In this document: piece by piece, positions 1 to 37,594 of the stretch
Position numbering within the stretch: position 1 is the stretch's first letter
How the letters are laid out: each line of letters starts with the position of its first letter
Virus record (IMG/VR): IMGVR_UViG_3300050821_013316
Span: 1 to 37,594 of that record
DNA: 37,594 nt
Reading direction: 5' to 3' (one strand)
DNA from: a virus
Translations under genes and position numbers: made by a program
The notes under the pieces: generated by a model
Databases searched by the model: none
What the model was told of the DNA's origin: nothing
What the model saw: the letters and a program-made list of their open reading frames with translations, nothing else

Positions 1-111
1 GCCCCAGACCTGGTGGGCGGTGTACTCGCGGCCGGGGCTGCCGCGGAGGAAGGCGAGGACGGCGGCGGCCATGTCGGCGTCGACCTGGGCGCCGGCCAGT
101 TGTGACGTCAC
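1..111 (-). CDS. Putative winged-helix DNA-binding protein, N-terminal fragment
   Basis: Only the first 37 residues are in the window; the gene runs off base 1. The start is the GTG at 111-109, preceded on the minus strand by a clear Shine-Dalgarno AGGAG with a 5-nt gap. The visible part (MAAAVLAFLRGSPGREYTAH after a short acidic lead) has the pattern of a first helix followed by a turn and second helix, as at the start of winged-helix domains (inference). It points away from the rightward cluster that starts near 365, so the two form a divergent pair. A regulator of the intergenic region is possible but unproven, because the recognition helix is not in the window. Confidence 0.6.
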   Translation of the reverse strand, partial: MTSQLAGAQVDADMAAAVLAFLRGSPGREYTAHQVWG

Positions 112-327
112 GTACTCTCCTGCCGATCGTTTTCGGGCATGCCGGACTGCCGGCCGTGGCACGCCTGAGGGCGGGTGGCCGGTGGTGGTGCATGGGGTCC
201 GGGTCCGAGGCCGGTGCGGTCGGCCGGGGTGGCCCGGGGTGTGTGCCTAGTTCGGGAGCCTAACCCGGTCAGGTTCCCCCGTTGGTGGCATTCGGGTTTG
301 TCGGCGGGTCCGGGGTACGGCGTGTTG

Positions 328-357
328 TTGACCTGTGTCCGGTTTTTCGCCTAGGTT
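328..357 (+). promoter_or_regulatory. Sigma-70-type promoter with leaderless start downstream
   Basis: TTGACC (328-333), an 18-bp spacer and TAGGTT (352-357) fit the actinobacterial housekeeping consensus TTGACR-N18-TAGRRT closely. The gap from the -10 box to the GTG at 365 is 7 nt, so transcription would begin on or next to the start codon. The surrounding stretch 112-327 contains no gene I can support; it is the divergent intergenic region between the leftward gene ending at 111 and the rightward cluster. Confidence 0.7.
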
Positions 358-364
358 CCGCTGG

Positions 365-430
365 GTGAGCATCGACGACGGCAGGGCGGGCAATATCGGG
401 TTCGACGGTGCGGAGCGGGCCGGATCGTGA
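365..430 (+). CDS. Leaderless 21-residue leader peptide ORF
   Basis: GTG at 365-367 opens a 21-codon frame that ends in TGA at 428-430, overlapping the GTG of the next gene by the usual 4 bases (GTGA). The peptide is VSIDDGRAGN followed by IGFDGAERAGS; I recognise no family. The strong promoter just upstream places the transcript start at the GTG, so translation would be leaderless. The overlap suggests it feeds ribosomes into the membrane-protein gene at 427. It could simply be a translated 5' leader rather than a functional peptide. Confidence 0.45.
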   Translation: MSIDDGRAGNIGFDGAERAGS

Positions 431-831
431 CGGCGGCCGCCGCCGGGACGGTGTGCCTGGTCGGGGTGGTGCTGCTGGTGTCGGGGCGGCTTTTGGGCGG
501 CCCGGACGGCTGGTGGTGGCGGTCGACGGCATTGGCCACGGGGGCGTGGACGGCGGTCGGGGTGGCGGTGCTGGCGGCCTGTGTGGGCGACGGCGGCTGG
601 TGGGCGTGGGCGGCGACCGGGTTGGTACTGGCCGTCGGGGCGGGCGCGGCGCGGGTGATGGCGTACCACGAGTGGCGGCTCGAGCTCGACGGCGACGACG
701 GTGCGGAGACACAGGTGCATGTGACGGTGTTTTGGGGAGGACCGCAGAGGTGGCTGACAAATCGAGGACCGCACGGTCGACGCCGCGGCCGCGTAAGAGT
801 GCCGAGACCGTTGCGCCGGCCGACCCGGTAG
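427..831 (+). CDS. Small membrane protein, function unknown
   Basis: A 134-residue protein starting at GTG 427. Hydrophobic segments at about residues 2-22, 33-52 and 58-78 predict three membrane helices, followed by a polar C-terminal region beginning near YHEWRLELDGDD and ending in an Arg-rich tail. No family is recognised. The last 82 bases overlap the next gene (start 750) in another frame, so the basic tail is read from shared DNA. That overlap is longer than elsewhere in the cluster, so the C-terminus may have been extended by loss of an earlier stop. Confidence 0.6.
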   Translation: MTAAAAGTVCLVGVVLLVSGRLLGGPDGWWWRSTALATGAWTAVGVAVLAACVGDGGWWAWAATGLVLAVGAGAARVMAYHEWRLELDGDDGAETQVHVTVFWGGPQRWLTNRGPHGRRRGRVRVPRPLRRPTR

Positions 832-1016
832 CGGATCGGGTATGGCGGGCGGCGCCGCCGTTGGGCGGCCCGGCCTGGCCGACGGCAGAGATCGCCGACG
901 AGATCGGCCTGACGGCAGCCGTGGTGCTGCCGATCCTGCATCGGCTCGCCGATCGGGGTCGGGTACAGCGTTTGCACCGTGAGGGCACGGGGACGCTGTG
1001 GTGGCGGCGACAATGA
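750..1016 (+). CDS. Small winged-helix protein
   Basis: GTG at 750 follows GGAGG (736-740) at a 9-nt distance, which fixes the start. The 88-residue product has a basic, Pro-rich N-terminus (residues 1-25) and then a compact winged-helix-like domain: a helix with DPVADRVWRAA, a helix-turn-helix WPTAEIADEIGLTAAVVLPI, then LHRLADRGRVQRL and a short beta wing ending in TLWWRRQ. This matches the general pattern of small MarR/ArsR-like DNA-binding domains (family knowledge). A regulatory role is inferred. The stop overlaps the next start (ATGA at 1013). Confidence 0.7.
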   Translation: MADKSRTARSTPRPRKSAETVAPADPVADRVWRAAPPLGGPAWPTAEIADEIGLTAAVVLPILHRLADRGRVQRLHREGTGTLWWRRQ

Positions 1017-1192
1017 GGGCTGTGTACTACGGCAGCGAGCAGCAGCGGATCGGCGCGACCGTGGTCGAGCAGTTCGTGCTGTTGTCGCGTGCCGCCGCGG
1101 CGGCCGAGGCCGTGCGACGTGGAGGACACGATGACCGACAACCACGACCACGACCACAACGGCGGGCCGGCCGGGGTGCCGGGTGCGGCTGA
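1013..1192 (+). CDS. Hypothetical 59-residue protein
   Basis: ATG at 1013 overlaps the previous stop by 4 bases (ATGA). The first 35 residues (MRAVYYGSEQQRIGATVVEQ, then a helical Ala-rich stretch) look protein-like. The last 20 residues are Arg/Pro-rich and are read from DNA shared with the next gene, which starts at 1131. No family is recognised. The coupled start supports translation, but the C-terminal part is of doubtful importance. Confidence 0.5.
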   Translation: MRAVYYGSEQQRIGATVVEQFVLLSRAAAAAEAVRRGGHDDRQPRPRPQRRAGRGAGCG

Positions 1193-1745
1193 TGCCCGGT
1201 TCGCGGCGCCGGCAGTCGACTTCCCCACCGAACAGCAGGCCCGGAAGATCTTCGAGATCCTCGAGATCCCGATGGAGCCGGTCGACGGGATGGCGGCGGG
1301 TGACATCGACGTTGCCGCGCATCTGGCCGGGGCGTTGCGGGGGATCACGGGCATGTGGGAGGTGTTCGCGACCCAGTCGCCGCACCAGGACGATTTCCGG
1401 GACGGGTTCATGTCGGTGCACGACGGCAACCTGGCCGAGGTCCTGGCCGCGCTGGCGTCGGTCTCGCTGCGGGCCGCGGAGGCTGCGGCCGGCTGCAAGA
1501 CGCTGCACGAGTCGATGCTGACCCCGATGACCCTGGCCGCGGCGACCAGCGAGGTCGCCTGCTGGGCGTTCGCGTACGGGGCGGAGATCGCCAAGGGCTC
1601 CGACGAGCGCGACGAACAAGCGATGTCGGCGGTGGCGCAGATGATGAACCTGCGGCTGCGGGTCCTGTTCGATCAGGCCGCCATGCTGCGGCAGATGATG
1701 TTCCTGCACGCGGAGGTGCACCACGAGAGCGGCGATTGCGGCTGA
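1131..1745 (+). CDS. Hypothetical phage protein with His-rich N-terminus
   Basis: ATG at 1131 has GGAGG 5 nt upstream. The 204-residue product begins MTDNHDHDHNGG, a His/Asp run that could bind metal, followed by a long, mostly helical body (residues 35-195) with several Met-rich helices near the end (MMNLRLRVLFDQAAMLRQMM). I recognise no family. It sits in a coupled run of early small genes; its stop and the next ATG overlap as TGATG at 1743-1747. Confidence 0.75.
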   Translation: MTDNHDHDHNGGPAGVPGAADARFAAPAVDFPTEQQARKIFEILEIPMEPVDGMAAGDIDVAAHLAGALRGITGMWEVFATQSPHQDDFRDGFMSVHDGNLAEVLAALASVSLRAAEAAAGCKTLHESMLTPMTLAAATSEVACWAFAYGAEIAKGSDERDEQAMSAVAQMMNLRLRVLFDQAAMLRQMMFLHAEVHHESGDCG

Positions 1746-1936
1746 TGGACGACTGGCTGGTCGCTGCGGCGGTGGTGTCCTGCGCGGCGCAGGGGGCCGG
1801 GTTCGCGCACGCGATGAACCACGAGCAGCACGGCTGGGCGGTCGTGTTCCTTGTCCTGTGCGCGGTGACCGGGGCCGCGTTGACGCTGCTCAACCCGGCC
1901 GTGGTCGAGGGGGCCGGTTGTGACGGACATTGGTGA
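1745..1936 (+). CDS. Two-helix small membrane protein
   Basis: A 63-residue protein starting at ATG 1745 within a TGATG overlap. Two hydrophobic stretches, about residues 4-24 and 31-52, are joined by a short polar loop (HAMNHEQHG), predicting a hairpin membrane protein. Its last bases overlap the next gene, which starts at 1920. No family is recognised; small hairpin membrane proteins in phages may act in exclusion or envelope stress, but nothing here shows which. Confidence 0.7.
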   Translation: MDDWLVAAAVVSCAAQGAGFAHAMNHEQHGWAVVFLVLCAVTGAALTLLNPAVVEGAGCDGHW

Positions 1937-2591
1937 CCACCGGCCGGTGGCGGTGCCGGTGCCGGTGCCGGCCCGGATGCGCCGGTTGCCGACCGATGTC
2001 GCCGGCCGGCCGATCCCGTGGTTCGTCGCCACGATCACCGGTGTCCCGGACCCGCGGGTCGGCGACGGCGACAAGTGGGTCCATGCCGTCAGGTTCCGCT
2101 GCTGCTGGGTGTGCGGGCAGACCCTGGGCCGGTATGCGGCGTTCGTGCTCGGGCCGATGTGCGCGGTCAACAAGGTGACCTCCGAACCCGGCTGCCACCT
2201 GGAATGCGCGATCTACAGCGTGCGGGTGTGCCCGTTTTTGTCGCGGCCGGACATGCGCCGCCGCCAGCGGGGCATCACCCCCGGGGAGAACGGCTTCCAA
2301 ATGCCGGCCGGGCACATGCTGACCCGCAACCCCGGCGTGGCGGTGGTGTGGGTGACGACCCGCTGGGAGCCCACGAAAACCCCGACCGGGCCGCTGATCT
2401 GTTTGGGCGAGCCGACCCGGGTGTTGTGGTTCTGCCGCGGTGTCGAGGCCACGCCGCAGCAGGCCCGCGCCGGCCTGGAGTCCGGGATCCCGCTGCTGGA
2501 ACAGGCGTGCGAGCACGACGAGGATCCGGCCGGCTCGAGGGCCGACCTGGCCCGGGAGATCGCCGCGGCCAGGAAACTGCTGCCCGCCTGA
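1920..2591 (+). CDS. Cys-rich conserved actinophage protein, putative zinc binding
   Basis: GTG at 1920 follows a GAGGGGG Shine-Dalgarno at 6 nt. The 223-residue product has a Pro/Val-rich start, then a cysteine cluster: CCWVCGQ near residue 60, CAV near 80, CHLEC near 93 and C near 104, and a C-terminal helical region. From memory, proteins of this layout, with a core of type CWVCG...GPMCAVN...SEPGCH...CPFLSRP, are widespread hypothetical proteins in actinobacteria and their phages. The cysteines suggest a structural zinc site (inference). No enzymatic function is claimed. It is the last gene before a terminator region. Confidence 0.85.
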   Translation: MTDIGDHRPVAVPVPVPARMRRLPTDVAGRPIPWFVATITGVPDPRVGDGDKWVHAVRFRCCWVCGQTLGRYAAFVLGPMCAVNKVTSEPGCHLECAIYSVRVCPFLSRPDMRRRQRGITPGENGFQMPAGHMLTRNPGVAVVWVTTRWEPTKTPTGPLICLGEPTRVLWFCRGVEATPQQARAGLESGIPLLEQACEHDEDPAGSRADLAREIAAARKLLPA

Positions 2592-2901
2592 GTACGGGGC
2601 GGCTACGATCAGCCTGCACATTTGCCCCGCAGGAGGGGGCCGACCGGCCCGTCCGCGCCCGCCCGCCGGGTTTCCGCGAAACGTCCCCCGACGCAATACT
2701 CGGAAATCCTCGGATCCTCGGGAAGGGACCGGGCCTCATCGGCTGCTCGGGGTTCTTGTGCCGATCAGGGAGGGACAGCACCCCGGGAACGGGGCTGTTC
2801 CTCCCTTTCGTGTATGCACCGCCGCCAATACCGGCCCGCGCACGGTGATCGACTGCCTACAGTCGGCACCAACAGGGCAGGTCGTGCGGGGGTGATGCGA
2901 T
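2592..2901. other. Non-coding gap with structured DNA and an imperfect palindrome
   Basis: About 310 bases without a convincing gene. It holds an intrinsic terminator (2767-2806) and a 6-bp stem ATCGGC/GCCGAT with a 16-nt loop just before it. At 2844-2870 there is a palindrome whose inner arms CGACTG-CCTA-CAGTCG are perfect and whose outer GGTG/CACC also pair. TACAGT (2858-2863) inside the palindrome resembles a -10 box about 7 nt before base 2871, but no -35 box is seen. The palindrome could be an operator for the gene starting at 2902 or a hairpin in its leader. Confidence 0.6.
2767..2806 (+). terminator. Intrinsic terminator
   Basis: A long hairpin: a 12-bp stem AGGGAGGGACAG paired with CTGTTCCTCCCT (one G-U), a 2-nt bulge, a 5-bp stem CCCCG/CGGGG and a GGAA loop of the GNRA type. 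It is followed by TTTCGTG. It lies 175 bases after the stop at 2591 and would end the first transcript of the left cluster. Confidence 0.8.
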
Positions 2902-3300
2902 GTGATGCCGGAGGCGATGCCCGGCGACGACATCCCGTACGGCGTCCGTGTCCGCGTCACCCAGATCGCCCGGGACTTCCCCGCCGTGCAGTACGACGCC
3001 GCCGACCCCAACGCGGCCGCCATCGAGGCCTACTGCCACATCCTGGGCCTGGAACCGCAACCGTCGGACGCGGTGGCGCCGCGCACTATCCGCGGCGCCC
3101 AGTCCGCCGGCGCCGCCCCCCGCGACGTCACCGCGGTCGCCGCGACCCTGCACGCCCTGGTCTGCCGGGTCCTGCCCGGCCAGCCCCTGCACGCCTGCGA
3201 ACAGGACCTGACCCTCGCCGCCGAGCTGCTCGCCGCGTTGAACGCCCGCGGCTGGCGCCTCGCGTCGGATCCGCGGATCGCGTGGCGGGCCGGCACATGA
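2902..3300 (+). CDS. Hypothetical protein
   Basis: A 132-residue protein. GTG at 2902 is taken as start because GGGGG lies about 10 nt upstream; ATG 2905 (next codon) and ATG 2917 are alternatives. The product is mostly helical, with DIPYGVRVRVTQIARDFP at the start, where VTQIARDFPAV may be a helix-turn-helix-like segment (weak), and two Cys residues far apart. No family is recognised. The stop overlaps the next start as ATGA at 3297. Confidence 0.7.
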   Translation: MMPEAMPGDDIPYGVRVRVTQIARDFPAVQYDAADPNAAAIEAYCHILGLEPQPSDAVAPRTIRGAQSAGAAPRDVTAVAATLHALVCRVLPGQPLHACEQDLTLAAELLAALNARGWRLASDPRIAWRAGT

Positions 3301-4181
3301 GTCTGGCCGTGGCGCAGGCCTGCGCGCACACGGTCGCGGAGGTCCGCGCCGCCTGGGACTGGCTGTCCGAGCAGGTCCTGCCCGGCCCGACCGACCCGCC
3401 GACCGAACGGCACCTGTCCCCGGCGCAGGAGGCCATCGAGGCCCGCGAGGCCCGCCGCGACCGGGCCGCCCGCTACCTGCCGCCCGCCGAACCGATCGAC
3501 GGGATCCCGTCCGGGGCCGCCAACTACCTGGCCGTGCCGCCGCCCTCGACCGTCGGCCCGCACCCGGACGCGGCCCGGGTCTCGCCGATCCACGGCCGGG
3601 TCGTGGTCGCCGAACAGTTGTGGCGGGCCGCGGCCGCCCTGCACGAGGCGGTGCACGGCACCGCGATCGAACGGCTCGTGCACGACCCCCGCGCCCGCCG
3701 GCCGGGCACGGCCTGCCCGGTCTGCGCCCTGGTGTGCTGCTGGTGCGACAGCGACGACATGCAGGTCGCCGCGGCCCTGCACGTGATCACCACCCACCTG
3801 CACAACGGCACCCCGTTCGACGTCCTGCAGGACCTGCTGGATGCGCTCGAGCGGGCCAACCGCAACGCCCGCCGCGCCGCCGGCGCCGACCAGACGCTGC
3901 TGGTGCTCAAAGCGCCGTGCCCGGCGTGCGACAGCCGGGACCTGGTCGCCGACTGCACCAGCCCGGACTCCAACGAGTGGTCGATCCGCTGCCGCAACCG
4001 GCTCTGCGAATGCAAAGGCACCGGCTGCCCGTGCGGCTGCGCCGTGCGCTACCCGGGCAAGCAGCACCGGTGGGCCGCCGGCCTGGGCCAGTGGCACGAC
4101 CTGGCCGCCAAGCTCGGGGTCACCTACCCGCGGCTGGTCGCCGCCGCCACCGGCCGGCCCGGGGGCCCGGGTGGGGCGTGA
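3297..4181 (+). CDS. Zinc-ribbon-containing hypothetical protein
   Basis: ATG at 3297 overlaps the previous stop by 4 bases. The 294-residue protein has a helical N-terminal half (residues 1-135) and two cysteine regions: CPVCALVCCWC near residues 140-150, and in the C-terminal third CPACDSRDL, then CRNRLCECKGTGCPCGC. These CxxC pairs fit zinc ribbons. The C-terminus includes a possible small helical domain (WHDLAAKLGVTYPRLVAAA). Similar zinc-ribbon proteins are common, uncharacterised members of actinophage early regions. A nucleic-acid or protein-binding role is inferred only from the zinc ribbons. Confidence 0.8.
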   Translation: MSLAVAQACAHTVAEVRAAWDWLSEQVLPGPTDPPTERHLSPAQEAIEAREARRDRAARYLPPAEPIDGIPSGAANYLAVPPPSTVGPHPDAARVSPIHGRVVVAEQLWRAAAALHEAVHGTAIERLVHDPRARRPGTACPVCALVCCWCDSDDMQVAAALHVITTHLHNGTPFDVLQDLLDALERANRNARRAAGADQTLLVLKAPCPACDSRDLVADCTSPDSNEWSIRCRNRLCECKGTGCPCGCAVRYPGKQHRWAAGLGQWHDLAAKLGVTYPRLVAAATGRPGGPGGA

Positions 4182-4227
4182 CGACGGCCGGCTGGTCACG
4201 CTGGGGTCCGGCTGCGGACGCCGGCGG

Positions 4228-4530
4228 GTGAAGGCGATGCCGTACACGTTCCGGGTCTGCTACGACTGGCTGTACCTCAACGGCATCGACGAGTGCATCC
4301 CGGACCGGCCCGCGATCGTCGTCGACGAGCGGCGCGAGCAGTTGTCGGTCACCTGCTGGGTATGGGACACCGACGCCCCGGACCGGTGGAACATGTCCAG
4401 GGCGCGGGTCACCCGCATCGGTGACGACCTGGACCAGGAGATCCGGACCGTACCCCTGCGGGTGCCGTTGACGGACCTGGTCCGCCGAAGCCTCGCCGAG
4501 TGCGGGGCGACCCTGACCGAAACGATGTAG
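4228..4530 (+). CDS. Hypothetical 100-residue protein
   Basis: The core reads MPYTFRVCYDWLYLNGIDEC and continues in a beta-rich pattern with strands such as QLSVTCWVWD and RARVTRIGDD. The start is uncertain: GTG 4228 overlaps the TGA of a 17-codon frame (4178-4231) that itself begins at the stop of the previous gene, giving a GTGA chain; ATG 4237 is the next choice and GTG 4171 the longest. No family is recognised. The end (RVPLTDLVRRSL) resembles the beginning of the next gene at both DNA and protein level. Confidence 0.65.
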   Translation: MKAMPYTFRVCYDWLYLNGIDECIPDRPAIVVDERREQLSVTCWVWDTDAPDRWNMSRARVTRIGDDLDQEIRTVPLRVPLTDLVRRSLAECGATLTETM

Positions 4531-4551
4531 ACGCAGGCAGGAGGCATCGAT

Positions 4552-4986
4552 GTGCCGTTGACCGACAGGTACCGGCGAGCGCTGCCCTGGGCGGCATACG
4601 TGCCGCCGGACCCGGCCCGCCGGCCGCACCTGGCCGCCCGGCCGGCCGCGCCGCGTAGGGTGCGAACCATGGCAGACCCTTCCCCACGCCCGTCCCGGCC
4701 CGGCCGGCATCCGCTGTCGGCGGTGCTGATCGGCGCCGGTCTCGGGGTGGCCCTGTGGCTGCTGGGGATCGTGGCGCGAAACTTCGGCGCGGTCTGGCCG
4801 GTGATCGTGCTCTACGTGGTCATCGTCGCCCTCTGCATCTGGCTGATCTGGCGCGACCGCCGGTTTGCCCGTGCCCTGCGCGCCCTGGATGCCCGCCGGC
4901 GGGAGCTGGGCGGCTGGGAGAACATGACCGACGCCCAGAAGGTGCAGTGGCTCGCCGACGTGCAACGCGTCCTGGACCGGCTGTGA
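4552..4986 (+). CDS. Two-helix membrane protein, tandem paralogue 1
   Basis: From GTG 4552 (AGGAGG at 4539-4544, 7-nt gap) the product is 144 residues. An inner ATG at 4669 would give 105 residues, close to the 112 of its two paralogues, and has a TAGGGT box 7 nt before it. Two hydrophobic helices (SAVLIGAGLGVALWLLGIVA and VWPVIVLYVVIVALCIWLIW) are followed by a conserved soluble tail: RRFARALRALDARRRELGGW, then ENMTDAQKVQWLADVQRVL. The same tail occurs in the next two genes, so all three descend from one ancestor. The family is not one I can name; the layout suggests a membrane-anchored complex on the cytoplasmic face. Confidence 0.8.
   Translation: MPLTDRYRRALPWAAYVPPDPARRPHLAARPAAPRRVRTMADPSPRPSRPGRHPLSAVLIGAGLGVALWLLGIVARNFGAVWPVIVLYVVIVALCIWLIWRDRRFARALRALDARRRELGGWENMTDAQKVQWLADVQRVLDRL
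4656..4668 (+). promoter_or_regulatory. Possible -10 box for a leaderless internal start
   Basis: TAGGGT (4656-4661) lies 7 nt before ATG 4669, the same spacing as at three other likely leaderless starts in this window. No -35 box is recognisable at 17-18 bp upstream, so this may be chance. If real it would give the shorter form of the first tandem membrane paralogue. Confidence 0.3.
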
Positions 4987-5321
4987 CCGGCCTGCGGCGG
5001 CTGGGGCCGGGTCTGCGGCGGCGGCTGGGGTGGGTGCAGGGCATGCTGGTGACCGTCGGGGTTGTCGCGTCCCTGTGGCTGATCACCGTCACCGTGACCG
5101 CGACCCCGATCGCGGTCGTGCTGTGGACGTTCGTGATCGCCGTCTATGCCTGGCTGATCCACGAGTACTACCGCGACCGGCGCTTCGCGCGGGCCCTGGC
5201 GGCGCTGGCGCGTCGCAGCGACCTGCTCGGCGGTTGGGAACGTATGAACGATGCCCAGCGCGACGAATGGTTCTTCGACCTGTGCAGCGCCCTGCACGAC
5301 GAACAGGACGGCCGGTGCTGA
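4983..5321 (+). CDS. Two-helix membrane protein, tandem paralogue 2
   Basis: GTG at 4983 overlaps the previous stop (GTGA). The 112-residue product has a basic N-terminus, two hydrophobic helices (about residues 20-38 and 44-60) and the family tail with DRRFARALAALARRSDLLGGW, then ERMNDAQRDEWFFDL. Length matches paralogue 3 exactly (112 residues each). The positive N-terminus and basic segment after helix 2 predict both ends in the cytoplasm. Function unknown. Confidence 0.8.
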   Translation: MTGLRRLGPGLRRRLGWVQGMLVTVGVVASLWLITVTVTATPIAVVLWTFVIAVYAWLIHEYYRDRRFARALAALARRSDLLGGWERMNDAQRDEWFFDLCSALHDEQDGRC

Positions 5322-5653
5322 CGGCCGTGGCCCCGGACGACGAACCCGAGGCCGTCGGCCGGCGGGTGTGGCGGTCGCTGCCGATCTTGCTCGCCCTCGG
5401 CATGATCGTCTCCGCGGCCCTGGTCGCGCTCACCCCGACCGGCGGGCCGCCCGCGTTCGCCTGGGGCATCCTGGCCTTGATCTACGGGTGGCTGCTGTGG
5501 CGGCAGTACCAGCAGCTCCGGTTCGTGCGCGCCCTGGCCGTGCTCAAGGCCTACCGGCGCGACTGCGGCGGCTGGAACAACATGAGCGCCCAGCAGCGCG
5601 CCGACTGGCTCGCCGCCCTACGCGCTGCCCTCGAGCGGTCCGGGGTCGGCTGA
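5315..5653 (+). CDS. Two-helix membrane protein, tandem paralogue 3
   Basis: GTG at 5315 lies 7 bases before the end of the previous gene. The 112-residue product has a short acidic then basic N-terminus, two hydrophobic helices (LPILLALGMIVSAALVAL and FAWGILALIYGWLLW) and the family tail with LRFVRALAVLKAYRRDCGGW, then NNMSAQQRADWLAAL. Identity with the other two copies is concentrated in the tail, where RF-RAL, GGW, M and the AQ..--W motif are shared; the helices have drifted. Function unknown. Confidence 0.8.
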   Translation: MLTAVAPDDEPEAVGRRVWRSLPILLALGMIVSAALVALTPTGGPPAFAWGILALIYGWLLWRQYQQLRFVRALAVLKAYRRDCGGWNNMSAQQRADWLAALRAALERSGVG

Positions 5654-5976
5654 TGCTCGTCGTGGCGGGGGTGGAGCTGGTCACCGCGGCGGACGTCCGG
5701 GACCGGTGGGGCGACGTCCGCGCGGCCCGGCTGCGCGCCTGGGCCCGGCCCACCCTGTGGCGGCCGGCGCTGCTGGCCCCGGTCACCGTCGCCGGGCTGG
5801 CCGCCCTCTACGGCCGCCCGGTTCCCGCCGGCCTCGACCCGTCGTCGGCGGCCCGGATACCGGGCCCGTCGGGGCCGGCGAACCTGTACGAGTGGGATGC
5901 CTGCTGCCGCGCCGACCGGCTGGCCCGGCAGGCGACCAGCGGGCCGTCGCGCCGCAAGATTTGCCCGGCCGCCTGA
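5653..5976 (+). CDS. Helix-turn-helix-like hypothetical protein
   Basis: ATG at 5653 is joined to the previous stop as TGATG. The 107-residue product begins MLVVAGVELVTAADVRDRWG, an arrangement seen in small phage DNA-binding proteins in which a TAADV-type helix-turn-helix is followed by a segment naming a binding-surface helix (family resemblance, inference). The C-terminal half, with RIPGPSGPANLYEWDACCRA, matches the tail of such proteins in actinophages. It ends the left cluster and precedes a GC hairpin. Confidence 0.6.
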   Translation: MLVVAGVELVTAADVRDRWGDVRAARLRAWARPTLWRPALLAPVTVAGLAALYGRPVPAGLDPSSAARIPGPSGPANLYEWDACCRADRLARQATSGPSRRKICPAA

Positions 5977-5978
5977 AA

Positions 5979-5994
5979 CCCGGCCCCGGCCGGG
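5979..5994 (+). terminator. GC-rich hairpin after the left cluster
   Basis: CCCGGC and GCCGGG pair with a 4-nt loop, starting 3 bases after the stop codon at 5976. There is no U-tract, so termination would be of the U-less actinobacterial kind or the hairpin may only stabilise the mRNA end. The rest of 5995-6094 is non-coding; it holds a small hairpin CAAGA/TCTTG and a CTGCC/GGCAG hairpin and no clear promoter. Confidence 0.45.
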
Positions 5995-6094
5995 CCTAGC
6001 ATCGGGGTCAAGAACGCCTCTTGCCACTGGTCGACGCTGCCCGCAATACGGCAGGTGTTGACCTGACCGGGCCACAGAGCGTGCAGGGGGGCCG

Positions 6095-6508
6095 ATGGGT
6101 ACCGTGCACCGCATCCACCCCGACACCGGCCGGCCCGGCGCACCGGCCTGCCCGCCGGAGGCGGCCGACGACGTCCGCGCCATCTGGGACCACACGATCG
6201 CCCAACTGCCCGACGCGACCGGCGCCGACCGCGATGCGCTGCTGGCCTACTGCGAGGCCGTCGCCACCCACCGCAAGGCCTCCGCGATCCTGGCCCGATC
6301 CCCGGTCCTGGTCCCCGGCGCGCTCAAGGGCATCGTCGTACAGAACCCCGCCGTCCGCGTCCAACGCGACGCCGCGAACGTCATGCACCGGTACGCGACC
6401 GAGTTCGGGCTGACCCCCCTGGCCCGCACCACCCTGGCCGCCGCCGGCCTGCCCGCCGAACTGCCCCACCTGCGGCAGGCTAACCTGCCCGGTTCCGCAG
6501 GTCGGTGA
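6095..6508 (+). CDS. P27-family phage terminase small subunit
   Basis: The 137-residue product matches the P27 small-terminase pattern: an N-terminal helical region with DDVRAIWDHTIAQLP, a helix around ADRDALLAYCEAVATHRKA, the hallmark NPAVRVQRDAANVMHRYATE and a C-terminal GLTPLARTTLAAA. This family forms the oligomer that recognises the packaging site and hands DNA to the large subunit (family knowledge). ATG 6095 follows a G-run (GGGGGG). It stands alone, 6 kb before the large subunit, and overlaps the convergent gene on the minus strand by 29 bases. A second candidate small subunit sits at 12093. Confidence 0.85.
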   Translation: MGTVHRIHPDTGRPGAPACPPEAADDVRAIWDHTIAQLPDATGADRDALLAYCEAVATHRKASAILARSPVLVPGALKGIVVQNPAVRVQRDAANVMHRYATEFGLTPLARTTLAAAGLPAELPHLRQANLPGSAGR

Positions 6509-6800
6509 AGGTACCCCCGTCCCCCGCCTCCAGGCCCGGGCCGTACAGCGTCAGCCAGGCATCGGTCGTCTGCGCCTGCAAGGCATCCAGCCACTCGCCG
6601 ACCGCCGTGTCGTCGGCATCGGCGGGCAGCGGGAACTCGTCTACCCAGTCCGGGCCCACATAGTTGATCTCGTCGTCGGCGGCCTTCGACACGAGGAACC
6701 GGGCGACGCCCCGCTGCACATCGGCGGCGGTGTCGCCGACGAACAGGCTCGGCGATCGCGGTACGTCCGACGACCACTCGACCACCCCGATGACGATCAT
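6480..6800 (-). CDS. Hypothetical protein, last gene of the leftward operon
   Basis: ATG at 6800 overlaps the previous stop (ATGA). The 106-residue acidic product starts MIVIGVVEWSSDVPRSPSLF and contains VGDTAADVQRGVARFLV. No family is recognised. It converges on the P27 small-terminase gene and overlaps its 3' end by 29 bases, so the two transcripts are antisense there. Confidence 0.75.
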   Translation of the reverse strand: MIVIGVVEWSSDVPRSPSLFVGDTAADVQRGVARFLVSKAADDEINYVGPDWVDEFPLPADADDTAVGEWLDALQAQTTDAWLTLYGPGLEAGDGGTFTDLRNRAG

Positions 6801-7450
6801 GCCTGCATCCCCGGCAGATCGCGGTAGGGGTCGCCCGCCAGCCACGCCCGCAGGGTGACATCGGTGTTCTCCCAGTAGCGGGCGGCGTCGTCGCCATCCC
6901 ACGCGGCCGGGCCCTGCCAGACGATCGTGCATTCCCCGTCGGGTTCGCCGTCGGCCGTGAAGTACGAGAACGACAGGTTGCGGAAGGTGTCGTCGGTGAA
7001 CGGCAGGTCGTTGTCGCCGTCGGTGATCTCCAACCGGCGGCCGTCGTGCTCCAGGAACATCGCCCAGCAGTTACCGCCGGTCGACGCCTTCGAGTCGAAG
7101 GTCGTGCCGGTGCCGCCGATCGTGTACTCGATCAGGCGGACCAACTTGCCGCGCAGGTCCTCGCCCGTCGGCGGTTGCACATCGGGGGCTTGCCACTGCG
7201 GGCGGTCGATACCGACCTTGGCCGGGTCGACGTGCCAGTAGCCCTCGCAGCCGACGATCACGTACGGTGCCGGCCGGTCGGCGGCGATCGTGCCGATGAC
7301 GTGCAGGGTCTTGTCGTCGGCCTCGACGGTCCGCCCGCACTCGTGGCAGCGGTCGGTCAGCTCGAGTTTCGTCGCGGCGTCGGCACCGAACCGGTCGACG
7401 TTGAAGAGCACGGCGGTCACATAGGTGGCCTGCTCGAGGGTGAACAGCAC
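6797..7450 (-). CDS. Hypothetical protein with a CxxC motif
   Basis: A 217-residue acidic protein from GTG 7450, with AAAGGA about 10 nt upstream. It has CHECGRT near residue 35, a lone Cys in VGCEGYWHVDP, then a predicted beta-rich acidic C-terminal half (DGDNDLPFTDDTFRNLSFSY). The pair of cysteines could make half a zinc site. No family is recognised. It follows the 7485 gene after a 34-nt gap, the largest inside the lower part of the operon. Confidence 0.75.
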   Translation of the reverse strand: MLFTLEQATYVTAVLFNVDRFGADAATKLELTDRCHECGRTVEADDKTLHVIGTIAADRPAPYVIVGCEGYWHVDPAKVGIDRPQWQAPDVQPPTGEDLRGKLVRLIEYTIGGTGTTFDSKASTGGNCWAMFLEHDGRRLEITDGDNDLPFTDDTFRNLSFSYFTADGEPDGECTIVWQGPAAWDGDDAARYWENTDVTLRAWLAGDPYRDLPGMQA

Positions 7451-7484
7451 GGGGATCGTTTCCTTTGCCTTGGTTTTCGGGGGG

Positions 7485-7709
7485 TCAGTTGTCGTTGACG
7501 ATGTCGAGGATCTCGGAGTCCAGGCCCCAGGTGCGGGCCCCGGATGCGGTGTCCTCGGCGAGGAAACCGGGACCGGCGATCCCGCTGTCGCCCTCTTCGT
7601 AGAGGTGCTCGACGCGGGCCATTACCCGGGCGGTGATCGTGGCGCCCCAGGCGAAGAACCGCACGAGGTCACCGGGCCGGTAGACAAGCCGGCCGTCGGT
7701 GCCGGTCAT
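7485..7709 (-). CDS. Small acidic hypothetical protein
   Basis: ATG at 7709 overlaps the previous stop (ATGA), which decides the start over the longer frame from 7748. The 74-residue product (MTGTDGRLVYRPGDLVRFFA and on) looks like a small beta-barrel, with GDLVRFFAWGATITARVMAR giving the first strands, as in KOW/SH3-like folds. This is a fold impression only. No family is named. Confidence 0.7.
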   Translation of the reverse strand: MTGTDGRLVYRPGDLVRFFAWGATITARVMARVEHLYEEGDSGIAGPGFLAEDTASGARTWGLDSEILDIVNDN

Positions 7710-7900
7710 CGGGTGTCCTCGAGGGGCGCGGGGGCGGTGACGGTCCATCCGGTCCTGCGCAGCAGGGCGGCGGCGACCTCCTGGCCGTCGCGGCCGTGCT
7801 CGGACAGCACATCGGCGGCGGCCTGTATACGGCGCCGTCGGACGTTGGCCGCACGGATCTTGCGGGCCTGTTCGGTGTTCGGGGTTCTCGGGGCAGGCAT
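7706..7900 (-). CDS. Basic 64-residue hypothetical protein
   Basis: ATG at 7900 is joined to the previous stop as TGATG. The product is helical and basic in its first half (EQARKIRAANVRRRRIQAAA), then has a segment DGQEVAAALLRRTGWTVTAP. It may bind nucleic acid through the Arg-rich helix (inference). Its stop overlaps the next start at 7709-7706. Confidence 0.7.
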   Translation of the reverse strand: MPAPRTPNTEQARKIRAANVRRRRIQAAADVLSEHGRDGQEVAAALLRRTGWTVTAPAPLEDTR

Positions 7901-8106
7901 CAGCGGGTGCTCAATTCGTCGTCGGTGAGGTAGCCGTGGGTGCCGATGCAGAACAGCCGGGGGTCGGAGCCGTCGGCCAGTCTGCGCAGCGTGGGGGTCG
8001 ACCCGCCGACCGTGCGGCGGCTGTCGTGGGCGCACAGCGGGCACGGTGTGCCCGTGTCCTCGACCCCCCGGCCCCCGAGCAGGGGGCCGGGTCGGTCGTT
8101 GGTCAC
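7900..8106 (-). CDS. 68-residue hypothetical protein with CPLC motif
   Basis: GTG at 8106 overlaps the previous stop (GTGA). The product contains CPLCAHDSRRT near residues 23-33 and a second Cys at about residue 54 (RLFCIGTHGYL), a plausible small zinc knuckle of CxxC...C...H type. It is otherwise unrecognised. Position inside a string of overlapping genes shows it is translated with its neighbours. Confidence 0.7.
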   Translation of the reverse strand: MTNDRPGPLLGGRGVEDTGTPCPLCAHDSRRTVGGSTPTLRRLADGSDPRLFCIGTHGYLTDDELSTR

Positions 8107-8294
8107 TGCTGTGCCATCTCCTCTTCGGTGAGGTAGGCGACCAGGTCGCCGTCCTCGCGGTATACCAGGCCCTGTCGGAGCAGTTCGTCCTCGGCCTTCC
8201 AGATGACGTGGTCGGGCATGTCGTCCGGCAGGGGGGTCTGGGTCTTGATGGCCTTGAGGACCGCGGCGGCCTCGGCGCTGATGTTCTTGCTCAT
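8103..8294 (-). CDS. 63-residue hypothetical protein, first gene after the internal promoter
   Basis: The product, MSKNISAEAAAVLKAIKTQT followed by an acidic helical body, looks like a small winged-helix or antirepressor-sized protein: LKAIKTQTPLPDDMPDHVIW, then AEDELLRQGLVYREDGDLVA has the helix, helix, beta-wing order of a winged helix (inference). ATG 8294 lies 6 nt after a TACTGT -10 box, so the message is probably leaderless. It is the gene most directly under the palindromic operator at 8301-8327, and a protein that binds that operator is a natural thought, but unproven. Confidence 0.75.
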   Translation of the reverse strand: MSKNISAEAAAVLKAIKTQTPLPDDMPDHVIWKAEDELLRQGLVYREDGDLVAYLTEEEMAQQ

Positions 8295-8300
8295 ACATAC

Positions 8301-8330
8301 ACAGTAACACAGAAACTGTGTGACTGTCTA
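8301..8330 (-). promoter_or_regulatory. Internal leaderless promoter with a 27-bp palindromic operator
   Basis: Read on the minus strand: TAGACA (8330-8325, five of six matches to TTGACA), an 18-bp spacer and TACTGT (8306-8301), then 6 nt and ATG 8294. The plus-strand sequence of 8301-8327 is a near-perfect palindrome: ACAGT, one unpaired base, ACACAG, AAA, CTGTGT, one unpaired base, ACTGT. The palindrome fills the spacer and covers the -10 and half of the -35, the usual place for a repressor. The -35 box also contains the TAG stop of the upstream gene. Confidence 0.8.
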
Positions 8331-8549
8331 CGGCTGGTCGACCGTGACCTGCGCAACACCCGCCTTGGCCCTGATCGCCCCGATCAGCGCCTCCACGAAC
8401 AGGGCGCCCTCGGGGTCGTCGTTGTCCAGCGACACGACGTCCAGGTCGACGTGCCGCTCGAGCAGTTCGCCCAGCTTGCGGGCCTGAACAGGGTTCAGGA
8501 TGATGCTGCCGTCGGGCATCGTGAAACCGGCCTCGAGGTCGTTGCTCAT
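8328..8549 (-). CDS. 73-residue acidic hypothetical protein
   Basis: ATG at 8549 overlaps the previous stop (ATGA). The product starts MSNDLEAGFTMPDGSIILNP and is helical after that (ARKLGELLERHVDLD). No family is recognised. Its stop codon is the first half of the -35 box of the internal promoter, so readthrough and internal initiation share this junction. Confidence 0.7.
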   Translation of the reverse strand: MSNDLEAGFTMPDGSIILNPVQARKLGELLERHVDLDVVSLDNDDPEGALFVEALIGAIRAKAGVAQVTVDQP

Positions 8550-9058
8550 CGGTTGTCCTCCGGTTGCTGTGCGGTAGCGGTACGGGGGCGGCCGGGCGTG
8601 CGGTCCCAGGCCGCGAGGAAGGCCAGCAGGTCGGCCTCGCGGTAGATCGCGCCGCCCGCCGTGGTGTCGATCGGCCGGGGGAAGTCCGCCCGGTCGGCCA
8701 GTTGGTGCGTCCGGGTCTTGCCCAGGCCGGCCATTCGGCCGAAGTCGCCCAGGCTGGCCAGCTTCGGCACCATGGCCGCCGCCGCGCGCCGGTCGGCCTC
8801 GGCGATCGTGTAGGCCTCGTAGCCCTCCGGGGCGACCCCGGAGAACAGCTCGGTCTGCACCTTCGCGAGCACCCTGTGGCCGCATGCGATCGCCTGCGGG
8901 CCGGTGTCGGCCCGTACGGTCAGGTGGAAGACGGTCGAGGTGGCCGCGTACTCGACGGCCATGTCGGTGCCCTCGTCCACCAGGGCGTGCATCGGGTCGC
9001 CCTGCAACATCTCGGGGATGGCCAGGGCATAGGTGAGGCGTACGTCCCACAAGATCAC
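8546..9058 (-). CDS. Protein with C-terminal helix-turn-helix (DNA-binding)
   Basis: GTG at 9058 has AGGAG 8 nt upstream. Of 170 residues, the first 90 form a predicted alpha/beta domain (LTVRADTGPQAIACGHRVLA) of unknown type. Residues 99-150 read LASLGDFGRMAGLGKTRTHQLADRADFPRPI with a following YREADLLAFLAAW, the standard layout of MerR/AlpA-like excisionase-type helix-turn-helix domains in which the second helix carries R/Q/H contacts (family knowledge). It may be a regulator of this operon, for instance at the 8301 palindrome (inference). Confidence 0.8.
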   Translation of the reverse strand: MILWDVRLTYALAIPEMLQGDPMHALVDEGTDMAVEYAATSTVFHLTVRADTGPQAIACGHRVLAKVQTELFSGVAPEGYEAYTIAEADRRAAAAMVPKLASLGDFGRMAGLGKTRTHQLADRADFPRPIDTTAGGAIYREADLLAFLAAWDRTPGRPRTATAQQPEDNR

Positions 9059-9101
9059 GGGTTGATCTCCTGTCGCCGGTCGTGGTTGATTTGAGGGAGG
9101 C

Positions 9102-9136
9102 GGGGCTCCCCAGCGATATCGGCGCTGGGGAACCCC
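9102..9136 (-). terminator. Strong hairpin between first and second genes of the leftward operon
   Basis: GGGGCTCCCCAGCG (9102-9115) pairs with CGCTGGGGAACCCC (9123-9136) over 14 bp with one mismatch, around a 7-nt loop. It begins 4 bases after the stop of the 60-residue gene. It lacks a U-tract on the minus strand, so it may attenuate rather than end transcription and let the first gene be made in excess over those behind it. Confidence 0.6.
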
Positions 9137-9140
9137 TTGA

Positions 9141-9323
9141 TCAGATGAGTCCGGCCTTGCGGAAGATCCGGGCCCACGCGAGGTAACCCCCGCTGGTCGT
9201 GGGCGTCGGCCCCAGGTCCCATCTGCGCGTCGCTGTCACCAGATACCAGATCCCCTTCGGGGTCTGGGTCAGGCGGCAGCCGTTGGCACGGGCCAGGGCT
9301 TCCATGTGGTCGAACCAGGTCAT
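9141..9323 (-). CDS. 60-residue hypothetical protein, first gene of the leftward operon
   Basis: ATG at 9323 has a near-perfect ribosome site GGAGGTGA 4-5 nt upstream, the best in the window. The product reads MTWFDHMEALARANGCRLTQ, then TPKGIWYLVTATRRWDLGPT, compatible with a small alpha-beta-beta fold. No family is recognised. The strong promoter and ribosome site, with a hairpin right behind it, predict high expression. Small proteins made this way at the head of a phage operon are often host-takeover factors (inference). Confidence 0.75.
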   Translation of the reverse strand: MTWFDHMEALARANGCRLTQTPKGIWYLVTATRRWDLGPTPTTSGGYLAWARIFRKAGLI

Positions 9324-9380
9324 CCGATCACCTCCCCTCTATTTAGTTGTGTCGCTCCGGGGTGACCCGGCGACTGTTCT

Positions 9381-9410
9381 ATCGTAGCGGAAACCCTGAA
9401 CCGTAGTCCA
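9381..9410 (-). promoter_or_regulatory. Promoter of the leftward operon
   Basis: Minus-strand TGGACT (9410-9405), an 18-bp spacer and TACGAT (9386-9381). The predicted start near 9374 gives a leader of about 50 nt ending in the strong ribosome site of the 9323 gene. The interval 9324-9448 is the divergent region; I see no convincing rightward promoter for the ParB-like gene in it. Confidence 0.6.
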
Positions 9411-9448
9411 TAGTTTTGGCCTGTCCTACGTCACATCCAGGAACCCTC

Positions 9449-9994
9449 ATGACCTCGCCGATCCTCGAACCGCTTCGAGCCCTCGCCGTCCCCGTCGACA
9501 ACCTGCAACACGACCCCGACAACGCCCGCCGCGGCGACACCGCCGCCGTGCGCCGCTCCCTGAAGGCGTTCGGCCAACGCAAACCGGTCGTCGCCAAACG
9601 CATCGGCGACGCCGCCGACGGCACCCCGACCGGCATCGTCATCGCCGGCAACACCACCCTGGAAGCCGCCCTCGAGCTCGGCTGGCCGATGATCGCCGCG
9701 GTGTTCGTCGACGACGACACGATGACCGCCCGCGCCTACGCCCTCGCCGACAACCGCACCGCCGAACTCGCCTCCTGGGACGAACAGCAACTGTCCGAGC
9801 ACCTGCGCTCGCTGGCCGACGTCGAGTTCGACATGACCGTGCTCGGCTGGACCGGCGCGGACCTTGCCGCCCTGCTCGGCGACCCCGGCGACCTGGCCGG
9901 CTTCCCCTTGGCCGAACCCGGCGGCAACGGCGACGAGATCAAGGCCGGCAAGACGGTCACCTGCCCCAACTGCGGCGAGGAATTCGAGCCGTGA
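9449..9994 (+). CDS. ParB-like nuclease-domain protein with C-terminal zinc ribbon
   Basis: The 181-residue product follows the ParB/Srx N-terminal pattern: ILEPLRALAVPVDNLQHDPD, then AAVRRSLKAFGQRKPVVAKR, the central VIAGNTTLEAALELGWPMIA (equivalent of the GxxR box region) and ADNRTAELASWDEQQLSEHL. A CPNCGEEFEP zinc-knuckle end is added. ATG 9449 has AGGAA at 6 nt. In phages such proteins sit next to DNA methyltransferases and modify or regulate, rather than segregate (family context). It overlaps the methyltransferase start as GTGA at 9991. Confidence 0.85.
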   Translation: MTSPILEPLRALAVPVDNLQHDPDNARRGDTAAVRRSLKAFGQRKPVVAKRIGDAADGTPTGIVIAGNTTLEAALELGWPMIAAVFVDDDTMTARAYALADNRTAELASWDEQQLSEHLRSLADVEFDMTVLGWTGADLAALLGDPGDLAGFPLAEPGGNGDEIKAGKTVTCPNCGEEFEP

Positions 9995-11059
9995 CCGACT
10001 ACCCGGCCACCCTGGCCGCCGCCTGGGCCGCCCACCAAGCCCCCCGCGCACCGGACGCGCCGACCGTGGCCGTCGACGTTCGCCGGCGCCGGCGGGTCGT
10101 CGCTCGGGTACTCGATCGCCGGGTTCCGGGAACTGCTCGCCGTCGAGTGGGACGACCACGCCGCGGCCTGCCTGACCCGCAACTTCCCCCACGTGCGCGT
10201 CTTCCACGGCGACATCGCCGACCTCGACCCGGCCGTCCTCGACCTGGAACCCGGCATGCTGGACGTCCTCGACGGCTCCCCGCCGTGCCAGGGCTTCTCG
10301 ATGATCGGCAAACGGATCCTCGACGACCCCCGCAACCAGCTCTTCCGCGAGTTCGTCCGCCTGCTGACCGCGTGGCAGCCGAAGGTGTTCGTGATGGAGA
10401 ACGTGCCCGGCCTGGTCATCGGCAAGATGAAGGCCGTCTTCGCCGAGATCATGGCCGAGCTGCACGACGCCGGCTACACCGTGCAGGCCCGGGTGATGAG
10501 CACCGAATACTTCGGCGTCCCGCAGAAACGCCGCCGGCTGGTGTTCGTCGGCATCCGCGACGACCTCGGTGTCGCACCCGAGCACCCGCGCGCCCGCACC
10601 AGGCCGTTGACCGTCCGCGACGCCCTCGCCGGCCTCGACACGCCGGGCCTGGTCGCCCCGATCGGCGGCCAGAAGGCCCCCAAACTCGCCCGGATCGTGC
10701 GGCCCGGCCGTAACGGCGCCGACGCCCTGACCTCCTACGGGCACAAGCTGCGCGGCTTCGGCTTGGCCCGGCTCGACTGGCACAAACCCGCGCCGACGCT
10801 GATCAAGTCGTTCTTCCCCGCCGGCTACGTCGCCCTGCTGCACCCCGACGACGACCGGTACGTCGGCACCCGCGAGCTCGCCCGGCTGCAGTCGTTCCCC
10901 GACGAGTACGACTGGGCCGACTCCACCTACATGCAGATCCACAACCGGCTCGGCAACAGCGTCCCCCCGCTGTTCATGCACGCGATCGCCGAGACGGTCG
11001 CCGGCATCCTCGAGCGCGCCCGCGCCCGCGCCGGGGCTGCGGTGGCCGAGCCGGCATGA
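9991..11059 (+). pseudogene. C5-cytosine DNA methyltransferase, frameshifted in motif I
   Basis: The start GTG 9991 (overlapping the upstream stop) gives MTDYPATLAAAWAAHQAPRA, then APTVAVD, which should run into DLFAGAGG. Instead the frame changes after GAC 10075-10077; motif I (FAGAGGSSLG) continues only from TTC 10079. After that every motif is intact: GSPPCQGFS with the catalytic Cys codon at 10286-10288, VFVMENVPGL, QKRRRLVFVG, and the final RLGNSVPPLFM. Normal 5-methylcytosine methyltransferases read VDLFAG; a CT loss (GACCTGTTC to GACGTTC) would explain the break. Without a frameshift only a fragment from GTG 10193, lacking the cofactor site, can be made. A sequencing error or a +1 recoding event are the alternatives. 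Confidence 0.9.
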
Positions 11060-11406
11060 CCGTCTACCGGGCCGACGGCAAGCTGATCGTCCGGCAGGAC
11101 GCCGGCCCCGGCAACCGGCCGGCCGCGGTCGTCGTCGACGGCGACCCGGACCTGGCCGACCGGATCGCATGGCTGCTGACGTACACCTGCCCGACCTGCA
11201 CAGGCCCGACCCGCCAGACCGTCGGCATGGTCTGCCCCGCGTGCGGCACCGACTATGCGCCGATCGACCCGGCCGAGTTCGCCGAGGCCGTCCGGCTCCT
11301 GCGGTACGCCCTGCACCTGCGCGAGCACGGCGAACGGGCCCCCGGCGGCACAGAGACCTGGGGACTGTTCGACCGGGCGTGCGAGTCGTTCCTGCGCCGC
11401 CAATGA
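11056..11406 (+). CDS. Zinc-ribbon hypothetical protein
   Basis: ATG at 11056 overlaps the methyltransferase stop (ATGA). The 116-residue product has a beta-rich first part (MTVYRADGKLIVRQDAGPGN), a CPTC...CPAC zinc ribbon (YTCPTCTGPTRQTVGMVCPA) and a helical C-terminus with EAVRLLRYALHLREHGERAP. Translational coupling to the methyltransferase suggests it works with it or with ParB. No family is named. It converges with the 11411 gene, the two stops 4 bases apart. Confidence 0.75.
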   Translation: MTVYRADGKLIVRQDAGPGNRPAAVVVDGDPDLADRIAWLLTYTCPTCTGPTRQTVGMVCPACGTDYAPIDPAEFAEAVRLLRYALHLREHGERAPGGTETWGLFDRACESFLRRQ

Positions 11407-11410
11407 CCGG

Positions 11411-11926
11411 CTACCGAGCACGGCCGGTCCGGCGCAGCGCCTCGCCGTAGTCGATCTTCCCCCAGGCCATCGCCTTCAACGACGGCAGCAACGGCGCAAG
11501 CTCGGCATCGGGCTTGGCCGCGATCTCTGCGCAGACCTCGGCCATCTCCTGTTCCCCCGACAGGTCGTACACCTGTGCGAACAGCCGATACGTGTCCTGG
11601 ATGCCCAGCAGGCCGCCAGCCGGGACGCACCCGTAGTTGCACGGGAACAGCACCGACGACCCCCAGACCCGGCAGATCAACGGCCGGATCGCATACGCCG
11701 AGCACTGGCCCAGATTGGTCAGCAGCGGGCACGGCGGATGCGGCGGCATCCCCGGCGGCTCGATCTCGCGGCCGGTCTCGCGCCACAGCCTGCGGTTCTC
11801 CAGCCGCGACACCGGGAACCGGGTGCACGTGTCCCAGCAGGCACCCCGGCAGTCCACGGCCGGGACTTGCGCATACACCTTCGCCAGCTCCCGGTGCAGC
11901 TCGCCCCGACTCAACCCGCGACCCAC
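11411..11926 (-). CDS. YkgJ-like cysteine-cluster protein (putative Zn/Fe chelating)
   Basis: From GTG 11926 the 171-residue product has the cysteine pattern of the YkgJ family (CxxxCxxCC type): CRGACWDTCTRF near residue 26, CPLL and GQCSAYAIRPLICRVWG in the middle, and PCNYGCVPAG. In the family this cluster is thought to bind zinc or an Fe-S centre; the exact activity is not settled. Start choice rests on the coding pattern; a TTG at 11914 and longer frames to 12064 exist, and no strong Shine-Dalgarno is visible. The gene faces left between rightward genes, a moron-like placement. The region 11927-12092 is non-coding with GC hairpins and no clear promoter. Confidence 0.8.
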   Translation of the reverse strand: MGRGLSRGELHRELAKVYAQVPAVDCRGACWDTCTRFPVSRLENRRLWRETGREIEPPGMPPHPPCPLLTNLGQCSAYAIRPLICRVWGSSVLFPCNYGCVPAGGLLGIQDTYRLFAQVYDLSGEQEMAEVCAEIAAKPDAELAPLLPSLKAMAWGKIDYGEALRRTGRAR

Positions 11927-12092
11927 CCCGACCCGCCCCCTGCCTCGCTGTGCTCGACGACCGTCGCAGCGTAGCCGCAGGCACCGGGATCCGAGACACA
12001 CCGAAACGACGTGACAAAGAAACAACCCCCGGCCGGGTGCCGGGATGACCACGGCCGGGCGCACGGGTCATGAGGAGAGGGGAGCCGGCCCG

Positions 12093-12626
12093 ATGGGTGC
12101 GCGCATCCCCGACAAGCAACGACAGCGGATCCTCGCCGCCATCCGCCGAGGCGACAAGTCCTGCCGGGCGATCGCCAAGGCCCACAACGTCTCCCCCGCC
12201 ACCGTCTCGGCGCTGGCCCGCGAACACGGCCTGTCGTTCGAACGTTCAGAGGCAAAAACGCGCGCGGCGACCGAAGCGCGGATCTTCGACGCGAAAGCCG
12301 CCCGCGCAGCGATGGTCGAACGGCTGCACGGCGACGCCGAACGGCTGCGCCGACGCGCCTGGGAACCTTCCACGACGCTGGTCGGTACGGGCGCGGCGGC
12401 GGCCTGGGTGACCTACGAGCTGCCGTCGTTCCGCGACCAGCAGGCCGCCTACACGTCTGTCGGGATCGCCCTGGACAAGGCCCTGGCGCTCGAGCGGTAC
12501 GACGACGACGCCGGCCTGACCGCCGGACGCACGATGCTCGGCGACCTGATGGACGCGCTCGGGCTGGTGCACGAGCGGATCGTCGCCGAGGACCAGGACG
12601 CGGCCGGCCTCGAGGACACCGCCTGA
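12093..12626 (+). CDS. Terminase small subunit-like helix-turn-helix protein
   Basis: ATG 12093 has a G-rich ribosome site (GAGGAGAGGGGAG). The 177-residue product starts MGARIPDKQRQRILAAIRRG and has a Hin/resolvase-type helix-turn-helix, SCRAIAKAHNVSPATVSALA, then a long helical region. This is the normal layout of small terminase subunits that sit directly before the large subunit, as here with a TGATG join to 12626. An in-frame ATG at 12045 is an alternative start but has a weaker ribosome site. Function as DNA-recognition subunit is inferred from place and fold. Confidence 0.75.
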   Translation: MGARIPDKQRQRILAAIRRGDKSCRAIAKAHNVSPATVSALAREHGLSFERSEAKTRAATEARIFDAKAARAAMVERLHGDAERLRRRAWEPSTTLVGTGAAAAWVTYELPSFRDQQAAYTSVGIALDKALALERYDDDAGLTAGRTMLGDLMDALGLVHERIVAEDQDAAGLEDTA

Positions 12627-13939
12627 TGGTCGCCGACGCGGCCTACGAGGCGGCGCTGGCGGTGATGTCCCGCAAGCAGATCCGCAGCGTCTTCGAGGCC
12701 ACCGCCCGGGTGAACGTCTGGCACGGCGCCGTCAGCTCGGGCAAGACGATCGCGAGCCTGCTGGCGTTCCTGCTGGCCGTGGTCACCGCCCCGCGCAACG
12801 GGCTGATCCTGGTCGTCGGCCGCACCATCCAGACGGTCGAGCGCAACGTGATCGACGTGCTGATGCAGCCGGCCGGCCCGTTCGGGCTGGTGTCGCGGTG
12901 GGTCGTGCACTCGCGCGGCGCGAACACCGCGATCGTGTTCGGCCGGGTCGTGCACCTGATCGGCGCAAACGACGTGCGTGCCGAGGGCCGCATCCGCGGC
13001 GTCACTGCCGCCCTGATCTACATCGACGAGATCACCCTCATCCCCGAGGGCTTCTTCACCATGTGCCTCAGCCGCTTGCGGGTGCCGGGGGCGCGGCTGT
13101 TCGGCACGACCAATCCCGACGGGCCCCTGCACTGGCTGCGCAAGAACTTCCTGCTGCGCGCCGCCGACCTCGACCTGCGGCAATGGCACTTCGACCTCGA
13201 GGACAACCCCAGCCTGACCGACGCGTACAAGACCGCCCTGCGCGCCGAGTACGTCGGCCTGTTCTTCCGCCGGTTCATCCAGGGCCTGTGGTGCCTGGCC
13301 GAGGGCGCGATCTTCGACATGTTCGACCCGGACGTGCACGTGGTGACCGAGCTGCCGGCGATCGAACGGTGGATCGGCACCGGTGTGGACTACGGCACCA
13401 CCAACCCGTTCGCGGCCGAGCTGCTCGGCCTCGGCGTCGACGGCGTGCTGTATGTGGTGTCGGAGTACTACTACGACTCGAAGGCTACCTACCGACAACT
13501 GTCCGACGACGAGTACAGCAAACACGTCCTGGACTGGCTCGAGCACGTCCCGATCCCGCACGGCGGCGGCCTGGCCGGGGTACGCCCGCAGTGGACCGTC
13601 ATCGATCCGTCCGCCGCCTCGTTCCGGGTGAAGCTGCACCACGACGGGCTGCCGTCGGTGATGGCCGACAACCGGGTCCTGCCCGGTATCCGGCTGGCGG
13701 CCGGTCTTCTCGCGACACGACGGCTCAAGATCCACCATTCGTGCACGGGCCTGATCGCCGAGCTGCCAGGCTATTCGTGGGACCCGAAGGCCGCCGCCGC
13801 CGGCGAGGACGCACCGGTGAAAGCCAACGACCATGCCATCGACGCCCTCAGATACGTACTTGCGACCACGGAGGGGACCTGGCGGTTCCGGCTGCGCGAA
13901 CCGGACCTGCCCGACACCCGGAAGGAACCGGCCCGATGA
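12626..13939 (+). CDS. terL: Terminase large subunit
   Basis: A 437-residue motor-nuclease. Walker A is GAVSSGKT (residues 34-41); Walker B is ALIYIDEIT with D134 and the catalytic E135. The coupling motif GTTNPDGP follows. The nuclease domain has D255 (GVDYGTTNPF), D327 (VIDPSA) and D406 (NDHAIDALRY), the three acidic sites expected for the RNase H-like fold of the PBSX/terminase-3 family. It pumps DNA into the prohead and cuts concatemers. Full length and intact. ATG 12626 overlaps the previous stop. Confidence 0.95.
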   Translation: MVADAAYEAALAVMSRKQIRSVFEATARVNVWHGAVSSGKTIASLLAFLLAVVTAPRNGLILVVGRTIQTVERNVIDVLMQPAGPFGLVSRWVVHSRGANTAIVFGRVVHLIGANDVRAEGRIRGVTAALIYIDEITLIPEGFFTMCLSRLRVPGARLFGTTNPDGPLHWLRKNFLLRAADLDLRQWHFDLEDNPSLTDAYKTALRAEYVGLFFRRFIQGLWCLAEGAIFDMFDPDVHVVTELPAIERWIGTGVDYGTTNPFAAELLGLGVDGVLYVVSEYYYDSKATYRQLSDDEYSKHVLDWLEHVPIPHGGGLAGVRPQWTVIDPSAASFRVKLHHDGLPSVMADNRVLPGIRLAAGLLATRRLKIHHSCTGLIAELPGYSWDPKAAAAGEDAPVKANDHAIDALRYVLATTEGTWRFRLREPDLPDTRKEPAR

Positions 13940-14328
13940 CCGCCACCAGCAGCGACCTGCCCCGCCGCGGCGTACGCACCCTCGACGAGCGCGACACCCG
14001 CCCTCCGGCGCCGGACCCCGTCGTCGACCGGGGCGGCACGATGCCGCAGGGCGACCCGAAGCCGCCGGATAGCGCCGCGACCTGGCTCGGCCGGCGCATC
14101 GCGGTCGCCGACGACCACGCCCCCGCCGCCCAGCACATCGGCTGGCTGGCCGCCCAGCGCGCCGTCACCGCCTGCGAGATGGCGGAGAAACTCGCCGCCG
14201 TCGGCAAGGCCGACGGGGTGTCGCAGTTCCTGGCCGTCGCCGACCAGTACCGGCAGATCGCCGCGGTCTGCGCTGCACGCGGCGGGATCACCGCCCCCAA
14301 AGGCCCCGACGACAAAGACGGCACGTGA
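13936..14328 (+). CDS. Hypothetical head-region protein
   Basis: ATG at 13936 overlaps the terL stop (ATGA). The 130-residue product has an unstructured Arg/Pro-rich N-terminus (about 50 residues) and a helical C-terminal half (HIGWLAAQRAVTACEMAEKL, then AVADQYRQIAAVCAARGG). No family is recognised. Position between terminase and portal genes suggests a packaging or head role. Confidence 0.7.
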   Translation: MTATSSDLPRRGVRTLDERDTRPPAPDPVVDRGGTMPQGDPKPPDSAATWLGRRIAVADDHAPAAQHIGWLAAQRAVTACEMAEKLAAVGKADGVSQFLAVADQYRQIAAVCAARGGITAPKGPDDKDGT

Positions 14329-14399
14329 CCGTGCGGCATGCGGTCACCGTGTCCATGTTGGCCTTCGTCCTCGGGCTGATCCTCGCGGTGTACTGGTGA
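14325..14399 (+). CDS. 24-residue single-span membrane peptide
   Basis: GTG 14325 overlaps the previous stop and TGA 14397-14399 overlaps the next GTG (14396), so this frame fits exactly between two genes by GTGA joins. The peptide is VTVRHAVTVS then MLAFVLGLILAVYW: a short basic lead and one membrane helix. It is too short for normal gene callers. No family is known to me; it resembles small phage membrane peptides in size only. Confidence 0.6.
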   Translation: MTVRHAVTVSMLAFVLGLILAVYW

Positions 14400-14599
14400 C
14401 CCCCAGACTCGAACAGTTGCGGCTGGTCGTCGAGGCCGCCTACGACGACGGCACCGTCGAGCGGCTGCACGAACAGGCCCACCCGCCGCGGTGCGCGATC
14501 TGCGGCGCCGACCTGCAGAACCCCGACGACGGCGTCGCCGCCTCGCTGGCCGCGCTGGACGACACGACCGCGTTCATCTGCCACAACCACACGACCTGA
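14396..14599 (+). CDS. 67-residue putative zinc-binding protein
   Basis: GTG 14396 is coupled to the tiny membrane peptide. The product starts VTPRLEQLRLVVEAAYDDGT, then has CAICGADLQ (near residue 35) and a terminal CHNHTT. CxxC together with CxH is a plausible zinc site. No family is recognised. Confidence 0.7.
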   Translation: MTPRLEQLRLVVEAAYDDGTVERLHEQAHPPRCAICGADLQNPDDGVAASLAALDDTTAFICHNHTT

Positions 14600-14613
14600 C
14601 CGGGGGGTTACCG

Positions 14614-14865
14614 ATGGCCGCCAAGACACCGCAGCAGGAAGCCGCCGTCAACCGGCTCCGCGCGTGGGCCGTCGGCCCCGAAGGCCAGAAACAGTTCCGC
14701 TGGGGCACCCCCGGAGATTTCAAGCGCTGCCAGGACTTCTATGCCGACAAGATCCCCCTGCGCATGATCCCCGGCTGGTGCGCGACCCTGCACAAGCTGG
14801 CCACCGGCGCGACACCCGGCCATGCGCCCGCCGAAGCGGCGATCGCCAAGGCCAAAGGCAAATAA
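14614..14865 (+). CDS. Conserved 83-residue phage head-region protein
   Basis: ATG 14614 follows CGGGGGG at about 7 nt. The product is MAAKTPQQEAAVNRLRAWAV, then GQKQFRWGTPGDFKRCQDFY, ADKIPLRMIPGWCATLHKLA and a Thr/Ala-rich end. Small proteins of the pattern WG.PGDF.RC...........GWC...H occur next to the portal gene in many actinophages (recalled, unchecked). Two Cys and one His may bind metal. Exact role unknown. Confidence 0.75.
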   Translation: MAAKTPQQEAAVNRLRAWAVGPEGQKQFRWGTPGDFKRCQDFYADKIPLRMIPGWCATLHKLATGATPGHAPAEAAIAKAKGK

Positions 14866-14871
14866 GAGGCA

Positions 14872-14971
14872 CCCGGCGTTGCGGGGATCGTGCCCGCCCG
14901 GGGCGACCCCGGCCCGATCGTCGAGCACCGGTCCCGGCCGCGATTGCCCCTTCCGTGCCCGCAACGCCGGG
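14872..14971 (+). other. Long-range inverted repeat before the portal gene
   Basis: CCCGGCGTTGCGGG (14872-14885) and CCCGCAACGCCGGG (14958-14971) are perfectly complementary over 14 bp, enclosing 72 nt that can form further GC hairpins. It fills most of the 148-nt gap between 14865 and the portal start at 15014. It could be a structured mRNA leader, or a processing or attenuation site. No protein gene is supported here. Confidence 0.6.
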
Positions 14972-15013
14972 CCCCGCACCACCACCGAACAGGAACTATC
15001 ACGAGCTGGGGGT

Positions 15014-16858
15014 GTGACCGAGGTGCCGCTGCCGACCGACCCCCGCACCGTCTGGCCCCCGAACAACCTCGAGCGCCCCTACCGGGCATTCGCGACCTGG
15101 GCCGCCTGGTACTCCGGCGACCCGAACGAGCTCGCCCGCATCTACGACAAGATGGTCGGCTACGGCTACGAAACCCCCGCCCTGGAGTCCGGGGCCAGCA
15201 TCATCGGCCGCGAACGGCAACGCTGGTTCTGGGGGCGGCGCCTCGACCGGCGCACCCCGGACCTGTCCGACGCCCGCCTGCACGTGCCCCTGGCCGGCGA
15301 CATCGCCACCACATCGGCCGACCTGCTGTTCGCCGAGCCCCCGGCGATCGCCGTCGAAGGCGAGGACGGCGGCCTGTCGAAGGACGGGCCACGGCCGACG
15401 ACCGACCGGCTGGCCATGCTGATGGGCGAGGGCGGCTTCCTGCCGGTACTCATCGAGGGCGCCGAGATCGGCGCGTCGCTGTCGGGAGTGTTCCTGCGCG
15501 CCGGCTGGGTCGACGACATCGCCGACCACGCGATCATCGACGCGATCCAACCCGACTGCGCCGTCCCCGAATGGGCCGCCGGCCGGCTCAAGGCGGTCAC
15601 GTTCTGGCGGATCCTGGACGGCGAGACGACCGGCAAGACGTTGCGGCACCTCGAGCGGCACGAGGCCGATACCGGCGCCGGCCGGGTCCTGCACGCCCTC
15701 TACCAGGGCACCGACAGCGAACTGGGCTCCCTGGTCGACCTCAGGACGTACCCGGACACCGAGGCCCTGGCCGAGACGACCGAGTCCGCGGCCGGTGTCG
15801 ACAACCCGCTGGTGCAGCAGGTCGTGACCGGCGCGAAACGGATCGCGGTCGAGTGGATCCCGAACATGCGGCCGCCGCGCCGGCTCAAAGGCACCGCCTA
15901 CGGCCGGTCGGACTACGACGGCATCGAACCGGTCCTGGACTCGATCGACGAGGCGTGGTCGTCGTGGATGCGCGACCTGCGCATCGGCAAAGGCCGCATC
16001 CTGATCCCCGAGTCCTACCTGCAGAACCAGGGCCGCGGCCGCGGCGCGGTGTTCGACGCCGAGCAGGCGATCTTCACCATGGTCGACGCGATGCCCGCCT
16101 CCGAGGGCCTGGCGATGCAGCAGGTGCAGTTCGCGATCCGGGTCGCCGAGCACCAGCAGACCGTCACCTCCCTGGTCGCCGAAGCGCTGAGGGGTGCCGG
16201 TTACAGCGCGCAGACCTTCGGCCTGGCGGGGGATGTTGCCGCTACGGCGACCGAGGTCGTCGCCCGCGAGCGGCGCTCGTACACCACCCGGGGCCGCAAG
16301 ATCCTCTACTGGAAACCGGCCCTGGCACGGCTGCTGGAGACGGCGCTCGAGATCGACATCGCGCACTACAAACCCGACGGGGTGCAGGCGGTCCGGCCGA
16401 AGATCCGGTTCCCCGACGGTGTCGCCCAGGACCCGCTGTCGGTGGCGCAGACCGTGAGCCTGATCGCCGGGGCCGAGTCGGCGTCGCTCTACACCCGGAT
16501 CGCCTGGCTGAACCCGGACTGGGAGGACCCGCAGATCCGGGAGGAGATCGACCGGATCCGCGACGACCAACGCGCCACCGTCGAGATCAACACCCCGGCG
16601 GTGCCCGAACCCGGCACCGGGCCCAACGACACCGCCGCGGCCGGCCTCGAACAGCCACTGCCGGCCGACACCGGCGGCCCGGACCAGTCGGTCGCCGGTC
16701 CCGTACCCGGCCAGCCCGACACCATCGGCCAGGACACCGGCCAGCCGCCGCCCGGCCCCCCGCAGCAGCCCGGCTCGAAGCCGGGCCGGCCGGGCGGGCC
16801 GCCGCCGTTCGGCCGCAAGGGCCCGCCCCCGCCCGGTCGCGGCGGCAAGCGCCGGTAG
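15014..16858 (+). CDS. Portal protein (SPP1 gp6-like family)
   Basis: A 614-residue protein. GTG 15014 has a GGGGG run just before it. The N-terminal part has an amphipathic start (LERPYRAFATWAAWYSGDPN), the wing and clip region follow, and the middle contains the portal-typical stretch with DGIEPVLDSIDEAWSSWMRD and a long stem helix (AEHQQTVTSLVAEALRGAGY). The C-terminus (residues 560-614) is Pro/Gly-rich and ends in GPPPPGRGGKRR, probably unstructured. It forms the dodecameric entry port for DNA. Assigned from size, placement between terminase and minor capsid genes, and pattern. Confidence 0.85.
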   Translation: MTEVPLPTDPRTVWPPNNLERPYRAFATWAAWYSGDPNELARIYDKMVGYGYETPALESGASIIGRERQRWFWGRRLDRRTPDLSDARLHVPLAGDIATTSADLLFAEPPAIAVEGEDGGLSKDGPRPTTDRLAMLMGEGGFLPVLIEGAEIGASLSGVFLRAGWVDDIADHAIIDAIQPDCAVPEWAAGRLKAVTFWRILDGETTGKTLRHLERHEADTGAGRVLHALYQGTDSELGSLVDLRTYPDTEALAETTESAAGVDNPLVQQVVTGAKRIAVEWIPNMRPPRRLKGTAYGRSDYDGIEPVLDSIDEAWSSWMRDLRIGKGRILIPESYLQNQGRGRGAVFDAEQAIFTMVDAMPASEGLAMQQVQFAIRVAEHQQTVTSLVAEALRGAGYSAQTFGLAGDVAATATEVVARERRSYTTRGRKILYWKPALARLLETALEIDIAHYKPDGVQAVRPKIRFPDGVAQDPLSVAQTVSLIAGAESASLYTRIAWLNPDWEDPQIREEIDRIRDDQRATVEINTPAVPEPGTGPNDTAAAGLEQPLPADTGGPDQSVAGPVPGQPDTIGQDTGQPPPGPPQQPGSKPGRPGGPPPFGRKGPPPPGRGGKRR

Positions 16859-16864
16859 CCTGCC

Positions 16865-17956
16865 ATGCCGGTCGACGAAACCCTGGTCGATCAGATCGTC
16901 GCGGCGGCCACGAACATCTACGACGACGCCGAACTGGCGATCCTGCGGTACGTGACCGCCCGGCTGGCCCGCGGCCTGGACGCTGCCGACTGGCAGACCC
17001 GGCGGCTGGCCGAGATCGGCCAGCTCCGGACCGGGCTGCGGGCGATCGCCGCCCGCCTCGCCGGTGAGGGCAGCACCGCCGCCCGGGCCGCTGTAGCGGC
17101 CGGCTGGCGGGCCGGATCGCAGTCGGCGGTCGAGGACCTGGGCGGGGTCGGGAAAGTGGCCCAGAAAGCCCCACAGGCCGTCCAGGCCCTGGCCGACGCG
17201 CTGGTCTCGGAGCTGCGGCCGCTGCACTCGCAGATCCTGCCGCGGGCCGAGTCGGCCTACCGCAACGCGATCGGCGCCGCGACCGGCCGCAGCCTGTCCG
17301 GGGTCGCCTCCACCCGCCGCGCCGCGCAGGCCGCCTGGGCCGCGCTGGTCGACGACGGGATCGTCTCGTTCACCGACACCTCCGGCCGCCGCTGGCGGCT
17401 GTCGTCGTACGTCGAGATGGCCACCCGCACGGCGGTCGCCAGGTCGATCGACGTCGGCGTGATCGACCAGGTGCAGGCCGCGGGCGGCCGGCTGGTGTAC
17501 GTGACCGACCGGCCCCAGGAATGCCGGTGGTGCCGGCCGTGGGAGCACAAGATCCTGTCGATCACCTACCCGGTCGAGAAACCGGCGGTCGGCACGGTCG
17601 GGCAGGCCCGCCGGGCCGGGCTCGGGCACCCGAACTGCCGGCACACCCTCGTGCCCTGGATACCCGGCCTGCGGCTGGCCCCGGGCAAACCCGATCCGGT
17701 CGGCGACGCGGCCCGCCAGCATCAGCGCTACCTCGAGCGCGGTGTGCGCAGATGGCGCGAACGGCAGACCGGCGCGCTGACTCCGGAGGGCCGGGCCGGC
17801 GCGACCGCAAAGGCCGCGGCATGGGAGAAGCAGCTCGTCGCACACCTGCACCGCACCGGGCTGGCCCGCAAGGTCCACCGCGAGTACCCCGGCGCCGGGT
17901 ACGCGGCCAGGCCGTCGCGGCGGGCCGACACCGCCCGGCACCTTCGAGGTCAGTAG
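16865..17956 (+). CDS. Phage minor capsid protein 2 (MuF-like)
   Basis: A 363-residue protein from ATG 16865, 6 bases after the portal stop. Helical N-terminal part, then the domain with STRRAAQAAWAALVDDGIVS, ECRWCRPWEHK and GLGHPNCRHTLVPWIPGL. The C..C...H.NCRH signature is typical of the Phage_min_cap2/MuF group, which sits with the portal and is packed in the head (family knowledge). C-terminal residues 295-363 are basic and helical. Its last 7 bases overlap the convergent toxin gene. Confidence 0.85.
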   Translation: MPVDETLVDQIVAAATNIYDDAELAILRYVTARLARGLDAADWQTRRLAEIGQLRTGLRAIAARLAGEGSTAARAAVAAGWRAGSQSAVEDLGGVGKVAQKAPQAVQALADALVSELRPLHSQILPRAESAYRNAIGAATGRSLSGVASTRRAAQAAWAALVDDGIVSFTDTSGRRWRLSSYVEMATRTAVARSIDVGVIDQVQAAGGRLVYVTDRPQECRWCRPWEHKILSITYPVEKPAVGTVGQARRAGLGHPNCRHTLVPWIPGLRLAPGKPDPVGDAARQHQRYLERGVRRWRERQTGALTPEGRAGATAKAAAWEKQLVAHLHRTGLARKVHREYPGAGYAARPSRRADTARHLRGQ

Positions 17957-18243
17957 GCGAACAGCTCGCCGATCTCGGCCATCACCCGGTGCATCGATGC
18001 GCCGGTGATCATCCCGAGCGCTCTGCCGTCCTGCGGGCGCTCGACCGCGGCGACCAGGGTCGACAGCACCACCCCGGACACCGGATCGGCCTCCGACAGG
18101 GCCACCGCGGCGCCGGCCGGGCGGCCGTAGCCGCGGACCACCGGCACCACCACGGGGGCGTTCAACGGGTGGTCGTTGTGCGGGTCGGAGCTGACGACCA
18201 GGACCTTGCCGAAGTTCAGCTCCCAGAACTCGCCCTGCCTCAT
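17950..18243 (-). CDS. MazF/PemK-like toxin
   Basis: ATG 18243 overlaps the antitoxin stop (ATGA). The 97-residue product has the MazF order: MRQGEFWELNFGKVLVVSSD, the hydrophobic strand VVVPVVRG, DPVSGVVLSTLVAAVE, then LGMITGASMHRVMAEIGELF. It is closest in layout to mycobacterial MazF4-type proteins, which share DPxxG...LGxxxxAxMxxI. The Arg that usually precedes PVLVV is a Lys (GKVLVV) and the Thr/Ser after VVVP is Val, so cleavage activity is uncertain (read from sequence against recalled family). MazF proteins are sequence-specific RNases. It is transcribed against the capsid genes. Confidence 0.85.
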   Translation of the reverse strand: MRQGEFWELNFGKVLVVSSDPHNDHPLNAPVVVPVVRGYGRPAGAAVALSEADPVSGVVLSTLVAAVERPQDGRALGMITGASMHRVMAEIGELFAY

Positions 18244-18494
18244 GCGTTCCACGCCTCGGCGGTACGGCGTGCGGCCTGTTGCAACGGCACGACGGCCTGC
18301 CGGTAGGCGGTGATCTGCTCGGCGATCTGCGGTTGCGCGCAGTAGGTCGCGTAGGCGTCGGCGGCCTGCCGGCGCCGGCGTTCGCGGCCGGCCGCGGTCA
18401 GCCAGGACGCCAGGCTCATCCCGGCGTCCTGGGCGGCCTGCCGGAACCGCTCGAGCTCGGCTGCGGGGAGCGTCACGCTCCGATGGTTCGCCAT
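18240..18494 (-). CDS. Antitoxin of the MazF-like pair (ribbon-helix-helix-like)
   Basis: ATG 18494 is chosen because a TAAGAT box lies 7 nt before it, which fits a leaderless message; ATG 18503 is an alternative. The 84-residue product begins MANHRSVTLPAAELERFRQA, where RSVTLP is the DNA-contacting strand of a ribbon-helix-helix and the next helices follow; the C-terminus (ATYCAQPQIAEQITAYRQAV) would wrap the toxin. Gene order antitoxin then toxin with a 4-bp overlap is the normal type II arrangement. Confidence 0.8.
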   Translation of the reverse strand: MANHRSVTLPAAELERFRQAAQDAGMSLASWLTAAGRERRRRQAADAYATYCAQPQIAEQITAYRQAVVPLQQAARRTAEAWNA

Positions 18495-18501
18495 GACGGT
18501 C

Positions 18502-18539
18502 ATCTTAGTGGTCACCACTGACTACCACCACAGACTACC
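18502..18539 (-). promoter_or_regulatory. Leaderless promoter and palindromic operator of the toxin-antitoxin pair
   Basis: The -10 box is TAAGAT on the minus strand (18507-18502), 7 nt before ATG 18494; no good -35 is visible. The plus-strand 13-mer AGTGGTCACCACT at 18507-18519 is a perfect palindrome overlapping the -10. Two GACTACC copies at 18520-18526 and 18533-18539, 13 bases apart, follow. Autoregulation by the antitoxin at this site is expected for the type. Confidence 0.65.
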
Positions 18540-18617
18540 CCAACACATTCACATAACCCCGCTGTCCCAGCCAGGGGCGGGCGGGGCGCACGGAGAAAAG
18601 TTCCATCCACATCACAC

Positions 18618-18652
18618 GGAAAGGCCGGTCGCCGGGCGCGACCGGCCTTTCC
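18618..18652 (+). terminator. Perfect 14-bp hairpin before the scaffold gene
   Basis: GGAAAGGCCGGTCG (18618-18631) pairs perfectly with CGACCGGCCTTTCC (18639-18652) around a 7-nt loop. With AAA and TTT at the stem ends it has the form of a bidirectional intrinsic terminator, though only a short U-run follows on the plus strand. It lies 23 bases before the scaffold ATG and would act on rightward transcripts from the portal side or on leftward ones. The remaining gap 18520-18617 holds no gene. Confidence 0.75.
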
Positions 18653-18675
18653 CATGTCGAGAGGCGAGTCTGCAC

Positions 18676-19587
18676 ATGAGCGACGGAGCAGGAACCCCGG
18701 GCGGGTCCGGCGACGCGGGGGCGGCCGGCGGGACCGGCGGCACCACCACGACCGACAGCGGCACCGGCGACAACGGCGGCAGCCCGATGACGGTCGAGCA
18801 GATCGAGCAGGCCGCCACCGGCCGCGAAGCCGCCCCCGGAGACGGGACGACGGGCACCGCGACCGGTACGACGATCGGCGGTCCGGCTGTGCGGTCCACC
18901 GCACCACCGGCCTCCGCACCGACCCCGACCACGCCCCCGGCCCCGGCGCCGACTACGCCGCCGGCACCCGGCGGCGGTCAGGTGTCCGAGGAGTTCGACC
19001 AGCTCCCGCCCTGGGCGCAGAAACGCATCCGGGGCCTGGAGAAGGAGAACGGCGACAACCGGGTCAAGGCCAAGACCGCCCAGGAGACGGCCGACGAGCG
19101 GGTCAAGGACAACGCCGACAAGCTCCAGGGCTTCCTGGACGGCTTCGCCAAGGTCATGGGCCTGACCCAGGAGCCCGAGGACCGGCCCAAGACGATCGAC
19201 GAGGCGATGCAGCGCATCGAGGCCTCCAACGGCCGGGTGCAGGAGTGGATGGACAAGTACCGGCAGTTGCAGGTCCGGGAAGCGGTCTGGCAGACCGCCG
19301 CCGAGCAGGGCGCCAACACCAAGGAGCTCATGGACTCGGCCGCGTTCCTGGGCAAGCTCGAGGGCCTCGACCCCGCGGCCGGCGACTTCGGCGGCAAGCT
19401 CGCCGCCCTGATCACCGCCCACGTGGAGTCCAACCCCGCTCGATTCAAGGTGGTGCCGCCTGCGGTGCCGCCCAAACAGTCTGGAGGCGAGTTCGGCGGC
19501 GGGCCCGGCGGACGACCCAACGACGAAGAAATGTCCATCGAGGACCACATCCGCAAGATCGACCCCGTTGTCGCCGGCAGGCGTTAG
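18676..19587 (+). CDS. Capsid scaffolding protein
   Basis: A 303-residue protein from ATG 18676. The first 100 residues are Gly/Thr/Ala/Pro-rich and disordered. Then comes a charged helical coiled-coil part (EEFDQLPPWAQKRIRGLEKE, then KAKTAQETADERVKDNADKL) and a C-terminal region ending SIEDHIRKIDPVVAGRR, whose basic end could bind the coat protein as scaffolds do. Placed right before the major capsid gene, the normal site. Assigned from composition and place. Confidence 0.8.
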   Translation: MSDGAGTPGGSGDAGAAGGTGGTTTTDSGTGDNGGSPMTVEQIEQAATGREAAPGDGTTGTATGTTIGGPAVRSTAPPASAPTPTTPPAPAPTTPPAPGGGQVSEEFDQLPPWAQKRIRGLEKENGDNRVKAKTAQETADERVKDNADKLQGFLDGFAKVMGLTQEPEDRPKTIDEAMQRIEASNGRVQEWMDKYRQLQVREAVWQTAAEQGANTKELMDSAAFLGKLEGLDPAAGDFGGKLAALITAHVESNPARFKVVPPAVPPKQSGGEFGGGPGGRPNDEEMSIEDHIRKIDPVVAGRR

Positions 19588-19611
19588 CGGGGTTTTGCGC
19601 GTCTAGGGGTG

Positions 19612-19644
19612 CGGTTCTCCCGGCACTTCCGTTGAGGGAGACCG
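19612..19644 (+). promoter_or_regulatory. Hairpin that can hide the ribosome site of the major capsid gene
   Basis: CGGTTCTCCC (19612-19621) pairs with GGGAGACCG (19636-19644) over 9 bp with one bulge, across a 14-nt loop. The right arm contains the GGGAG ribosome site of the capsid gene, 8 nt before GTG 19649. It could stabilise the transcript end or limit translation. Seen directly; role is inferred. Confidence 0.5.
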
Positions 19645-19648
19645 AACC

Positions 19649-20560
19649 GTGGCTAACACAATCCTTACCCCGACCGTCATCGCCCGCCGGGCGATCGCGA
19701 TCCTGTACCGCGACACCGTCCTGTCGCAGCTCGTGCACCGCGACTACGAGGACGAGTTCGCGAACAAGATCGGTGACACCATCACGATCCGCAAGCCGCA
19801 GACCTTCGTGGCCAACGACTTCAACCGGGCGACCGGCATTGTGCTGCAGAACTACACCGAGACCGGCATCCCGATGACCTTGAACAAGTTCAAGGACGTG
19901 TCCTTCGCGATCACCGCGGAGGAACTGACCCTGAAGATCGACGACTTCTCGGGACGGTTCATCCAGCCGGCCGTCGCGGCGATCATCCAGCAGCTCGAGG
20001 CCGACCTGCTGGCGCTGCGTTCCAGCATCCCCACCTACGTCGGCAACGTCGCGGGCGAGATGTGGAACACGCCGGAGTCGCTGATCGCCGCCCGCCGCGA
20101 GCTGTCGCTGCGCGGTGTGCCGATCACCGACCGGTACGCCGTCGTCGGATCGATCACCTCCGGCGAATGGCTCAAGAACGACCTGCTGAAGAAGGCCAAC
20201 GAGCGCGGCGACACGCAGGGCCTGCGCGAAGCCAGCCTCGGCAACCGGCTCTTCTCGTTCGACGCCTACGAGCACAACGGGATCAGCCTGCCGCCGCAGA
20301 CCACCGGCAACCCCGCCAGCGAGGTGTCCCTGGCATTCCACCGCGACGCCATCGCCCTCGCCGTGCGGCCCCTGGCCGTGCCGATGGGCGTCGCCGCGGG
20401 GCAGTGCGCGATCGCCAACTACAACGGCTTGGGCATCCGGGTCACGTACGGCTACGACATCACGCACAAGGTCGACATGGTGTCGCTCGACATCCTCTAC
20501 GGCATGACGGTCGTCGACGCGCAGCGGGCCGTTCTCATCCACGCCGCACCGCTGCCGTAA
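19649..20560 (+). CDS. Major capsid protein (P22 gp5-like fold)
   Basis: A 303-residue protein from GTG 19649. It begins MANTILTPTVIARRAIAILY and has DYEDEFANKIGDTITIRKPQ, then FSGRFIQPAVAAIIQQLEAD, the spine-helix region, and ends in VDMVSLDILYGMTVVDAQRA. The DTITIRKPQ and long spine helix pattern matches the P22 coat protein (gene 5) family. Length is a little short for P22 itself (430) but usual for actinophage members. It makes the icosahedral shell with the scaffold. Confidence 0.9.
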   Translation: MANTILTPTVIARRAIAILYRDTVLSQLVHRDYEDEFANKIGDTITIRKPQTFVANDFNRATGIVLQNYTETGIPMTLNKFKDVSFAITAEELTLKIDDFSGRFIQPAVAAIIQQLEADLLALRSSIPTYVGNVAGEMWNTPESLIAARRELSLRGVPITDRYAVVGSITSGEWLKNDLLKKANERGDTQGLREASLGNRLFSFDAYEHNGISLPPQTTGNPASEVSLAFHRDAIALAVRPLAVPMGVAAGQCAIANYNGLGIRVTYGYDITHKVDMVSLDILYGMTVVDAQRAVLIHAAPLP

Positions 20561-20601
20561 CCGCCCGCTGCTACCCCACCACGAGTGGAGGACCGATCAT
20601 C

Positions 20602-21183
20602 ATGACTGTTCACGCCTACAAGAACCTGGTCACCGGCGAGGTGTTCGCCTTCGGCGACGCCCGCCCCGACCTCGAAGCCCGACCCAACTGGGAGAAGACC
20701 GACGCCGGCGACCTCGACGACGCGGTCGTCGACGCGGTCGCCGCGCAGTCGCATACCGCCCGGGTCATCACCGAGGCCGCCAAGGCCGAGCCCGGCGGAC
20801 CCAGCGGCCTGGGCGGGGTCGCGATCACCAACCCGGTCCCGGACACCCTCGCCCCCGGCCCGGGCCGCGGCTTCGGCGGGGTCCTGTCGCGCAACGTCGT
20901 GTCCGGCACACCGCCGGAGGTGCTGCGCGCGCAGGCCGCGGCCGATACCGAGGCCCTGGCCACCCACGGCGTCCTGGCCGACAACGTCGACGGGTCGAAG
21001 ACCCGCGTGCACGTCGACGCGCTGAACGCGGACATCGTCAACGCCCCGCCGGTCGGCGACCCCGGCAAGTCCGGTGTCAAGAAGACCGCGGCCGCCGCGC
21101 ACAAGGCCGCCGAGAAGCACCAGCAGCGGACCCAGGCCGCCGACAAGGCCGCCGTCGACAGGACCGGCAAACCGGCCGGCTGA
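20602..21183 (+). CDS. Hypothetical virion-associated protein
   Basis: ATG 20602 follows GGAGG at 11 nt. The 193-residue product starts MTVHAYKNLVTGEVFAFGDA, has DARPDLEARPNWEKTD near the start and a long Ala/Lys-rich helix at the end (KKTAAAAHKAAEKHQQRTQA). The first 45 residues resemble the small head protein that follows capsid genes in many siphophages, while the rest is low-complexity. Its place after the capsid gene suggests a head-decoration or head-completion role (inference). Confidence 0.65.
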   Translation: MTVHAYKNLVTGEVFAFGDARPDLEARPNWEKTDAGDLDDAVVDAVAAQSHTARVITEAAKAEPGGPSGLGGVAITNPVPDTLAPGPGRGFGGVLSRNVVSGTPPEVLRAQAAADTEALATHGVLADNVDGSKTRVHVDALNADIVNAPPVGDPGKSGVKKTAAAAHKAAEKHQQRTQAADKAAVDRTGKPAG

Positions 21184-21200
21184 AGCCCGGCCCACCGATC

Positions 21201-21264
21201 GTGGCGGGCGTACGGCCTACGGGTCGATCTCGCGGCGAGGGGACTCCCACCTTGCGCCCGCCAC
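21201..21264 (+). other. Structured intergenic hairpin, multibranched
   Basis: GTGGCGGGCG (21201-21210) pairs with CGCCCGCCAC (21255-21264). The 44-nt interior holds smaller stems (GTACGGCCTAC, CTCG-CGG-CGAG, GGG-ACT-CCC), giving a branched structure. It lies in the 120-nt gap between 21183 and 21304. It has cloverleaf-like shape but no tRNA features. Probably an mRNA-stability or termination element. Confidence 0.5.
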
Positions 21265-21303
21265 CCCCAACCACCCCGACAACAAACAGCAGGAGGCCGG
21301 CCG

Positions 21304-21678
21304 ATGCTGAGCGACGACGGGCGCGACGCCGCCGTGGACGGCCTGGCGGCCGCCGCCGGCTACATGAGCCTGCACGCCGACGACCCCGGCATTGCCGGGG
21401 ACAACGAGCTGACCGGCGGCGCCCCGCCCTACCAGCGGCAGCAGGTCGTCCGCAGCCCGAGCGGCCCCGGCACCCGGGACCTGTCCGACCCGGCTACCTT
21501 CAACATCCCGGCCGGCGCGATCGTCGCCTGGTTCGGCTACTGGACCGCCCTTTCCGGCGGCAAGTTCATCGGTGCCGACGAGCTGGTCGACGACCTGGGC
21601 AACCCGATCGTCGAGACGTTCAGCGGGCAGGGCACCTATACCGTGACCACCGCCCCGCTGACCGTCGACGCCGGTTGA
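21304..21678 (+). CDS. Phage virion protein, probable decoration or fibre-related
   Basis: ATG 21304 has GGAGG 7 nt upstream. The 124-residue product contains the stretch NIPAGAIVAWFGYWTALSGG, then KFIGADELVDDLGNP and FSGQGTYTVTTAPLTVD. Small proteins of this pattern (an IPAG.V..FGYW.A..GG..LG..........E.F..QGTYT core) are recurrent in actinophage structural regions (recalled). Beta-rich; function unproven. Confidence 0.7.
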   Translation: MLSDDGRDAAVDGLAAAAGYMSLHADDPGIAGDNELTGGAPPYQRQQVVRSPSGPGTRDLSDPATFNIPAGAIVAWFGYWTALSGGKFIGADELVDDLGNPIVETFSGQGTYTVTTAPLTVDAG

Positions 21679-21692
21679 AGGAGGCGACGGCC

Positions 21693-22130
21693 GTGGGCAG
21701 CGATAATGTCATCCTCTCCCCCATGTCCGGCGGCCCGGTCATCGCCGCCGACGACATCGCCGGGGTGAAGGTCCAACGCGTCAAGATCGGTTCCGGTGCC
21801 GACGGCGTCTATACCGACGTCAGCGACACGGCGCCGCTGCCCGCGCAGATCCTCGCCGGGCCGGTCGTAGGCAACGACCGGGCCGCGGTCGCCGACCCCG
21901 GCACCGCGCAGCCGCTGCCCGCCCACGCCGGCATCTACGGCCTGACCGTCCGGGCCATGCCCGGCAACCAGGGGTTGATCTTCCTCGGCGGCCCGGCCGT
22001 GACCATGCTCTCCGGCTTTCCCCTCGCCCCGGGCGAGGCGATCAGCCTCGACGTGCGCGACAGCTCCGCGGTCTATATCGACGCCGAGCAGCGCAACGAC
22101 GCGGTCGCGATGGTCTGGGTGAGCGCATGA
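21693..22130 (+). CDS. Hypothetical virion protein
   Basis: GTG 21693 with AAGGAGG 8 nt upstream. The 145-residue product, with [20 protein letters not shown], then [20 protein letters not shown] and a beta-rich C-terminus ([20 protein letters not shown]), has the VKVQRVK...GADG.YTDVS pattern common in actinophage virion proteins near fibre genes. Its stop overlaps the start of the collagen-like gene (ATGA at 22127). Confidence 0.7.
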
Positions 22131-23677
22131 GGACCGGCCTGGCTGTTCGCGGCCCGACCGGGGCAACCGGCCCGCAAGGCGACCGGGGGCCTGCCGGCGA
22201 CCCCGGACCCGCGGGCGACCCGGGACCTGCGGGACCGGCCGGAGGCGAAGGACCTGCCGGCCCTGTCGGACCCGCCGGACCGCAAGGCCCCGGCGGCACG
22301 TTCTCCCAGATCGTGCTGTCCGCCGGCTTCGACGACACTGCTGCCCCGCCGCCGGACTACACCCTGCGCGGCGAACTGGACTGGCAGGCCGCCGAAACCA
22401 GGGACGTCGCCTACGCCCAGAACCTGCTGCTGCGCAACATTCGCGCCGTTGTCGAGGTCCTGCAGGACGCGACCAACGCCGCCCAAGGCCCGCCCGGCAT
22501 GCCGGGCAACCCGGGCACGACCGGCCCGCAAGGCCCGGCCGGGCCGACCGGACCCGCCGGCGCCACCGGCCCGACCGGACCCGCCGGAGCGCCGGGCGAC
22601 CCTGGCCCGCAAGGCCAACCCGGATCGGCCGGCACTGCCGGCCCGGCCGGTGGCACCGGACCCGCCGGCCCGGAAGGCCCTACCGGGCAGACCGGCCCGG
22701 AAGGCCCCGCCGGGCAGACCGGCCAGACCGGACCGGCCGGCGCGACCGGACCCGCCGGACCGACCGGACCGCAGGGCGACCCCGGCCAGCAAGGCATTCC
22801 CGGCCCGACCGGCGAGCAAGGCCCTGCCGGGTCGTCGTCGTCGGCCTACGCCTACAACTGGTCCCTTACCTCGGTCGCGCCGCCCTCGAACGGGCAACTG
22901 CGTACCGACGGCGCCACCGCCGACGTCTCGGCGCTGTTGTGGATCGACTACGTGCAATCCTCCGGCGACGCCGTCGCCCCGCTGCTGCGCGCCATCACCG
23001 CGGGCGACACCCTCACCGTCCAGGACCGGAGCAACTCGTCCGCCTTCGCGGTGTTCACCGTTACCGCCGACGCCGTCGACTATCCGGCCCAGACGTACAT
23101 CGAGGTACCCGTCGCCTACCAGAACGGTGTCGGCGTAGCGAAGAACAACCAGTCGGTCACCCTGTTCCACCAGATGCGCGGCACGCAGGGCCCGCCGGGT
23201 CCTGCCGGTGCGCAGGGCCAGCCCGGCCCGGCCGGCGCGACCGGCCCGGCCGGGGCCACCGGACCCGCCGGTCCGGCCGGCCCCGCAGGCGACCCCGGAC
23301 CTGCCGGGCCGACCGGACCCGCCGGCCCGCTCGGCGGCACCGGCCCGGCCGGTGCGACCGGCCCCGCCGGACCTGCGGGCGACCCCGGCCCTGCCGGCGG
23401 TACCGGCCCGGCCGGGGCGACCGGCCCCGCCGGCCCCGCGGGCGATCCCGGCCCCGCAGGCGCGACCGGCCCTACCGGGCCTGCCGGGGCGACCGGCCCT
23501 GCCGGGCCCGGCGGTGCGACCGGCCCTATCGGGCCGACCGGCCAGTCCGGACCCGTCGGCCCGCAAGGCCCGGTCGGGGCGACCGGCCCGGCCGGACCGA
23601 CCAGTTTGAACGTCGTCAGTTTCAGCCCGACTCCCCCGGTAAATCCGCAGGTCGGCGACTTTTGGTGGAAGGGCTGA
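22127..23677 (+). CDS. Collagen-like fibre protein with three Gly-X-Y blocks
   Basis: A 516-residue protein. Gly-X-Y triplets, mostly GPx, fill about residues 8-57, 120-236 and 352-492; globular segments separate them at 58-119 ([20 protein letters not shown] and a helix) and 237-351 (a beta-rich domain). The C-terminus, [20 protein letters not shown] plus WWKG, is the common ending of phage fibre proteins. Collagen-like blocks in phages form triple helices as rigid spacers of head or tail fibres (family knowledge). Because it lies in the head module, it may be a head fibre. The repeats give near-tandem 9-bp DNA units, so copy number may vary between isolates. Confidence 0.9.
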
Positions 23678-23682
23678 ACCGC

Positions 23683-24708
23683 ATGACGTACAGCAAGGTG
23701 ACCCTCACACAGGCCACGGGCACGCAGGCGTCCACCGACGAGATGAAAGGCGTCCTGGACTCGGCGCTGAATGCCTCCGGCAAGTACTCGAAGGTCTCTG
23801 CCGGGTATGTCTTCGGCACTCGCTTCTACGACGTGTGGCGCAACGACGGCACCACCGACGGCTACCAGTGGTATTTGATCACGGTGTACGACACGGCCAG
23901 CCAGGGCCGCGTCCAGCTTGGCGGCTGCCTGGAGTACGACGACCCGACCAGGATCACCAAGAAGGCCTTACGTGGCTACTCCGGGCTCGGGTTCCTGGAT
24001 GCCAACGGGTATCCGCTGGACGCGGCGGGCGGCAACGAGCTGACGATCGGTCTTGCTTCCTTCGGCAATTCCGGCGGCTACCAGACCGGCTGCACCGGTG
24101 CCCTGTCCGGCACTGGACCGCCGCAGGCCGTGCAGGGCAACATCCTGCGGGTGCTGGTGACCGGTCGTTTCGTGTGGATGCACTGGGGGACGGCGACCGT
24201 CCCGGTCTATGCGTGCGGGGTCGGTACCTACGATCGGCTGCACCCCAATACCACCGACTCGCGGCCGTTGGCGTTCATGGCCCACGCCTGCGCCGGCACG
24301 GGCACGACGGCCTGGCAGCACCCGGCGGCGACGGCCCCGACTGTGTGCCGCACCGCCTATGCGTCCATCCTCTCCACCACTACTACCGGTTTCGACCCCG
24401 CGATCTTCACCGCGCTCGCCGGGCAGATCGGCTCCGGCGACGGCGTCCCGGACCTGAACTGGAACGGTGTCTACGTCGGCTCCCGTATGCACATCACGCG
24501 CAGCGTCGGCGGGCCGAACACCGGCGGCGGCGCCAACATGCCCGCCGCGGGGCACTCCATCGGCCTGGTGCCCGACGACTTCCTGCTGTTCTTCCGCAAG
24601 GCGTCGGTGTTGACCGGGGACACGATCACGGTCAACGGCAAGACCTACGAGCACGTATCGGCCGGCGGATACGCGCTGCCCGGCGTGTTCATCAACACGG
24701 CCGCCTGA
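23683..24708 (+). CDS. Hypothetical virion protein, probable fibre-associated
   Basis: A 341-residue protein from ATG 23683 (GGAAGGG at 9 nt); GTG 23665 in frame is an alternative start. It begins [20 protein letters not shown] and is beta-rich, with many Gly/Asn/Tyr ([20 protein letters not shown]) and no membrane helices. Four Cys are scattered in the middle. The next gene is also beta-rich. By position it may be a tip or receptor domain of the collagen fibre (inference); I recognise no family. Confidence 0.7.
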
Positions 24709-24717
24709 GGGCTTGTC

Positions 24718-25215
24718 GTGGCCGACCTGGGAACGGGTGTCACCTATGCGCCGCGCACACCGGTCGCCGGTCTGACCGACAACGTCTACTACACGATGCC
24801 CAAGCAGGGCATCTACCTCGGTGTCGGCTGGTGGCCGTTCCTGGTCGTGCAAAGCCCCGCCGGTGCCACCGGCAGCAGCGTGTACTACACGCTGCGGGGT
24901 ATCCCGGCCGGGGCGCGACTCGGGCAGGGCGCGATCCCGGCGTTCCGGGTGGAGCCGACCGTCGGACCCAACAGTGTCTACTACGGGCCCCGGATAACGA
25001 ACTTGGGCAGCGGCCGGCGGTCGCTCAAGACACCGGTCTACCTGTCCGCCGCCCGGCCCGGCAGCGTCTTCTATACCAACACGATGACCCGCGCCTTCCT
25101 GTGGAACGGCACCCGGTGGGTGTCCGCCGACACCGTGACCGTCTGGAACGGCAGCCGGTGGGCGCCGCTGACCGAGTTCACCGCCTGGGCCGGCTCGCTC
25201 TGGGTCGGACCGTAG
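24718..25215 (+). CDS. Beta-rich hypothetical virion protein
   Basis: A 165-residue protein from GTG 24718, with MADLGTGVTYAPRTPVAGLT. Aromatic VYYT repeats and a C-terminal run of short Trp motifs (WNGTRWV, WNGSRWAPL, GSLWVGP) stand out; such Trp motifs are typical of phage fibre ends. It follows the 23683 gene by 9 bases and probably works with it. Confidence 0.7.
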   Translation: MADLGTGVTYAPRTPVAGLTDNVYYTMPKQGIYLGVGWWPFLVVQSPAGATGSSVYYTLRGIPAGARLGQGAIPAFRVEPTVGPNSVYYGPRITNLGSGRRSLKTPVYLSAARPGSVFYTNTMTRAFLWNGTRWVSADTVTVWNGSRWAPLTEFTAWAGSLWVGP

Positions 25216-25227
25216 AGGGGGCTGCTG

Positions 25228-25533
25228 GTGCTGCTGACACTGCTGCTGCCGGCCGAGGTAACCCCCGGCGGCGCCCGGTTCGCCAACGCCCGGCTGACCG
25301 TGCACGTGAGGCTGGTCGCGGTCGCGCCGCTGCCGGTCCTGCCGGCCGGGCTCACCACCGCGGCGACTACCGGCCCGGCGGCCGGCGGCCGCGGGCCGCG
25401 GGCCGGCACGACCGATACCGGGCCCCGGGCCGCGGCAACGCCTGCGAAGGCCGGGCCGCGGGCGTCCACCGGACCCGACACCGGTACCACCGCCGTGTCC
25501 GAGGCGGCCGGTGCCGGCGCCGGCATCACCTGA
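25228..25533 (+). CDS. Low-complexity hypothetical protein
   Basis: A 101-residue product from GTG 25228, with a G-run ribosome site. The first 45 residues are hydrophobic (MLLTLLLPAEVTPGGARFAN); the rest is Ala/Gly/Thr-rich and disordered. No family is recognised. The composition makes the frame less certain than its neighbours, but the start is well placed 12 bases after the previous stop. Confidence 0.5.
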   Translation: MLLTLLLPAEVTPGGARFANARLTVHVRLVAVAPLPVLPAGLTTAATTGPAAGGRGPRAGTTDTGPRAAATPAKAGPRASTGPDTGTTAVSEAAGAGAGIT

Positions 25534-25561
25534 ACAACAAGCACGAGAAGGGGGTGGGGTT

Positions 25562-26251
25562 GTGGCCGAGGTGGGCATCGGGCAGGTCGCCACGCTGGTG
25601 TTGGACCGCTACGACGAGACCACGTCCGCGACGCTCGTGGTGTGGTCGCCGCCCGATCCGGTCGACGGGCTGCGCCGGCAGGTCCCGGCGGTCGCGGTCA
25701 GCTCCGACGGGCACAAGACGTGGACGGCTGTGGTCGACCCCTACGACGTCGGCGGCCTGTGGTACCAGGAGTGGACGGTCACCGGCACCGGCAAGGGCCG
25801 CATCGTCAACGAGGTCCCGGTCGCCCCCGACCGGATGGCTGTGCCCGACCAGTACTCGTACGCCACCAGCGCCGACCTGGCCGCCTACATGCGCGACGAG
25901 CCGCCGCCGGACTGCGAACGGATGCTCGCCGACGCGACTCGCGAGATCGACCTGATGCTGCTGACGGCCCGCTACTGCGTCGACGACCAGGGGTTCCCGT
26001 CCGACCCCGGCCAACGCCAGGCGGTCCGCGACGCGGTCTGCGAGCTCGTCGCCTGGTGGAACGACACCGGCGACCCGTCCGGTGCCCTGGACGTCTACTC
26101 GAGCCTGTCCGCCGGGTCGATCTCGATCGGCCGGGCGACCGGCCGGGTCGCCGCCGGGCAGGCCAAGAGCGCCTCCACCAGGATCAGCCCGCAGGTCGCC
26201 GGGATCCTGCGCGCCGCCGGCCTGAGCCAGCAACCCCCGGACACGTGGTGA
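25562..26251 (+). CDS. Head-tail adaptor (connector) with N-terminal Ig-like segment
   Basis: GTG 25562 with a G-run site. The 229-residue product has a beta-rich N-terminal part (ATLVLDRYDETTSATLVVWS) and a helical C-terminal half: YATSADLAAYMRDEPPPDCE, RMLADATREIDLMLLTARYC and AVCELVAWWNDTGDPS. This helical half fits head-tail connectors of the gp6/gp15 group that bind under the portal. Its place between head and tail modules supports this. Confidence 0.75.
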   Translation: MAEVGIGQVATLVLDRYDETTSATLVVWSPPDPVDGLRRQVPAVAVSSDGHKTWTAVVDPYDVGGLWYQEWTVTGTGKGRIVNEVPVAPDRMAVPDQYSYATSADLAAYMRDEPPPDCERMLADATREIDLMLLTARYCVDDQGFPSDPGQRQAVRDAVCELVAWWNDTGDPSGALDVYSSLSAGSISIGRATGRVAAGQAKSASTRISPQVAGILRAAGLSQQPPDTW

Positions 26252-26255
26252 CCTC

Positions 26256-26948
26256 GTGATCGGGCGGGCCAGGACCAACGGCCGCAATCGGATGACCGGG
26301 CTGCCCGGGGTGCTGCTGACCGACGTCGTGACCGTCGAACCCTACCGGGACGTCGACTCCTGGGATACGGCGACGGCCGTGCGCTGCCTGGTCGACGAGA
26401 CCCCGTCGGACCTGCTGACCAACACCGGCACGATCAGCGACGTCACCGTCCGGCTGTTCTGCCCCCCGGACACCGACATCCCGAAGGGCTCCAAGGTCAC
26501 CCTGGCGGACGGCAGGTTGGGGTCGGTGCAGGCTGTCGCCGGCCGCGGGCTCACCAGCCTGTTCCCTGTCCCGAAGCACATCGAGGCCCATGTGCGGCTG
26601 GGCGTGTACGCGCCGACCCCGATCGGCGCGGTCACGGTCACGATCGTGCGGCGGCAGGTGACCGGCCGCGACCCGTACGGCAACGACGTCTACGGCGAGA
26701 CCCGGTTCGACGTCGCCGGGGTCGCCGTCGGGCAGATCACCAGCCAGGACAGCCAGCAGCCCGGCAACTCCCGGGTCACCAGGCAGCGGACCGTCGTGTT
26801 CCCGCCCGGTACGAGTGTCAGCCCGCAGGATCGGCTGATCATCTTCGGTCAGCGGTGGGGCATCGACGGCGAACCCTCCGTCGTCGTCGAACCGGTTCTC
26901 GGGCTCACCGCCGGGATCGTCGTGCGCGCCGTCCGCACCACCGGCTGA
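26256..26948 (+). CDS. Head-closure (stopper)-type protein
   Basis: A 230-residue protein from GTG 26256; ATG 26292 is an alternative start. Beta-rich with two similar halves: VRLFCPPDTDIPKGSKVTLA and VVFPPGTSVSPQDRLIIFGQ, each ending with a hydrophobic strand set, suggesting an internal duplication. Stopper proteins of siphophages are small beta-barrels in this gene position, between adaptor and gp10-like proteins. The call is inferred from place and fold. Confidence 0.65.
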   Translation: MIGRARTNGRNRMTGLPGVLLTDVVTVEPYRDVDSWDTATAVRCLVDETPSDLLTNTGTISDVTVRLFCPPDTDIPKGSKVTLADGRLGSVQAVAGRGLTSLFPVPKHIEAHVRLGVYAPTPIGAVTVTIVRRQVTGRDPYGNDVYGETRFDVAGVAVGQITSQDSQQPGNSRVTRQRTVVFPPGTSVSPQDRLIIFGQRWGIDGEPSVVVEPVLGLTAGIVVRAVRTTG

Positions 26949-26964
26949 AAGGAAGTGGGGGCGG

Positions 26965-27264
26965 ATGCCCACACATACGACGATCTACCCCGGCGGGGTC
27001 CAGGCGATGCTGCGTGCCCCGTTCATGATCGAGGCGATGCGGGTCCGGGCGGCGCGGGTCAAGCAACGCGCCCAGGACCTGTCGCCTGTGCGTACCGGCC
27101 GCTATCGGGGGTCCTGGCACTACCGGTCCGGCCTGAACAACCAAGGCTATGCATCGGCGACCGTCTATAACAGTGTCTACTATGCCGGATATTTGGAGTT
27201 TGGCACGAGATATATGCATGCGCGGCGGGTGCTGGCCCGCGCGATCGCCCAGGTCCGCCGCTGA
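26965..27264 (+). CDS. HK97 gp10-like protein (neck/tail completion)
   Basis: A 99-residue protein from ATG 26965 (GGAAGTGGGGGC upstream). It has SPVRTGRYRGSWHYRSGLNN and a terminal VYYAGYLEFGTRYMHARRVL, the classic AxYxxYxEFGTxxM.A...L ending of HK97 gp10-family proteins. These join the neck to the tail. The bases 27147-27222 use more A/T-ending codons than the rest of the window. Confidence 0.85.
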   Translation: MPTHTTIYPGGVQAMLRAPFMIEAMRVRAARVKQRAQDLSPVRTGRYRGSWHYRSGLNNQGYASATVYNSVYYAGYLEFGTRYMHARRVLARAIAQVRR

Positions 27265-27292
27265 ACCACCAACTCGAAGGGGGCTGTTTGCC

Positions 27293-27646
27293 GTGGACAG
27301 CAACGACACCGTGACCGTACAGGTCGCCTACTCGCCGTGCCTGGGCGAGATCGGCACCACGAAGGAGCTGCGCCGTGACGAGGCTGCTGTACTCGTTTCC
27401 CAGGGACGGGTCCGCTACGCCGATCGGGACGGAACCGGTACGACCGTGCCGGCCCCTCCGCATCCGAGTCCGCCGCCCGCCCCGCAGCCAGGGCCGCCGC
27501 CTGCCCCCAAGCCGGGACCAGCGCCCGGACCGCCCGCCGTTGTCGTGCCCGGGACCGGTCCGCGGCCGGCCCCCGAGCAGGCCCCCGCCGGTAGCCGGGC
27601 CGGCCGGCAGCAGCACGGGGCCGGCGAGTCGCTGAGCACGCCGTGA
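27293..27646 (+). CDS. Hypothetical protein with Pro-rich tail
   Basis: A 117-residue protein from GTG 27293. The first 45 residues (VDSNDTVTVQVAYSPCLGEI, then TTKELRRDEAAVLVSQGRVR) form a small fold with a VQVAYSP...EL..DEA..LV..GR pattern like small tail proteins; the rest is Pro/Ala-rich and disordered. It overlaps the next gene by GTGA at 27643. Confidence 0.65.
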   Translation: MDSNDTVTVQVAYSPCLGEIGTTKELRRDEAAVLVSQGRVRYADRDGTGTTVPAPPHPSPPPAPQPGPPPAPKPGPAPGPPAVVVPGTGPRPAPEQAPAGSRAGRQQHGAGESLSTP

Positions 27647-28167
27647 CGGTCCTGCCGCTGACGACCACCGCCCGGATACCCGGCGGCCGCGGCGCCAAGA
27701 CCGGCATTGCCGGGCCGGCCGCACTGGCCGCGGCCGCCGCCGCCGGGCCCGGCGGCGGCAGCGCCTGGGCGCCGCCGGCCGCGGCCTCCGACGCCGAGCT
27801 GCTCGCCGTCGAGCTGCTGCAGGCCGGCCTGCCGGTGCGGGTGGTGACCGAGCTGCCCGTCGAGATCGAGAACCACCTGCCGATCGTGCAGGTCGTCGAG
27901 ACTCCCGGGGGCGGGCAGATCGTGCCTGCGCACGACACCGCCGTGATCGACTACGACGGCTATGCCGCCACCCGGGCGACCGCGAAACAGATCGCTGCCC
28001 AATGCCGGCAGATCCTGCTCGGCGCGGCCGGGCACATGTCCGCCGACGGGCAGATGTGGGTGAACCGGGTCGTCGAAATGCGCCGGCCGACCTTGCTGTA
28101 TTACGACGACGCCTCCGACATCCGCCGCTTCGGCGGATCGGTACGGCTCAACATCCGCTACCGCTAA
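27643..28167 (+). CDS. Tail terminator protein
   Basis: GTG 27643 overlaps the previous stop. After a low-complexity first 50 residues (probably disordered), the 174-residue product has a compact alpha/beta domain: ELLAVELLQAGLPVRVVTEL, HLPIVQVVETPGG, and the end RRPTLLYYDDASDIRRFGGS, then VRLNIRYR. The alpha/beta fold with a C-terminal RRF....R strand and the position before the major tail gene match tail terminators. Confidence 0.75.
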   Translation: MTVLPLTTTARIPGGRGAKTGIAGPAALAAAAAAGPGGGSAWAPPAAASDAELLAVELLQAGLPVRVVTELPVEIENHLPIVQVVETPGGGQIVPAHDTAVIDYDGYAATRATAKQIAAQCRQILLGAAGHMSADGQMWVNRVVEMRRPTLLYYDDASDIRRFGGSVRLNIRYR

Positions 28168-28198
28168 GCGCACTGCTCGAACTTCCTCGCCGCGCATC

Positions 28199-28226
28199 AC
28201 CTCGCACCGGACCTCGGTGGCGGGGT
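28199..28226 (+). other. Hairpin before the major tail protein gene
   Basis: ACCTCGCACCG (28199-28209) pairs with CGGT-G-GCGGGGT (28215-28226) over 11 bp with one bulge and a 5-nt loop, followed by TCTTCGT. It lies in the 95-nt gap between 28167 and 28263. It could be a leaky terminator or a 5'-end stabiliser of the tail-protein message. Confidence 0.5.
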
Positions 28227-28262
28227 TCTTCGTATGCCCACCGTTGGGAAGGACCCGCAGCG

Positions 28263-28889
28263 ATGACCGCAGACCGCAACATGATCCTGGCCGGGATGAA
28301 CGGCGGCGGTGCTGCCGGTACCGCCCTGGCACTGTTCGCCAACGTCGGCGCCACCATGCCCGCCGACGCGACCACCGACCCCACCGTGGGTGCCGGCGGC
28401 ACGGCCTGGCACGACCCGGGATGGATCACCGAGGACGGCCTGACCCGGGCGGTGAACGTCGACACCAACGACGTCAAGGCCTACGGCTCGTCCGTGCCGG
28501 TACGCATCATCAAGACGTCGCGGACGACGACGTTCTCGATCAAGTTCCTCGAGTCGAACCCGGTCAGCCTGGCGATCTACCACGAGCTGCCGCTGGGCAC
28601 GCCCGCACCCGGCGACCCGGGCATCACCGTGGACGACACCGACGGGTCGTTCGACTTCACCGAGGGTGCGGCCCGGTCGCAGTTGTACGCGGCGGTGTTC
28701 GACGTCGTCGACGGCAACAACCACGTGCGGGCGGTCGTGCCGACCCTGGAGGTCACCGGCCAGGAGGACTTCGCCGCGGCGCCGGGCGCGCCGCTGACCT
28801 ACGGCGTGACCATGACCGCCTACCCGGGCTCCGACGGTGTCGCCATCCACTGGTTCTACGTCCTGGACGCCCTGGCCACCGGCCCGTAG
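28263..28889 (+). CDS. Major tail protein (tail tube)
   Basis: A 208-residue protein from ATG 28263. It starts MTADRNMILAGMNGGGAAGT and contains GWITEDGLTRAVNVDTNDVK, then the strand SSVPVRIIKTSRTTTFSIKF, and VDDTDGSFDFTEGAARSQLY; its C-terminus has GAPLTYGVTMTAYPG. GW.TEDG......V....V.A.GSS.PVR matches actinophage tail-tube proteins, which polymerise around the tape measure. It is bounded by hairpins on both sides. Confidence 0.85.
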   Translation: MTADRNMILAGMNGGGAAGTALALFANVGATMPADATTDPTVGAGGTAWHDPGWITEDGLTRAVNVDTNDVKAYGSSVPVRIIKTSRTTTFSIKFLESNPVSLAIYHELPLGTPAPGDPGITVDDTDGSFDFTEGAARSQLYAAVFDVVDGNNHVRAVVPTLEVTGQEDFAAAPGAPLTYGVTMTAYPGSDGVAIHWFYVLDALATGP

Positions 28890-28907
28890 CCGGGGGAAAC
28901 CCCCCGG
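28890..28907 (+). terminator. Hairpin right after the major tail protein gene
   Basis: CCGGGGG and CCCCCGG pair with a 4-nt AAAC loop, beginning directly behind the TAG stop. There is no U-tract. Partial termination here would keep the tail-tube message more abundant than the chaperone and tape measure genes that follow. Confidence 0.65.
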
Positions 28908-28960
28908 CGGGCGGGCCGGCGACCCTATCGTGAAAACCGGCCCGTTTTGAGGGGGAATGT

Positions 28961-29443
28961 ATGGCATCGTCGCCTGCGCGGAAGACCACCGCCGCGAAAC
29001 GCGCGCCGGCCCGGCGCGGACCGTCCGCCGCGCCGGCCGCGCCGGCCGAGCCGGTCGAGCTCGAACCCGACGACCAGGAATGGATCGCCCGGCACCAGGC
29101 TATCGCCAACGGCGAGGACACCCCGGCGGCGCAGGCCGAAGCCCTGCTCGAGGACCTGCCCGAAGGGGCCGTCGCCGTACCGCTGGGCCCGCACGGCGAC
29201 CTGGTGCACGTCATCCCGCGCCGCAACTGGCGGTCGTCCGCGCTGACCTGCCTGCACGAAGGCAACCTGGACGGCTGGGCACAACTGTGCCTGCACGAGC
29301 CGGACTACAAGATCTGGATCGGCGTCGACCCCACGGTCGGCGAGGTCATGGACATGCTCGAGGTCTGGCAGAAGCTGACCGGCGAGGACCTGGGAAAAGC
29401 CGACGTACAGCGCGGCTCCTTGCGCAATGGCAGACGGAGGTAG
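28961..29443 (+). CDS. Tail assembly chaperone, short form (G-like)
   Basis: A 160-residue protein from ATG 28961 (GAGGGGG at about 6 nt). A basic, Ala-rich disordered start (residues 1-32) precedes a helical domain with DDQEWIARHQAIANGEDTPA, and VDPTVGEVMDMLEVWQKLTG before the slippery site. The gene lies between the major tail and tape measure genes, where the G/GT chaperone pair always is. It ends in RRR after the frameshift site is read straight. Confidence 0.85.
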   Translation: MASSPARKTTAAKRAPARRGPSAAPAAPAEPVELEPDDQEWIARHQAIANGEDTPAAQAEALLEDLPEGAVAVPLGPHGDLVHVIPRRNWRSSALTCLHEGNLDGWAQLCLHEPDYKIWIGVDPTVGEVMDMLEVWQKLTGEDLGKADVQRGSLRNGRRR

Positions 29444-29976
29444 AAGGCGACCTCGCCTTCCACTACGCGGGCCTGGACCTGCGCGACCTGTGGCGCCCGA
29501 ACGGCGGCGCCTCGAGGCTCACGTGGCGCCGGCTGGGGGTGCTGATCGACCGGCTGCCGCCGGAGTCGGCGACCAAGACCGCCATCCGCGACAACCTCGG
29601 CCCCACCCCGCAACAACAGGACGACGACGGTGAGTGGGACGGCTACGGCTCGTACTCCAACACCGACATGCACCTCGGGATGATCGTCGACGAGCTGCGG
29701 TGGATCCGCTACGCCGTCTACCACGCCCAGGGCGGCAAGCCCGGTAAACCGCACCAGTACCCGCGCCCCGGGGTCGCCCCGCAGGCCCGCCGCCGGCTGT
29801 CGGCGGCCGGCCGCGACTTCCTGTCCACCATGCGGGCACGCCGCGCCGTACGGGCGCCCGAGCCGCCGCAGGTGCCGCCGCACATCGCCGCCGCCCGGGC
29901 CAAGCATCTGGGCCCGGCCGAACGCGCATGGCTGTACCGGCAGCTCCACAACCCCCAGCAACCGCCACCTGAATAG
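28961..29976 (+). CDS. Tail assembly chaperone, frameshifted long form (GT-like)
   Basis: A -1 slip on GGGAAAA (29392-29398) joins residues 1-146 of the short form to a second frame of 192 residues, from SRRTARLLAQWQTEVEGDLA to the end QPPPE, giving 338 residues. The second part has LAFHYAGLDLRDLWR, ATKTAIRDNL and a basic helical tail, as in T domains that recruit the tail tube. The first and second frames differ by exactly -1, as required. The long form is needed in small amount for tail assembly (family knowledge). Confidence 0.85.
29392..29398 (+). other. -1 ribosomal frameshift slippery site GGGAAAA
   Basis: Zero-frame reading is CTG GGA AAA GCC; slipping back one base gives GGG AAA AGC, so the heptamer fits the X XXY YYZ rule. 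It lies 45 bases before the zero-frame stop at 29441-29443. GC-rich sequence follows that could pause the ribosome. Confidence 0.9.
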
Positions 29977-29999
29977 CACGCGCCGAAGGGGAGGGCACT

Positions 30000-32900
30000 G
30001 TGACCCAACCCGGAGGAGAAGAGCCGTTCGGCAAGGTCGAGGTCGACGTCGTCCCGAACGCGCGCGGGTTCGCCGCCGCCGTCAAACGTGACCTGGACAC
30101 CGAGGCCACGGCGGCCGGGGAACAGCTCGGCCGGCGGATGGCCGCCCCGATCGGCCGGCAGGTGTCCTCGTCCGTGATCTCCGGCCTCAAGGGCGCCCAG
30201 CGCGACATCCCGGCACAGGCCGACAAGATGGGCCGCGACTTCGGCGACCGGTTCGGCCACACAATGGGCGACGGCATCAGCAAGGCACTCAAAGGCCTGC
30301 CGAAAATTACCCTCACCGCCGACTCCACCGACGTGGACAAGAAGGCCGCCCACATCCGCAAGGAACTGGAGGACCTGGGCGGCAAACGGATCGGCGTCGA
30401 CATCTCCGCCGACGAGGCCGTCGCGAAACTGCAGCTGCTGCGCGGGCAGGCCTCGAGCCTGGCGCGGGAGATCGAGAAGCTCAAGACCGAACACCCCGAC
30501 GTCAAGATCGACACCAACGCGGTCGCGGTCATGGCGCAGCTCACCGCCGTGCACGCCGAACTGCGGGGCCTGGCGAAAGAGCACGCCACCCCGAAGGTCG
30601 AGCCGCAGGTCGACGCCGGCGCGTTCGCCGCCCGGCTGCGTGCCGCGCTGGACGCCGCGAACAAGGCCCTGCCCGACATCCGCCCGGGTGTCGACGCGTC
30701 CCCGATCGACGAGGCGGTCGCCGCGATCAAGGTGAAGATCGCCTCGATCCGTGACCTGCACATCCGCGGGGACCTCGACGACACCGCGGCGAAGGCGAAG
30801 ATCGCGGAACTGCTGGCCGAACTCGAGGTCCTCAAGCGTTCGGCGCACGCGAACTTGAAGTTCGACATCGGCGAGGCGCAGGCGAAGATCGCCGGCGTCA
30901 ACGCCGAGCTGGAAGGCACCGCGGTGTCGGCCGGTGCGGCGGCCGGCGGGATGAAGCTGGTCGACTTCGCCGCGTCCGGGGCCGCGATCAAGATGGGGGC
31001 GATGGTCGCCGTCGGCGGCCTGATCGCCGCGCTGCTGGTCCCGGCGCTGGCCGCGGTCGTGCCGATCCTCGGGGCGATCGCCGTCGGCGCCGCCGTCGCA
31101 TTCGGCGCCGCCGCGGTGCTGCTGGCCGGTATCGCCCCGATGGTTGCCGCCTACATGGCGATGGGCAAGGCGCAGACCAAGTCCGGGCAGGCCGCGCAGA
31201 AGTCCGTCCAGAGCGCCCAGGCGATAGCCGACGCGGAACGCAACTTGGCCCGCACCAAGGTCTCCGCGGCCCGGCAGATCGAGGCCGCCGACCAGTCCGT
31301 GGCCGACGCCCGCCGCAACGTCGGCGAGGTCGCCAAGCGGGTCGCCGCCGACGAGCAGGCCGCCGCCCAGCGCACCCGCGATGCGTACACCGCGGTGCGA
31401 CAGGCGACCTTGGACGTCGCCGCCGCGCAGAAGGCCGTCAACGACGCCCGCGACCAGGCCCGCCGCGACGAGGAGGACCTTGCCTCCCAGATCGCGCACA
31501 ACGCCGAGGACCAGCGGCAGAACGCCCTCGACCTGGCCGCGGCGCAGAAGGACCTCAACTCGGTCCTGGCGAATCCGGCCTCCACCAAGGCCCAGCGCGA
31601 GCAGGCCCAGCTCAACTACGACCGGCTCAGTACCCAGAACGGCGACCTGCAGACCCAGGCGCAACGGCTCGCGCAGGCCAAGGCCAAGCAGGACAAGCAG
31701 GGCATCGAGGGTTCCGACCTGGTCGTCGCCGCGAAGAAGGCCGAGCTCAAGGCGGAGCAGGATCTCGCCGACCGGCGCGCTGCCTACGCGAAGGCCCAGG
31801 CCGATCAGGTCACCGTCGCGCAGGACGGTGCGACCAAGATCGCCGACGCGCAGCGTGCCTTGGCCAAGTCCGAGTCGGATGCCGCCTACCAGCGGGTGCA
31901 GGCCGCCCAGTCGGTCGCCGACGCCCAACGCGCGGTCACCCGCGCCCAGCAACAGCAGAACACCGCGATCGCCGGCACCGGGTCGGCAGCCGACGACGCC
32001 GCGAAGAAACTCGCGAAGCTGTCACCGGCCGCCGCGTCGCTGGTCAAGTATTTGAAGGGCCTCGATCTGGGGCCGCTGCTGCGCGCCGCCCAGGGGTTCG
32101 CCGGCCCCCTGGAGGCGGGGCTGAAGCGGTTCCTGCCGACGATGCTGCCGATCCTCACGACGTTCGCCACGCAGGTGTCGGCCGCGATCGGCGGGGCGAT
32201 GGGGTCGCTGCTGACCGAGTTCTCCTCCCCGTTCTGGCAGGACTTCCTGACATGGCTGGCCGGGATCACCGCCCAGGCCCTGCCCGGCTTCGCCAAGGCC
32301 CTCGGCTACGCGGCCCGGACCGTCGCCGGGCTGCTCGAGGCGTTCGGGCCGATCGCCGGCACCGTCGGGCAGGGCTTCCTGGACATCCTGCAGAAGGTCG
32401 CAATCTGGGCGACGAACCTCGGGCAGAGCAAGGGCTTCCACGACTTCCTCGCCTACGCCATGGCGCAGATCCCGAAGGTCGCCGCGCTGCTCAAAGCCAT
32501 GTGGGGCGCGGTCAAGAACGTCATCGTCGCCCTGGCGCCGATCGGCGAATGGGCGCTCGGGTTCTTCACCAAGCTGTTCGACTACATCGCGGGCATGGAC
32601 ACCGGCACCCTGACCACGATCCTCGGGCTCCTCATCGCCGGCGCCGCCGCGATCGCCGGCCTCGCCAGCGTGGCGAAGGTCATCCAGACGGTGTCGAAGA
32701 TCAGCAGCGCGTTCGGCCAGGTCGGCGACGGCATCAAGATAGTTCTCACGCGCCTGGGTTTGATGCCCGCCGCGCAGACGGCGGCGGCGATCGGCGCCGA
32801 CACCCTGGCTGTGTCCCAGGGCGCGGCGGCCGTCGCAACCGACGAGCTCGCCGTTTCCGAGGGTGTCGCCGCGGTCGGCGCCGACGGCCTGGCCGCCTCC

Positions 32901-35273
32901 GAGGGGGTTGCCGAGGCCGCTACGGTCGGCCTGACCGGGGCCCTGGCCGTTCTGACCTCCCCGATCACCGGGATCATCGTGGCGATCGTGGCGGTCGTCG
33001 CGGCGATCGTGATCCTCTACAAGAAGAACCAGTGGTTCCACGACTTCGTCGACCGCACATGGAAGGCAATAGCCGGGTTCTTCGTCACCGCCTGGAACCA
33101 GTACATCTGGCCTGCGCTCAAGGCCATCGGGGACTTCATCACCGGCACTTTGGTGCCGATCCTGCTGTGGCTGTGGCGCAACGTCTTCATCCCTGTGTTC
33201 CAGGGCATTTGGACGGTGATCCAGCTCTGGTGGGCCGGCGTGCAGATCTACCTCCAGCTTGTCTGGGCGTTCATCACCACGGTCCTGGCGCCGATCTTCC
33301 TGTGGCTGTGGCACAACGTGATCGAGCCCGCGTTCGCGGGGATCTGGGCGGCGATCCAGGTGGCCTGGACGGTGATCCAGGTCGTGTTCCAGGCGATCTG
33401 GACGTTCATCACCACCGTGCTCGCGCCGATCTTCGAGTGGCTGTGGCACAACGTGATCGAGCCGGCCTGGCAGGGCATCCAGGTCGCGATCGGTATCGCC
33501 TGGGGAATCATCCGCGTCATCTTCGGGATCTTCGTGATCGCGGTCGTCGTCCTCGGCCGTATTTTCGGCTGGCTGTGGCACACGATCATCGAGCCCGCGT
33601 TCAAAGGGATCTGGGGCACCATTCAATGGGCGTGGGGGTTGATATCCGGTATCTTCTCTACAATTTGGACGTACCTGAAGACTACGCTCGGGCCGGTCTT
33701 CACCTGGCTCTACGAAAATGCGATCAAACCGGCCTGGGACAAAATCTGGACGACGATCAACACCGTCTGGGGCTGGATACAAGGCGTATTCGACAAACTC
33801 GGAAACTACGTTTCCAAAACAGTGAAACCGCTTTTCGAAGACGGCGTAAAAGCAATCGGCAAAGTGTGGGAGGGCCTCGAGGAATTGATGAAGGCCCCGG
33901 TCAGGTTCGTCGTGAACACCGTCATCGACGACGGCATCATCGACACCCTGAACAAGGTCGCCGGATTCCTGAAGATCACCGGCTTCGGGTTCCCGATCCC
34001 CCGCATCAGCCTGCCCAAGACGTTCGCCACCGGCGGCCCGGTGCACGGCCCCGGCACGAGCACCAGCGACAGCATCCTGGCCCGGCTCTCCGACGACGAG
34101 CACGTGTGGACGGCTGCGGAGGTCGCCGCGATCGGCGGCCACGAGAACATGCTCAAGCTGCGCCGCGCCGCCCTGGCAGGCCGGCTGTCGGAGCTCGCCG
34201 GGTTCGCCGCCGGCGGCGCCGTCCGTGCACGCCCGCGCACCGGTGCGGACGGGTTGCCCGCCTACAAGGACGGCGGCGGGGTGTTCGGCTGGATCGGCAA
34301 CAAGATCAAAGGTGTCGCCGGTGTCGTCGCCGATTTCGCGAAGGCCGCCTTCGACGCGGTCCGCGACCCGAAGAAATTCCTCACCGATCTGTCGAACAAA
34401 CTCGTGGCGCAGATCCCGTTCCAGGACAGCACCTGGTTCAAACTTATGGCCGGGATCCCGCAGCGGATTACCGACACCGCCGTCGGATGGCTCAAGAACG
34501 TGGTCGGCGGCTACAAGAGCACACCCGGCGACACGAAACCGTGGACCGGTACCCTGTCGCCCGATCCGCTGCTCAAATCGATGCAGCAATGGGCGCTCGG
34601 GCAGCAGGGGAAAACATATCTGTGGACCGCTGTCGGGCCCGACCGGTACGACTGCTCCGGCCTGGTCGGCAATCTCTGGGGTCTGGCCACCGGCAACAGT
34701 CTCTACAAGCGGTATTTCACCACCTCCGGCATGGGTGCCGGGAAATTCGGAATGGCGGCCGGGCCGGGCCGGTTCACCGTCTACCTCAAGCGCGGCTCGC
34801 ACACGGCGGCCAACATCGACGGTCTGCACGCCGAGGCCTACCACGGCAACGGCACCCCGCTGGCGATCGGGCACGTGGGGACCAAGCTGTCGTACTACGA
34901 CGAGATCCTGCACCTGCCCGGCCTCGCCGCCGGCGGCCCGGCCCGCGGCTCGACGATCCTGGACGCCTCCAAGGATGAACGGCTCAAGGCGTTCCTTGCC
35001 TACGGGTGGCCGGAGCCGCCGATGTCGTTCGACGCGGGCGGGCTGCTGCCCGACACCCGTGGCCTGCCCGGCGGTGTCATGCCCGTCTACCACGGCTCGA
35101 GCGCCCCGGATGCGGTGCTGACCGACCAGCAGTTCACCGACATGCACGCCCTCGCCCGGCAAGCCGGCGCGGGTGCCCGGGGCGGGCTGAACATCGAGAA
35201 CTACCACGAGCACGGCGCCGACGCGGCCGTCGTGGCCCGGGACCTGGACTGGCTGGCGAGGGGGCTCGGCTGA
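30000..35273 (+). CDS. Tape measure protein with NlpC/P60-like peptidase domain
   Basis: A 1757-residue protein from GTG 30000 (GGGGAGGG just before). Layout: helical start; hydrophobic segments around residues 318-390; charged coiled coil 390-680; further amphipathic or membrane segments (about 680-900 and 980-1003); 45-residue Trp-rich tandem repeats from 1056 to about 1280; a motif region from about 1340 with ATGGPVHGPGTSTSDSILAR; and a C-terminal peptidase with DCSGLVGNLWGL (Cys1552) and a His-containing GSHTAANIDGLHAEA. It sets tail length; the peptidase likely opens the cell wall during entry. By the usual 0.15 nm per residue the tail would be up to about 260 nm. Confidence 0.95.
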   Translation: MTQPGGEEPFGKVEVDVVPNARGFAAAVKRDLDTEATAAGEQLGRRMAAPIGRQVSSSVISGLKGAQRDIPAQADKMGRDFGDRFGHTMGDGISKALKGLPKITLTADSTDVDKKAAHIRKELEDLGGKRIGVDISADEAVAKLQLLRGQASSLAREIEKLKTEHPDVKIDTNAVAVMAQLTAVHAELRGLAKEHATPKVEPQVDAGAFAARLRAALDAANKALPDIRPGVDASPIDEAVAAIKVKIASIRDLHIRGDLDDTAAKAKIAELLAELEVLKRSAHANLKFDIGEAQAKIAGVNAELEGTAVSAGAAAGGMKLVDFAASGAAIKMGAMVAVGGLIAALLVPALAAVVPILGAIAVGAAVAFGAAAVLLAGIAPMVAAYMAMGKAQTKSGQAAQKSVQSAQAIADAERNLARTKVSAARQIEAADQSVADARRNVGEVAKRVAADEQAAAQRTRDAYTAVRQATLDVAAAQKAVNDARDQARRDEEDLASQIAHNAEDQRQNALDLAAAQKDLNSVLANPASTKAQREQAQLNYDRLSTQNGDLQTQAQRLAQAKAKQDKQGIEGSDLVVAAKKAELKAEQDLADRRAAYAKAQADQVTVAQDGATKIADAQRALAKSESDAAYQRVQAAQSVADAQRAVTRAQQQQNTAIAGTGSAADDAAKKLAKLSPAAASLVKYLKGLDLGPLLRAAQGFAGPLEAGLKRFLPTMLPILTTFATQVSAAIGGAMGSLLTEFSSPFWQDFLTWLAGITAQALPGFAKALGYAARTVAGLLEAFGPIAGTVGQGFLDILQKVAIWATNLGQSKGFHDFLAYAMAQIPKVAALLKAMWGAVKNVIVALAPIGEWALGFFTKLFDYIAGMDTGTLTTILGLLIAGAAAIAGLASVAKVIQTVSKISSAFGQVGDGIKIVLTRLGLMPAAQTAAAIGADTLAVSQGAAAVATDELAVSEGVAAVGADGLAASEGVAEAATVGLTGALAVLTSPITGIIVAIVAVVAAIVILYKKNQWFHDFVDRTWKAIAGFFVTAWNQYIWPALKAIGDFITGTLVPILLWLWRNVFIPVFQGIWTVIQLWWAGVQIYLQLVWAFITTVLAPIFLWLWHNVIEPAFAGIWAAIQVAWTVIQVVFQAIWTFITTVLAPIFEWLWHNVIEPAWQGIQVAIGIAWGIIRVIFGIFVIAVVVLGRIFGWLWHTIIEPAFKGIWGTIQWAWGLISGIFSTIWTYLKTTLGPVFTWLYENAIKPAWDKIWTTINTVWGWIQGVFDKLGNYVSKTVKPLFEDGVKAIGKVWEGLEELMKAPVRFVVNTVIDDGIIDTLNKVAGFLKITGFGFPIPRISLPKTFATGGPVHGPGTSTSDSILARLSDDEHVWTAAEVAAIGGHENMLKLRRAALAGRLSELAGFAAGGAVRARPRTGADGLPAYKDGGGVFGWIGNKIKGVAGVVADFAKAAFDAVRDPKKFLTDLSNKLVAQIPFQDSTWFKLMAGIPQRITDTAVGWLKNVVGGYKSTPGDTKPWTGTLSPDPLLKSMQQWALGQQGKTYLWTAVGPDRYDCSGLVGNLWGLATGNSLYKRYFTTSGMGAGKFGMAAGPGRFTVYLKRGSHTAANIDGLHAEAYHGNGTPLAIGHVGTKLSYYDEILHLPGLAAGGPARGSTILDASKDERLKAFLAYGWPEPPMSFDAGGLLPDTRGLPGGVMPVYHGSSAPDAVLTDQQFTDMHALARQAGAGARGGLNIENYHEHGADAAVVARDLDWLARGLG
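33165..33836 (+). repeat. 45-residue Trp-rich tandem repeats in the tape measure gene
   Basis: Copies begin with a WLW or WLY motif at 33165, 33300, 33435, 33567 and 33702, spaced 135, 135, 132 and 135 bases apart. Each has the form xWLW(H/R)NVIEPxxxGIW, then a helix and a second Trp stretch ending APIF or GPVF. Copies 2 and 3 are most alike at DNA level, so they duplicated last. The fifth copy shifts to A/T-ending codons. Confidence 0.85.
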
Positions 35274-36208
35274 TGGCTGCCGGAGATCTGGTCGTGCCCG
35301 CCGGGCAGTGGCACCTCGAATGGGACGGCATGCTGCTGGGCTGGCCCGGCTCGGCGTGGACGCTGACCGACCTGTCCGGCTGGCTGACCCTGCCCGACTC
35401 GATCAACACGAACATCAACCGGGAGGGCCGCTGGGGCTCGATCGCCGGGCTGCAGACCTTCGGCACCCGTACCGTCGAGGCCACGTTCACCTACACCGAC
35501 TACGGCGACATCGACACCCTCGAGCCTTTGCGGCGGGCGTTGACACCGGTCGAGGACCCGCAGGAGCAGCCCCTGGTCGTGTGGGCCGGCACCGCGAACC
35601 CGGAGATCGTGTACGCCCGGATCGACAAGGCCGCGATCCCGTCGCCGCGCGAGTTCAGCATGGGCCTGCACACCGTCACCGTGTCGTGGCTGGCCACCGA
35701 CCCGCGCCGCTACAGCCTCGACGAGCAGCAGGTGCAGGTGGCGTTGCCGTACAAGGACCCCGCGGCCGGGCTGCACTTCCCGCTGCACTTCGACACCCTG
35801 CCACCCTCGGGCGCGGGCCTGGAGTTCGGCACCGCCCGCGGCGGCGGCACCGGCATCGTCGACAACGACGGCCCGCTGCCGGTCTGGCCGACGTTCACCA
35901 TCACCGGCCCCGTCGACTCCCCCGCCGTCTCGCTGGTCGGCGGCACCGGCGCCCTGGCCACCGCGGCCGGGTTCAGCATCCCGGCCGGGCAGGCACTGCT
36001 GCTGGACACCGCCAACTTCTACCCGGCCCAGGGCAATGCCGGTACCGACCCGGACACCGATCCGTCGTGGATCGGCCGCAACGACAAGCTGACCGTCCGC
36101 AACTGGTTCCCGCTGCCGCCGGGCCGCTCGGCCGTGCTGTTCACCTCCATGGGGGTCAACCCGGACGCGGTACTGACCATCGCCTGGCGCAGCGCCGCAC
36201 TGCTATGA
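35273..36208 (+). CDS. Distal tail protein (Dit-like)
   Basis: A 311-residue protein from ATG 35273 (TGATG with the tape measure stop). It starts MAAGDLVVPAGQWHLEWDGM and is beta-rich: ADLG-type GTRTVEATFTYTDYGDIDTL, PLVVWAGTANPEIVYARIDK and the usual tail-protein ending of sandwich strands (PTFTITGPVDSPAVSLVGGT). Actinophage Dit-like proteins sit directly after the tape measure and form the tail-tip hub. Named from place and fold. Confidence 0.75.
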   Translation: MAAGDLVVPAGQWHLEWDGMLLGWPGSAWTLTDLSGWLTLPDSINTNINREGRWGSIAGLQTFGTRTVEATFTYTDYGDIDTLEPLRRALTPVEDPQEQPLVVWAGTANPEIVYARIDKAAIPSPREFSMGLHTVTVSWLATDPRRYSLDEQQVQVALPYKDPAAGLHFPLHFDTLPPSGAGLEFGTARGGGTGIVDNDGPLPVWPTFTITGPVDSPAVSLVGGTGALATAAGFSIPAGQALLLDTANFYPAQGNAGTDPDTDPSWIGRNDKLTVRNWFPLPPGRSAVLFTSMGVNPDAVLTIAWRSAALL

Positions 36209-36237
36209 CCGACCGACGAAGAAGGGGGCGTTGAGCG

Positions 36238-37594
36238 ATGGCGATCCGATCGTCGTGGGCCGTGAACGACAACATCGACGTCGAAGAGGCGCGGATGGCG
36301 ATCGCGTTGCTGCTGACGCCCGGCATGCGCGATACCGCGACCTACCTCGACCAGCCGCATACCCGGTCCGGGTTCAAGCCCGGGTTCAACACCGACCCCG
36401 GCAGGGTCACCGCTGTCAGCACGACCAGCCTGTCCGTCGCCCCCTTGCAATACGTGATGCCGGCGCAACGCTCGGCCAACGGCGGCGCGTACCTGATCAC
36501 CTCCGACACGGCCCTGACCTTGCTGCCGATGGGCACGGACGGGCAGATTCCCGACGGCACCTACTCGCGTATCGACCGGGTCATCCTGCAACAGAACGAC
36601 CAGTTCTACGGCGACGGCGACTCGGATGCGCATATCCGCATCGTCGTGGGTACCCCTTCGGCGACACCGGCTGTTCCGACGGTGACCGGTTCCCCGGCGT
36701 GGGTCGAGCTGGCCCGGTACACGCTGCCGGCCAACGCCAACGACATGACGAAGGTGACCATCACCGACATGCGCTCGACCGACCGGTGGACCGTCGCTGC
36801 CGGCGGGAGCCTGCCCGTTCCCACCACCACCGCCCGGAACCTGCTCAACGGCAAGGCCTGGCCCGGCATGACCGTCTACAACCAGCAGACCCAACGCCTG
36901 GAAACGTTCGTGTCCGGTACGACCTGGACCCAGGCGGCCCCGCAGGTCACGCTGGGCACTATTCAGATGTCGGTGAACTACTACGAGTCCGCGGGCAACA
37001 GCACCTGGACTGTGCCGTCGGGCCTGGAATGGCTGCGGGTGATGATGGTCGGCGGCGGAGGCGGCGGAGGCGGCGCCAATGCCGGGTCCGCCGGTGTCGG
37101 TCAGGCCGGCGGCGGCGGCGGCGGCTGCTATGCGGAGGGCTGGTTCTCCGGGAAGCTGTTCACCGCCGGCGCGAACGTCTCCCTCAAGGTCGGTGCGGGC
37201 GGCGCCGGGGGCGTAAACAACGGTACGGGCGGCGTCGGAGGTATCACGTCGTTCGGATCGTCCGGCGAATGGTGGTATACGGTCTGCCAGGGCGGCGGCG
37301 GCGGCGGCGGGGCAACCGCGAGCAACACCCCCGCCTCCGCCACCTTCGGCGTGGGCGGGGATATCACCTCGTACGCCGCGAACTTCATCGCCATCCCCGG
37401 CGAGGACGGGCAGCACGGGCGAACCATATACAGCGGCACAACCACTGCTGTGACCTACATCTTCATGGGCGATGGTGGAGCCTCCCACGTGGGTGCGGGC
37501 GGCCGGGCCGGCGACACCTACGGCGGTCTCGCGCACGACGGCGGGTACTTCGGGGGCGGCGGCGGCGGCGGCATCTCCAACAACACCTACTGGC
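36238..37594 (+). CDS. Tail fibre / receptor-binding protein with Gly-rich domain, 3' end missing
   Basis: ATG 36238 has GGGGGCG and runs in frame, without a stop, to the window end (at least 452 residues). The first 230 residues are a virion-anchoring region: MAIRSSWAVNDNIDVEEARM, then YSRIDRVILQQNDQFYGDGD, a pattern common to tail fibres. After WTVPSGLEWLRVMMV comes a glycine-rich domain with repeated runs of Gly (GGGGGGGG) separated by beta segments, as in the Gly-rich adhesin domains of phage receptor-binding proteins. Because no stop occurs in the window, an ORF finder could miss it. It likely carries host recognition. Confidence 0.85.
   Translation, partial: MAIRSSWAVNDNIDVEEARMAIALLLTPGMRDTATYLDQPHTRSGFKPGFNTDPGRVTAVSTTSLSVAPLQYVMPAQRSANGGAYLITSDTALTLLPMGTDGQIPDGTYSRIDRVILQQNDQFYGDGDSDAHIRIVVGTPSATPAVPTVTGSPAWVELARYTLPANANDMTKVTITDMRSTDRWTVAAGGSLPVPTTTARNLLNGKAWPGMTVYNQQTQRLETFVSGTTWTQAAPQVTLGTIQMSVNYYESAGNSTWTVPSGLEWLRVMMVGGGGGGGGANAGSAGVGQAGGGGGGCYAEGWFSGKLFTAGANVSLKVGAGGAGGVNNGTGGVGGITSFGSSGEWWYTVCQGGGGGGGATASNTPASATFGVGGDITSYAANFIAIPGEDGQHGRTIYSGTTTAVTYIFMGDGGASHVGAGGRAGDTYGGLAHDGGYFGGGGGGGISNNTYW

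Follow-up and report, generated by a model that had tools for sequence, protein, structure and literature searches.

Cytosine-C5 DNA methyltransferases of phages and bacteria (PF00145, TIGR00675, PHROG 116) are a known family, and many of the phage members have a ParB-like partner. One described phage enzyme, CmoX, is a cytosine C5-carboxymethyltransferase in which Arg350 binds the carboxylate of carboxy-SAM (Cx-SAM), standing in for Asn304 of M.HhaI, and homologues of CmoX often adjoin ParB-domain genes (PMC12783734). The methyltransferase gene described here, that of a soil phage, lies in the virus record IMGVR_UViG_3300050821_013316, which was analysed over its whole length (37,594 bases, positions 1 to 37,594) and is referred to below as the window. 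As in the family, the motifs of the window enzyme all stand in canonical order, its profile scores are significant and it has the ParB-like partner; the difference is the one-base frame break that the record shows before motif I.

The nearest solved relative of the window enzyme is CmoX of Synechococcus phage S-B43 (PDB 8YF3, E=1.5e-43), and both have a STFAGxGGSS motif I and SPPC. Membership of the CmoX group is nevertheless ruled out by its diagnostic Arg (criterion from PMC12783734), since the position of Arg350 is occupied by Asn (GNSVPP) in the window and in 24 of 24 relatives. No match to TIGR00740 (cmoA, the Cx-SAM synthase) was found within the 37.6-kb record, itself possibly incomplete. 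We predict the window enzyme to be a methyltransferase of the ordinary kind, using ordinary SAM. The fold family, the catalytic Cys and the motif X Asn are also common to M.HhaI and M.HaeIII, although these two reach only about 70-105 bits against the window and differ in motif I.

Our analysis makes it highly probable that the locus holds an ordinary ParB-linked phage C5-methyltransferase whose frame is broken, a few codons ahead of the cofactor-binding motif I, by one non-programmed inserted base. The features of the locus are as follows.

9449..9994, + strand: ParB-like gene, directly upstream of the methyltransferase (PHROG 620 ParB-like partition protein, E=2.3e-33)
9991..10068, + strand: methyltransferase N-terminal segment, first frame, VTDYPATLAAAWAAHQAPRAPDAPTV, matching MTDYPATLRAAW..HLAPRA.DAPTV of relatives L003/L007/L008
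10066..10072, + strand: frame-break site, one net extra base (15-sequence DNA alignment, window unique)
10073..11059, + strand: methyltransferase body, second frame (PF00145 194 bits; dcm superfamily TIGR00675 172 bits; 66/66 invariant columns kept)
10073-10108, + strand: motif I, STFAGAGGSSLG, second frame
10286-10288, + strand: catalytic Cys (GSPPC), second frame
10952-10969, + strand: GNSVPP, second frame

To place the break, motif I was compared in 24 related genes, 42-63% identical, from viral contigs and genomes. In nearly all of them the segment reads PTVxS(T/L/V)FAG(A/C/G)GGSSLG, with S in 24/24 and T in 18/24. The VDLFAG that an earlier note on this DNA had expected is wrong for this subfamily, occurring in 0/24 of the relatives, whereas S-x-FAG is present in all 24 and in the solved 8YF3. 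The second frame of the window gives S-T-F-A-G directly at 10073-10087 (TCG ACG TTC = 10073-10081), and motif I is therefore complete there, with no residue missing. Upstream, the N-terminus from GTG 9991 to PTV (10068) matches the relatives in the first frame. Between PTV and motif I the window has four bases where the 14 relatives in a 15-gene DNA alignment have three, and the extra base, just before the S of motif I, is found in the window only. The event is a net +1 at about 10066-10072; it lies upstream of motif I and not inside it, where the earlier note had put the break. The C6 tract at 10040-10045 is excluded as the break site because the residues that follow it, RAPDAPTV, still match the relatives in the first frame. 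Stop readthrough that would fuse ParB, which lies in the second frame, to the methyltransferase was likewise discarded, as the first-frame N-terminus matches the relatives.

The last bases of the ParB-like gene are shared with the start of the methyltransferase gene (GTGA). Read from GTG 9991, the first frame gives VTDYPATLAAAWAAHQAPRAPDAPTVAVD and is then Arg/Pro-rich until a stop at 10713. The record thus does present, as first reported, a C5-methyltransferase at 9991-11059 whose coding sequence changes frame close to the N-terminus. Also borne out is the intactness of the later motifs including the catalytic Cys: GSPPC, MENV, QKRRR and RLGNSVPP are all intact and all in the second frame, which scores 194 bits with Pfam DNA_methylase. 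The elements that define a C5-methyltransferase (motif I, PCQ with the catalytic Cys, ENV, Q.RR and GNS) are present in the right order, but no continuous frame runs from the start codon through motif I. The gene is a broken or mis-sequenced copy of a member of the DNA cytosine-C5 methyltransferase family, and is filed as such.

Apart from the break, the gene is well preserved. Every one of the 66 columns invariant among 22 relatives is kept, and GC at third positions (GC3) of the second frame is 0.94-0.99 in sliding windows from 10081 to 11040; the downstream part has therefore not drifted. Two Streptomyces genes at 62-63% identity match the window from motif I to their stop. Long open frames are common against this GC-rich background, which makes the absence of further stops a weak sign of intactness. 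The earlier view of one small event in an otherwise intact methyltransferase holds here, that event being the single net +1. A frame plot of the whole window, compared by eye with the list of open reading frames, revealed no second split gene.

The comparison with relatives that had been proposed as a check shows the break in none of them: among the viral-contig relatives examined at motif I none is broken, and in each the frame is open through the motif. A different start offers no way around the break either. In the second frame there is no ATG, GTG or TTG from the ParB stop (9994) to 10193, and the GTG at 10193 falls after motif I; therefore no alternative start rescues the enzyme. A ribosome starting at GTG 9991 would make 26 correct residues and then ~214 out-of-frame Arg/Pro-rich residues. 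We infer that no active enzyme would be produced, the second frame having its first start past motif I. The lesion would then stem from one of two causes, a null mutation that arose very recently in the sampled phage or a faulty contig consensus, and in our judgement the two carry about equal weight.

The first of these, in which a phage lineage in the sample lost the methyltransferase through one inserted base, we put at slightly less than an even chance. It draws on the quality of the assembly where this can be checked. A near-identical contig, IMGVR_UViG_3300021403_000050 (L118/L148), is the same as the window in every base of 23949-37594; over 11968-23948 the two disagree at the contig edge and in one variable patch, 13783-14073, and nowhere else. 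From this base-for-base agreement over about 25 kb it follows that the assembly has few random indels, a point that weighs somewhat against a pure artefact. The gene is furthermore dispensable in the kin group, as a kin phage, L119 (terminase 82% identical), does without a methyltransferase. Against a fresh null, every invariant residue is still kept and no second sequence covers the break: L118/L148 ends at 11968, just short of the methyltransferase gene, and a junction-spanning DNA pattern found no other contig in IMG/VR.

The second, a one-base consensus or assembly error in a phage whose own gene is intact, likewise stands a little below even. In its favour, the indel is single and isolated in an otherwise conserved gene, and two palindromes adjoin the break site, an 8-bp one at 10071-10078 and a 14-bp GC one at 10081-10094. 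The break of L118/L148 at 11968 also leaves the methyltransferase in a part that is covered once. However, in about 25 kb compared with L118/L148 no indel separates the two contigs beyond the variable patch, and the local fold is predicted to have a stability that is not out of the ordinary (z 1.29). The patch itself holds ~25 substitutions and small indels (net -12) relative to the otherwise near-identical L118, and is located around the terminase gene's 3' end and the beginning of the gene that follows.

The remaining explanations fare far worse. Loss of CT from GACCTGTTC within motif I, the event originally put forward, has on its side that the canonical C5-methyltransferase motif is DLFAG, but we consider it very improbable: S-x-F-A-G is of fixed length in 24/24 relatives, S-T-F-A-G of the window needs no missing residue, and against the 14 aligned relatives the window has one extra base. 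A CT loss is rejected because with it the window would exceed every relative by one residue and the invariant S would be replaced. Programmed +1 frameshifting as the source of the enzyme is scarcely credible. The two frames are conserved apart from the break, and the protein would be restored by a +1 shift there, but the break is absent from all relatives, the junction has neither a known slippery motif nor a stop close by (the first frame is open to 10713), and local structure is not above chance when compared with shuffles. Of the marks of a programmed +1 frameshift, the locus has neither the conserved break nor the slippery site nor the slow or stop codon, and it is exceedingly doubtful that the methyltransferase is made here only via inefficient +1 frameshifting that keeps enzyme dosage low. 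Phase variation through a mutable repeat is dismissed as hardly conceivable: one-base changes can switch genes and there is a C6 tract at 10040, but the frame is still right after that tract and the simple repeat of a phase-variable methyltransferase is missing from 10066-10072. A search of the literature at the level of titles and abstracts turned up no directly comparable case of a phase-variable or frameshifted phage methyltransferase. Among the causes that the earlier note had offered, decay and assembly error thus remain, while recoding and phase variation find no support; therefore a single non-programmed insertion is left, real and recent or a consensus error.

Several relatives of the gene are themselves split or rearranged. 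In the loci L023:2890-4962, L024:740-2803 and L025:2899-4962 (and in part L026) the N-terminal half (motifs I-VIII, about 205 aa) stands alone, and after it come three tandem ORFs that overlap (157, 146 and 182 aa in L023 and L025); each of them is a C-terminal half of its own, with GN(S/C)VPP at its end. To judge by this layout, such loci resemble a split C5-methyltransferase that has a choice of several C-terminal subunits, possibly for specificity, a candidate arrangement that may be more interesting than the frame break. Stand-alone fragments of C5-methyltransferases can work together, as in split enzymes such as M.AquI. The latter is named in PMC3404938. Two short phage protein families of unknown function, PHROG 23910 and PHROG 13621, match the C-terminal end of the methyltransferase and no other part of it; they may be C-terminal subunits that stand alone, as in L023. 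In L027:102-1097 a C-terminal piece (motif IX-X, GNSVPP) precedes motif I and the gene looks circularly permuted, and in L013:2480-3973 an extra in-frame C-terminal piece (motif IX-X, GNSVPP) stands ahead of a complete enzyme.

ParB-like homologues lie upstream of the methyltransferase in most relatives. The 86-kb record of L119 has no C5-methyltransferase match, and the corresponding place (L119:5069-7205) is taken up by a ParB-like gene, a TET-associated glycosyltransferase (TAGT; PF20691, 106 bits) and a PTPS/QueD-like gene. A search for TET/JBP dioxygenases (PF12851) gave no match, but its control matched nothing either, so that this negative carries no weight.

For annotation, the gene should be marked as probably a pseudogene or a consensus error; its true motif I is STFAG, and no deletion lies within that motif. 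L119 has a different DNA-modification-type cassette at the place taken by ParB and methyltransferase in the window, and the place adjoining ParB may be an exchange site for modification genes. If the null allele is real, C5 marking would be lost from this lineage, which might then be more exposed to restriction, or else less visible to modification-dependent defence.
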